From Pegea sp. RAD2-039 (lineage: Eukaryota > Chordata > Thaliacea > Salpida > Salpidae): a stretch of 64,000 nucleotides of DNA. The stretch covers positions 434,001-498,000 of the forward strand of contig JAQGEQ010000332.1 of the NCBI GenBank assembly GCA_034620365.1, given 5' to 3'. Below are positions 1-64,000 of the stretch, in pieces. Numbering within the stretch: the stretch's first letter is position 1; every line of letters starts with the position of its first letter. The notes below the pieces were generated by a model. It was not told where the DNA came from and did not search any database. It saw only the letters and a program-made list of their open reading frames with translations. Both the position numbers and the translations under genes were made by a program.

Positions 1-241
1 ATTCACTAGACTTATCAAAGTTTTTGACCATGTCAATAGTAAAGTTATTTTCTCCACTAAGCCTGTTTAGCATATTGAAATTAGTTCACATGAATACTAA
101 GTTAAAGTAAAATAGAGGTTGCTTTGAATCATTTACTACAAAAAACGGATTAACAAGAATTGTCTCCTTACCCTTCACTCTTGTGATAATTTTATTAATA
201 AAAGATATAAAACGAGTATTCTGCAAGTCTCCTTATAGAAT

Positions 242-405
242 CTATGGTAATTGAAGATATAAATAATACCCCTTCGATGCATCACGCCTACAAAAATAGG
301 GAGGTTTGCTGTCCTTGTTATTATTAACTCGAAAGCGCCAAATGATAAATTCGGGAGTATTAGTAATGTTGAAACGATAATAAAGCAAGTTGTTTGGAAG
401 AGCGC
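242..405 (-). pseudogene. Coding-looking exon in left arm (pair of 10611-10763)
   Basis: Read on the minus strand this gives about 54 codons ending in TAG, with a core VNNNKDSKP..FCRRDASKG. The matching frame in the other arm (10611-10763, plus) is also open and ends at the same TAG. Many differences between the two are at third positions (Phe, Arg, Lys and Tyr codons), which suggests both descend from a real coding exon. In this copy a CAG acceptor precedes the frame. A different frame gives a 78-residue ATG-started ORF with a hydrophobic N-terminus at 175-411, which I consider the shadow. The protein family is not recognised. A second conserved patch lies upstream at about 580-650. Confidence 0.4.
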
Positions 406-1329
406 TGTCATTTTTGCAAAAAATTAAAGTTTACAGAAAACTAAAAGAGTTTTAAATAAAAGAAACAAATTTTAAAAACATAATTTATCTTACTTAAACC
501 TGTCTTCCCTTATCAACTTAATATTTCCTTTGTTTCTCAATGTGTTTTACTTTGTTTTAAAAATCATCATTCAAGCATATCCAGTACGGTTGTTTTCTGC
601 TGAAGCAGGTCATAGTTAATATTACTACGATTTGTCAACAGTCAAACTTACTAAATTAATTTTTCAAATAAAAAAAAATCTGATTTAAATAGTTTATTAG
701 TCTAAGATTTAAATTTTGAATATGTTGGATTATAATGACTCGTTTGTTTTTCTTAATTTTTAGAGAAAAAATCATTTTAATAATAATATCTAAGTTTATA
801 CCACATGCAACTTAAGGTTTTAAACCTTATTTTAGTTCAACACTTGTAAGTTAAAAGTTTTTCTTCCAAAAAACATACTTATTAAACTTAAAATAAGTTG
901 TTATTCTTTTCAAATCCTGACTTCGTAAAAACCAAAATGAGTTCAATACATAATTGTAGAAGATAACCTAGTATAATAAATTTTTAAAGATGAAAAAGTT
1001 GTTGATATACACTGTGAAAACATAATATTTGTAAACTAAAAATATCATTTTCTAATGAGCATTTAGTTAAATTAAATTTGAAAATACTCTACAAAATTTT
1101 CCTTTTTCAAATTCAAAGGTTATATTGTTGTAATAAATGGTAACGTTGACTTTTTTAACTAAAAAAAGATATTAAAAATCTACAGAAAGATACCTGTTTA
1201 CAAGTGTTAAAATTTTTTTTAGTAAAATGTGTACACAACAACATTTTGTTGTGATTTTATAAGATATTTGCTTTTAGTATGTAAGATTTTAGTAGAAATT
1301 TGCCACCTGGTAAGGGTTAACACTGATTT

Positions 1330-1401
1330 TGCTCTATCCGGGAATTGAACCCGGCCCGTTTGCTTTCAAAGCAGCGCTGTTTACCATTCAGCTATAGAGA
1401 C
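1330..1401 (-). tRNA. tRNA-like gene in left arm, apparent UGA anticodon
   Basis: The 72-nt sequence has a good A box (TAGCTGAATGG), a perfect 5-bp T stem with the B box GGTTCAATTCC, a 4-bp D stem and a seven-base loop TTTGAAA, which would place UGA as anticodon. The anticodon stem is poorly paired and the acceptor stem is one base out of register. The short variable region does not fit a normal nuclear serine tRNA. It may be a tRNA-derived element or pseudogene and not a working tRNA. Near-identical and degenerate copies lie at 9613-9684 and 7281-7361. Confidence 0.5.
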
Positions 1402-1899
1402 ATTTGCAAATCGTATAAAAGTTGTATAAATACTTTATTTCTTCAATTCTTTTGAAGATCATACTCTACTGAAAACAAACACCAAAAATAAAAGTTAAAA
1501 ATATACAATATATAATTAATTACAATCAAAATATACATTCAAAACCTGTCAAAAAATTTTAAATTTATATTTTAATTAAAAAACTAAATACAATTTTGAG
1601 GTTTTGCATAGTTTCATTAGTAATTTTGATGAATTTTATCAATTCTATTTCAATCAATTAATTTCATTTTTATCTTTAACCTAATTAATACAATTTTATA
1701 AGTACCTGTGTAAGAATTAAAAATATGTTTTTATTATTTTACTTTAAGTGTTTGTATTACCATAAATAATCTTATGGATGTACTTAGAAGTAATTTATAA
1801 ATTATTAATTAATTAATAAATAAATGTTTAAATCGATTAAACTAGAGAATTTGCAACCAAAATAATATTTGTGTATAAGTGAACTATAATCACTATTTA

Positions 1900-2720
1900 C
1901 AGTTATATAAATAAATAAAATCTACTTTAAAATCGCTTTCATCACTATTACAATTAAAATTTTAAATAAATTTATTTTAATAATGATCTAATCAAATATT
2001 ATAGAGATTCCTACTTAAAATACTAAATTTGTTGGTAAGAAATAATCACATTCTTTTATTACTCATGTCGTTGAATAAATATTATAATCATAACTAACTC
2101 AATCAAAATAACTGAATGATGACAAAACTAAACAGAATACAATACTAAAATTATATAACTGGCTATCGTCAATTAGAATTTTTATTAAACTTGGAAAACT
2201 TAAAATTAATGTTATAAATATTATAAATGATATATATATTTATAATATATATAAATGATATCAAAATTTGTTGGTGTATTAAAAAATTTTGTAAGGCGTA
2301 ATTTTATACAAATCATATATTATAATATTATATTACAATTATTATATTATTATATCATATATAGTTTTATATAAATAAATCCTTTAGGATACTTTCTTAA
2401 AATATAGAATTTTTTCTCTGGAAAATAAAACACATCCTAAATATATAATTTACTTATTACATTATTTCGTTTTCTTAAATTTTACAAATACATTTCTAAG
2501 ACCTTTCTTTTTACATAAAAAAGAAAAGAAAAAGGTAGGCCACGTTAGGGATCAAACTTGGTATCCCGTTGTTGAAAGTTTTAAGAACTTACAGATCCCC
2601 CACACAGCACATAAGTGGAAAATGAGTAGTAAATATAAAACCAGCGCACTGATTTATTTTCGTGCTTAATTATTTTGTGAAATGAAATATATAATTGTTA
2701 CAAATGTCACCAATGATTAA
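1900..2720. repeat. Diverged repeat unit, copy 1
   Basis: AT-rich unit related to 2740-3960 and 7400-9200. Shared landmarks, in order, are a stretch around aaaatcgct..catcactattac, a stretch with ttaatgttataaa followed by tgttggtgt, a tRNA-like sequence, and a conserved tail around gaattatttt.tgaaat. Copies have diverged by many substitutions and indels, so the unit is old. No protein-coding potential is visible. Confidence 0.55.
2547..2607 (-). pseudogene. Second tRNA-like sequence, degenerate copy
   Basis: The minus strand has a B-box-like segment (AAGTTTGATCC) and the ends GGGGGATC..GATCCC of a tRNA-like fold. It is a poorer relative of 8647-8709. Pairing in the D and anticodon arms is weak, so it is best read as a tRNA-derived relic within the repeat unit. 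Confidence 0.3.
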
Positions 2721-2739
2721 ATTAAATTATTGTTTACAG

Positions 2740-3960
2740 TTATAATATTAAATTAATTTTACTTTAAAATCGCTATTTCATCACTATTACAATGAAATTT
2801 TAAATAAACTTATTTTAATAAAGTTCTAATAAATTCTTCTAAAATTTCTAGAAGTACTAAATTTTTTTGCTAAATAATGTTAGAACTTTTTTTCACTAAT
2901 GTCCTTGAATAAAATTAAAAAGCATAAAAAGAACAAAAGAAATTGTAATATCCTCTGCCTCTATTTTTCAATAATCATCTTCTGCTTCTTTATATTTCCC
3001 TAAGTACTTGAATTTTATTTATTTTCACCTGTATTAAAAAACATCAAAATGCAAACCCACAGTTTTGTAGTAAATATTTTGAATAGCAAACTAACAGACC
3101 CACTACACAAGCACATACAACTATCAAAAAGAATAAATATAAAATCAACACACTAACTTATTTTTGTACTGAATTATTTTATGAAATCAAATATGGTAGT
3201 ATTTCAAAAGTGACCAATCAGATATACAGTTTAGAAATTAAACAAAATTCCAAATTTTTTAACAAACTAAAACAATTTTTGGATGATTTAAGTAAATGTA
3301 TTTGTGTTTCAATTGTTGAAAGAATAATTCTTTAGAATAGTTATTTATTTTCATACAATAAAATTGAAAGTAAGTCTCGTTTTCTTTTCAAAATAATTTA
3401 ATTAAACTCATTTTTGATAGTCTATAAGATTTGTGATACGTTCCTGATAATAAGTCATGAAATATGTAGTTTTCAGATAGCAAACGGTTTCATTAAATAC
3501 TAAAACAAGATAACCTTGTAATACATTAAGTTTTGTCAGATTTTCAAGAATGCTCAAGTCTTGTATTAAAAAATTAACAATAATGACAACTTAAAACAAT
3601 TGTTAAAGGCATTAAATTAAAATTAAAGATTTTTTGGACTTAATCTATTTAAATTTAAGCTTTGTAAATCTTCCTAAATATTCATTCTCTGAATAAACTT
3701 TAATAAATTAATGTTATAAAAAGATAATTATGATTTCAAAATGTGCTGGTGTTTAAGAGAAATTTCAAGAAATATGTTTGTTGTTTAATTAAAACTTTAG
3801 GAAGCTGTATAAAACTATAAAAGTATTTTTCAGGAAGACAAAATAATAATATATTTATTATTCACTAATTACATTATTTAATTGCATTAAATGTATAAAA
3901 TAAGTTCATACAATTTTGCTAGTAAATAGAATTTATATATTTTTAAAATTTGTTCTGTTT
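2740..3960. repeat. Diverged repeat unit, copy 2
   Basis: Related to 1900-2720 and, more fully, to 7400-9200. The stretch 3100-3570 (AATATAAAATCAACACACTAA to the CATTTTTGATAGT block) lines up with about 8735-9190. The tRNA-like part is eroded here: only the flank with CACTACACAAGCACA remains recognisable. No gene is seen. Confidence 0.5.
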
Positions 3961-4327
3961 ACTCTGCTTTGATGATTTACACTATAAAATAAATGACAAC
4001 TGAAAATGGTTTGAGTGTGAATGAGGAAGAGTATTATGAAATTTACTATCCTTTAATAAAAAAACATACAAAATCTTATTTTCCAATCATACCAATGAAT
4101 CATTACGTTTTCATACTAGTAAACCATTTGGATTTTCTTACACTGTGATTCTTGTTTATTTTGTTAAAGTAAATGAACCATTTAAGCTTTGTTGAAATAT
4201 AAATAAAGAGGAAGCCTTAGCAACAATTAACTATATCAAAATGTAGCTGGATATGAAGAGAAAAACATTCACAAATTATCTACAGCACTTTTTCCCAAAT
4301 TTTTTGAATTGTTTTTCAATAGCATTT

Positions 4328-4600
4328 TTATATCGTAAATGTTAACAACTTAATGTTAAATATTCTAAATCTGAAAGGTAAAATTGTACATTGGGAACAT
4401 TGGAAATAACTTTTTGTCCATTGTGATTCTACATATTCGGTAAAAAGAAAACAATTAGATGAGAGTCCCTCCGGCTCAAGCCAGCCAGCTGAACAAATGG
4501 TATGGTTTTTGGGTATTCTACAAGTAATCATATTATTGTTTACAAGTGGGCCACCAACTTGCTTATTAAAAATTCGTAATAGATAGAAAATCAAGTGCAC
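4328..4600 (-). CDS. Possible coding fragment, cysteine-bearing, unrecognised
   Basis: A 90-codon minus-strand frame with a block richer in G+C than its surroundings (about 4400-4570). That block encodes paired cysteines (ITCRIPKNHTICSAGW and FQCSQC) and hydrophilic residues, which is unusual for random AT-rich sequence. An acceptor-like ataag precedes the block, so it could be an internal exon and not a complete gene. It lies in the loop of the inverted repeat. I recognise no family. Confidence 0.25.
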   Translation of the reverse strand: MHLIFYLLRIFNKQVGGPLVNNNMITCRIPKNHTICSAGWLEPEGLSSNCFLFTEYVESQWTKSYFQCSQCTILPFRFRIFNIKLLTFTI

Positions 4601-4609
4601 TCAAGCATG

Positions 4610-6630
4610 TAAAAAGAACTAAGGTAAGGTCCAAAAGGTCACCAGAAACTTCCATAAAGGCTAAAAGTTCATAAATTATTAGTTTATAATCTTGTTCATG
4701 TAAATTATGGCGTCAAAACTTCTGGAAAGATGTATGCTGGAAGACGATTTTCTGTAGTACTTTCAAACTTTTGAAAGATATTATTTCATTTAAATAGTCT
4801 TGATTTACCATCAACTAAAATAAAAATTTGTCATTAAAACCATCGGTAAATTTTTCTTAACGATTTGAAAAATAGATAGAACACCTAAATTTTAGGCTTT
4901 TTGTGTAATTTCTGACATGTTCAAGCTTCTTTCAAAAACCTTTAAGAACAAATGAAACAATGAGATTGTAGGATATTGAGTTTAATTCTCGGCAAAACTC
5001 GTGAAAAAACTTATAGGAAAAGAATAATTAACTTAAGAAAGTCTTTAATTATTCCACTTTTGAAATAAATGCATATAGATTTAAAAAATATATTCTCGTT
5101 TAAACATCTCTTTAGAGATAGCCATACATTCGTGTGTTGATAATATCAAATAAGAATGTATTAAAGTAATATGTAATCATAACTTGGAAAAAAGTTTTTC
5201 AATGATAACATTTTTTTCAGCAAGAAAACTTTAGTAATTTAAACGTTAATGGATTATGCTGTGATTAAATCTTCGTATATAAAACTTAAATAAAAAGATT
5301 TAATGAGCATAGTTTACCAAAAGTGCTTTCTAGAATAGATAAATTACATGTTACATTTAGAAATGGTTTAACACGTTCTAATGACTGTTTTATTAAACTG
5401 AAAATTTTTCTTAAATGTACTAAGGTGTATAATGAAAAGTTATAATGTACTTTGATTAAAATCTTATAACTATAAATTGAATTATTTAAATAATTAATGA
5501 GTTTTTTTTCACTTTAAGTAAAATATCAGACTTCCTCCTATATTAAAAATCGTTATTCTATTTAATATGACAATTTTGAAAAAAATCTTTTTATGGAAAA
5601 CATCATCAAAGGTCCTATCTAAAGTATTTTATCTTCAAACAAACTGATGTATGATTAACCATCAACAAAATTTTAACCGTAAAATATAAACTGACGTCAT
5701 ACCATAATTGGATTAAGACATGACTATTGAAAGAGTTCATTTAGAAAGAAAATAGAAGCTAATTAAATAAAAAAACAAACGTTAAAAATTAGGATTACCA
5801 AACTCACAATCCATACATTTACAACTCTTTAATTGTACGGTAGAAATGGATTAAGACTTCAACTGTTTCAAACAAAAAACAAATGTCTAAATTAAATCAT
5901 TTAACGACCGAGATCATTTATTAATTACTTTTTACAGAAATAGGTATCTTTCTGTTATATCTTTTTAATCTTAATATTTTTGATTAGTTTTTTATTATAT
6001 ATCATTAGATACCATGTATTAATGTAGCAAAGTCGTTTTATTGAATGTTATAAGTATTATATTGAAAATATTTCAATCAAGACATAAGTTTTTTTATTTT
6101 AATAAATTGTATATCATAATGAGATTGAAACTAAATATCAGCTCATAGAAATATTATTTTAGGGAACAAAAATTTCTTATATTTAATTATTACTTTGTAA
6201 TAACTGACAAAATGTTAACTGAATACTCTTAGGTTTTATATAGTTCAATAGCTGCTTTATAGACCAAAATACATTTTTCCAAACTTTCGTTTTTTAAGAT
6301 TTAATTGCTAAACATTTTTAAGCATTTCAATTTTATGAGATGATTTAAGTTGTTAACGACAAAACCTGGTTTCAAACAAACAGAGAGAAGAAACTTAATT
6401 TCATTAACTCAAAACACCAATTTTGAAAATTAGAGTGTTTGAAAACTGATGATTCATGTTAGTTCTTATGTTAGTCGTGAATGTTTAAACAAGTAATCGA
6501 TTCGATGAATCATTCTCTCTTTCCCATATAAGAAGTGTTGTCTTCAATCTGAAACATACTTTAAAATATTACTCTGTAAATTCTAGGAATTTTTTTCTCA
6601 GTTTTTCAAGCATCAGTTCTGTAAAGTTCA
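4610..6630. other. AT-rich loop DNA without a recognisable gene
   Basis: I see no coding patch, RNA gene or sharp repeat here apart from one TGACGTCA palindrome at 5692-5699. Confidence 0.5.
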
Positions 6631-6634
6631 AATC

Positions 6635-7006
6635 TTGAGCAAAATTTTGAAACAGAAACTGTTGCATCAAGTTATTTGCAAAATGGATCCCCGAATTACA
6701 CAAAAGCAACAAGAAGAAAGGAACTATCGTCGACAACAAAAAGAAGAGTCAGAGAAAAGGCTTCGTCAACACAAAGCAGCAACTAGTCGGCAACAAGAAG
6801 AAAAACGTCGCCAGCTATTAAAGAAGGAAGAAACACGTCGTCAAACAGAACAAAGACAACAAGCAGAAAAGATTCGACAAGAAAAACAACAGCAACATGA
6901 AAGACGTAGGCAAGAAGAAAAAGAAGAGCTTTTTCTTCGACTGCAAGAAGAAAAACGTCGCCAACTACTAAAAAAAGAAAAAACACGTCGTCAAAAGAAT
7001 GTATAA
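6635..7006 (+). CDS. Charged coiled-coil protein, 123 residues, unrecognised
   Basis: The ORF encodes a protein made almost wholly of Glu, Lys, Arg and Gln, predicted to form one long coiled coil from about residue 20 to the end. A segment near residues 52-70 (EEKRRQLLKKEETRRQ) recurs almost unchanged near 103-121 (EEKRRQLLKKEKTRRQ), showing internal duplication. A second in-frame ATG lies at residue 17 (MDPRITQKQQ) and could be the true start. Such low-complexity chains give misleading similarities, so no family is proposed. It sits near the middle of the inverted-repeat loop, just before the third tRNA-like copy. It may be an exon of a larger gene; I see no clear partner exons. Confidence 0.4.
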   Translation: MSKILKQKLLHQVICKMDPRITQKQQEERNYRRQQKEESEKRLRQHKAATSRQQEEKRRQLLKKEETRRQTEQRQQAEKIRQEKQQQHERRRQEEKEELFLRLQEEKRRQLLKKEKTRRQKNV

Positions 7007-7082
7007 AATTTTTGAACTATAAAAATAATTTTATTATGATTGTTTATCTAAATATAAACTAAAAACTACCTTACACGATTTT

Positions 7083-7400
7083 TTCTTTTAAGTTTTAAAG
7101 GTTGTATTGTTGTAATAAATATAAGAAATGGGCAAAAAGATATCTGTTTACAACCGTTAAAATTGTTTTAGTTAACTGTGTACACAACAACATTTTGGTT
7201 GTGATTTTTATAAGATATTTGCTTTTAGTATGTAACATCTTAGGAGAATTTTGCCACCTGGTAAGGGTTAACACTGATTTTGCTCTATCCGAGAATTGAA
7301 CCCGGCCCGTTTGCTTTCAAAGCAGCTATACCATTTCAGTTTACCATTCAGCTATAGAGACATTTTAAAATCGTATAAAAGCTGCATAAATAGTTTATTT
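7083..7400. repeat. Third partial copy of the inverted-repeat arm
   Basis: Direct partial copy of 1101-1440, covering the tRNA-like gene and its flanks (landmarks tgtacacaacaacatttt and gccacctggtaagggttaac). It is more diverged than the two arms are from each other. Confidence 0.7.
7281..7361 (-). pseudogene. tRNA-like gene, disrupted copy
   Basis: Same element as 1330-1401, but the anticodon and D-arm region has been changed by an extra piece resembling a local duplication (AGCTATACCATTTCAG), making it 81 nt long. The T arm and acceptor 3' half are still clear. It is probably non-functional. Confidence 0.5.
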
Positions 7401-9200
7401 TTTCATTAAAAAGTTTATCTAATAAGGTTCTAAGAAAATTTACTAGAGGTTCCCCCTTAAAATAAAGTTCTACGTTTTTTTTACAACAACTTTTCCTATT
7501 CTTGATTTACTCATCTGCTTGAATAAATATAAAAAGCATAACTAGAACAAAACAATATATAATATCCTCCACATCAATTGCTTGATATTCTAGTATTTCA
7601 TTTACTACTTGAAAGTTTTCATCATAAAATAATATCAATAATTAAACTTCAGCTAAGTATGATAATCAAAGAATATTTTGCATAAATAGACAGTGTAATA
7701 GTTTAGATTTAAATTATTAGGAAAGTACAACTACACCACTTGCAATTGGTGATTTGAGAACCTATCATCTTAATAACCAAATACAATCTTTTATTCAAGC
7801 ACATTCTACTTGTTTTAAATTTCTTTTAGTGACTGGTGACGTCATCAACAATAACGCCGGCATTGGCAAATCGCTCAGAAAAAATATTTAATTATGGCTA
7901 CTTCTATTTCTAGTGTGGTTGCTTAACTATTTACAAGTTGTATGCTGATTTTTACCACCGCTTGAGTATGTGACGTTAGTGATGACGTCACTGGTAATGG
8001 TCAAGATCATTAGTTTGATAACGATATCTTTAGTTGAGTAATTGAGAAGCTTGTGAAAATGCAAAGAATCGAAATCAAAAATAACTTACTGATGATAAAA
8101 CTCATAATGTCTCATAAACAGAAATACAAGAACTTAATTAAAATGTAGTTACAAAGTTTAAAGAATTTGTTTCAGTTGTACTGTAGTAAATAATTAACCA
8201 GCAGTGGAATCTCTCGAAAAAACTGTTTTTTTTACAAAGCTTAATAAATAAGAGATATATTAAAATGTTACAAATGTTTTTAGAACATTTTTCTAATTGA
8301 AATGACTTAAGCTGAAAGATATACAAAATTATAAAATTGCACTTTCTAGAAAACCAACTAAATCTTGCGAAATAATCATTGTTTGAAGAAACTTGGTTAA
8401 ATTAATGTTATAAATTTTATAAATTGATATTAATGGTATCAAAATCAGTTAGTGTTTTAAAGGAATTGTACAAAACATAGTTATTGTTTAAATAAAATGC
8501 TTAGGAAAATTCAAAAGCTAAAAAAAGTTTCTTTCACGAAAATGAAATAAATCATAAATTTATAATTCACTAATTACATTATTTGGCTACTATGAATTTT
8601 ACAATAAGACTTATAAAACTTTTCTTTTTAGAAAAAAAAAGAGTGATGTTAGGGATCGAACTCGATACCCCTCACCCTTGAAAGTCCTACCAACTATGAG
8701 ATCCCCCACACAACCACAAAAATCAATCCAAAAAAGTAAATATAAAGCGGACAAACTAATTTACTTTTGTATTGAATTATTTCATGAAATCAAATATAAA
8801 AATATTTCATAAGTCACTAATGCGATATACAGTTTGGAAATTAAAATAAATTCCTAATTTTTAAAAAATCTAACAAAATTTTGTATGAGTTAAGTAAATA
8901 TATTTACTTTTCAATTGTTAAAAAAATAATTCTATCGATATAATATTTATTTTTATAAAAGAAAATTGAAAATAATTCTGTTTTTTTTTAATAATTAAAT
9001 TAAACTCATTTTTGATAGTCAATAAGATTTGATATACTTTTCAGAAAAAAGTCCTAAAATATTTATTTTTGAGATAGCAAGGTTTTCCATTGTTTTTTGA
9101 AATAAGATAACCATTGTATACATGAAGTTTTGTCAAATTTATATGAATCTCTAAGTTTTGTTTTATATAATTGATAATAAAAATAACATAAAAAAATTCA
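7400..9200. repeat. Diverged repeat unit, copy 3, with a central unrelated insert
   Basis: The outer parts (7400-7620 and 8390-9200) match the other two units. Roughly 7630-8380 has no counterpart in them. That insert holds two TGACGTCA palindromes and a short patch (about 7825-7885) that reads as AGIGKS in one frame. No complete gene is visible. Confidence 0.5.
8647..8709 (-). pseudogene. Second tRNA-like sequence, better copy
   Basis: The minus strand shows an A-box-like segment (TCATAGTTGGTAG) and a consensus B box (GAGTTCGATCC), with GGGGGATC near the 5' end and GATCCC near the 3' end. The loop region is CTTTCAAG. The anticodon stem does not pair well, so this is a tRNA-derived sequence and not a confident gene. 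Its relative is at 2547-2607. Confidence 0.35.
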
Positions 9201-9612
9201 TTTTGCATCAACTTCGAATTAAAGATTTTTCATACATTTAATGTGCATGAAATCAAAAGTAAAATTTTTATATTGGAGTTGTAAAGAATTATTGATCTAA
9301 ATAAGTTTTTTTTTTAATTGAGTTTTGAATTTAACTTAAATTTTCTCAAATAACTAAAATGTAATTCTGCTTTTTAGTTCTCATTTATTTAATAATTTAA
9401 CTTTTAAATTATTATTTTCTAACATAATAGCAAAATTAAAAGAATGGCGATTTGAAAAGTAAAAGTTTTATACTGTTTAAAAATTGTTCTTAGAATATAT
9501 TTTATATATTTTGAACTTGTATTTTGTTTGGTGTTAGTTTTCAGTAGAGTATGATCTTTAAAAAAAATTGAAGAAATAAAGTATTTATACAACTTTTATA
9601 CGATTTGCAAAT

Positions 9613-9684
9613 GTCTCTATAGCTGAATGGTAAACAGCGCTGCTTTGAAAGCAAACGGGCCGGGTTCAATTCCCGGATAGAGCA
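9613..9684 (+). tRNA. tRNA-like gene in right arm, apparent UGA anticodon
   Basis: Almost identical to 1330-1401 in the other arm: A box TAGCTGAATGG, D stem GCTG/CAGC, loop TTTGAAA, perfect T stem CCGGG/CCCGG and B box GGTTCAATTCC. The strong conservation of this block compared with much of the arm suggests selection, recent gene conversion or both. No close T-run terminator follows. The same doubts about the acceptor and anticodon stems apply. Confidence 0.5.
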
Positions 9685-10610
9685 AAATCAGTGTTAACCA
9701 TTACCAGGTGGCAAATTTCTACTAAAATCTTACATACTAAAAGTAAATATTTTATAAAATCACAACAAAATGTTGTTGTGTACACATTTTACTAAAAAAA
9801 ATTTTAACACTTGTAAACAGGTATCTTTCTGTAGATTTTTAATATTTTTTTTTAGTTAAAAAAGTCAACGTTACCATTTATTACAACAATATAACCTTTG
9901 AATTTGAAAAAGAAAAATTTTGTAGAGTATTTTTAAATTTGATTTAACTAAATGCTCATTAGAAAATGATATTTTTAGTTTACAAATAATATGTTTTCAC
10001 AGTGTATATCAACAACTTCTTCATATTTAAAACAATTGTTAAAACTAAGTTATCTTCAATATTTAACTATTGAACTCATTTTGCTTTTAAGAAATCAAGT
10101 TTTGAAAAGAATAACAACTTATTGTAAGTTTAATAGGTGGGTTTTTGGGAAGAAAAAGTTTTAACTTACAAGTGTTGAACTAAAATAAGGTTTAAAACCT
10201 TAAGCTGCGTCTGGTATAAACTTAGATTTTATTATTAAATTAATTTTTTTTGAAAATTAAAAAAAAACAAACGAGTCATTATGATCCAAGATATTAAAAA
10301 TATAAATCTTAGACTAACAAACTATTAAATTCAGAAATTGTTTTTTTATTTGAAAAATTTATTTACTAAGTTTCACTGTTGACGAATCGTAGTAATATTA
10401 ACAAGGTCTGCTTCAGCGGAAAACAACCGTACTGAATATGCTTGAGTGATGATTTTTAAAACAAAGTAAAACACATCGAGATACAAAGGAAATATTAAGT
10501 TGATAAAGGAAGACAAGTTTAAGTAAGATCTAATATGTTTTTCAAATTTGTTTCCTTGATTTAACCTTTTCTATTATTTTGTAACTTTTAACTTTTTTGC
10601 AAAATCGAGA

Positions 10611-10763
10611 GCGCCATTCGAAGAATATCCCTTAAGTATTACTTATATCACCGAATTTAAAATTTCGCGTTTGCAAGTTAATAATAACAAGGACAGCAAA
10701 CCTCTCTGTTTCTGTAGACGTGATGCATCGAAAGGATTTTACATAAATCCTCAATTACCATAG
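10611..10763 (+). pseudogene. Coding-looking exon in right arm (pair of 242-405)
   Basis: A 51-codon open frame ending in TAG, with EFKISRLQ then VNNNKDSKP..FCRRDASKG. It pairs in frame with the minus-strand exon in the other arm, with conserved reading frame and many third-position changes. There is no ATG at its start; a GAG or AG boundary precedes it, so it would be an internal or terminal exon. Both arm copies read away from the centre of the inverted repeat. The family is unknown. Confidence 0.4.
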
Positions 10764-10999
10764 ATTCTATAAGGAAACGTAAAAAATGTTCTTTTTTTTT
10801 TATTAATAAAAAACTCAAAACAATGAAGAGTAAAAGTATATCTCTTCCTAATCTATTTTTAGTAGTAAATGATTCATAGCAACCACTATTTTACTTGAAC
10901 TTAGTATTCATGTGAACTGATTTCAATATGCTAAATAGGCTTGGTGGAGAAAATAACTTTGCTAGTGACAAGATCAAGAACTTTGATAAGTAGAGTGAA

Positions 11000-12040
11000 T
11001 CTGATTTAGAACAAGCTTATTTTGTTTTTTATATTTTTCCTGTAATCTGGATATGATACTAAACTGGTAATTTACAAGCATAGTCTAATACGAGTTTTTC
11101 TGTAATTAAAACATAAACAGAATTTGAATTCTAGATAAATTTACATGTAAATTTCTTACCTTGAGCGTCTTTTAGAAACAGTCAAAATAAAAATATAAAT
11201 TTATCCCAGATATGTTAATTAATGCATAAATTCTGATCAAGATAAGTATTTCAAGCTGACCAATAATCTACGATTTTGCTGTAGAGGTTTTCAGTTATTT
11301 AAAAAATGACATTTACTTTACTAATGAAAGAGAATATTAGGCTAAGTTTGACATTGTTACTATATTTTCTTTATTGGAGAATAAATTAAAGACGAGTATC
11401 CTCCCATCTAGAGAATTCCTTGGTTATTCGAAATCTTTCAACCTATATGTGCTCAACGTGGCCAAGTCTAAAACAGATGATCCAACTTTTAATACAATCA
11501 AAACTTTTATCTTTTCTAATATCAATCGAGGAGAAATATCTTCTAGCAAAAACGCCATTCATGGGTTTCACTAATTCATAGTTTTACGCTTTTATTCCGC
11601 TAGTAGCTTTTGCCAAATCTTTGAATTGATGACTCACTAGAAATTTATCAATGATCTTTTCAACCATAATTTGCTCTGTGATTATCTATTTGACTTTTCT
11701 CTTAAAGATCATTTGCAATTGGCTGTTGTCTCCAATAGTGGAAACACAATATTCAGCAAATAATTTAACAACCTTCTTTACAGACGGTAATTGTAAACCT
11801 TCTTTTACTTTTCTTATTTATAATCTTTACACACTTTTACTATTTGTTCAAATCATTCTTACATCATGATATTAGTAAGAACAACATGGTGGTTTGATAA
11901 ATATTTTGTTTATTGTAATCATATAAAACAATATTGTTTATGATGATTTCTATAGTTATTGATTATATATGGAATTTGATAATCCAAGAAACATTCTTTT
12001 AAACTGAAAAAAAATCAATCTTTTTTTTATCGATAGAAAA
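11000..12040. other. AT-rich spacer, possible faint coding relic
   Basis: Two short plus-strand ORFs (11374-11574 and 11651-11869) lie here. Around 11640-11760 one frame vaguely recalls the LINE reverse-transcriptase pattern, but too weakly to call. Otherwise I see nothing. Confidence 0.4.
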
Positions 12041-12045
12041 AAAAA

Positions 12046-13649
12046 TTACAGACTTATGTAATTTAAGGCAACTGGAGGAAGTACATGACTTGCTAGCTTC
12101 AAAAAACCAATCGAGGTTTTCGATGACTCGATGATGACGTCATTACTTAAGTTCATTATTAATAAAAATGAACAAAGTCCACAAAACGGTTGAAACCACT
12201 GAACCTTCGATTTTATAAATTGTTCTAAAAACGTCATATGTTAAATGATGCATTGTTAGCAAAAATAATCACCAAGAATTGAACGTTGTTCGGTTTCAGA
12301 TAATTTCTGAAGTTCGTCGAGCAATATTTTGTCTTCATTATTGATTATTGGCTGGAAATTTTTATTTAAAAGGTAATAGTCGTAATAAGAAACAATCATC
12401 AGAAGAATATTAGAAAAAGATCAGAAGAAGATCAGAAGAAGATCAGAAGAAGATCAGAAGAAGATCAGAAGAAGATCAGAAGAAGATCAGAAGAAGATCA
12501 GAAGAAGATCAGAAGAAGATCAGAAGAAGATCAGAAGAAGATCAGAAGAAGATCAGAAGAAGATCAGAAGAAGATCAGAAGAAGATCAGAAGAAGATCAG
12601 AAGAAGATCAGAAGAAGATCAGAAGAAGATCAGAAGAAGATCAGAAGAAGATCAGAAGAAGATCAGAAGAAGATCAGAAGAAGATCAGAAGAAGATCAGA
12701 AGAAGATCAGAAGAAGATCAGAAGAAGATCAGAAGAAGATCAGAAGAAGATCAGAAGAAGATCAGAAGAAGATCAGAAGAAGATCAGAAGCAATTCATAA
12801 AATTAAATGTTGAGTATCAAATGAAAACTTACTTCAAGTTGCTGGTTGCGTACTAAAAATAAAACTTTTATATTGTTAACAGTCAAATTTATGGCTTTGA
12901 TCTTACCATGACAAAATCGTTTAGGATTTTGGGAGTTGTTCCATTGATTTCCACATTTTTGATGTCGCAACTTTGATAAAAAGATATCTGATTCAGTAAA
13001 GTTATTGTAAACTTATTTTTAAGAACCTAATTTAACTTAAATTTTTATTCTAAAATTTGAGTGATTCTTAACATCATAAAATTAAATAGTTTTAAAAATG
13101 CATTCTGAAATGTTGAACCTTCTGATTTCCACCTGAAACAAAAATATGTAAAATTAATCATCAACAACCAACAGATCATCAACCACCTTTTACTTTTAGA
13201 AAATTTTCTATTTTCAATTTTGTATTCAATGGTTTTTCATACAGCTCTTGATATTCTTGAACCCTTGAAGACATCTCACTCTCATTACATGTTACTGATA
13301 AAATCAATAAGGTCATTAACGACCAAAAAGTATATTAAGTAGCCATTACTTTGAGATCCATCATTACAATACTCCATCACCTTAAAAAACCGAATGATGA
13401 CATCATCAGCTGATTATAGCAACCACAAACCTTGCATGTTGAATGGGTAGATTGACTCCTGACTATTTCATCTTGGTAAGGAAAGTCAATAGGAGCTAAA
13501 TTGTTCTGCCACGGTGATAATAAATCAATTACTTCTATCATAAGGCCTTTATCTGTCCAATAGATAGCTCTATTATCTTCAAGACGTTGCCCTATTAGTT
13601 GTGCGTTGATGATGTTACTATGGTCTTCGTTATTAGTTTCAAAGTCCAT
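12046..13649 (-). CDS. Split gene of unknown function, at least seven exons
   Basis: Exons with matching phases, from the 5' end: 13431-13649 (73 codons, ATG just after a TTTCTAG acceptor), 13350-13380, 13194-13294, then a poorly resolved exon near 13050-13130, then 12907-12970, 12833-12852, 12273-12351 and 12046-12224 with the stop. Introns of about 50-55 nt separate the first three. The protein starts MDFETNNEDHSNIINAQLIG. A later exon encodes KCGNQWNNSQNPKRFCH, which could be a small zinc-binding knot, followed by an acidic helix (DKILLDELQKLSETEQRS). The last exon may hide another intron, because GTAATGACGTCA lies inside it. No stops interrupt the resolved exons. I do not recognise the family. 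Confidence 0.5.
12419..12790. repeat. Perfect 11-bp minisatellite, about 34 copies
   Basis: The unit GATCAGAAGAA repeats about 33.8 times without a single visible mismatch. Because 11 is not a multiple of three, each plus-strand frame reads the same open 11-residue repeat, but there is no start codon. It lies within the intron between exons 12833-12852 and 12273-12351 of the minus-strand gene. On the sense strand the unit is TTCTTCTGATC: a pyrimidine run plus CTGAT, which resembles a branch-point sequence. Confidence 0.97.
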
Positions 13650-13769
13650 CTAGAAAAAAAATAAAATTTTAAAAGTTTATTTAGAGGGTGTAGTAGGTAA
13701 TAAAACAATGTTTTTCCAATGGGTTTTGGTGGTCATTTGAATTAATTTAGATAAATATTCATTTATTTA

Positions 13770-14140
13770 TTTACTCAATTATTAAAATAAAATCAGAGAA
13801 TGCCTGAAAAGAGCATGTTTCGATAGCAGACATTCTCACAATTAATATATATTATACATAATTAAGTCAGAAATATACCAAAAAGGTTCAACACATGGCA
13901 TTTCAAAAGTCCTAAAACAGTGAATTAATACATTGAATGTTAATAATATCAGAAGTGAAAAAATCACTGTTTAGAAAAGACAGTGTTGGAAATATTAAAA
14001 CAAATCAACCTCTTCATACACATTAAGAGTGATTCTGATAAGACAGTATCTGATGGCAGCTGGGTTCTAAGTAGTAATTGAGCGGTATGAGAAAAAAATT
14101 TGCTCTCAATAATATACCAGATGATATCAGCTTTTTATTA
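13770..14140 (-). mobile_element. LINE 3' fragment (CR1/L2-like), 5'-truncated
   Basis: Homologous to 35630-35830 and 29520-29960: shared blocks are aacacatggcatttca, the gtgttggaaatatt stretch, and tggcagctg. These correspond to the extreme C-terminus of a non-LTR reverse transcriptase and its 3' untranslated region. The frame is heavily decayed. Flanking target-site duplications were not resolved. Confidence 0.6.
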
Positions 14141-14149
14141 TATGTCTAT

Positions 14150-17100
14150 AATCTGAAAATATTTAGTTAAAAACGATAAAAACATTTTGATAAAAAAAAA
14201 ATTAAATTGGATTTTATCTTATTCTTCTAAACTATAGTATCCCACTATGGTAAACACTTAATTCTAAAATACTAACAGATCTTTGACATCATTACTGTTT
14301 TTATCTTTAGATTTAATCATTTACAATGATCTTTTGAACCAAAACTGATCCAAACAAGTTGTTTTAACATAACTTTGTTCATTACGTTATTACTTTTATC
14401 TATAACTGATATAAAAAGAAGAAATTCTAAAAAGACAAAATAATTTGTTTATGATGTGATTTTTATAATCACACAAACTAACAAAAACTGTTGTATTTTT
14501 CAGACAATAAGTAAATTTGTGAATATCCTCATAAATTTGTTTATCATATTTATATAAAAAATATTACAAAATTTAAGTTTATCAAAATTTAACTTTCTAC
14601 AATTTTTATGGGAAACTCTATTTCAAAATGTTTTTGTTTATTTAGTCATAAAATAAATGATACAGTGAAGGGATAATAATAAATACCATAAATAGAAATC
14701 ATTTCTATTTATATATATTTATTCAAGAAGATTTGTATTTAAGGAACTTAGTATTTTTTATTATTCTTACATACTAGGATATTTACCTAAGTGCTTTATA
14801 CAGCTGTCAAATAGTTTGACAGTCACCAGTAAATTTATAATTAGCTTAAAACAAAAGATATTTTAATAATTAAAAGATTAATTAAAAACCTCCACAAAAT
14901 TTCATCTAATACATTATTCCTAGGCTCTTTTTTCAGAGACTTTAAAAACAGCAATTAAGTAGTTCTTAAATTTAAGTTTTATTAAATACCTTTTATTGTT
15001 TATTCAAAGTAATTCTTTTCTTCTTCAAAATCTTCCAATCTTTCAAAACTCTTTAAAGGCAAATATAAAGCTTTAAACTTTTAACTATCTTTAAAATATT
15101 TGTATTTGTTGAAGTTCATAAATCCTTGAAACATATATTTCTTTGAATCAATTAACTGTTGTCTTTAAGTTACATAGTTTTACATAAAAGTTATTACTTC
15201 TGTAGAAAGTTAATTTGACCACAATTTTATTTCAAAATTTCTACAAAACCATACTCTGAAACTAGTAATTTTGAAAGAAATTTAATTTGATTTTCTAGAT
15301 ATTTTAAGAAGTAAAAAGAAATAAAAATAAATAAAACTTGTAAAAAATAACTTTCTTTAACAAATAAAATAAGTAATTAAGAAAAAACCAGATTCGTTTT
15401 AAAATGAATAAATTTTCATTGTCAAATTTTGTAAACATTGGTATTCAAAATAATGAGTTTAAGAACAATTTCGTTACTTTTTAAACAAATTTTATTAAAA
15501 AAAAGGTATATCTTTTTTTTTTTTAATTTGAAATTTTAAACATTTGATAACTTTAAACCACTGTCAAAAATTATAAAAAAATATTGATATTTAAAAAAAT
15601 ACAATTCATGAAGTGTAACATCAAACTTTTAGATAAACATAAGACAGCAAACTAAAGATTTTATATGTTTAAGGTTGAAAAGATCATTTTTATTTATCTA
15701 TTATTATTTTATTTTAAATAAATTTTATTTTATTATTATTTTAATTATCATTTATCTTTTTATAAGAAAAAAACCTGAAAGTATATTTCTTTTGTATAAG
15801 TAGATGTTTGTCAAAGGATTAAATTGCTATGATGATGCAAGGAAAACTACTGTTTTTGTTTCCTTCTCTTGACTGAAAAAAAAACATTTTTGCAAGCATA
15901 CAGATTCACAAATAATATAATTATTTAATTATTCCTTACTAGCTGTTAAGCAAATCGTTGCATAACCTATATTTGCATACCGAGAATAGGTTGCCAGTTT
16001 GATTTCAGATGAACTTATATTAGTGACAAAGAAAACTTGACGTGAAAAACCTGGTAAAAAGGACCCTGAGTGTCTTGGAGGAAACTTTATAGAGGTGCAA
16101 AGATAAAAATCTCATCAATTAACACAGCAATCAACAAAGAAGCATACAAAAGTAACTTCAACTACAATTTTTATTGTTTGCCAAATTGCTTTTGTTTATT
16201 AAAACTACTTTTTGTTGAAAATGAACAAGCTTGACAGTTAATAACATTTAAAAAAAAAAAGTTTAGTTAATCGATGAGTCCTCTGAGGTTATACTATGCA
16301 AATATTATATAGTTCAAACATTGTTAACAGATTTTTTCGTCATTTCAGATATAAGTCAGCTTTATTATTGATTCAGAATGAACTAAAGATGAGTTTCTCA
16401 GAGCGAATAAATTTTTTCTCCTTGGATCAACTCTGGCCCCTTACATTGTCAAAAGTCTTTTTATGTTTACTTCAATATATTAAGGAAATAACATCAGCTT
16501 TACAAGTTTTCATACATCCCGACTAGCTGTATTGTAGAATTACTAGAGTAATTAGCTAATTTGTGCAGTAATCGATTGTGGAAAACATAAGGGCAGCCTC
16601 ACACCAAAGCCTTTTGAGAATGATAATCTTTAAACAAAAAGCTTAAGATATTACTATAAAGTGAAAGCCAATATATATTGATTAAGGTTAATCTTTAAAA
16701 AGATATTTTGACTGATCATGAAGAGCTTCAATCTTTGTGTTTTGAATTTTGTAGCTTTGTTGTGATCACGATTTTGAAATCACTTAGTTGGTGTTTGCGA
16801 AATATTTCAATTCTTAGATACAATTAACAATTCATGAATAATAAATTTTCAGGATAATAATAAAAGTAAAAAACATTGGATTTCTTTTATCAAAATATTT
16901 ATAAGGTTACAAAATGATCCTTTTCACTTTAAATACCTTATGGAATACAACAAAATTTTCAAAAATTCATAATTTTTTCACCATTCTTCGTCTTATCAAG
17001 TAGTAAATGATAGAAGTGATTAGTTTCTTCGATTTAGCGACTTTGAAAAATTATAGCTTATAGATTTTTAATTGTAACTGAACCTTTTCTCTGATAGTCA

Positions 17101-17420
17101 GTATTCGTCAAACAAAATAGTTTATTAAGTTTTTCTTCTATGAAATGCTACCTAAGGATTATACTATTTTTGCATTCTCTAAAAATATTTAAAAGAGTTA
17201 AAATTTGACTTTTAATTTTTTCGTTAATTATTGTTTATAGTTAATAATTAAAAACATGTTAAACATGTTAAATACTGCCATAAAGATGTTCTTATTTGCC
17301 TTTTTTCATGAAAACTGATTCTCTTTCAAATAATATACAAACAAATTATATATTCATTTTTTTTATTCACAATCAACAAAATCGCATCTGATATATATCC
17401 AAATGCTTGATCTCATCTGA
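14150..17420. other. AT-rich spacer with one faint coding patch
   Basis: Nothing convincing. A short patch at about 16010-16092 reads REKPGKKDPECLGGNFIEVQ after an in-frame TGA and could be a relic exon. The 76-codon ORF at 16296-16526 has no supporting feature. Confidence 0.4.
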
Positions 17421-17424
17421 TTGT

Positions 17425-18254
17425 TTATTGATCTGAATACCTACAGCAATAAAGATAGGTGATTATTATATTTCGTTAATTGTTATATTTTGTACAGAAA
17501 AGTAAAATTTGGAGTATGCAATTCGTTTTAAATGTCACTAGTCATTTGATTTTAGCAATATTGAAAATTATAATTTCTATATGCTACAAAACCCATACAA
17601 GCAAGCTGCATTTTGAAAATTTCAAATTTACATACCAGCTGTTTAACACTCTTCTCCAATATAGAGCCCAATTGTTAAATACTTGTAAGTTCCACATCAT
17701 CATCATATTGCGCAGTTGCAGGTAGTCAGCAAGTAAAAATCTTTAAAAAAGCAAAAAAGTTAGTTTCTTTACGTTATTAAGAAACTAAGATTTGCGTGTT
17801 ATTAACTAATGTACCCGTTTATTTCATTGATAGTTGGAATGCCGGGAAGTATCGGTGGGGTTTGATTACTCATCTGATGAGAAAAATGTTGTTTGTCAAA
17901 GATTTTGTAATTTACAAATTAATTTTCTTATTTCACATCTTAAATTTAATTAAAATCAAAGGGAATATATAACTTTATTAGTTACCGGGTGTACGTTTGG
18001 AAATAAATTTTGATTGAATACTTGTTCATTAGAAGAGGTGTCTGGCATCTGCAAACCAATTTCAATTTAGATTTAATTTTAACTAATGTGATTAGAAGTA
18101 AAAGACAAAAATTAATTAGAAAAAAAAAACGTACAGAAATCGAAATTTGCACTTTTCTAAATAGATTTGATATCTTAAACTCTAATTATTCAAATACCTC
18201 ATTTTCAGTTTCATAACAGGAATCATCAGAAATATTATGCTCACCATCAGACAT
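17425..18254 (-). CDS. Five-exon gene for a 99-residue orphan protein
   Basis: Exons: 18198-18254 (ATG, 19 codons), 17986-18048 (21 codons), 17815-17873, 17636-17740 and 17425-17440 (stop). All junctions are GT-AG and phases agree throughout (0, 0, 2, 2), giving 100 codons including the stop. The N-terminal 60 residues are acidic and then Pro/Asn-rich (MSDGEHNISDDS.., then TPPILPGIPTINEING). The C-terminal 40 form an aromatic, Met-rich likely helix (FLLADYLQLRNMMMMWNL, ending WRRVLNSWYSDQ). Introns 1 and 2 are 149 and 112 nt. The tiny last exon is the least certain part. I do not recognise the family; the acidic start alone recalls several nuclear proteins and is not diagnostic. Confidence 0.6.
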
Positions 18255-18259
18255 TGTTG

Positions 18260-21200
18260 CTAAAATCGATTAGTTTGATTTGAGCTAAAAGTATAAAATC
18301 AAGGATGCCTAAAATATAAGAGAAACTACTTCAATAAACAATCATAGACTAGAAAACACACAATAAGTAAATAAACTTTTGTTGAACTTGAAGTAAGTAT
18401 GGTTTAATTTTAAGTAAACATTTTTAAAGTTTCTTAGTAAACTGTTTTGAAATAAAAAATTAAGAAAAAAATTGTAATAAATTATCCTTTTCTAAAGTGA
18501 TAAAAATATATTTTTATTGTATCATAAAGGTTCATTAAAGGTTAATGGTAAATAAAAAGTTACACAAAATTTGTTACGAAACTGAAACTAAATTCAATAT
18601 TTTATATTTAGAATATAGAATCAAACCAAGGCGTTGTGGTACATAAAACTCAAAAACAAAGCTTTGAACCAAAAATAAAGTAGAAAATGGTTGTTTCATA
18701 TAAATCTTTTCAATAATAACTTGCTGTATTAAAAGATTAATACTTTAAATAAGTTTTAATTATGATTTTACATTTTGACTATGAGAATAAGTATTATTTA
18801 TGTTTGTATGAAGTTTTAAAAAATCTAAACTTTCGGTATTTATAAAAAAAAATTATAATTAAAATAAAAAAAAACGCTTTTCTCATTAAAAAACACTTGA
18901 ACAAATTCTAACTTTTAATTTAAACCAAAACGTTTGACTTACAGAGTCTATATTACTTAGTTGGAATCATAAGACAAGCAAAACATTTAAAAAATGAAAA
19001 GGTTATCAACTTTAATCTAAGAAGTATAGTTTTTAAATATACATCTACTAAAGATAATGATCTTGGATATTCAACGAAAAAATGTAAAACCAACTTGTCA
19101 AAGAAGAAAATATCTAGTTATTTCAGCTTTTTTCAGGTATATTTGAAATGATTCAAATGTTGAACTGATAGCTAATAAAAAAGTCTTTAAAAATTGAGCT
19201 TATATAGAAAATTATTGCTTAACTAAAACTCACATTGTAAATAAATTTATGAAAAAATAAAAAAATAAATTTGAATTACTGAATTTCAAAGCCTTTTTAT
19301 TTCTAATGAAAATTGTTTACTTTTGTGATAAGTTAAAATCACATCAAATTACCCTGAAAAAATTTTTGTAAAATTGAAGAAAAATATTTTCTGTAACTTA
19401 AATTACTTTTTAAATAAGTACTTTTGATAGTTAATTGTCAGATATTGTTCATAAATAAAAATATTTTCTTATAAAGAAAATTATAAATCTTTCTATAATA
19501 CGTTTTGTTACGGTATATTACTATGGGAAATCAAAATCTCTTAATTTCTGTAATTATTTTAAAGTTTCATAATTTTCTTTGTTTTTCAGTGGTACTTAGA
19601 ATAAACAAGGTTACCTATATACATATATAAATATATATTTAGTAGATTCATTGAAATAAAATTTTTGCATGGTTTAATCAGTTTAGTTCAGTTGATTAAA
19701 TTAATTAATTAAAACTATATTAAAATTTCGTTTCAAAAAAAGAAAATGCAAAAATCAAAAAACATTTCGCAAATTTAATGTCAACTGTTAATTTTAACCT
19801 TATTTTAGAGACAATTTTTAAGCTTTTAAAAAGTTTTTTAAAAACAAAAAAATTGAGGAGCTTGCGTTATAACAAAAAGTTTTATACTCATAAACTACAA
19901 TTTATTTTTAATTAGTCAGCAAATAATTTTACAAAAATAGTTGATAATAGCTTAAAATTATCTAAAGAGAAACATACAATTTGAGATACTTGTTTTACAA
20001 ACTCCTGACACACATCAAAAGTCTATTAGAAAGATAATTTACTAAAACCTGATTCTATAACAGAGTTTAAATCTATCTCATTTACTTAAATTTAAGTTTT
20101 TACTCTAAATAATTTTATTTTTATTTTTAGAAGAAACCTTAAATTTGTCTAATTTTTCATGATTATTTGAAAAAAACTTTAATGAAAATCTTTTGAATGA
20201 GTCAAACTACCTTTATATTAAAAAAAATATTTCTACTGAAAAACCCTTCATAAAAACAATGTTTAACTGATATAGCTACAACGTAAATTGCAACTGCTTT
20301 TGTTAATAAATAAAATTTCATGAATTCACTTTTATTTATACAATTAAGCAACTTGTTTATAAACATTCTAATTTTTGTTATACAAGATAAAGCAAAAAAA
20401 ACTAGTAAATAATATTATATTTCTAAAAATCCAACGCAAAAACGTAGAAATATTGTTGTAGTGATTTTATGAAGATCACTATGTCCAACATGGTAATGAT
20501 AACTTGTGTTAAAATTATGAAAAGCTATAGTTTATTTTTTATTTGTGAAATTAATCCAGCGTGTGAAGGTAGATAAAAGATTTTGATACAACATTTAAGA
20601 AGAGTTTGCCATAACGTTTATGAACATTATGATGCATTATTAAATAGCTACATGTTTAATTAAAATTGATGTTATGAGTGTTGAGTTTTGCAATTCTATA
20701 AAAGATGATTATAAACATCTATTTGCATAAAACAAACTATCAGTTTTTCAAGCAATTTTTCTTGTTTTCATACTTATACACTGACATGATTCGCTTTGAA
20801 ATTAAAGTCAATAGATATTTAGACAGTTTACTGCCTTAACTTTAAAGAGAAAGAAAGTTTTCCCAGGATTTTTCCACAAAAATATTTTGCAAAGTTCTCT
20901 TCTTCTTATTTTAGCCTTAACATCGTTACATCATCATAAAGCAAAATGATAATTTAACTATTTTTATAGTTATGCCATTTTATATGTATTTGAAGTAAAA
21001 TTGCAAGGCTTGATTAGTACTGATTATATTTGTAAGAATGTTTGTTAGCGAGAGGTACTGTTTTCAGGCACCCTCGTTTTCATTTATTGTAATACATAAA
21101 TAAATATTATGCTTTTTTAAAAACACTAGTAAACAAATATTAAATCTTCAGTTTTATGGTGTTTTCTTATTAAAAAATTCAAACAAAGTTATTGCATATT

Positions 21201-23125
21201 ATTTCTCATAGAAACTTGTGGCAAAAAACAGTTTTTAGCTTTACAAGACAATGGAATCAATTTTTAAATCAATTTTTAATAAAATAAAAAAGTGAAGAAA
21301 GCTTAAAGATATAAGAAACTTTATTTTTGATGATTTAACTTCTATAGTGTTTACTCACATACTAAATTTAATTTACTAAAAATAATTTATTCAAAAAGAA
21401 ACGAACAGTATTTTCACTTTTCAAAGTATAATTCTGCACTATATTTATTTAAATTCTAATCTTTATAAATTAATAAACTCAATTCTTACTGTCAAAATTA
21501 TGATCTGTTAGATGGTGAAGTATCCTTAAAAAAACATATTGTCAATAAGTTCCAACTTTCCTAGGAATTTTAAATTATGTGCAATGAGGGAAAATTTTTC
21601 TTATTAAACTCCTTTTATGTTCGTAAAATAAAATCTTGTACAACTAAAAAGCGGACAAAATTAATAAAGAAATTAGTATATAAAATAAACTAACTTTTTA
21701 CTTTAAAATTTATTCATCCAAGTTTTGCGAAGAAAAAACAGTTTGTCTTATTTTATTAACGGTTGATTAATACTTGCTAACAGTTATGTCGTTTACTAAC
21801 GTTTTGTTTTTAAATGACTTGGATTTGAATAAATTTGATAGAACTTTTGAGCTTAAAAGACTTTTATTATTTTTAACTACTAAAACATTAATTTACTGCT
21901 TTGCTAATAACCAGTTTTGTAATTCTTTTCATAAAGACTTCATTTTGTTAATTTTGTTCAAAACTAAAAAAAATATTTTGGCGTTGATCACTGATTTTAG
22001 AAACGCCAAATTTACCTAAAATAAGATGCATTTTAAGTAAATATGTAGTACTACTAGTTTTAATGCTTGCTAACATTTTTAAACTTTATGTTTGTTTTAT
22101 TTATTTATGTGTAGTGACTAAACAGTATATTTTTTTAATTTTTGATTCTTAGTTAGTATAATCAGTATCACTAATGAAGTTAGCGGAAAGTATAAACTAT
22201 GATGAAAACTAAAAAGTTGATTAAAGAGCTGGCAACTTAAGAACTAATTTTTTCATAGCATTTTTGGCTTGCTTTGTACAAATATTAGTTTTTAAGCTTT
22301 TTAACTATATATAATTGCCAGAGTCATTGTTTTTTTGCCTCACAAGAATATAACCTTGGAAAATTTTTGAAACATTTCTTTGAAATCTTTTTTGATCCTT
22401 GTATTAAACAAGCTAGAAAGAAATCAAATTTGTCCACTTTTGAGATATAAAATTTCAATTTATTCAAACTAATTGAAAATTTTTTTGGATTATGATAAGA
22501 CAATAACTAATTTACATATTCAAGCCGAAGTATTATCGTTTTCGGGTATTATTTTATTTTGAGATATTCTCAAGAAGTAAAACTAAATTTTACTAAAGGC
22601 TGTTAAAAAAGTCAGAATTATACTATTTTTGTAGTGTTTGAAAATATTACTAAACTTTAGGTAAATTCTACAAATTGTAAACATTTAACTTGGTTTCTAA
22701 AATCGTTTGTAGGTTTTAATTGGCTGTAGCTATAATTCATTTCTGCATAAAACATACTTTGAAACACCTAACGTTATTTTGTTTCTGTTTAGTGATTTAT
22801 TTATTTCAAACTTTCCTTTTTAAATATTTGTTTGCTCAGTAATCTTTTCTGTTTGTTTTTTATCATCTACGTTGTCATCATTGATTGAGCAAATATAGTC
22901 ATCATTGGGATATGCATCAAAAATAAATAAAATACTTTTATAATAATCGTTTTGTTTTTTATTCCGTTTGTTCAAAAAGTAACGATAAAATTGAAATAAT
23001 TAGTTATTGTTAATTTATTTTTAAGAAAAGTAAAAATATTGTTAAAAAAAAAACAGGAAATTACGATGGAAACAGACTAAAGTTATATGTGGAAACATTA
23101 GTTTGAAAATAGCTCCAACGTTTAC
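18260..23125. other. AT-rich spacer, no gene seen
   Basis: An 81-codon ORF at 21774-22019 is rich in Phe and Leu and has no splice or homology support. Nothing else stands out. Confidence 0.5.
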
Positions 23126-23129
23126 CTTT

Positions 23130-24683
23130 CTATAAGCGTAAATGAACTAAAAATGCTGGTTTTACCTGAGAAGTATTATACACGACGACTTCGTTACAGA
23201 GAACAGGTTCAGACAAATCTTCGCTCTTATTGACTCTTACATCCCCCACTTTAAACTTAAGGTCGATTCCATCAATTTTCATTAGTTTGCATTCATTTGG
23301 GTTATAATAACCTTCATGAAAAACACTATTATAAGGATCTGGTGGAGGTTTGTACTGATAAGATCTTCGTTTTTCAGGTAAACCCAAAATTACATTACAC
23401 AAAAGAACTATTACTTCCTCTGACTCTTTATCCCGTGAGAAATTGACAGCACATGATATAATATCTGTGAAGTAAAGGCCAGAACCATGGTTGAGCCCAT
23501 TAGCTGTGGCTTGCATGGGCGTAATCTGTAGTCCAGTTTTGAGAATAGAATTGATGTTTAAAAGCTTAGTTCCATGCCAAAGCAAATGACAATTTCCGAG
23601 ATCTTTGCAAAGGCTTACAAATTCAAAATCATGAATTTTGTCGTGTAACATAAATATGTTTAATAAAGTCGGATTATTGCATTCTGGTATTGTAATTTGA
23701 TTGATAGCTGACTCAATCATGGCTCCATAAAAGCTCTCTTTATCAACAAGCTTTATTTCAAATTTATATTTCTCATATGCTTGCATAGTATACTGTTTTT
23801 TTGACAAGCGACATGTGGGGTATGAAAAAGGTTCTTTTATAAAGTCAAGTAAACGGCTCATTTCAGGTATAACTCGACTTTTTCCGCCAACTATTAATGG
23901 AATATTAGATCCTTCTTGAAAACTAAGGGGAATTGCTTGATAAAAATTATTATTTAATTTATTCAATAGTTCCATGTTTGTGTTTTTCTGGTTATGTATG
24001 GAAACAAGACATTCGGCAGCTTTTTTAATTTCACAAGGTTCCAATCTTCCAAGCTCAGTTAATCCTTTTCTTTTGTCAGCCAGTAAATCCAAAGTTGTCA
24101 TCTTTGGTGTACAATGAGTCATAATTAGTTCTATAAGATCGATAATTGAAGGGCATAAATCAATGTCAGTTACTGCTGTAGGTAGTTCTGTTTTAGTCGT
24201 TCGAAGAATGTTAAACTTCATGAAGTTATGGTCAAAATTTTCCATGTTTTTTGACCAAGAATTTCCAGTTAAAGAAAAATAGGTGCTCTGAAAAAGTCTT
24301 ATGGCACCATTGAAAGTTGTTTCAATAGTCTGTATTTGTGAATGACATCCAATTCGTCCGGAACGAAAGTAGTATCTAATCTTGCTCTCTGTATAGTTAC
24401 CTATGATTGCAATTACAGCAAAATCATTGAGATTTGCCTCAACCCTAATTCTTGTTAGAGTCACGTTAAAAGGCGTAGATTCGTCAAGTCCAAGGACTTC
24501 ATATCCTTCTGGTAGGTATTTGTCATGTAATCCACTATAATATGGCAAGATCAGTTTTTCTAAAATTTTTCAGGCATAAATGATACTGTTCATTTTAATT
24601 TGAAAGTTTTACCCTGCTGATAGTTAAAAGACTCCAGTTTCTTGTCAAGATTCATTCTTTGTGATGGCTCCACCATAGAGACA
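23130..24683 (-). CDS. PARP2/3-like ADP-ribosyltransferase, upstream paralogue 1
   Basis: The main exon 23130-24559 is joined through a 53-nt intron to 24613-24683, where an in-frame ATG at 24676 would give about 497 residues. Domain order: WGR-like (about residues 14-110 counted from the Met at 24548), helical regulatory domain (about 130-245), catalytic ART fold (about 250-472). The H-Y-E triad is intact: His325 in LLWHGTK, Tyr359 in GSGLYFTD, Glu453 in NEVVVYNTSQVKP. Family members transfer ADP-ribose from NAD+ to proteins, usually in DNA-break signalling. The WGR signature reads FRSGRIG, lacking the tryptophan of FRSWGRVG in human PARP1. The gene is a tandem paralogue of 27552-30801 with the same intron before the WGR domain. 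The 5' end is not fixed; further exons may lie at 24699-25387. Confidence 0.92.
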
Positions 24684-24698
24684 CTAAAATCTTAAAAA

Positions 24699-25387
24699 TC
24701 AATGGTTTAGAAAGTAAAAGAAAAAAAAAAGTATTTTTTTACTATTAAGATGAAATTCCTTCAGCTGATAAAACTGCTGGTTTAGTTGCTTTGGTTGAAG
24801 TTGGCTGTCTTTTTGAACAATATCACTTCCTGAAACAATTTTGTTTTTAGAAAAACAGCTTTTCAGTATTTTGTGATTTCCATTTATGGCATCAGTGTCA
24901 TGTTTTACAGAACAGGTGAAGTTTTCTTGAAAAGAAGTTTTGGCACCCTCAACTATCTGATGCATATATTAAGGTGTTTGAGTGTAAGAGTGGAGATTTC
25001 GTCATTGCAAATTATAATAATTTTGTTTATTCAATTTAGTCTTCGCTAAATTATAGTTTATTATTGATTGATTTATATTATTTAAAAAATTAACTAGGAT
25101 TACTTTGAGAGAGGATAAATATATTTGTGTTCTCTAATTTCAAAAATAATGTGTTTGGTTATAAGATGTCATGACGTTAAAGGAGAAAATTTGTGGAAAA
25201 ATAACTCAATCATAAACAAAAACATCGTCGTACCAAAAACTGCTTCATTATTTTGTGGACTGCAATCATCGTCTGTAAATAATAAAATGGTAGTCTTGGT
25301 TAAAACATGCTGTGTTGATTTTTCTTCGCTTTCTAATAATACAATAATCAATTTTACTCTTATAGGTTTCTTGGGAATCGATGGCAA
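24699..25387 (-). CDS. Possible 5' exons of the first PARP gene
   Basis: Two coding-looking minus-strand patches lie directly upstream. One (about 24760-24965) begins MHQIVEGAK and is polar. The other starts MPSIPKKPIR at 25387, followed at once by a GTAAAA donor. After that come SEEKSTQHVLTK, and a small patch DDCSPQNNEAVF flanked by CAG and GTACG. The style (basic then polar, disordered) suits a PARP2-type N-terminus, as does the matching position in the second gene. I could not find one phase-consistent path into the 24613-24683 exon, so the arrangement is unresolved. Confidence 0.3.
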
Positions 25388-25389
25388 TA

Positions 25390-27550
25390 AGCAATCAAAT
25401 CTTCTTATATTTTGTTACTTAAAAGTTTGTAATGATAATTTGCAAACAAGTAAATAAAACTGGAGAGAAGATGGTAAAGGCATAAATCACTCACATTATT
25501 CATGAGAGCTATTATAACTTATAGCTGTTATAAGCTCTTGGATTGTAACTTTCTATGTAAGCTATAGAATAAATTTAACGTATGAATTCTTACTTTTATT
25601 AAATTCTTCTTGATTCTTCTTATAGTGCTTATGAGTGTTATCCATTGTAATTTGTTTACAGTTAAAATAGTTTTAGATAACTATTTTTACTAAGGGCTTT
25701 GATAATAAAGTTTATGTTTTTAATAGTTCAAACCAAAGCTTATAAATATTAAAAACAATATACTTTGAAAATAACCTATAGAAATTAAAATAATAGTTTT
25801 GTCAAAATTATTATGTTATATGAAAAAAATATTGTTTATATAAAATATTTATTATAAAAATTAGGAAAACTTGAAAATAACAAGAAAATAAATTAAATTT
25901 TATGAATTTGTTGTACAAACTTAAAAATTATAATTCTATTTACAAAATAAAAAATAATTATGGTACAAAATAACCAAAATTTACTTATTTACAAATTCTT
26001 TTTTAAATACTCATGTTCATTGCTTTGCCTGTTGATTTGTGAAACCATAATTTTGACAAATTATTTATAAAAAGAAGCTTGTAAGAAATATTTGATTATA
26101 ACTACTTTCACAACTATTCATTCTTTTTAAAATTTTTGTTCTTAGTCAAAATAGTTGGGGGATTAATTGTTTATTTATCTTTGGAAGCTTCTTAAATATA
26201 AGTTTATTTCTTTGATAAACAGTTTGGGAAACTAAAAATAATTTATTATAAATAAATAAATAACAAAACAATATATCTTTAGTTTTTATACAAATTTTTC
26301 TATGCTATACAAATATCCTTTTGGTAACTGGTTTACAGTAAACATAATGTAATCATTAATGCAAAATACAATGGTTATGGGGTCGCAAAAGTAATTTAAT
26401 AAACAATAAACCCTTAAGCTAAACGGCTTTGTTAACTTTTACGCAACTGTTGAAACAACTTTGAAAGGGAATTGACAAGAAACATTGTGTCAAGAACTTG
26501 ATAGAATAAGTAATTTTAATTCACATTTAGTTTATTCATACAAGTTAATACTAATAGAACAAAAAAGTTAGACACAGATTAAACCTTAATATTTTAAAAC
26601 TAGAGTAAAACCATGATTTATATTTTATGTAATAGTTTTTTATAATAATTATTGTTTGCTTTAAACAAAATAGTATGGAAATTCGCCATGTTTGAAATAA
26701 CATCCAAATCTCCTTATAAATAAATAACTATTTAAGCTTAAGGATGCTGATTAAGTTGCTTCTAGCAACTAAATGGGGGGCGGTAGAGAGTAATTTGTAA
26801 TGGTAAACGCCGTCAGTCTGATTTGAAATTTTATAGCCTTATATATTAAATCAAAATAACATTTTGCTAAGTATAATAACTGCGCCTAATAACACAAATT
26901 TTAATACACCGTTGATAATCATCTTGTCTTAAAAATGATTCATACAATTGCAATAAAATGTCATTTATTAATAAAGCAAAGCAGCTTTGCGAAGATTCGT
27001 CAAATATAAAATTAACTGAAGGAAAAGTAGTCCTAAATGTTACAGTGTAACTTTAGTCAATAAAGAAAAGCAGTTACAAGTAAATCTAAGTTATAGGTCA
27101 AGAACAAAATATAAGATTAGTTAAATATAAAAAGATTATTTTATCTTTTCCGGCTTTTTATTTAGAATAAGTTTTTTTTTTTCAATATCTAAATTAAATA
27201 AAATTAAACAATTTGAAAAGTCTTGTTTACCTTTTACGACTCTAAACGTATTTCATACACAGATAAGCCTCATATAAAATTATTTTTTGCAGCATTTTAA
27301 ACTCTGTTTTTAAACTGTATAAATTATTATTTTAGCTTATTGATACAATCTTTCACAAATAGAAATTGTTTAATTTCATAGCTCATGTTACTTTTTTTAT
27401 CTAAATGAACAAACAACTGCTCGTTAAGTCAGATTTAATAACTTTGATTAAAAAGAAGAGAAAGCTTATGAAAAATCATTTTATAATGGCAAAAATAATG
27501 CATTAAAAGAGAACAAAGAAGAGAAAACGTGTACGTTAGTTTAAAGAGAT
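25390..27550. other. AT-rich spacer between the two PARP genes
   Basis: I see no gene. A G-rich spot (tggggggcggtagag) occurs near 26773-26788, without context. Confidence 0.5.
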
Positions 27551-27551
27551 G

Positions 27552-30500
27552 TCACAAACTTAAAAGAACTAAGAAACTTGGCTTTACTTGGGAAGAATTA
27601 TAAACAATAGTCTCGCTGCACAGAGTGTTCCTACCAGAACGTTCATTACAAGTTGTTTTTACTTTACCAACTCTAAATAGAACGTCGTTATTGTTGACTC
27701 TAATCTTTCTTTCTTCATTTGAGTGATAAAAGCCAATTGTCTTATTGCAATTGAAAGGAAATGATGGTGGATCGCTTTGGCGAGTACTTACTAACTGTGG
27801 CAAGCCAACAACTACTTCACAGAGAAAAACAATAAAATCTTTTGCTTTTTCTTCTTTCGAGAAATTGATAGCACATGATATAATATCTGTGAAGTAAATA
27901 CCAGAACCATTATTCGTTGTAGCTTGGATTGGGTTGATTTGAAGTCCATATTTAAGGATAGAATTGATGTTTGAAAGCTTAGTTCCATGCCAAAGCAATT
28001 GACAATTTCCGAGATTCTTACAAAGGCTTTCAAATTGTTCATCTTGTTGTTTGTCGTGTAACATGAAAACGTTGCGTAGAGTTGGTTTACCATAAGCTGG
28101 TATCGCAGTTTTTTTTATAGCTGAGTTGATAGTTTCGAAATAAAAGCTCTCTTTATCGAGAAGCTCTATACCAAATTTATATTTCTCATATGCATGAGCA
28201 GTAAATTCTTTTTTTGTCAATCTACTAGTTGGGTAACAAAGAGGTTCCCTTATAAAGTCAAGTAAACGGATCATTTCAGGTAAAATTAAACTTTTTCTAC
28301 CAATTATTAAGGGAAGATTAGACCCTTCTTGAAAACTAAGTGGAATCTTTTGATAAAAATTATTATTTAATTTATTCAATAGATCCATGTCTCTATTTTT
28401 CTGGTTATATATGGAAATAAGACATCCAGCAGCTTTTTCAATTTCACAAGGTTCCAATCTTCCAAGCTCAGTTAATCCTTTTCTTTCGTTAGCTAGTAAT
28501 TCCAAAGTTGTCATCTTTGGTGTACAATAAGTCATAATTAGTTGTATAAGATCGATAATTGAAGGACATAAATCAGTGTCAGTTACTGCTATTGGGAATT
28601 CTATTTTAGTTGTTCGGAGAATATCAAATTTCATCGTTTTATATTCGAAATTTTCCAGGTTTTTCGACCAGCTGTTTCCAGTTAGAGAAAGAAAAGAATT
28701 TTTAAAAAGTTTCATAGCCTCATTTAATGATGTTTCAATATGTTTTATCTGTGAATAACATCCAATTCGTCCAGAACGAAAGTAGTATCTAACTTTGCTC
28801 TCATTCGGATTTTCTAAGATTTTAATTACAGCAAAGTCGTTTAAATTTGCCTCAACACTTGTTCTTGTTAAAATCACGTTATAAGACGTAGATTCGTCAA
28901 GTCCAAAGACTTCAAATCCTTCAGTTGCATAGCTGTCAGAAATTCCACTAAAATATGGCAAATCTCTCTGTTCTGAAATATAGGAAAAATTATATAAATT
29001 ATGATAGTTTTTCACAAATGTTATACCTTGTTGAAAGTTAAAAGACTCCAGTAAAGGTTTAAACTTCTTTCTTTGTGAAACTTCTAACGCAGGAATCGCT
29101 GAGGAAAATTATAAATCTCAATAGAAAGTACAGATAATTTAACATAACTGAATATAAAAAAAAATCCTTTCTAAGTATAAGTTACACAGTATTTTTTAGA
29201 ATAATTATATTATTTAAATATTACAAGTGAAAGTGATATTATATTATGATTTGAAGTATAATTTGGACACTGATTAAAAACCATCTTAGAGAGTACAAAA
29301 AACAGAACATTATGAAAAATAATGCTTCTAATGAAAACTTTTTAGTATCTTCTAAAAAACTATTAAAAGAAATTATAATATTACAATAAAAAGTAGTCCC
29401 ATAAAAATGTTTAAGAATGATATTACAAATTTTTTTAGGATATACTACTTTTAAAACTGATAAGTATATATAGACAAAATAAAAGATTCCTATTTATTTT
29501 TGCAAGTCATTTATTACTAAAATGCAAAGGAAGGTACCTCTTGCTGAGACCATTTCTCACAAATAATACATATTTTATATACTTAAAGTAGAAATATAGA
29601 AAAAAAAGATGTAACACATGGCATTTCAGTAGTCCTCACAACATATAGCAGTGGAAAAATTTATAGAAAGTAAATTTTGTAAACAATAATAATATAATAA
29701 TATAAAAAAGTGAAAAAAGTCAGTTTAGAAATGATGATGTTGGCAATTTTATAACGGTTTAACTTCTACTTAAACAACAGGAGTGATTTTGGCATAAAAA
29801 TGTCTAATGGCAGCTGCTTCCAAGTACTTATGTGCAGTTTGAAAAAAAATTTCTCTGATTAATGTTCAAAGTGATATGGGCTTATTTAGACGTAAGGTGT
29901 GTCGTCTAAGGAGGAGTAATGGAAAAAAAGCATCGAAGTGAAGGTCAATTAAAATGTGGATGATTTTGAAAATAAGTATAAAGCCGTATTTAATTTGTTG
30001 AATTTCTAAAGTATCTTAATTTATGAAGCTAAGATGATATTAATAAATGTTGTATTTAACAGTACATTTCCTTCATACCATTCTCGTAAACATTGCATAA
30101 TTACATGAATTGAAATATTATTTTTAGTTAGAGATTACAATATAGCTTTTTTTTTCAAATTAATACTATTCTTGGTTTTAAAATTATTAATATTTTATTA
30201 TTTTGTTCTATAGACCTGAATCAAATCAATTGAATTATTATTTCCAATATGATAGAGTTATTAAATTTAAAAAGAATAGTCTTCAGTATTCATCAAGATT
30301 ATTTAATAATTAAGTTTAACTAGTGACATATTGACATATAATAACTACACTTTCTTAGATAAACTAGTATTCACTTTTTTTTGTCTAATAAAAGAAAATA
30401 AATTAAAAAGAAATGAAAGAGAATAAGAATTATCTTACCACAAATTGATTCACTATTCTGTGAGTCATCTACATCACTTACATCTTCTATAAAAGCTAAA

Positions 30501-30801
30501 CCAGTTGTCTCATTTGAAGCATTTTCTGATGATTCTACTTTACTTACTGAAAAAAAATAATAAAAATTTAATCAAACTTCCATAAATACTAATTAATATC
30601 ATAAATAACAACATAATCAATTCTTAATGCTATGAAAAAGTATGTAATAATGTTTGTACATATACTTTTTTTAAAAATATAAGTTTAAACGTTTATAAGA
30701 TTATGGCAATGCCTTGTGCACGTAATAACAGATAAATTTGTTAATTACTCACTTTGGTAAGAAGTTTCATTTCCTTTAAATTGATTCTGTGAGTTTTTCA
30801 T
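27552..30801 (-). CDS. PARP2/3-like ADP-ribosyltransferase, paralogue 2, four exons
   Basis: Exons: 30753-30801 (ATG), 30439-30546, 29027-29098 and 27552-28972 (stop). Phases agree throughout, giving 549 residues, near the length of human PARP2 (583) and PARP3. Residues 1-76 are polar and probably disordered. The WGR-like domain covers about 85-190, the regulatory helices about 205-320, and the ART catalytic domain the rest. The triad is His405 (LLWHGTK), Tyr436 (GSGIYFTD) and Glu530 (SETIVYNSSQVKP). The WGR signature again reads FRSGRIG without tryptophan. The protein is clearly but not closely similar to paralogue 1 along its whole length, so the duplication is not recent. The intron 29099-30438 is far larger than the others and holds a LINE fragment. 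The likely role is NAD+-dependent protein ADP-ribosylation in the nucleus. Confidence 0.93.
29510..29960 (-). mobile_element. LINE 3' fragment within an intron of the second PARP gene
   Basis: The block 29725-29925 matches the reverse-transcriptase C-terminal end of the LINE at 35627-35830 (gatgttggcaattttataacgg, tggcagctg, aaggtgtgtcgtctaag). The part 29600-29640 matches the 3' region of the copy at 13770-14140 (aacacatggcatttca). It lies in the same orientation as the host gene. It is 5'-truncated and has no intact frame. Confidence 0.7.
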
Positions 30802-32575
30802 TGTTGATTATTTACCATTTAATATAACCTTAGGTAGATTAGGTTCTTAAGGGCATCAATAATAAAAAAAATATCATTGTTTGCAAGATAGCTGAAATAT
30901 AATGATATTTGAAAACAAATATATTTCAAATTTTTACAAAATAAAAAAACTTTTTAGTTTTAATCTACCTAGCTTAAAAATTTACATTATAGCTTATACT
31001 TACAAATTTATTATTATTAATTTCTTAATACAATAACTTTAAAACTTTGAAAAATAATGTAGTAAATTAAAACTTTTAAAACTTAAAGAAAGTTAAAATA
31101 CATAATTTTTATATTTAAAAAAAATAATAGAAACCGCTTGGAAATTATTTTATGCTTAAATTATAAGTCTTTTAAACTTCAATTTGTAGTGCAAAATTTG
31201 ATAAAGATTTTAATTGTTTGTGACCTTGACTTGTAAAGCATAATTGTTTTCACAACTGTTCAGACTATTTACACTTTTTTCCTACATAATTTGGCCGAAA
31301 TAATTGATGGAGATGTTTATTCTGTGATTACTCATTACTAATATCCATAAAAACATAAATAGTTTTTCTTATTTTGAAACATCGTTGAATATGGGAAAAT
31401 GTTGTAACATTTTTCATCTACTAAATTAGCCTATGGTTTTCAACACAAAAATAAGAAAATGCTATATGAAACATAGTATATATTTTCAACTTGATTACAT
31501 TACTATACTTTCTTAGCTAAAATTTTCTTAAATCTATATTTAGGCTTAGGCAATTTTTTAATAAGAATTTAACTCTTAAAAATTTGGTTTAAATATTTGA
31601 AAAAAATTTCTTGGAGTTGCGTTTTCTCGTAATCTCAACTGCCTAAAATCAATCCAATATTCCCAGTTTACAAAGTGGAAACCATAAAAAAGTAATTTAA
31701 AAAACTGTAAGACAGTTGCAATGGCTTTGCTAATCTTGTCTGTGCCGTTATTATTGTATTATTATTATTTTCGTAATATGAACTTCTACAGTATTTGACT
31801 GGAAGCTATGTGAGAAACATACAAAAGTATTTGATTTAAAAACCATTTATGTATGACTAACCCAATTTCTAACAAGGAGTTGACGTGAAAAGCCTATTTT
31901 ACGTCATAGAGAATAAAATTGCTTTAAGCATCAACGGCAGGGCTTTCAATTGAAAAACTATATTTAAAAAAATTATTCTATAAAAAAAAAGCTATCTATA
32001 AGGAAAATAATCAATCTAAATGAGAATACATTTTGTATATCTATAAATATCAATATACAGTTTTTTCAAAGAAATAATTATTAGTAACTAAACACTATTA
32101 AACTTTAAACAAAGTAAATTAGACTCCGAAAATGGCCCATTGTACAATCAAAATAATAGATATTGTCAATACGAACGTGAAAGAAGAGTAATCAAACTTT
32201 TTGTTTCTTTCTAAACATGTTCTGATTTATCGTAGTTAAAGATATAAGTGCTTTAAAATTTATTATAAAATAACAGAAACTTTTCAGAGAGAATATTAAT
32301 AAACAACATCCACTGCTAGTTGGAGTTTCACGAAACTAAGAAACCTTGTTCACAAAAAATGATTTCATTAATTCCTGCTAATTTCTTAAGCAGACGGTCT
32401 TAAACTTAAATACAGCTTTTCAGAAAAACTCGAAACTAGTTTTCTTTAAAGTTGAAAAAACTTTAGAAGTTACAAAATTTCATTGTTTTTCATTAACCTT
32501 TTTTGTCTTTCGAACCGTAAGCACATCCTCATTAGACCTTTAAAATTACATACTGAAAATTATTATGATATTTAC
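30802..32575. other. AT-rich spacer upstream of the second PARP gene
   Basis: No gene or repeat recognised. The proximal part should hold the promoter of the minus-strand PARP gene, but I cannot point to a specific element. Confidence 0.5.
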
Positions 32576-32577
32576 TT

Positions 32578-32690
32578 GGCTGGTGTGCAGAGTGGAGTCC
32601 TTCTGCAGCGAAACAACTGGATCTCCTGACTTCTGCCGCGGCAGGTATATGCATGGCACACTTTCAGACATGGAGTCTTAGACAGAAGCT
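32578..32690. other. Isolated GC-rich island, possible exon
   Basis: About 113 bases of balanced composition stand out sharply in AT-rich surroundings. On the minus strand an ATG (near 32673) opens a 32-codon frame starting MSESVPCIYLPRQKSGDP and ending at a GTAAAT donor, as a first exon would. On the plus strand a 53-nt segment is bounded by CAG and GTATAT and is also open. No partner exons were found on either strand. It could instead be a structured RNA: TTCTGCAGC and TTCTGCCGCGGCAG offer pairing. Confidence 0.35.
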
Positions 32691-32699
32691 TATATCAAC

Positions 32700-33580
32700 T
32701 TTGTATACAAAAACAAACTACAAATGTTCATCATTATATAAATATTTTATTTAATTGTTTAGAAGATATTACATGTAAGGTATGATAAAAGAAAGTATTT
32801 GGAAATATTTCAAAATTACCTTAAAGTAATGGGTTGAAAAAATTTAATTCCAGAATTAAAAGTTAAAAATAAACATTCTTAGTAAAGATAGATTTTTAGG
32901 CTCTGCTAAATTTGTTTAATATAGTAATAACTAGCGATCGTAAAATGCTAATCATTATTTCTAATAGAATTGCTATGTTTCATAATAACAAATATCTACA
33001 AATTGCTTTATATATTGTATAGAAATTGTTGTTTGCAACTTTTATCTTAGAACTCAGTTCGAGTGAATTAAGTTTAATTTTTTAAGGAGCAAATAATAGA
33101 ATAAATTGTTTTAATTTTTATAAGTATAGTTGTTCGCTTATAGATATAAATTGAGCCAGAATTTAAGAAATTCCTTGATAAAAATAACCATTTAAGAATT
33201 TTGTATCGCTTCAAAGTGTTCAATAAGTTTAAAATAGTTATTTCTTACATATACAATTTACTTTATAATTTGAAATACATTAGAAATAGTTTTAAACTTT
33301 CTTATTATAATTCAGGTTTAAAAAATTCTGTTACTAGGTTCATGTGTTAGTCTTACTGAAGTTACTTAGAATTTTAGATTATGCTAGTTTTTTTTCTCAA
33401 AACTATTTTTGAGAAAGAAATTTTTGAGATCAGTTTTCTATAATTAGGACTACCATTTTCGGCTTGCTTTCTAATTTGTTTAAACAATTTAGGTGAAAAA
33501 TTTGGTTTAAAGTTTTAATTACAATCTTTTTCAGGTGTTAATTTTATTTTAAACATAGTTTAAGCGTACTTATTTTTCAA
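32700..33580. other. AT-rich spacer
   Basis: Nothing recognised. The region just before 33585 should carry the promoter or a 5' intron of the next ORF: a TTTTTCAG acceptor occurs at about 33527-33534. Confidence 0.5.
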
Positions 33581-33584
33581 AGCA

Positions 33585-33890
33585 ATGGTTAAAAAGGAGC
33601 TTATTATCAGCTTTCGACTTAAAAGAAAAAAAGTTACTCCTTATTTAGAGGTGTACTATGGAAAACTTTCACTTGGTGATGCCAAAGATTGGATGCATCT
33701 TCATCAAAAGAGAATAAAAGTGACATGTGAAAGATCAGATTCTGGAGATTATTACATCGAAATCATTTTGCCTAACCGAGATTTGGAAGCAGAGAAAATT
33801 ATCTTAGTGTCTCCAGATCTTCAACTAAGTTGCTGGGGCGATGATGAGCGGATTCCTTATGTAGAAGTTTTATCTTTTGAGATTATGTAG
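33585..33890 (+). CDS. Single-exon ORF, 101 residues, unrecognised
   Basis: The ATG has a favourable context (CAAAGCAATGG). The 101-residue product starts MVKKELIISFRLKRKK and looks like a small, charged, beta-rich domain: alternating hydrophobic strands (VTPYLEVYYG, KIILVSPDLQLSCWG, YVEVLSFEIM) with acidic loops. Its composition is far more protein-like than chance ORFs here, and an AATAAA lies at 33911-33916, 21 nt past the stop. There is no signal peptide or membrane segment. It may be a complete small gene or the last exon of a larger one, since an acceptor lies about 50 nt upstream. No family is recognised. Confidence 0.55.
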   Translation: MVKKELIISFRLKRKKVTPYLEVYYGKLSLGDAKDWMHLHQKRIKVTCERSDSGDYYIEIILPNRDLEAEKIILVSPDLQLSCWGDDERIPYVEVLSFEIM

Positions 33891-33919
33891 ATGATATGAA
33901 ACCTTTTTAAAATAAATTA

Positions 33920-34470
33920 CTTGCAAAGAAACTTCTATAAAATGCCTTGTGCCTTCTACATGTTTTAAAAAATCAAATTACTTTCCTTAAATATTTATAT
34001 AATAAAAGTATTTGGTTTTATTTTCGTTTTGTTCTTAAAATAAAAAGTTTTGTAGAATGGAAGTGATAAAATAAAAAAGAGTATTATATTACAATTTAGC
34101 GACAAAAACAGTATGTAGAGCTTGTATACAAATAGTAATTTTTTTAATCCATTTTTAAACTGATCCAAAGAAGTTATTTTATATCACTAATTGAAAGTCT
34201 AATGAGGAGATAAACAAACTAAACAAAAAAGACGAGAATAAATAATAAGATAAACTATTATTAAAACGAATAAATGATTAAAAAGAAAGCAAATAAAAAA
34301 TTAATAAGGAAGTAAACAACAAATTATAACAAATTAAGCTACAAAGTGCTCTTTTACATCATATAACGAGTGCAAAGGGTAAGTTTTTAGTCTATAAGCA
34401 AACATAGCAACCTGGAAATGATTTTTCTTTGAAAAAAAGGATGTCTTAAGTTAATGACATAGTTATTATC
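33920..34470. other. AT-rich spacer
   Basis: No feature recognised. Confidence 0.5.
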
Positions 34471-34479
34471 TGCTGACAT

Positions 34480-35410
34480 AGTTATTATCAGCTCAGGTCA
34501 CTCAGCCCAAGAAATCACTAATTTCTTTAAAGGAAAAGAAAGCACAGTTTTATCTTCATCTATCAAGCAAATCACGTGATGATGAGTCCTGTTACCATGG
34601 TGAAACTGTAGATGTAGATCAATTGGATGAGCGGGAAAATATTTTTGTCATTTAACAATACACTTAAAGATTTTACTGGAACAAAATCGATTAGGGAAAG
34701 TTTTAATCATTATTAACTGTCGGTACCACTTTGAAATCCATCGAAGACCATGTAAACGCCACAGCAGTAGAATCATCCATTTATGAATTATATTGGATTA
34801 AGAATATTTCAATTATTTGCAGCTTCCGGTTCTTGACGAGTATTCTTGTAGGGAAGAACTGAGGTGATGTGCTAAGAAGATAAACATCTTTATATCACCC
34901 CAATGATGAAAATGATTTAAATTAAACCGTTCTGGTATCTTATCATGAACATCTTCGTTATCTAGCCAATCTTTCAAATTGAGGATCATCAAATTTTCCT
35001 GATCATCTTTTAATCCATCTAAAAAACGCCTCAATTATATCAACAGCACCTCAACACACGTCAAACTTACCTTTCATACTTTCAAATCCATTCCAAAAGG
35101 AAATTTGTAGCAATCATGATGAAGACTATATCTTGTATAGACTTGACTAAGTCATCAGTTCAGACACAATCACATCGACCTACTAAGCGATACTAATCTC
35201 TATAATCTTCCCTGGGTCGTCATCATCTCACCACTCGATGTTATAGCAACCAAGCAGATAACGCTGGAAGTGATCTAGAGATATGAGAAACTAATTTTGA
35301 AAATAAAAAGTGAATTTTCAGACAACTTGCAAATTGATCAAATTATTCTTAATAAAACGTACCCTTGGTTTGCCCAATGACTAGCTTCTCCGTAGCTACT
35401 CATAACTTAA
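34480..35410 (-). pseudogene. Decayed methyltransferase-like gene (METTL13/EEF1AKMT4 type)
   Basis: The first exon (about 35356-35397) reads MSSYGEASHWANQG and ends at a GTACGT donor; YGE..YW is the usual start of this methyltransferase group. The next patch (about 35185-35260) reads LGCYNIEW, then stop, DDDDPGKIIEIS, which lines up with the SAM-binding motif LGCGNS..SE..YDDGY.kI..IDIS but carries stops and a Gly-to-Tyr change. Further down, 34813-35034 is an open stretch (KDWLDNEDVHDKIPERFNL..HHWGDIKMF), and about 34490-34570 has CLIDEDKTVLSFPLKK. Together they look like a broken host gene. The first exon recurs, better preserved, at 63889-63941. The family assignment is an inference from two short motifs. 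Confidence 0.45.
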
Positions 35411-35411
35411 A

Positions 35412-35470
35412 ACATCTATAAGTTTATTGCAAACTTGTTCCTTTTCCGACTCATTGGAAATGCTCGATGC
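35412..35470. repeat. Short repeat shared with 39055-39110
   Basis: Both sites share aagtttattgcaaa followed by tcc.attccga-like sequence in the same orientation. Each is short and abuts decayed coding sequence. Origin unknown. Confidence 0.4.
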
Positions 35471-35599
35471 TCAGAGATTCCATTTGCCTTATCAGTTGCT
35501 TTTCCATTTTACAAAACAGTTTCTTCAATTAAACTTAGAGACTTCGTTTCTGATGTCACCTCTAATCGTTCCGCTCTGCTGATTTTATTCATAAATATA

Positions 35600-37980
35600 T
35601 AGATTATATAAGAAAAAGAATGAAAATCACAGTTTAGAAATGACAATGTTGGCAATATTATAACGGTTCAACTTCTTCTCGAACAATACGAGTGACTTTG
35701 ACATAGCAATGTCTGGTGGCAGCTGATTCCATGTATTAATTGTAAAGTAAGAGAAAAAATTTTTTCTAACCAATGTGCTAAGTGATATAGTCTTATTAAG
35801 GTGTGTCGTCTGAGCTGGATAAATACATTTTATATATCGATCTAGGACCGAAGATCCTCGTTGAATAATAAATCTATTGATGGAGTATTGGTTCAACAAA
35901 CTTATAGCTGGTTTACGAGAAAAAGTTATAAATTCAGACTTTGTGGGCTGGATTCTGAGCTGCCAATTTGTAGACCATTTTTCTAAAGTGTTTAGTCCAG
36001 TTTGAACTTTTGAAGGATTACAAGATAATAGCTTGATATCATCTGCATACATAAATACTCTGTCATCATCTACTGCTACTAATCTTCGGATGAGTCCTTC
36101 GATGAAAATTAAAATGAGAATGGAACCCAGAACAGAACGCTGTGGATTACCAATAATGATTTGACTAGAAGTAGATAAAGATCTTTCTACACGAGTTTGT
36201 TGGGTTCTACCTGATAGGTAATCTTCAATCCACTGTAAGATAAAGCTGTTGATTTTTAAGTTTTTCTAATACAGTAACGAGCTTAGTGTGTGGGGCAGAA
36301 TCAAACGCTTTAACAAAATCGAGATATATAATGTCAGAGGGAGTGCTACTTTCGTAATGGGCTGTAAGCTCATGATGGTGCTCCATTAAATGACTTGTCG
36401 TATGAGTTCTGCAGATAACTTAAGTCAGCGAAACTGGTCTGTACTTAAGTGCAGTGTTTTGGGATCCTTTTTATGAATTGGAGTAATAATAGCTTTCTTC
36501 CAAATTTATGGAACTCTCCGTCGCCTCAGAGTGATGTTAAAGAGTAGCGATTAAGGTAGTGATAAACAGGAAGTAGGTTTTCTTACAAACAAAACTGGAA
36601 TCTGATCTGCGGTGTTGGAAACTGGTGATTTTAAAGAAGAAATATATTTAGATACCATATTGACCGTTATTTCAGTATCTACCATCTCAGAGACATTAGT
36701 AAGAATGTCGGAGTAGGTATAAGAAGGTTTCAGTAATAAGAACAAATGTGAAATCTTGGGATTGAAAAAGAGCTCTCACTTGAAAACTTTTGTTAATAAT
36801 CGACCTTGCGTTGAAGAACATACCTAATGTGATTGAAGAATTGTCTTTTTAATGCTTGTGAGACTTGATGATGGGCTTCTATAAATTGATATCTTGGGTA
36901 TTTACAATTGTGTCCGGAGAGAGTTTAAAAAAAGAAATTATGGGTCCAGTGATTATTTGCTACTTCCGTTTTTTGAAAAAAACATTGATAATTCTCAAGG
37001 CCCATGGTGGACCTCGAACTTTGTATTTAAAATCATTTGGTTATTCCTTCTACTTTTGGTTATACGCTTCTTTTAGAAGACACTTATTTTCTAAGCGATC
37101 ATCTTCACACATATTATGTGCTACTCTAATGCCCTCGAATTTTTTCTCAAGCCTTAGCTTATAAGGCTTGGCAAGAAGCTTGCGTGGATACTTTCAAAAG
37201 GATATTTTCAACGGTCTTTGACGATCTAAGCTTGTTGCTTCAAGTCTACTCATTAATACCTTTGGAATGTCCACAAAATTACGGCTTTGAGAGCACATTT
37301 GATTAAAAAATTCACTGTCATCATCTTTATCAGTCTCAGAGACATTAAATATGATGACATTGTTTTTCTCTGTCCTCACGGTCTACAGTGAGTATTTTGT
37401 GCGTGTCGGTGACCTTCTTGGCAAGAAAATACACAATATTTGCATTTTTGTCAGAACCGGGATCACCGACCACCGAGGTCCATGTGACTTGTTTCTTTGT
37501 GGAGGCATTCAATTCGTCCATTGATTTGGACAAACTAGAAACCTTCTCATAACTCTTGGCAACATCTTTGGCAATTTCCGATTTAAGTTTTACTAATTTA
37601 GCAGATACAGATTTGATGATGTCTGATAATAGGTTTTCATCAGAATTGGATGAGGGAGCTGTTGTGTCCATGGTTCTACTTTTAATGAAAAAATTTAATT
37701 TAAATCCCAGTTGCTTCATCTGGTTTTTATCAAACATTCTTAAATTTTCCTGCTCACATCACTACAGGTGAGATGAAAGCAGGAGAGACATTTAAAGCAT
37801 TCAATTAAATAGATCCTCTTGTTGCCAGAACTTCTTGATAAGAAAGTTTTTTTCAAGGAACATAAACAAAAAATTGACATCAAGCCGACCTGGAAACAAT
37901 CTTTGAGAGATTTTCGATATAGTTGAAAAAGACTTTTTTTGCCAAGATGATATATTGAGATGGATTGTTCCAATCTGCCG
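35600..37980 (-). mobile_element. LINE retrotransposon (CR1/L2-like), internally deleted
   Basis: From its 5' side: ORF1 begins with a PHD-like finger (37740-37973, CFKCLSCFHLTC), then a coiled segment and the motif NNVIIFNVSETD (37194-37737, one frameshift). ORF2 starts with the endonuclease N-terminus (about 36745-36835, NARSIINK..LITETF) but passes almost directly to the reverse transcriptase (KYISSLKSPVSNTADQIPVL, ITPIHKKDPK, VLGSILILIFI and the catalytic YADD at about 36050). Most of the endonuclease is missing. The C-terminal block FFSYFTINTWNQLPPDIAMS is typical of CR1/L2 elements, and a further deletion lies just before it. Several frames are broken, so the copy is dead. 3' fragments of the family lie at 13770-14140, 29510-29960 and 47620-47970. 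Confidence 0.85.
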
Positions 37981-37999
37981 AACCTTTGAAAAATGGTCT

Positions 38000-40590
38000 T
38001 TGCACAGTTTTTTAAATAAAACTATTATTTTAACTTGATAAAATCAAACTATTAATTAATTTATTTATCTATAAAAAATTTCCTGAGAAATCAAAAAAAA
38101 TAATTTTTTGATTACAAATTTTTGTAAAAGTTATATTAGAACTCATGTATAACCTTCAAAAATAATTTTCACTTATACAAAAAAATATTTTCTAAGTCTT
38201 AAAAACATCTAAAGTTTATTTTAAGTTTGTTTATTCTTTATACCCAATTATATCCAAACTTCAGAACTTTCTTAATTAGATTTATTAATTATAAAAATAT
38301 AATAAACAATCAAAACGAATTTAATAAACACATTTAATAATATATTAAAAAACTTTTTTATTATAAATTATTTTGCAATAATAAGTGTAATAATAAAGAA
38401 TAATTATGTTTATTGTTTAATATTAAAAGAAAACATATATAAAGAAATTATGATTTTTCGGAAAACAAATTAAAAAAAAAACTTGACAACATGAACTCAA
38501 ATTCTTGTCAAAACAGAATTAAATTTTCTTCATCTAGTTCCTATAATTTGCTGAGCTTTATTTCATATATTAAAGTATTGTTTTTAATTATATTTTTATA
38601 TATTTTATTTGAATCTAAAAATCAATTAAAAAAATTCTAATGTTAAATTTGTAAACTATTTATTTTGAACTTTCAATAATAGGATCATATTTTCGATAAA
38701 CTTAAAATAGGTCTGTCTTCAAAACAAAACTTTTTTGTCCAATAAAATAGGGATGAAAAATAAACCCTAAAGTAAAATTTTAAACTTGTAATTATCGATA
38801 GATATTTTATTAAATAATAAATCTATATAAGTTATAAAATAAAATATATTATAATAAAAAAATAAACTATTTTCATTAATATTTTGTTAAATAGCTCAAA
38901 TAAAATTGAATATTGAAAGTTCAAATAAAAATTTCTGTTTGAATATTCTGCGAAGAGAGCCTGGAAAAATATTCCAGAAAAGTGATTTGATTACGATTGA
39001 AGTTGTAAGCTATTTTAAATCTCCTTGTGAAGTAAATCAACTGACAGAAACAAAATCTCAAACATTAATAAGTTTATTGCAAAACTGATCCTATTCCGAT
39101 TCACCGACGGTAAAGAAAAACCATAAAAGATGTGAAAGTAGTAGTAGAGAGGAGTTTAATAATTTAATAAAAGTCTTTTTCTAGATGACTGTAAGACTCT
39201 AAATCTCTACTGTGGAGAGAAATTAGTTAAAATTTTCGATTTTTTTGAAGTTTTTGCTTCATATCACGAGACTATTTTTTGTATTATATCAATTAATTGT
39301 TTCGTGCATTATTTCACAACAGTAAAACTTTTGGAAAAGAGTACTTGGTGATGAAAATGTTTGAGTAGTTTGTAGTCTGAAAATCAGTCAAAACATTTCA
39401 CTCAAGAATTCTGTTGATAGCCAGACATTCGAAAAACAATAATAGAACATTTCTTAATCCAAAAATCGTACATCCATTTTAGATAAGTGCTCGGTAAATG
39501 ATATGAGATTTATTTCGACTTTTAAAATATAAGTGAAGTTCTTAACAATAAAGCACTTAAACGTTGCAATATTCCAAGTAAGTTTTCATTGGTGGTTCAG
39601 CGTTTAAGACTAACCTACACAAAAATTTGATAACATCCAATGGAATAATTTTTTTAACAGATTAACCGCAGTTTAGTTTTTCGTCCAGACTCCATCACTA
39701 CAGCAAACTCTTTTACCTCTTTTCAAACTTATTCACTTATTTTCACTTATTCGACGATTTTCATCATTTTCTTTAATTTTTTGAACCTTATTTTACTCCT
39801 AACTTTATAATACTTTAAAAAAATTTGCCTTTAAAGTTTTCTATTTTTTCTCTCAACGCTAGTTTTGTTGAGCTGTGACCTTACTTTATTTTTCTATAGT
39901 TACATTGTTCCGAATTCGCCATACGGGTTGTGATATCTATATTTACAGCAATGCTTAATAGATTAATCAAATAAGAGATCCAATAACCAACAAATTAGAT
40001 TATCATTTAGGGTTCACAAATATTTTTTATGCAGATTTTTGCCTGAATATTTTAACAGTTTTTTATTTAACAGATATCAGAGACTAGTATCAAACTGGAA
40101 GCTTAATTCAACATTATTAACCATATCTTGTTCTAACAATATGATCGTAATTCAGTTTACTGTAACAATCGAAATACTTTGCTATGTAATTATATATTTG
40201 TGTTGAATTGTATCTTCCCAAGTTTATCTTTCCTGTTTCTTGTACAAAGCCCTTATTTCAACTCACACTGTGACAAGAACTCCAACTATCTATATGAAAA
40301 CTGAAGTTTATTCCAGTCATATGAAAAAATAAAATTTAAAAGATTAGAATTAAACAATTTAAAAACAGAAAATCGTATAAGTTAAATAGAAAACTGATTA
40401 ACATTCAAAAATTCAATTTACACCACTGATAATTAGTTAGAAAAAATAAATTCAAATTTTCGTATTTCGGAATACTTTTATTCTATTTTTAAACTTTTTA
40501 ACACAAATTTGTAACTCACTGCTGTTCTTTCAGGTGACTAAGCACGTGACTACTGAGGTATTTGAACTATTTGTTGGTTAAGGTTTAAAT
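38000..40590. other. AT-rich spacer
   Basis: Contains the short repeat near 39055-39110 noted at 35412-35470. An ORF at 38906-39088 overlaps that repeat and is not supported as a gene. Nothing else recognised. Confidence 0.5.
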
Positions 40591-41150
40591 TTCATGAGTT
40601 TAAAAAATGAGCCTGAACTCTATCGGTTGTTTAGAAGGCGCTGGTCACCACTGCAACCTTCCTAAAAAATGTTTGAAACATATGCGCAAGGAGCTGGTGT
40701 TTTGCAGGTAATATTCACGTGATGAAAGCTTCTCGAGTTTAATTTGTCAGTTTTAGGTGGTGGAGTGCCTGGAGTTTTTGAAAAGATATTCAGATCATAT
40801 TGATTCAAAGATTCATTTCAAGATCACAACCAATAATAAGACACATGGTTAGTATCAGAATGAGTTGAGAAGTATTTCCTTTTTTATGTTTCAAGGATTT
40901 ATTTCCGTTCGTTACACGAATGCAAGAATTTGAAGTCAGTGACAGTAACTATTGAACCTACATGGTATCCAACAGCAAGTGAGAGAACCTTCAACTGATG
41001 TAATTCAGATCTTCCAAGACGGAAGAGAAGTTTGCCTACCTGGAAATCTCTATATTATCACATTTTTTCAGCAGAATCTTAATCAAGAGTTCTCTACAAA
41101 CTCTTCAGGCGAAATTAAATCATGTTTTCACTCCTCTTTCTTCCTTTGAA
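40590..41150 (+). pseudogene. Remnant of a split gene, unrecognised
   Basis: A start (MSLKNEPELYRLFRRRW) is soon stopped, then CAG followed by GTAATATTCACGTG begins a 49-nt candidate intron ending TTTTAG. A clean patch follows (VVECLEFLKRYSDHIDSKIH) and ends at another GTTAGT donor. After a further short intron the frame is broken, with later fragments such as FQDGREVCLPGN. The small introns, typical of genes in this window, make a decayed host gene likely. I cannot name the family. Confidence 0.35.
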
Positions 41151-41236
41151 ATCCCTCCTCTTCATCTTTTGTAACTTTTTGAACATTTCTGAATAATGAA
41201 ACGTCTGCTGGATATCCTTTTCACTTTGTTCAACTT

Positions 41237-41600
41237 GTGAAGCAGAGAGCTTTTCGTAATGATGAATTAAACAGGTTTGTCTCAATACCTGAACATTTTA
41301 CTTTCTCGTGGGCGTTTGCTGTACAGGTCAGTCCCGTTCTCTTTCTGATTTTTATTGATATCTTTATGTTTAAGAGCGTAGTAGCTATTGAAATGTGTCT
41401 AGCAAGATTGCGGTCTAATTCATAAGATTTAGAATTGAAATGAAAACTTCTGTTTACGGGTTTAGGACCAAGTATTCGTAAATCATCATTGATGACTTCA
41501 AAACTTTCTATTTTCGAGATTCACAAAAATCTTTTTCAGCATGCTTTAAATGGATGATCTAAATTAGTTGAGCAGAGTAATAAACACATTTAATTTGACT
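41237..41600. repeat. Dispersed repeat, copy 1
   Basis: Matches 61116-61480 over its whole length, and 57650-57790 over its second half (landmark tttacgggtttaggaccaag). It is less AT-rich than its surroundings. The plus strand has WAFAVQ.SP.L.LI.I.IFMF and the minus strand has HSLA/RNLARH-like peptides in the copies. Neither strand gives a family I recognise. Likely a relic of a host gene or element spread with the neighbouring repeats. Confidence 0.7.
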
Positions 41601-41609
41601 ATTTTGTAA

Positions 41610-42985
41610 ACCTTGTGACAGAAATAAAAGTGTTTACCTTGTTTTATTTTATACTTTTGATTATCATCGAAAGATTTTATAGTTTGGCACCTGTAATCAT
41701 ACATTTGGTGTTTTAATTCCTTCAAACTTTAAAAATAAAGAATTAAAACAAACGTGTAATTATCTCAGACTTATGTTATACATTTTTATAGCCCTTTATT
41801 ATTTCATTCAACAATTTGACCTTTTAATATGTCTCAGTTTAGTTAGTTTTTCTGTTTATTGGTATAATTTAATCAAATTTTTTGTATTATCATAGATGTT
41901 CTTTGATTAAGCTAACCAATTGATACTATTTCTTTACAAGGTATCTATACTCAACTTTTATCTGAAAAAAGTTTCACAAACTTTAATTTGTATAAAAAAG
42001 AATTTAAAATTTAACAGGTAAACTTATTTACATAAAATAACCATAAACAAAAAAAAATCAATAATTAAAATTTATTGCTTGCCCTACCTTCATGTTTACA
42101 ATCAAAGAACAATGCTAGTACACCATCAGTATCAATTCAAAAAAATAGTTCATTATTCTTCACAGAGTTTTTAGAGTTTCACAAACACGTTTTTTTCTCC
42201 TTTTATTAGTTAAACTAACTTAATATCTACTAATTGTAGCTCTTCTGCGAGCTCTTCTAAAAAGACAAAGTTTTAAATAAATCAATAATTTGATAAATGA
42301 TTAAGAGCTTTTGTATTTAAACTGTTTCCTGTCAGAATTCAAAATAATAGTTCGTCTTATTTCTCACTCTATTACTTTTTTGTATTTGAACATTGACTAA
42401 TAAAGGAATAATAATAGGTTTTCAATGTCAAAGCTGAGAAGATTAGTATTGTTCTAAATATTTCTAACAAAAAATTACTTTATTATTAGGTTCAACTTAA
42501 AAACCTTTCCAAGTAATTATGCTTTCAGTTTTTCTATTAATAGTTTAGATAGATTTATATCTAAACAAGAAATTTAGTATGATAATAGATAAAGAAGTGA
42601 ATCTTTAAAGAAATTTATTATTTTTGCTCTTTTTTAAGAGCTGATTTTATCTTGATAAGTTTTCTTTTATTAGAAAAAATGAGTAATGGTTGAAAAAAAA
42701 AGATTCAGTCATTCTTTTCAGCTGTAACTGTTACAGAATAAAATTTGTTTATGCTCATTTGGCATCTTAGCTAGTTTTGTTTAGTTTTAGACTTTGTAAC
42801 TGCTTAAAAGTCCTAATTTAGTGCTGGGCAGCTTTTATTTATAATATTTATTTGTTTCAAGTCTAATTTTAGTAAGAACAGAGTTTTCAAAAACAGAGTT
42901 CTCTGTCAAAACTCTTCATTTATTTGAAACTATTTTTATGTAGATAAGTTTTTTGAAAGTTTAAGCTTAATTAACATCACAAGAA
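41610..42985. other. AT-rich spacer
   Basis: No gene seen; includes the promoter side of the gene starting at 42989. Confidence 0.5.
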
Positions 42986-42988
42986 GTC

Positions 42989-44775
42989 ATGGATAAGAAT
43001 TGTCAGCTGTTTGGACCTGCTATAGGCAAAGAAATAAAAGTAAAATAATAAAAGTCCTTTAATAACTTTCAAATAGTTTCTTGATAAATTTGTTTTCGTT
43101 TCAAAGTCTTGCCAAAAAATTAAAAAAAATTTATTTTAAGGGTGTTTTTTTCTAAGAGATTTAATCACTTTTAAATTTACTTAGCACAAACATAGAACAT
43201 AATTTTGAACAAGCCAACCAGTTTAGATCTATTTTCAGTTAACGTTTTTTTTAAATTTATGACTGTATACATTTTGATTCAAAAGTTGATAAGTTGATTA
43301 AAATCTAAAAGCTTTTTGCAGACAGATAATGTATTTCTTAAATTTTATCTAAACTAATTTATATACACAGATTGAAGAATTGCCTCTAGAAATGACCAAT
43401 CAAGTGGCTGAGCCAGAAAGTTTTTCTCCTACTGTAGTTTCATCTAATGAAAAACTATTTGGACAACCACGTTCTGAATCATCTGACCGTCAACAGGTAT
43501 TGCTCTAAGAATTGTTTAAAGTACACTTCTACTTAGTTTTAAACAATAAATTTGTCATTTTTCAGTTGATTAATATTAATTTATTATTTACATCAACTTA
43601 GTTCAACTAAAAATTTTAACAAATAAATTTTCTTAATAATGTTTATTATCAAAAATCACCTGAAAAAGTGAAATCTTGAAAGTTTCAACAATGTTCTACT
43701 AAAATGAAAAAAGTAATTGTAATTATGTTTTGTTGAATAAAACTGTAAAAAGTAATAACTGTTTGATACTGAATATTGATAAAAAATTGTATAATAAGTT
43801 ATCAACGTTTTCCAGTTGACTGATCAAAGTCTGTACTTGTACCACAAACACTTTTTCTTTTGATTTAATTTTTGCTAAAATAATTTGGTTGTAAAATCAG
43901 TTTTACAAGCAATTAAGCCAACCAATCATTTTCTGTTTGAAATAAACTTAAACTTGATTTAGTTAGTAAATGAAAAATTTTAGTAACTGGTGTCTGAATC
44001 GTGGTTTAAATTTAAACACACTATTATTTAAAATAAATTGAAATTTTAAATGTCACAGCTTAAAAGTTTTCTTTGTCAAAAATGAAATTACATAATATAT
44101 TTTAGGATAAGCTGCATGAAACTAACAAGGGCTATTTGGTGGCTAGTGGTTATCTTCGAGCGGATCCTTTAATGGTAAATAAAAAATGTATTAATGATAA
44201 AGCCTCTGTTTTCTACCTTTATTTTTTTTGATATATAATTAAGTAATTAAATTTATTTTATATATAATTTTTTTTTTAAACTTTTACTTTTTAATCAGGA
44301 GAAAAAGTGAGTTTTAGTGGTATATAAAGTACTTTCTACTTTTACTTTAAGTAACGATACTCGGTTATCATTGGTCTTAAACAAGTATTTTTTATATTAA
44401 ATATACTTCTTTCTTTATTAGATTGAAGAAGAATTTAAGAAATTAGATGGAGAAAAGATTATAAAGAAAGAAATAACTGCAAATGTTCAAAAAAGTGGTT
44501 TTGAAGCGCAAGTTATGTCAAAATTTCAGGCAACAAGTGGAAATGATCTGATGCAAAAGATTACAAAAAGATCTGATGGCTCTGTGAGAGGAAAACAAGA
44601 AATCTCAAGTCAGAAGCGTAAGATAACATCATCATCACGCTCATTCTTTCCAAGCACACTTGATGTGAATGGTTCAAATAAAGATGCTTTAAAGGTAGTG
44701 TTCAAGGTACCAAATATCGACGATGCTCCTTTAATTAAAAGACTCAAAAGAAAGCAGAAAAAGTTTTTTTCCTGA
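42989..44775 (+). CDS. Four-exon gene for a 199-residue basic protein
   Basis: Exons: 42989-43039, 43371-43496, 44106-44174 and 44422-44775. All three introns are GT-AG and phase 0, giving 200 codons with the stop and no interruptions. The protein starts MDKNCQLFGPAIGKEIK and has a Ser/Glu/Pro-rich middle (LPLEMTNQVAEPESFSP). Next come a short conserved-looking block (YLVASGYLRADPLM) and a Lys/Ser-rich stretch. It ends in a basic tail (IKRLKRKQKKFFS) that would serve as a nuclear localisation signal. There is no enzyme motif, signal peptide or membrane segment. It is probably a small nuclear or chromatin-linked protein, an inference from composition alone. Coding quality and phase consistency make the gene itself likely real; the family is not recognised. 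Confidence 0.7.
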
Positions 44776-44789
44776 AAAAAAAACAACCG

Positions 44790-45715
44790 ATTTTGAAATG
44801 TTTGATTTAAGCAAAGTTCATATCAATGCGGTATCTTATGCTTGGTTTTATCTACTTTTAAAAAACTTTTAAATTAATTTCTGAATGGTTAACAATTTTT
44901 AGTTAATACCCTTGCAAGATTTAATTACAGACTTTTTCTTATAATATTTATTAAGTACCGTCATAAATAACAAATTTTTGGTTCGTATAACATTTCAATT
45001 AAATCAAACCTCAGAATATTGTTTTTGTCAGCCTCTTTTCGTTATAACGGGATTTGAAGGTGCTTATAGGTGGGAAAAAATGTTATACTACAGAGAATGT
45101 TTGAATTACCAGGAGTTTTAAAATAAGAAAATAGTTATGGACTATTAGAGGGTTTGAAGTTTGAAAAATAAGTTGTAGTACAAGGGGTATTGAAATTAGC
45201 AAAGTTCGTTTGAGGTTGAGCCTCTAATCTAACCTTTTACTATCAAATTAATACCTTAATTTTTTGATTCGCAGTTGAGAACATTTTATAGCTATTTATT
45301 CACCTGAAAAGATGATGAATCATTATTCAATTTTTTTACTTTTGCGATAAATTCGAGAAACATATTCGGAAAAATCAATGTGATTCTGAAAATAATCCAA
45401 GATGCCATCTGTAGAATCCATAATTAATAAATAAAAAAAATAACTAACTTGTGATAGATAAGATCTCAAAAAACCTCAAGGTGGATTTTTTGATAACGTA
45501 AAACATAGTTCTTGACATCAACTAAGTAAAAAATTACATTTAATTATTTTTTTAATATTTTCTAAAGATAGAATAGTCTAAGTAAAGTTTAACCTGAAAC
45601 GTTTTTATTTAACTTTATCAAAATCATCCTTTATTTTTCAATTACAAGAGCTTTCTCTATCTCAAAAATTATCATTCATGATACCATGTGATGTTATATG
45701 CAGTTGCAAAATTTT
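44790..45715. other. AT-rich spacer
   Basis: No gene recognised; an upstream exon of the 45718-46093 gene may be hidden here. Confidence 0.4.
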
Positions 45716-45717
45716 AG

Positions 45718-46093
45718 ATTTTAAACAACTCTTTAAAAAGATGATGACAAATGAAAAAAAGCTTTACTACGACTATAAAAATAAATATGATCATCATATG
45801 AGGTAATATAGTTAATTAAAATACTCCTGATATTCACTGAAACTAAAATTAATTTTTCCTTACTCAAAAATAATAAACCCATTACTTAGGTTAAACCAAA
45901 TTTGTTATTATTTATTATATACTAAATTCTTAACAAAAACAGCAAAGTCATAACAACAACTAATATAGTACACTTTTTATTGTATAACTATTAATTTTTT
46001 TACAGATATTTTCATGTATCAAAACATTACCTCCATTTACCACCCTTGAAGCATATATCGATCGGCCATCCTGCAGTTTCACAGCTTGGTTAA
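45718..46093 (+). CDS. Two 3' exons of an unrecognised gene
   Basis: Exon 45718-45802 (acceptor TTTTAG, donor GTAATA) encodes FKQLFKKMMTNEKKLYYDYK and continues through KYDHHMR. It joins in frame across a 203-nt intron to 46006-46093 (YFHVSKHYLHLPPLKHISIG, then stop). The patch is charged and aromatic, unlike chance ORFs. The upstream exon or exons and a start were not found. The gene could be partial or decayed. No family is recognised. Confidence 0.4.
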
Positions 46094-46399
46094 AGGCATC
46101 TTCCATTATTGAAGTTTAACGCTTTTACCTTTGCATTTTTGCTACTAAGAGTATCTTAAAAAATTATTTTTTCGTTTTAACCGATATATTGTTGAAAGTA
46201 CTGTTAAAAAAATAATTGAAAAAATGCACTCTGAATAATGAAAAAAAGCTCTTAACTCTCCTCAAAATAGAACTAAGCAATTAGTTTTGTATATGTAAGT
46301 TTGTTAAATGTTTAAGGTATTTGTAAGGTGGAAGTTTCTATCAAAATAATATAAGTAAGTTGATAAGCTACTAAAAGAAACAGGAGTTGATAAAATACC

Positions 46400-47600
46400 C
46401 AAAGAAAAATGAGTATACTTTCCACTTTCTATTTACTTTTAACCTCCAATCGAAAATACGATCAAAGCTCCTCTTTCCGATCTTTTCTTCCTTGTAATAA
46501 TTCTAAGGTTCTTCTTGATGAAGAGACGAGATGGACATATTCATCAAACTCACTCAATTACTTCTTAACTAACTGGCCATTCCAACGCTAAATGGACCTC
46601 TTTCAACAGTCAAAATTGGTTCAACTGCACAAGTTTATCACTTCTTCCAGCTACTCTTTTTGTCCCATTTATGAGCTCTTATTGTCGTATTCTCGCTTCA
46701 TTAAATTCAAGGACACTTATGTCATCCACGCGTGTAACCAAGACGGTCATTAGTGTTTATCCAGCATGATATCCTTAACCGGAAATAAGCGATAAGAGCG
46801 CGATCATAATCGTTCTTTAAACCAGTTCTTCTTGTCCCAGAGTTTCCTTCCTTACAAATAACACCTTCACTTGCCCAGCATACTTCAAACTGATAAGTAA
46901 GACTCCCAAGACTATTCAATGCAACTGACCACCACCTCCGATATTTTTAAAAGTCTCCAAATAATCTTTCCACCTCTAAGATTCCGTGATTTCACGCACA
47001 AGTACGTTAGTTATTGATGATCTGCTGACCACTATCACATGATTTTTTTTTCAACTGCTACAGCTGATCTTGAACTCAATACTCCGCTTCAATTCATCTG
47101 AGACGCTTGAATGCACTCGCAGTTATAAAATTGCAATTAGAATGATAAATATAGAGTTATATAGACGAAAAAATGCCATGTAATCATATAAAATTCGCGA
47201 AATTAATGTGATTTTGTAACGGTAACCATAAGCACCCCACATTTCTTCTTCGTTCGTATTGTGTCAACGTAGAGTATTGTTTAAAAAATTTCGCAAACAG
47301 CCACGTTTGCAGCCAAAACTCTATTGTTTGGCTTCTAAGTGACTTTACGACCATTGGAAAATGATCAATGTATCTTGCGGACCAGTAAAAGTACTAAATG
47401 CAAACGAAGGTGGACATATCTGATTGTCTCATGACCATTTATACCTCATGTCAGGTCACGGAATAAGTAGCAAATAGGTAAGGTGATTCGACTTTGGAGA
47501 TTCGACCGATGAAATACCACTTAAGTATTATTGTTAAAATTATTCACATTTTACTGACCTTCAATTCGATGCTTTCTTTCTAATAATCTTAAGCTGAAGT
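46400..47600. other. Less AT-rich segment without an intact gene
   Basis: Composition is visibly more balanced than the flanks between about 46400 and 47100. Short open patches occur on both strands (for example 46409-46591 plus and 46722-46919 minus) but none joins into a gene. It resembles old coding or element sequence, like the decayed MSH2 and LINE pieces that follow. Confidence 0.4.
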
Positions 47601-47619
47601 TAAATCATTTTACGTAACA

Positions 47620-47970
47620 CTAATTAAACCTTAATAAGCCCATATCACCTGATATGTTGATCAAAGAAATTTTTTCTTACACCACACATTTAGAACTTGG
47701 AACCAGCTACCATCAGACATTGTTATATCAGATTCACCAGTGCTGTTCCAGCAAAAGTTGAACTGTTTGATATTACCAACACTTTCATTTGTAATTTTTT
47801 TTTTCTTATTTGTTGTTAATATTTTATGTAATAGTTCACTGTTATATCTTTTGAAGACAACTGAAAAGTTACGTCATAAATTTTTAACATTGTATATTTT
47901 AAATTTTATTTGGTTATGCTCAAGTCAAAACAGGATTTGTTATAAAGGTGTGAATGGATGAAACGTTTTT
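47620..47970 (+). mobile_element. LINE 3' fragment, plus strand
   Basis: Reads RTWNQLPSDIVISDSPVLFQ in the frame of the LINE reverse-transcriptase C-terminus (the element at 35600-37980 has NTWNQLPPDIAMSKSLVLFE). The match extends upstream through the ttaataagcccatatcacct block. It is the opposite orientation to the other copies. 5'-truncated and inactive. Confidence 0.8.
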
Positions 47971-48205
47971 TTTACTCATGAGCGAGCTTACTAAATAGAA
48001 AAGTAATTTAATTCTCTTTCACATTATTCTTTCTAATACTCTTTTTTGGTGTATTATTTAGTGTTTTATTTAGAAGTGTAATTAAATATGTTAAAGACAA
48101 ACAAAATTACCTAATGACATCATCACGAACCAGTCATGCAATTTCCTTCATTCATCACTGAATTATTGCAAGACTTCCAAAGTTAGTTGATAAAATTTAA
48201 GATCA

Positions 48206-48325
48206 ACATCTTTGGGATCAATGTATCAAAATCAGTTGGAGGTCTAAAGTAGATTTTTGACGCTGCTCTATCTAATATCAATAATTTGGAGCATTTTGCG
48301 ATAGCTTCAGGTGGTGATGACGTGA
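48206..48325 (+). pseudogene. MSH2 pseudogene piece, C-terminal exon only
   Basis: Reads FGINVSKSVGGLK, stop, then NNLEHFAIASGGDD, the same exon as 48955-49070 in the larger piece next door. It runs without a gap into the more N-terminal MSH2 exon at 48350, so two copies were joined head to tail. Confidence 0.75.
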
Positions 48326-48339
48326 TCGTGTTCCGGAAA

Positions 48340-49400
48340 CTTTCAACTCTTCTTCTCTTCAATGAGATCATCTCTGAGCTTGTTGTTCCTCTCACGTTCA
48401 CGAAAACTGCAGTGACATCATCCACTTCCTCACGTCAGACCTCAATTGCATAAAATTGGGGATGAGTTGCTCCGATTGAAGAAGGGCCGACATTCGTGTA
48501 TCAAACTTCATCATCACATGTATTTTATCCCTAATGACGCGTTGCTACATGGCAACGACCACAGCTTCATGGCTATCACTGGATCAAATATGGGCAGCAA
48601 ATCGACCTACATCTGACAAATTGGCATCATTGTCGTAATGGAAAAAATTTTTTTGGTTAATCAGGTGAGAAGATAAGCACGGTGATGATGTAACTAATAC
48701 TTTGTGACGTCACAGGCCAAAACAATTTCGACTTTACTGGGCGAAATGGTGGAAACGTCGACAATTTTGAGTTCAGCAACTGACAACTCTCTCTTTATTA
48801 TCGATGAACTCAGTAAGAGAGTGATGACGTCACATGATCACGTGTCTAGCCTCTTCGCGACTTGCACGAGGTGCAGCCAGGTTTGTGGCTGTGGTAACGT
48901 CATCAGCTTGAATGATGCATGTTGTGATGTCACAGGATCATGTGATCGAAGCTTTGGGATCAATGTAGCAAAATCAGCTGGATTACTAAAGAAAATGATT
49001 CACCTTGCTCTTTCAAATATCAATAATATTGAGCTTTTTGCATGGCTTCTGGCGATGATGACGTCACCAAATCTCTCAGTTTTATTCTTATTTTTAATTT
49101 TCCTATTTTTTTTTATTTTCGCAGAATGGTTTTGAATTGATGAAGTATTTTATTGATGACGTTTCATTGTTCAAATAGAATACTGTGACGTCAGCAGAAG
49201 GAGGTTAGCGCTTGCCTTTAGTGACAACCCGCAGACCTCACATTTTGCATCTTCATCCGTGGTGGCTAATAAAAAGAGGTGAATATCTAAGACAGATATG
49301 TTCTGTCTAAAATTTACAATTGTTGTCATGTTTTTTCACATAGGTTTTTCGGTCAGCACTAGATTCCATAACAGTTGTTATTAAACAAAAACCTATTTCC
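48340..49400 (+). pseudogene. MSH2 pseudogene piece A, ATPase half
   Basis: Successive exons match the C-terminal half of the mismatch-repair ATPase MSH2: LNEIISEL (clamp end), [30 protein letters not shown] running into the Walker A region GSNMGSKSTYI (normally GPNMGGKSTYI) then a stop, then ISTLLGEMVETSTILSSATD with Walker B LFIIDEL. The GRGTSTYDG signature is absent; after DEL the sequence goes straight into a GTAAGAG donor. Near the end comes SCDRSFGINVAKSAG, matching the MSH2 stretch CDQSFGIHVAELAN. Small introns survive (for example one ending GTGACGTCACAG), so this is a duplicated genomic piece and not a retrocopy. MSH2 partners MSH6 or MSH3 in recognising mismatches; this copy cannot act. 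Confidence 0.88.
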
Positions 49401-49990
49401 GTTAAAGTAAAAATTTATGAAAAAACAATCAGCTTTTAATGAAATTATATTTGGGATAAGTTGACTAGTTAAAGAAAACTGTTTTAGTTACTTTAAAAAT
49501 CTTAAAACTTATTCATGAAACCTAATTTAGATAATTATTTTTCTTATCAATTTTAAATGTTTTTTAGTATACAAAATAAAATAGTTAAGTAATTACCAAC
49601 CCTTATATATTTCAGTTTTGAAAACTAACAAAAGATCATTTTTAAACATTTGCTAAATAAAACTGTTTCAGAATATAACTTTGCTTTAATAATGCTAATT
49701 GTGTAACACTGTATAGTTTTCTACAGAGGTTTTGTAAAAAAAATTGTAACCAAAAATATAAAAAATAGAATTTGTCGGTCCATTTGTTTAATCTATTAGC
49801 AACTCTACGCTGCTTTACCTTGTTTACAAAAAATCGTTGTTTCTTGTTACTTTAGAGCAAATACAAACAAAAACCGTCTGTGCATAGATAACTAAAAATA
49901 AGATAAAAGAAGCAATTAACATAAAGAAGCTAAAAAAGTTATTTCTGTGAGATAACAGATAGTAGATAAATATTTTTGACATATTTTAGT
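49376..49990. other. AT-rich segment present in copy A side only
   Basis: Compared with piece B (joined directly at about 57560), roughly 610 bases are extra here. They could be an insertion in A or a deletion in B. No coding or terminal repeat was seen. Confidence 0.55.
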
Positions 49991-49999
49991 TTGGAAACT

Positions 50000-50460
50000 T
50001 TTAATATTACTTTAAAAAAACTTTCAAAAAAGTTTGAAGACGTCATAAGCTGATTGAAACTTTCTTGAATCGGTTTCCAGACATCAACAGGTATCTAATC
50101 TTTTTTTTCATCTCATCTTCTTCTCATAACGTAATTATTTCAGATTAGCAAATAAGTTTCATCGGAAGATTGCTAGTTTGAAAGATTGATTCCAGATGTA
50201 TTAGGTGTAACGTCCTCATATGCGCGCAAATATGACGTCATCTGTTCTTCGCAGGCTGTTCAATTGATGCGTTAAATCTGTAAGTGTTTCAATGAATATG
50301 CAAATGAGGTCGATGAAACACTTTGTGATGTCATTATCGACAAATTCCAATCTCCTTTACGATACCTATCGACCAAATTAAAAGAAGATTGTGTAAATCG
50401 TTGAATCAACCCTCGATTATGAGCAGGTATGACGTCGTTAAAGTGTGATGTCATCACTAT
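50000..50460 (+). pseudogene. MSH2 pseudogene piece, lever-domain exons
   Basis: FLNRFPDINR, a 51-nt intron, then LANKFHRKIASLKD match the MSH2 lever region (human LLRRFPDLNRLAKKFQ). A further exon reads AVQLMR, stop, ICKCFNEYANEVDETLCDVI and RYLSTKLK. In an intact gene these exons precede those in piece A, but here they follow it, so order is scrambled. Stops interrupt the frame. Only the first part (to about 50090) recurs near piece B, at 57570-57655. Confidence 0.8.
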
Positions 50461-50539
50461 AACTGTCGATTGATGCTACAAGTCGACTGATTTAGAAATC
50501 AAAGGAGTGAATGAAATTGAGACTATATTTAGGATTGTA

Positions 50540-51960
50540 GATGGATGACTATTTCCAATTTTGAAGAGTCTTCAGGATGAATCGCAAAGAATAAAAAATG
50601 ATCACGAAAAAAGAAGAATAAAGATGCTATTTGTTGGATTTACAGTTTTGTCCAACTATAATATTGGTGAAATAAGAATACACCAGTTGGCCACAATTTG
50701 TTTACAGAAATTGATTTCATTATTTAATAAAATAGTCAACAAACTTATTTACTTATGAATTTGTCAGTAGTAATGATAATATGCATCAAAAACTTAAAAA
50801 TTTATAAAAGTTTTCAAACGATAAAATTTCGAAATAATCTCACCAGATTTTTTATAACATAGATTAAATGACGTCTATTAATATGTCATCTGACAACATC
50901 TTGTTTTATCTTTGTTAAAGTTTTACAGAGATCAAAAGATGTTGCTTTGTTTACATAACCTTAAGATGATCTTTAACAAAACAGTTTTAATAATATTCTT
51001 TTGAATTGTTTCTTTGCAGTTGGCAATATGTCTGAAAGAAATTGAATTCAGTTACCAATTCTGATCTATAATTTTATTAACAATCAACAAATTTTATAAA
51101 GGTGTTTCATTAAATTAACTTTCTTTTCATAGAACATATTGTAAGAAAATATGCTAAATTAAATACAATCTTTATGTTATTGCAAACTGTTTTGTTTGAC
51201 AACTTAGCTTGGTTAATTTTATGATTAAATGAATTAGAAAACACATATATATATAAAGGTTTGCCTTTCAGTTAACTTAGGCTAATTGTATCTTATTGAA
51301 TTTCTTTTTACGAAAAATATAACTTCTTTATTCACTTCAAATCTGTATCTTGCATAATGGTCATCACTTTTTTATAAAATCTCAACGTGAGACATATCTG
51401 TAGCTATTATCAAATAATTTTGGTTGCAAAATCGAAATAATTATAATAACTTTATAGAAAACCTTAATAAGTTAACTTATTTTTGTATCTTCTAAAATAA
51501 TTTGTTTATGGAGCATATGGAGTTATTTAACCGACGTTTTGTTAATCTAAAAATAGTTTGTTTTTTTGTAGAAAGTAATCACTTTTGCTTATCAAAACAA
51601 TAAAAGAGAAACAGATGAAAAATAGAAAGATACCAATGCAACTAAAAATTTCATTTATTCCTAGAAAATATTTTAAGTACAATAACTTTAATTATTACAT
51701 TTCTAATAATTATTTGCATTAGACGCAATTCAAAACAAATAAGTAAACTGTTTTTATCAGTTAACTATTTAACTGAATCAATGATTGAATGATTAATTAT
51801 TCAATGATTGATCAAATATTTTTTAAACAAAATAATCAAATATTTCTTATTTATTAGAAGAAAAAACAATAGGTTTTGTAAAATTAAAGGATTGTTATTC
51901 AATCAATACTTTCTATAAATAAGTAAATGTTACACTAGACCAAACACGTGACTAAGAGAG
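50540..51960. repeat. Direct repeat left of the CAF1 gene
   Basis: Matches 54440-55830 through most of its length (landmarks tatttgttggattta, ggagcatatggagcta, caaataagtaaactgttttta). The two copies bracket the CAF1 gene in the same orientation. A third partial copy is at 60985-61115. AT-rich, no coding potential; function unknown. Confidence 0.85.
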
Positions 51961-52286
51961 AGAAAAAAAAGAGAAAGGTTCTTTTGAGAGTATAAGGTTT
52001 ATATACTCACTAGTAACTGCCGGCTTGGTTAGTTTTGTAACATATTTTTTAGAAAGTTTTAGCAATTTTTGTTATTATGGTATTTTTATATGCTTGTACA
52101 GTTAGTTATTTTCAAATCAAGAAGATTAGTCATTAGTAGATTTAGAAATTTTTTTATTATTGTGTTGTTACTTCTGACTGCAAAACTAAATAGACTTGTA
52201 GAGCTTACTTCAAAGAGTTATTGAAATATTATAATTATTAAGCTGAAAACTTTAATTTCTAGAAATTGTGTTTTAAAAATCTAAAA

Positions 52287-53568
52287 ATGAGTTTTAGCAA
52301 ACCTGTCTCGCAACAACACCATACTGTTGAGGTTTATCAAATGAATTTAAAGCAAGCATTCGCCCAGATAAAGCTTGCTTTAATGACATACAAAGTCATC
52401 TCAATTGTAAGTTTGTAATTATTAATAACTATTTGTAACTTTAAAACTTTTAAACTTAAGGATCTCTGCAATTATTTTATTTTTAGGACACGGAGTTTCC
52501 CGGCGCAATATTCAAAGAACCTAGATTCTTACCCCCGGAACAGAAATATCTTCATATTAAGAAAAATGTTGATGCTGTTAAGTTGATACAATTAGGAATC
52601 ACTTTAATGAACGAAAAGGGTGAATTGGCAACACCTGTATGTTGTTGGAATTTCAATTTCCAGTTCAACATCAGGTATCTAGGAAATGATTTAAATAATT
52701 TTTAATGTAAATGTTATAGAATAAAAACCATTAAATTTATTAATGCTTGTACAGACAAGATGCAAGCTGCCAAAAGTCCATAGAGTTTCTTCAAAAAAAT
52801 GGTGGAATTAATTTTGCTGTGCTTCCTGCTCTTGGAGTGGATATAGAAGACTTTAGAAAATTTGCTGTTGATGCAAAGCTTTTCTATAGCGATTGTAACA
52901 CTTTTCTGGTCTTCCATGGGTATGTATATTTCATTTGATTTAATTAATCTTTTATTACTTTAATCCCAAAATATATACAAGGAAGCTAAGCTAACAAAAA
53001 AAATTGGGAATTTTACCAGGCAATACGACATTTTTTTCCTGTTGAAAGTCATTGCAAGATCACTTCCGGCTACTAGAGAAGAATCACAAATCCTAATTCG
53101 TTTCATTTTTGGAAAGATAATTGATTTGAAGTACATGCTTTTACACGATTACAATGTAAGTTTCGGATGTATGCAAAATATATCCTGATTTTTAACAATT
53201 ATTTAAAATCTTAGCGTAAAGGGTATGGATTACAAAGACTAGCTGATGAATTAAATGTTTCTCGGATTGGTATTGCACATTCAGCTGGTAGTGATAGCAT
53301 TTTGACTGGAAGAACTTTTTTTGCAGCCCGTGATGTAAGTATGCTATTATAAATACAAGGAGTCTATATAAATTAACTACATGCTTATTATAAAAAGAAT
53401 TTTTATATTGAAATATATAACTTGAGAAATTAAAACTTAATTTAATTTAGATTTTATTTTTGGCAGATATATCGTCTGTTTGGAAATGATCAAATACAAG
53501 CACACGAGTTGAAGATTGCTGGCTATGACTCATTTTGTTTTACAAATGGCAAACACTGCTATTATTAG
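52287..53568 (+). CDS. CNOT7: CAF1/POP2-type deadenylase (CNOT7/8 homologue), six exons
   Basis: Exons 52287-52406, 52487-52674, 52755-52919, 53020-53155, 53215-53334 and 53467-53568 join in phase to 276 residues (human CNOT7 has 285). The DEDD nuclease residues are in place: Asp41 and Glu43 (IDTEFPG), Asp161 (FHGQYD) and Asp230 with His225 ([12 protein letters not shown]). The family is the poly(A)-specific 3' exonuclease of the CCR4-NOT complex, which shortens mRNA tails in the cytoplasm. This copy is divergent: HSGYDFGYL is HGQYDIFFL and QHQAGSD is AHSAGSD. Introns are 80-132 nt, and an AATAAA lies 27 nt after the stop. It may be the only CAF1 gene or a divergent paralogue; the symbol marks family, not proven orthology. 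It lies between two direct repeats and scrambled MSH2 pieces. Confidence 0.93.
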
Positions 53569-53594
53569 TGAAAACAATTTTACTTTTGTATGTA

Positions 53595-53600
53595 AATAAA
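53595..53600 (+). terminator. Probable polyadenylation signal of the CAF1 gene
   Basis: AATAAA shortly after the stop codon. The hexamer is common in AT-rich DNA, so only position supports it. Confidence 0.45.
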
Positions 53601-53604
53601 TTGT

Positions 53605-54435
53605 TATGTGATCTTTATTCTATAGCGTTTGATTTGTCATTAAAACACTCTTAATTTAATTTACAGGAAATTAAAAAAAATATCAAACAACTTGCTTTTA
53701 GTTATTTTTTGTTTTTTAAACATAGGATCCTACATACAAAATATTGTTATTTTCATAATTTTAAAAAACAGATATCGATTGAGATTGCTTTGTTAAATGT
53801 CACCTGATAGTCATAAAGGGTAAAAACTCTCTGCATATATTTAAGAGTTTTTCAAATTTTTTAAAAGTAAAATAATTGTTTTAGTATAACAGATAACCTT
53901 TTAGTGAGGAATAATTAAACAGAAGTTAAAATTTTCCCAATGGATGACGTCAATTATCTTAAAAACTTTTTATTTAAATAAAGATATATGTCTAGTGAAG
54001 ATTTCTGTAGTAAAATTGACAATCAATCAAACTAACTGACAGAATAACGCTATCTTAAAAGCAAATGACAGAGTACACACGACTGATGGTGTAGCTAAGG
54101 GCAAATTTGTAATAGTCTTATTTGATTATGTAACTAAGAAGTGGTTTTTAATCTACCAGAGAACCGATGACAGGTCAATATTTCATTTTTAATTACATTC
54201 TACTTTAAGTAAAATGATTGTTTCTAATTCATTTTTCAATAGTAATTGCAATAGGCTCATGATGAAAACTATTATACTGAGTTTTAAAGGGTTTCTAAAC
54301 GTTAGGTATTTGCTCATAGCAATGAATGAAATATCAATAATATGAATTTTGATCTATCGTTGTTTTTTAAAAAAAAAAAAAAAATTATAATACCTTAAGT
54401 AACTGTTAACTGTTATACGCTTGCGAATATTCTAA
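53605..54435. other. AT-rich spacer after the CAF1 gene
   Basis: No gene seen; holds one TGACGTCA at 53945-53952 and a long A-run near 54368-54383. Confidence 0.5.
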
Positions 54436-54439
54436 ATAA

Positions 54440-55830
54440 TATACAGAATTGCAAAGATGAAAAAATGATCCAAAAAAGATTAATGAAGATGGTATTTGTT
54501 GGATTTAAAGTTTCGTCCAAATATAATTGAGGTGAACTGTGAATACATAAGTTGATCACAATTTATTTACAGAAATTCAATTCAGTATCTACTTATCAGA
54601 TGATAATTTACAAAAGTAATTTTTGCGGTAAGTGTATCAAATATAAAAGTGTTTTATTGCAATTCATGTCCCTTATTATAAGACAGAAGTGTACATATCT
54701 AATAAAATAATGAGCGAGCTTTTTTTATATGAATTTATCACTACTAATGAGATCATGCATCAACAATCTTCAAAAACTCTAAAAGTTTGTAAACGTTAAA
54801 CGTTTTGAACAAATCTCACCAGATTTTTTTATGTTAATTTAAATGACGTCATATACTATGTCATCTTATACCATCTTATTTTATGCTTATTAAAATTTTA
54901 GAGAGATAAAAAGAAGTTGCTTTGTTTACATAACTTTAAGATGATCTTTAACAAAACACCTTTAATAATATTCTTTTATATTTTATACTTTTTTGTTATA
55001 AGACTAGCTGGTAAATTAAATATAATCTATTTTTTATTGCGAACTGTTTTTTATGACAAATTAGCTTGGTAAATTTATGATTAATTGAAATAGCAATCAT
55101 AAATATATATAAATGTTTGCCTTTCAGTTAATTTAGGCTGATTTTATCTTATTGAATTTGTTTTTACCAAAACTATAATTTCTTTATTCATTTCAAATCT
55201 GTTTCTTGCATAATGTTCATCGGTCTTTTATCAAAATCTTAACGTGAAAAATAACTCTAGCTATTATCAGAAAATTTTAGTTGCAAAAATGATAAACTTA
55301 TAATAGCTGTATACTAAACTTTTTTAAAGTTAAAATTAACTTATTATGTGTCTGCTAATATCAATTGTATATGGAGCATATGGAGCTATCCATTTTATTT
55401 TTTGTTAGTCTAAAAATAGTTTTTTTTTTTCTAAAAAGCAAACACATTTGCTTATCAAAACAATAAAAGGGAAGCAGATGAGAAATAGAAAGGTACCAAT
55501 TCAACTAAAAATGTCATTTATACTTAGAGTGCAATATAAGTAAAATCAATTTCATTATTATTTTTCTCATTTATATTTGCATCAGACACAGTTCAAAAAC
55601 AAATAAGTAAACTGTTTTTATAAGTAAACTATTTAACAGAATCAATGATTGAATAATTAATAATTTAAACTTTGATCAAACTTTTTTTTAACAAAATAAC
55701 CAAAGGTTTGTTATTTAATAGAAGAAAAAACAATAAGTTTTATACAATTAAAGAATTGTTTTCTAAACAATACATTCTATATCTAAGTAAAGGTTACAGT
55801 AGGACAAAACCAAATTGTTTTTGTGTCTAT
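54440..55830. repeat. Direct repeat right of the CAF1 gene
   Basis: Second copy of 50540-51960. Small indels and substitutions throughout show the duplication is not recent. The two copies start about 3.9 kb apart. Confidence 0.85.
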
Positions 55831-55834
55831 CTAA

Positions 55835-56540
55835 ACCCTACAAAAAATTAGAAATTCAAGCATAAAGGACATTACTTATCTAAAAGTTAGTTCGTTTCTT
55901 TTGATAAAATGTAGAAAATCTACAACCAAATTATTTTATCTCTAAAAGGTTTTCGAAATTCAATTAATAAAGACAAAATTTTCCAAAACTAATTTAGATT
56001 TTATTGATACTTTCTTTCTGAGGAGAATATTTTCAAATGATTATTTTATCATTTATAATATAATATACTAATCTTGATGTTAGAAAAGTGAAAAGCAGCT
56101 TGAAGCTGATCTATCTTGTAAAGCTTAATCGTAACTACCTAATTCAAACTAAATTAATTGCATTTTGTAAAATGAGTAAATTGAGATTACTGAGTTGAGT
56201 TTAGTTGTTTTAAATATCAAAAAAATTTGATACCAGAAACATAAACTAACCTGAATAACTATAAATATCATTATCGAAATTCTAAAAAATAAAGGGTAAA
56301 GTTTAACGTTCGTCATACTGGTTTATACCACTTAGGGGTGAAAAAGGTGATAGAAAATTTCCTTTATTGACCCAATAAGTTGTAGAGAATTTAAAAATAA
56401 GAATTAAAACGTTTTTAATCTGTCAAAGTGATAAACTATCAAAGCTAAAGAGACTGAGACGATGCTCATAGCTATCATATTTATTTACAAGCTTCATGCG
56501 CATCACTCTAGTAAATGTTGCTAAAATAGATAGGATACTT
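55835..56540. other. AT-rich spacer
   Basis: Nothing recognised. Confidence 0.5.
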
Positions 56541-56544
56541 TCAA

Positions 56545-57560
56545 CTCTTTCTCCTTTTCAATGAGATCATCTCGGAGCTTGATGTTCTTCTCACGATCAC
56601 GACAACTGCAGTGACATCATCCACTTCCTCACGTCAGACCTCATTTGCATAATAATGGGGATAAGTTGCTCCGATTGAAGCAGAGCCGACATCTATGTAT
56701 CGAACGTCATCTTCACATGTCTTTTATCCCTAAATGACGCATTACTACATGGCAACGACCACAGCTTCATGGTTATCACTGGACCAAATAAAGGCAGCAA
56801 ATCGACTTACATTCGACTAGTTGGCGTCATTGTCTTAATGGCCTAAGTTTTTTGGCAATCAGGTGAGATGATATGCACGGTGATGATGTAACTATTACTT
56901 TGTGACGTCAGAGGCGAAAAGAATTTCAACTTTTCCGGGCGAAATGGTCGAAACGTTGACAATTTTGAGTTCAACAGCTGACAACTCTCTGTTTACTATC
57001 GATGAATTCGGTAAGAGAGTGATGACGTCACATGATAACGTGTCCACCCTCTTTGCGACTTACACGAAGTGTAGCCAGGTTTGCTGCTATGGTGACGTCT
57101 TCAGTTCGAATGAATCATGTTGTGACGTCACAGAATCATGTGATCGAAGCTTTGGGAACAAAGTAGCATGATCAGTTTGATTTATATAAAAGATTATTCC
57201 CTTGCTCGCTCAAATATCAATAATATTGAGCATTTTGCGGCGGCTTCTGGCGGCGATGACGTCACCAAATCTGTCAGTTCATTTCATATTTTTAATTTTT
57301 TTAATAAATTTTCGCAGAATGGTGTTAAGTTGATGAAGAAATTTCATTGATGACGTTGCATCGTTCAACTGGAAGACTGTGACGTCAGAAGAGGGGAGTT
57401 AGTGCTTGCCTTTAGTGACCACCTGACAGACCTCACATTTTGCATCTTCATCCGTAGTAGCTAATAAAAAGAGGTAAATATCTAGGACAAATATGTTTTG
57501 TCTAAAACTTACAATTGTTCACATGTCTTCTCACAGAGATTTTCGGTCAGCACTAAATTC
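56545..57560 (+). pseudogene. MSH2 pseudogene piece B, ATPase half
   Basis: Direct copy of piece A with independent damage. It keeps [20 protein letters not shown] (Walker A region, with Arg where A has a stop), VETLTILSSTADNSLFTIDE followed by a GGTAAGAG donor, and CDRSFGNKVA. The FIPND exon has a one-base insertion and one intron has lost its AG. An intron ending TTTTCGCAG precedes NGVKLMKKF, matching the MSH2 C-terminus. The last 85 bases of homology (57570-57655) correspond to 49990-50090 near piece A. Both pieces look like duplicates of one older MSH2 segment. Confidence 0.88.
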
Positions 57561-57649
57561 CATAACAGTTATTATTATTACTTTAAAAAACTTTCAAAAA
57601 AATTTGGAGACGTCATAAGCTGATTTCTTAAATCGGTTTCTAGACATCA

Positions 57650-57790
57650 AGTCTTAAAATTGGGTTTACTGGTGTAGGACCAAGTACTTTTAAATCATCA
57701 ATGATAACTTCACAAATTTATATTTTCGATATTTACAAAAACCTTTTCTGCGAGCTTCAGTAGGTTGCTAGTAAATCACCTGTACCAAAG
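57650..57790. repeat. Dispersed repeat, copy 2 (partial)
   Basis: Joined directly to the MSH2 lever fragment. Matches 41440-41560 and 61330-61470; after it, tattatgtttgaaacgct matches 61477-61500. Confidence 0.7.
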
Positions 57791-57799
57791 CTACTACAG

Positions 57800-58385
57800 A
57801 TGGCGTTGAAGTGTTATTATGTTTGAAACGCTTCCTCAACTTACCGTATATAAAATCGCACTTATTATCATCGGTGTCACTTTACGTAACATCAACTACT
57901 AAACTTAACACGAAATTCTTATGTTGTACGCATCACTTAATATTACTCAACTCGCCACAGTTAACGATTTTTTAATCAAACTCTTATGAAACTTGATTTT
58001 TAGTTAAGATAGCTCTTCGTCAAAAATCTTAGTAATTTTTTTTTTCTACCTCTAATAATAATTGCTTGGCTTTACCTTTAGCTACAAATTTGAAAATACT
58101 TAAACAGCAAACTAACTTGAAGTATAATTTTTTGAAATTGTAGTTAGCAGCCTGCTGTTTACAAAAAAGTAGCATTTCAGGAAATTTTGTAATCATCCTT
58201 TTACTTATAATATTTACATCAACTTATAAATTTACACCACAAAAACAAATAAAAATAAAAATCTGAATCTTATGCAAACCATAAATCAAAGATTTCATGT
58301 GTCAAATGTAAGGTTTAAGATCGCAACAATAATTTATCGATTGCTTGTAGATATCCTCACTCTAGATCTTTGACATCGGCGATTT
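57800..58385. other. AT-rich spacer
   Basis: No gene seen; later exons of the minus-strand SANT gene would lie here but were not found. Confidence 0.4.
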
Positions 58386-58388
58386 TAC

Positions 58389-60975
58389 TTCCAACCATAA
58401 TAAAATTGAACGACTTCTTTAACTTTTTTGTCTTTGAGCTGTATAGGTAAAATTATAAATAAAGTTGATATGTATGAAATCTTAATAAATATTAAAAAAC
58501 TAATTCCTTTTTTTTCTAAAAGTATTCAAAATGGAATAAACTGTTTACACTAACTCAAAAAATAGAAAGGATTTATCTAACAAATTTACTAACATAGTCC
58601 TACTGTGTTTTAATGAAAATAATCTTGTGTTTACGCAAACCCTTTTCAAACATTTCACGATCATTGATGGTCCAATTTTTCAAAAAATGAGTTTTTTTTT
58701 GCTTGATTAAGTAAGCCTTAAATGCTTTAAGATAAAATAACAGTTTGAGCTTTAGAATAAAATCGGAAGAATTTCAAAAGGTATTTTTTTAATTGTCAAA
58801 TTGGAAGACCTTAACCTTTCTTGGGAATGTAAAGTAAATGAATAAGTCAATTGTTAATATTTATTTATTTTAATATTTACCTTTTTAACGTCATTATCAT
58901 TTTTAGATAAGACTTCAAACGCTTCATTATAGAAAATTTCTGAATGATTTCTCTTACCATCACTTGTTGGATTTCCTTCAGAGCATGTGGATTTAAAATT
59001 TTTTGCTTAAAAAAAAACAGAAAATTAGAATAGCTTGGGCTGGCGAACAGTTGTTTCAACAAACTTCATAAAAACTAACTTTAAGTTTAAAGTTCTTATT
59101 TAGCAATTACAGGTTAACACTTTTGAATTTTAATTTTTGAACTATTAAAAAAGTTCATCTTTCAAAATACCAACCATCTTCATCTAATAAACGATTCGAG
59201 TCTAGGATTAGCTTTGACATATGAACTTCTTCAAAAGTTCTGTTAATCTTCGGTAAATTGCTAATCTACAAAAATATTTTAGTAATTGATCAAATGCAGT
59301 AAATTATAAGTTACTTGATGTTGTTCAGCAATCCTCGGCTTTATTTTAGGTATATCCCAATAATCAATCACTTCAGAAAATTCATTTCTAAATAAATAAA
59401 AAATTTGAGAATTTTTGTTTTTGCATAAATGTAAGAAGAGTACAAACAAGCTGAATGAAAAGGAGTGTAATTTTTGTTTTTATAGTTATATAAAGATCAG
59501 TTAGAAAAAGTAAACTAACAGAAGAGTTACGAAAGCATATAATTTTTATTAGATTTAGCTAATTAAATAGTACTACCACAAAATAAATTGTACAGTATAT
59601 TTTATCTAAATAATTGACGGTATCCTTATAAAAATACTAGTAATTGCTGAAAACAAAGCTTTTAATTGACTTTTTAAAATGAACTCTACAGATATTTCTT
59701 AACCTTATAAAGAAAAGCGAAGATAAGTTCACTTTTTTACTGGCTCACAATAACATCAACACTTTTAATTAAAATCTTAAACATTGCAATTTGGAGTCAC
59801 AATATATCAATAATTACTTGAGATTTTTCTATTTTTAAAACTTACATTCTTCATCAGAAGATGAGCTTGAGTCAACATCTACATTTGAATTTTGACAGTT
59901 GCCAGCTGTGTTTTCAACTTATGGTGGGCTTTTCACCTATAAAATTTTAATAAAAACATTTATCGAAAACTATAGGAAATATTATCTTACTTGAAGTTGT
60001 TCATCAGTCTGTGATTCGCTTCTAGTTTCATCACAAGGGTCTGGGAAATGGTCTATATTGTTATTTACTTTTTTCTAAACTAAATAAAATATTTTAGATA
60101 AGGTTCATGATTCAATAAAAAAGCATGGAATATATAGAAGAGATAAATTAGTTTTGTAATAAACTACTAAATTTAGTTTTATAGTTTATAATGGATATGA
60201 AGAGCTTAAAAAGTTAATTATATTTCTTTAATGTTGAAAACCAACTTACTTTGAAAGTTAGATAGTAGAATAATTTAGTTGTTTTACCAGTTACATAGTT
60301 ACAGAGCTCAATCAATATTATTTCAGGAAATGACAAAAACACAAAAAAATAATTAATTATAATCAAAATTATTCTGCCAATAGTAATATGAAAAATAATT
60401 TAAAACCAAAACACATATAGATATTAAACAAAGATGTGTTTACCGCTTGGTTGACAAGAATTGGTTGGATCATTGTTTTTTTTTTTGGCTACCTGGGTTC
60501 CTTTTCACTTGTGCTTGGGTTGGGTAGAACGATTAGATTCTGTTTTATTTTGATTGGAAGGATCAGTTGATAATTGAGTATGATTTGTTTCATCTAACTA
60601 TTCGCTTGATGAAGGAATTCCATTTGAAATTTCATTCAAATGTTTTTCTTTTAATGTGAAAATGGTTTTTAAATTCTTATAAATATAAAAACTACTTACT
60701 CTTTCTTGATTAATTTCATCAGCACCCCAAACTTCCCCTTTCAATATTTTTTTTTAATATGTTCTGGCTAGTAAAAAAATGAAGTAATTTTAAGAGATAA
60801 GCCGTAAAAATTAACTTACAATCACACTTATAACATCAGGATTTTGTGCACCTCGCTTTTTACCATCTTGAATGACTGTCAAAATTTGTATAGATAATGA
60901 CAAAAGAAAAAATTTATTTAGTAAACTGACCTTTCATATTCATTCCTACGTCAAGACAAGCTTTGAAAAATGGAG
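58389..60975 (-). pseudogene. SANT-domain protein gene (CoREST/MIER/MTA type), damaged
   Basis: Nine candidate exons from the 5' side: 60931-60975, 60820-60875, 60700-60767, 60444-60647, 59991-60074, 59846-59936, 59315-59387, 59175-59265, 58881-59005, plus 58389-58438. Phases agree for 59387 down to 58438. The last two encode FYNEAFEVLSKNDNDVKK and KDKKVKEVVQFYYGWK, the third helix of a SANT domain as in corepressor proteins (CoREST has VKFYYSWK). The stretch PRIAEQHQISNLP may be a worn ELM2 start. Upstream exons are polar (DVDSSSSSDEE, then ..). In-frame stops occur in 60444-60647 (two), 59846-59936 (one) and 60700-60767 (near a poly-A run). The 5' end is lost where repeat DNA starts at 60985. 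Such proteins bridge histone deacetylases to chromatin. Probably a pseudogene; the unspoiled SANT part leaves room for doubt. Confidence 0.6.
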
Positions 60976-60984
60976 CTATAACAA

Positions 60985-61115
60985 TGCAACAAAAACTTTC
61001 ATTTATAGTTAGAGTGTATTATAACTAGTATAAATTTCATTAATATATTTCTCATTATTATTTCCATTAGACTCAATTCAACAGAAGTAAGTAAACTGTT
61101 TTTATCTGTTTTTAT
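60985..61115. repeat. Third, partial copy of the CAF1-flanking repeat
   Basis: Matches 51635-51765 and 55495-55620 (acaatgcaacaaaaactttca, tccattagactcaattcaa, agtaaactgttttta), then switches at once to the 41237-type repeat. Confidence 0.75.
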
Positions 61116-61510
61116 GAAGCAGAAAGCTTTTAGTAATTATGAATCCTTGACGATTGTCTCAATACCTAAAAAATGTACTTACTTGTGGGCGTTTGCTGTA
61201 CAAGACAGTCCCAGTCTCGTTCTGATTCTTATTTATATATTTATGTTTAAGGAAGGAGTAGCTATTGATAGGTGACTAGCAAGACTGTGGTCTAATTCCT
61301 TAGATTCAAAATTGAAATGGAAACTTCAGTTTACGGGTGTAGGACATAGTACTTTTAAATAATTAATGGTGACTTCACAACTTTCTATTTTCAATTTACA
61401 AAAAAAACCTTTTTCAGCGAGCTTCAGTAAATTGTTATTGAATCAGCTGTATTAAACCTCATACATATAGCGCGGAAGAGTTATTATGTTTGAAATGCTG
61501 CATCATTTTA
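61116..61510. repeat. Dispersed repeat, copy 3
   Basis: Full-length relative of 41237-41600 (gggcgtttgctgtacaaga, tttacgggtgtaggac) with a longer right end shared with 57770-57860. Confidence 0.75.
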
Positions 61511-61514
61511 CAGT

Positions 61515-63885
61515 GTATAAGTTCACAATGTCAATATGAACTCAGCGCTACGGCATATGCAGCAAATTTTCTTTCTTTTGTTTAATAAAATGCGGCTCAT
61601 TTGCCAAATACAACTTTAATTTTTCTGTTTTGCTAAAAATTTTTCATGAGGTTACTTCGTTCAATAAAAGTAGCTGATGAAAAAAGGAATTGAAACACGT
61701 CTGGTGATATAAGACAGCATGAGTAGTTTTTTTGGTAAGGCTGAAGTGATCGTACCTCAAGTGGTCTTCATTTTAATTTCATTAGCAAAATACTAGGAGA
61801 GAATTAATAAACATACAACAGTCAAGTAGTAAACCATTAAGTTGTAGAAAGCTAAATGTTTAGTAATAGTGTCATTCTGTTTAGATTTGTGTATATTTAG
61901 AATACTTTGCTTAAATTGTAGTCATTAATTGTATAAGATGTAGAAGTCTGTTATTTGATAGTTTAGAACAATTGTGAAGTCAAAAAAGTCGAATTTCGTG
62001 ACGAATTCTACGATATTACAAAATGATCATAAATACTTAACATTAGATGTCAGATTAGTTAATTAAACGCTGAATCAAGTTTCCTTACAATTTAAATGCC
62101 TTACAAATTAACCCTTTCAGACATAAATTAATGATGTCAAATAAACTCAAACTTTCATTCTCAGAAATAATTCAACTATTTTAACTTAAATTAAAACTCC
62201 ATTGGCTAATTTATTATATAATTTTACTAAAACTTAAAGAATCGATCAAACTACTCTATGCTTTCATATTTATTTCAATTAAATAATCATTTCACAAACT
62301 GCATATAAGTAAATAAGATTGGATTAAACAACAATTTTGCAATTGGCTTTAATTTAGAATTGAAGTTAATCGACGTTTTCAGATTTAAAGCAGAGAAATA
62401 TAAACATTGAAAAATTCCTACAGATTCATTTGTTTTATAAATCATAATGTATTTTATGACTAAAGACTCTAAATTTTCATATCTTTAATGTTGGAAAAGT
62501 TGCTGATAACTCAGTTAAAACATAAAATAATGTGATAGCATCCAATAAGTAGTTATAATGTGTGACAATTATAAAGGCACAACTTGATTTTTCAGTGCAC
62601 TCATTATACTAAATTGATTTACTTCTATTTAAAATAAAAACTTGCCTATAATACTATTTGCATTTATATGAAACATTGTTTTTGTATAATGCTTGACTAA
62701 AAAATTTTACTCTATCTACTTTCAATTCTGCTTTTACCATTTTTACATCAAATTCAAATGAAAAGCCCAATAGGTATGTTTATTACTTTTGGATAGAAAG
62801 ATCTTATTAAATCATCTCTTTTCATCTATAAAGCAACTTTTTGATGTAACACTCATTGTAATAATTAGTATTAAAAAACCTGTTTGCCGTCATTATATGT
62901 CCCAGTTTTTATATTTCTTCAAAATCCATGCTAATTAATGCTATTAAAAAACACAACATTAAAATAATTACTTCTTTATCTGCTTTCAAAATTTATGAAA
63001 ATAATATATTTTTAAAATATATAATCCAAAGTTTAAAAAAATAATTATTTAATCACTTCGGCATATTTTTTTAGTGACCAAATTTTCTACCAAAATGTTG
63101 TAAACATTAAACCAAAGTTACTACAAAACAGTTTTAGATGTTTTATGTTACTGCCATTTGTTAATTATTTTTCTTAAGGTTATTACTTTATAAAAAGTTT
63201 AGAAATTGTTTAGTGTATAACTAAAGTTATCATTTATTATTTTCTTGTTGCTGCTGGATAGTCTTCATCAACAAAAATATATTTTTTGTTTACGTCTTAT
63301 TTATCTATTAATTGTCATGCTATTTCTAATTTTTGACCAACATTTACTGTATTAATTAAGATGAGATGAGGTATTTCAAATTTACCATTATCAGATTTGT
63401 TTAATTGGTATAATTTAATATAAGTGAATCAATAAACTTTTCACCCAAATAGTATTTTATAAAATTCCTTAATTGGTTTAAGATAAAGACTGTTATTATT
63501 AATTTTATTGTAAAAGACTTTTGATTTTTTTATAGTTTTCTTTGTTTGAAAATTAGATTATATATTAGACTTAGCTAATTTTTTTTAAATGTACTAAATC
63601 CAAAAAAAACTTGCATATTTTCATATCAGTTTTTTTTTTACTTTTTTTACAATCATAGCTAATTACTTCTGTTAGAAAAATGCAAACTTTAAATCTAGCT
63701 TTATCTAGGACTGTGTTATAAATGACAACATTGCTTAGTTAACAAAACAACTTTCGTTATAATGTAAGGGTTTTTAAATATAAAAATTCAACTATACTTT
63801 TTTATTTATGAACAGATGATTCTAGTAGTTGATGATAATTCAAAAGAGTATGCTCATAATTGATAATGTCTGAAATAGTGTAGTA
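61515..63885. other. AT-rich spacer
   Basis: No gene or clear repeat recognised. Confidence 0.5.
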
Positions 63886-63888
63886 TAG

Positions 63889-63941
63889 ATGTCATCTAGA
63901 ACTCTTAGCTACGGAGAAGCTCGTCTTTGGCCAAACCAAGG
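63889..63941 (+). CDS. First exon of a methyltransferase-like gene, cut by window end
   Basis: ATG opens 17 codons plus two bases (MSSRTLSYGEARLWPNQ) ending at a GTAAGT donor. The exon and the first 60 or so bases of the intron match the minus-strand remnant at about 35300-35410, which reads MSSYGEASHWANQG. YGE..(Y)W is a common start in METTL13/EEF1AKMT4-type methyltransferases, but YW.RY is not preserved here. The rest lies beyond base 64000. It may be the intact parent or a sister copy of the decayed gene. Confidence 0.4.
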
Positions 63942-64000
63942 GTAAGTTTTATTAAGAACAATTTGATCAATTTGTAAATTGTCTGAAAATTCACTTTTTT

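Follow-up and report, generated by a model that had tools for sequence, protein, structure and literature searches.

Here we describe a stretch of 64,000 bp (the window) on contig JAQGEQ010000332.1 of the salp Pegea sp. RAD2-039 (positions 434,001 to 498,000; contig C43 in the following), which carries pieces of the eukaryotic mismatch repair gene MSH2 (MutS homolog 2), a CAF1-like gene, and fragments of the gene for tripeptidyl-peptidase II (TPP2). The features are listed in Table 1. The animal's own MSH2 locus (L022 = C257:632001-642000) was used as parent reference.

Table 1. Features in the window. Parent coordinates refer to L022; identities are those to the parent unless stated otherwise.
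Feature	Position	Strand	Parent coordinates	Remarks
MSH2 relic, exon 6 / intron 6, left edge of array	48111..48211	+	5380-5480	83% identity
MSH2 exon 15 relic, out of order, array edge	48210..48323	+	7581-7694	88% identity
MSH2 exon 12, ATPase start, unit 1	48324..48641	+	6690-7006	88% identity
MSH2 exon 13 region, unit 1	48658..48845	+	7089-7276	88% identity
MSH2 exon 14 end to exon 16 start, unit 1	48862..49198	+	7491-7831	86% identity
Stretch common to units, after MSH2 breakpoint 7832	49199..49383	+		sequence comparison
MSH2 exon 7 end	50040..50127	+	5602-5689	92% identity
MSH2 exons 8-9 and flanks, lever	50129..50474	+	5816-6160	87% identity
MSH2 intron 10 / exon 11 piece	50511..50619	+	6340-6447	84% identity
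R module upstream of CAF1	50579..51944	+		second copy at 54446-55808
CAF1-like gene, 276 aa, six exons	52287..53568	+		open frame, CAF1 domain; exons 52287-52406, 52487-52674, 52755-52919, 53020-53155, 53215-53334, 53467-53568
Second R module	54446..55808	+		~81-82% identity to 50579-51944, in three pieces
MSH2 exon 12, unit 2	56533..56846	+	6700-7011	89% identity
MSH2 exon 13 region, unit 2	56857..57043	+	7090-7276	86% identity
MSH2 exon 14 end to exon 16 start, unit 2	57060..57393	+	7491-7832	85% identity
MSH2 lever-half stub, ~40 nt, unit 2	57610..57650	+		83% identity to MSH2 copy on C260 (L023)
TPP2-like fragment inside array	61009..61275	+		recognised by eye (L011 5009-5275)

MSH2, CAF1-like and TPP2 sequences

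The parent locus holds an intact-looking MSH2 gene of 16 exons (CDS 2736 nt, 911 aa) with GT-AG borders in all 15 introns. An earlier sequence-only reading of the window had asked whether a whole MSH2 persists; the assembly search located this open copy on C257, which rules out a loss of MSH2 from the genome. The encoded protein is closer to Msh2 (8.8e-223) than to Msh3 (5.9e-65), so another MutS gene can be dismissed as the source of the pieces.

The pieces lie where that reading had placed them and share 83-92% DNA identity with the parent (best E 7e-118). Their small introns survive and are 86-90% identical to those of the parent, which excludes a processed or retroposed pseudogene and bears out the proposed origin by DNA duplication. 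For a peptide of one piece (A), all six solved-structure matches at E up to 0.001 were Msh2, the best of them (1.4e-7) covering residues 2-40 only. Compared with an MSH2 gene, the pieces on C43 span only parts of parent 5380-7832, are without most of exon 14 (mostly absent in all ten units described below), and contain stops, one of which is visible in frame in the exon 9 piece; they are not genes. The exon 13 region of unit 1 presumably corresponds to Walker B.

The CAF1-like gene between the pieces, which had been called intact, has an open frame over all six exons. It carries a CAF1 domain (PF04857, 9e-21), matches SPCC18.06c/Caf1 (1.4e-43) and CNOT7 (2.4e-42), and has retained D41, E43, D161, H225 and D230, which we take to be the DEDDh catalytic motif. 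The domain and these residues are shared with the CAF1/POP2/CNOT7-8 deadenylase family; deadenylase activity and binding to NOT1/CCR4 may be shared as well.

TPP2 fragments are found in the array and also as repeats of ~0.85-0.92 kb on other contigs. The DNA around 61009-61275 is related to window positions 41235-41546. A phmmer search with window 41183-41422 gave no TPP2 match; the same segment reached 1.9e-5 and 25.2 bits with Pfam TPPII_GBD, under the cut-off of 27.3 for that domain. Other array peptides matched Pfam weakly, the best hit (0.016) being a TPPII domain.

A head-to-tail array

The window holds only the left edge of a head-to-tail array of ~107 kb, which runs from window position 48.1 kb to about C43:589.3 kb and thus extends for another ~91 kb beyond the window. 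It comprises ten units with MSH2 pieces as well as 13 copies of the CAF1-like gene, two of which are truncated. All ten units have the same order of ATPase-half pieces, the same internal gaps and the same end breakpoint: parent 6690, 6700 or 6836-6838 to ~7022, followed by 7089-7276 and by ~7490-7832. A lever half (parent 5602-6072 or longer) then follows in nine units; the exception is unit 2 (u56), with its short stub. Self-comparison of the array was plus/plus throughout, bar one faint minus bin. With head-to-tail units and common breakpoints, this is a tandem array, and the MSH2 pieces on C43 have a common origin.

These results alter the picture drawn from the window alone. The head-to-tail joint of a late to an earlier exon is real (48323/48324; parent 7694 to 6690) and, among the ten units, is found at the left edge of the array only; the second ATPase half does follow at a spacing of 8.2 kb. 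The order that no intact gene could have is likewise observed, but it is explained by a repeat junction, the two halves lying in gene order across CAF1. What was wrong or incomplete is the view that a single gene had been scrambled locally about an unrelated one: CAF1, in 13 copies, is part of the repeated segment itself, and the ATPase and lever halves recur in 10/10 and 9/10 units, respectively. CAF1 repeats together with the MSH2 pieces, which rules it out as an unrelated bystander.

Related MSH2 pieces were found on at least six other contigs (C65, C79, C106, C148, C260 and C355, among the matches listed); matches of parent 1200-1309 on C284, C94, C156, C22 and C14 were not counted, since they lie on a simple repeat within intron 11. 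Leaving out the contig of the parent, at least six of the seven contigs with MSH2 pieces also carry CAF1-like copies (among the matches listed); on C79 and C148, the two lie tens of kb apart and on opposite strands, again among the matches listed. Spread to several contigs requires more than local unequal crossing-over, which counts against the explanation favoured below.

It is extremely improbable that the array or its joints are artefacts of assembly. The CAF1 coding sequences on C310 and C355 are identical, as haplotig or duplicate contigs would give, but segments of different units diverge by ~3 to 15 percent and carry private indels, and the end breakpoint 7832 recurs on C65 (among the matches listed). 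A transposon (Helitron-like or Pack-type) that captured and spread pieces of MSH2, TPP2 and CAF1 would account for the presence of three genes, introns included, in one repeated segment and for its dispersal over several contigs. We nevertheless consider this very unlikely, given the head-to-tail units with common internal breakpoints and the near absence of inverted matches of at least 80 nt from the array; the R modules contain two inverted repeats of 33-36 nt, which fall below this threshold, and TIRs under 80 nt may be present. A search of 100 kb of C43 against Rfam gave no match at the gathering threshold, and the sequence had no match in a plasmid collection, which is not an informative test. 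A search of the assembly for COX1 found no match; its Wnt genes indicate an animal.

Decay and conservation within the units

In the MSH2 pieces, the exons of each unit have 2-12 indels, and stops number 3-9 per unit. Since, in addition, their exons are kept no better than their introns (identity to the parent 0.885-0.906 vs 0.864-0.900) and pooled pN/pS is 0.81 over 45 pairs, they look neutral; as a point against this, dN/dS ranges from 0.37 to 1.58 among pairs of pieces and from 0.41 to 0.78 against the parent, the latter figure including the constrained parent branch. Their decay is near-neutral, and with their broken frames they appear to be pseudogene pieces. Part of the damage, including several frameshifts, is common to groups of units and part is private, so the assertion that the pieces had decayed separately was only half right. 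The pieces provide an internal neutral clock for the CAF1-like copies in the same units.

Open frames were found in 13 of 18 spliced CAF1-like copies: in 6/11 full-length copies on C43, the other five being broken, and in 7/7 copies from other contigs, which were picked from the best matches. The DEDDh motif is complete in eight of the 13 open copies and lacks at least one residue in five. Y occupies position 225 in some copies. In 76 of 77 pairs, dN/dS was 0.05-0.44. Four older pairs, which are not independent and one of which compares C43 with C65, showed an excess of synonymous changes (p 1.6e-4 to 1.9e-7), and exon identity exceeded intron identity in five in-family pairs (0.924-0.949 vs 0.840-0.887). 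The family thus bears the mark of past purifying selection in its coding sequences. No synonymous excess was detected among the three most similar copies, including that of the window (8/26 summed over three pairs, p 0.14), so present selection on the window copy is at most putative. The gene had been called live; its open frame and the past selection on its family support this in part.

Alternatively, the whole array might be neutral. CAF1 and the gene pieces would then have spread in the manner of satellite DNA, and the open CAF1 frames would belong to copies that are simply young or that result from gene conversion. The five broken and two truncated copies on C43, the youngest trio, which is indistinguishable from neutral, and the TPP2 repeats on other contigs agree with such a scenario. 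It is nonetheless unlikely in view of the synonymous excess in the older pairs, C43-C65 included, of the low dN/dS, and of CAF1 exons that are better conserved than introns, unlike the MSH2 pieces of the same units.

All five CAF1 copies with a full or partial R module upstream are open, compared with one of six with TPP2-type sequence (Fisher p 0.015); because one and the same exon-4 deletion is found in four of the five copies that are broken, this association is not independent and is given no weight. Four open CAF1 copies on C43 have a lever-half MSH2 piece ~1.7-2.2 kb upstream; among the matches listed, such a piece also precedes two copies on C65, one on C106 and that on C355 by ~1.8-2.4 kb, as might be expected if the pieces were retained as regulatory RNA or upstream control sequence of CAF1. 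Such a role is highly improbable: the pieces show similar drift in exons and introns, no such piece lies within 3 kb of open copies 111494 and 115000, and the common position is accounted for by shared descent.

Proposed origin and known parallels

We consider it probable that the array arose by chimeric segmental duplication and unequal crossing-over, with selection acting on the CAF1-like copies and MSH2 and TPP2 hitchhiking. A truncated DNA duplicate of MSH2 (~parent 5365-7832) would have become linked to fragments of TPP2 and to a CAF1-like gene of divergent sequence. Head-to-tail multiplication of this chimera, for which unequal crossing-over is the probable mechanism, would then have yielded the C43 array; related sets lie on further contigs. 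Open reading frames in CAF1-like copies would have been maintained by selection, with the pieces of MSH2 and TPP2 as non-coding passengers; those of TPP2 are presumably dead as well. The exon order in the window would reflect the junction of neighbouring units and the irregular left edge, and the dosage or function of CAF1 may be the reason why the array persists. What appears to be the wreck of a gene would thus be the record of a multiplied chimeric three-gene segment, one part of which was kept open while the MSH2 part decays beside it.

The Drosophila Sdic cluster is a comparable chimeric tandem gene cluster in that pieces of different genes were fused and then amplified head to tail; the product here, if any, would be an unfused CAF1-like gene, and the MSH2 pieces look dead. 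The ampliconic Slx/Sly or Stellate families resemble the array in having many copies, part open and part broken. Nothing in the sequence of the C43 array points to sex linkage, testis expression or drive. It is quite unlikely that a genetic conflict (germline, sex-linked or drive) is raising the dosage of a lineage-specific deadenylase-like family through its multiplication, on chromosomal stretches that are partly a satellite of TPP2 and MSH2 scraps; in that case, the scraps may also give rise to small RNAs directed against MSH2 or TPP2. The titles and abstract openings of the literature searched mention no such array, which does not prove its absence. For now, the array illustrates a known process well and does not represent a new mechanism; if the CAF1-like copies are germline-expressed, it would be, to our knowledge, an uncommon animal case of deadenylase amplification.

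Compared with canonical CAF1, the amplified family is a divergent side family, and a locus on C15 is nearer to the canonical gene: its exon 2 matches fission-yeast Caf1 at 62%, compared with 36-41% for the copies on C43, C65, C106, C310, C355, C74 and C79.

Structure and origin of the array

The window occupies positions 434001-498000 of its contig, here called C43, in an assembly of 105.7 Mb and 387 contigs. Wnt matches at 27 exon-level places in the assembly point to an animal. A whole-genome search for the MutS V domain yielded 27 matches; 15 of these fall in the 482-580 kb stretch of C43, each in plus orientation. The region C43:470001-600000 was retrieved, and window positions 48001-57700 were compared against C43:434001-600000. 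In window coordinates, repeated CAF1 and MSH2 segments reached about 153 kb, and self-comparison placed the limit of the array at about 155.3 kb, with matches in the plus orientation and one faint minus bin. The array is head-to-tail and about 107 kb long; the window holds only its first 16 kb. MSH2 units, consisting of ATPase-half pieces (parts of exons 12-16) followed in nine of ten cases by a lever half (parts of exons 7-11), are spaced 6.0 to 19.5 kb apart on C43, and CAF1-like copies sit at varying distance between a lever half and the following ATPase half.

The ten C43 units start at position 6690 (the first unit of the window), 6700 (two units) or 6836-6838 (seven units) of the parent, the animal's own MSH2 (counted along C257:632001-642000). 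They run to 7006-7022 and continue with 7089-7276 and with about 7483 or 7501 to 7831 or 7832. In nine of the ten, the ATPase pieces are followed by a lever half from parent 5602 to at least 6072 (to 6447 in four of them); that of the window's second unit is a stub of only about 40 nt. The parent gaps at about 7023-7088 and 7277-7490 are common to all ten units and the breakpoint at parent 7832 was found again on contig C65, and therefore a single truncated, rearranged MSH2 copy was amplified. The C43 pieces thus share a common origin and were multiplied head to tail. The array probably grew by unequal crossing-over and selection in favour of CAF1 copies, a well-supported and ordinary process whose cast of genes is unusual.

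The sequence-only reading had described an order of pieces impossible in an intact gene. This order is present, but is explained as a repeat junction: followed from lever half through CAF1 to ATPase half, the MSH2 exon order is normal. The joint reported at about 48325-48350 was located at 48324; together with the relics at 48111-48323 it forms an irregular left edge of the array, found at this place only among the ten units.

The whole MSH2 gene and decay of its copies

The animal retains a whole MSH2, as had been asked: a spliceable gene on C257 with 16 exons, 911 codons and no stop (boundaries placed by hand, with an open frame among the criteria). All 15 introns are GT-AG, and 13 are 47-55 nt long. 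Against solved structures, the protein matched Msh2 (8.8e-223), MutS (4.8e-71), Msh3 (5.9e-65) and Msh6 (2.1e-56); the Pfam domains MutS II, III, IV and V were over their cut-offs and MutS I slightly under. A damaged second copy lies on C260, and MSH2 pieces also occur, among the matches listed, on C65, C79, C106, C148 and C355.

Projected onto parent codons, each C43 unit carried 2-12 exonic indels and 3-9 stop codons. Separate decay of the pieces, as proposed earlier, agrees with indels private to units, but several others are common to groups of units (near parent 7160, 5868, 5613, 6787 and 6434). The pN/pS of the pieces was 0.81 pooled over 45 unit pairs (individual pairs 0.37 to 1.58) and 0.41 to 0.78 against the parent. 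Exons of the pieces matched the parent at an identity of 0.885-0.906, introns at 0.864-0.900. Decay appears near-neutral, the pieces evolving nearly like neutral sequence.

The C257 gene contains 20 copies of the palindrome TGACGTCA (parent 5384-7819; 9 in exons, 11 in introns, none before exon 6), including twice in each of five introns of about 50 nt. In a 147 kb sample rich in MSH2 copies, it had the top z-score among 8-mers with at least 12 occurrences (54 vs 3.7 expected). The window contains 16 (0.27 expected), in the region 48705-57387, and 10 kb around an MSH4-like gene named by eye (L024) contain 9.

The CAF1-like family

The intact CAF1 gene claimed between the MSH2 pieces was recovered, with six exons, 276 codons and an open frame (PF04857, 9e-21; fission-yeast Caf1, 1.4e-43). 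C43 carries 11 full-length and 2 truncated CAF1-like copies. Eighteen copies were spliced (11 from C43, three from C65, one of two from C106, and one each from C310, C355 and C74), of which 13 were open, namely six among the 11 from C43 and all seven from other contigs, the latter chosen among the best matches. The coding sequences of C310 and C355 are identical and may represent a single locus. Outside the spliced set there are at least 11 more exon-3 matches (three on C79 and a single one on each of C106, C148, C153, C161, C184, C326, C349 and C350). A locus on C15 is closer to canonical CAF1, and the amplified genes are therefore a side family and not the housekeeping gene.

Purifying selection acted on the CAF1-like copies in the past. 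Among the open copies, dN/dS was 0.05-0.44 in 76 of 77 differing pairs (the exception, 1.54, is a very young pair), the synonymous excess was significant in four older pairs tested, and exons were better conserved than introns in all six pairs compared. The youngest three copies, including that of the window, had no significant synonymous excess (8/26 changes, three pairs summed, p 0.14). All five DEDDh positions (D41, E43, D161, H225, D230) are kept in 8 of the 13 open copies; five have Y at 225, and those of C310 and C355 also K at 43, so predicted catalytic competence differs between copies. Most interest attaches to why a deadenylase-like gene is multiplied in an animal, and to a possible location of the arrays on a conflict-prone chromosome.

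TPP2-derived repeats and other features

Spacer-joined peptides from the unit at 69.9-71.6 kb matched only one chain among solved structures, tripeptidyl-peptidase 2 (TPP2; E 0.0013). All three PF12580 matches in the assembly fell at C19:274232-274873, and TPP2-like exons were found at C19:272076-272899; the TPP2 pieces of the array likely derive from this locus. A TPP2-like peptide, partly taken from the array, gave 155 matches, those listed being on C43, C65, C106, C19 and 31 other contigs. On seven contigs chosen for regular rows, match spacing was 841-918 bases in 27 of 30 cases and about double in three; the rows are a tandem repeat built from a TPP2 exon region. CAF1-like copies also occur on the satellite-bearing contigs C310 (32 kb), C349, C350 and C153. 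Leaving C15 and C21 aside, at least 10 of the 14 contigs that carry CAF1-like copies also bore the repeat among the matches listed. One TPP2 fragment of the window, at 41183-41422, lies 7 kb upstream of the array and outside it, in DNA related to array parts.

Features of the window and contigs bearing the TPP2-derived repeat
Feature	Position	Strand	Basis or remark
tRNA-Ser(TGA)	window 1330-1400	-	score equal to copy at 9614-9684
tRNA-Ser(TGA)	window 9614-9684	+	score equal to copy at 1330-1400
Short-period tandem repeat, RRSEEDQKKI-type peptide	window 12370-12856	+	all three plus-strand frames open
Two adjacent long open frames, PARP catalytic domains	window 23130-24569, 27552-29108	-	Pfam; WGR, PARP_reg partly under cut-off
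LINE reverse-transcriptase remnant	window 35627-36265	-	RVT_1 4.3e-11
TPP2 fragment	window 41183-41422	+	Pfam; TPPII_GBD E 1.9e-5, under cut-off
LINE reverse-transcriptase remnant	window 47653-47961	+	by eye; directly left of array edge
Repeats of about 0.84-0.92 kb with TPP2 exon, gene-derived satellite	C304, C310, C311, C333, C349, C350, C153
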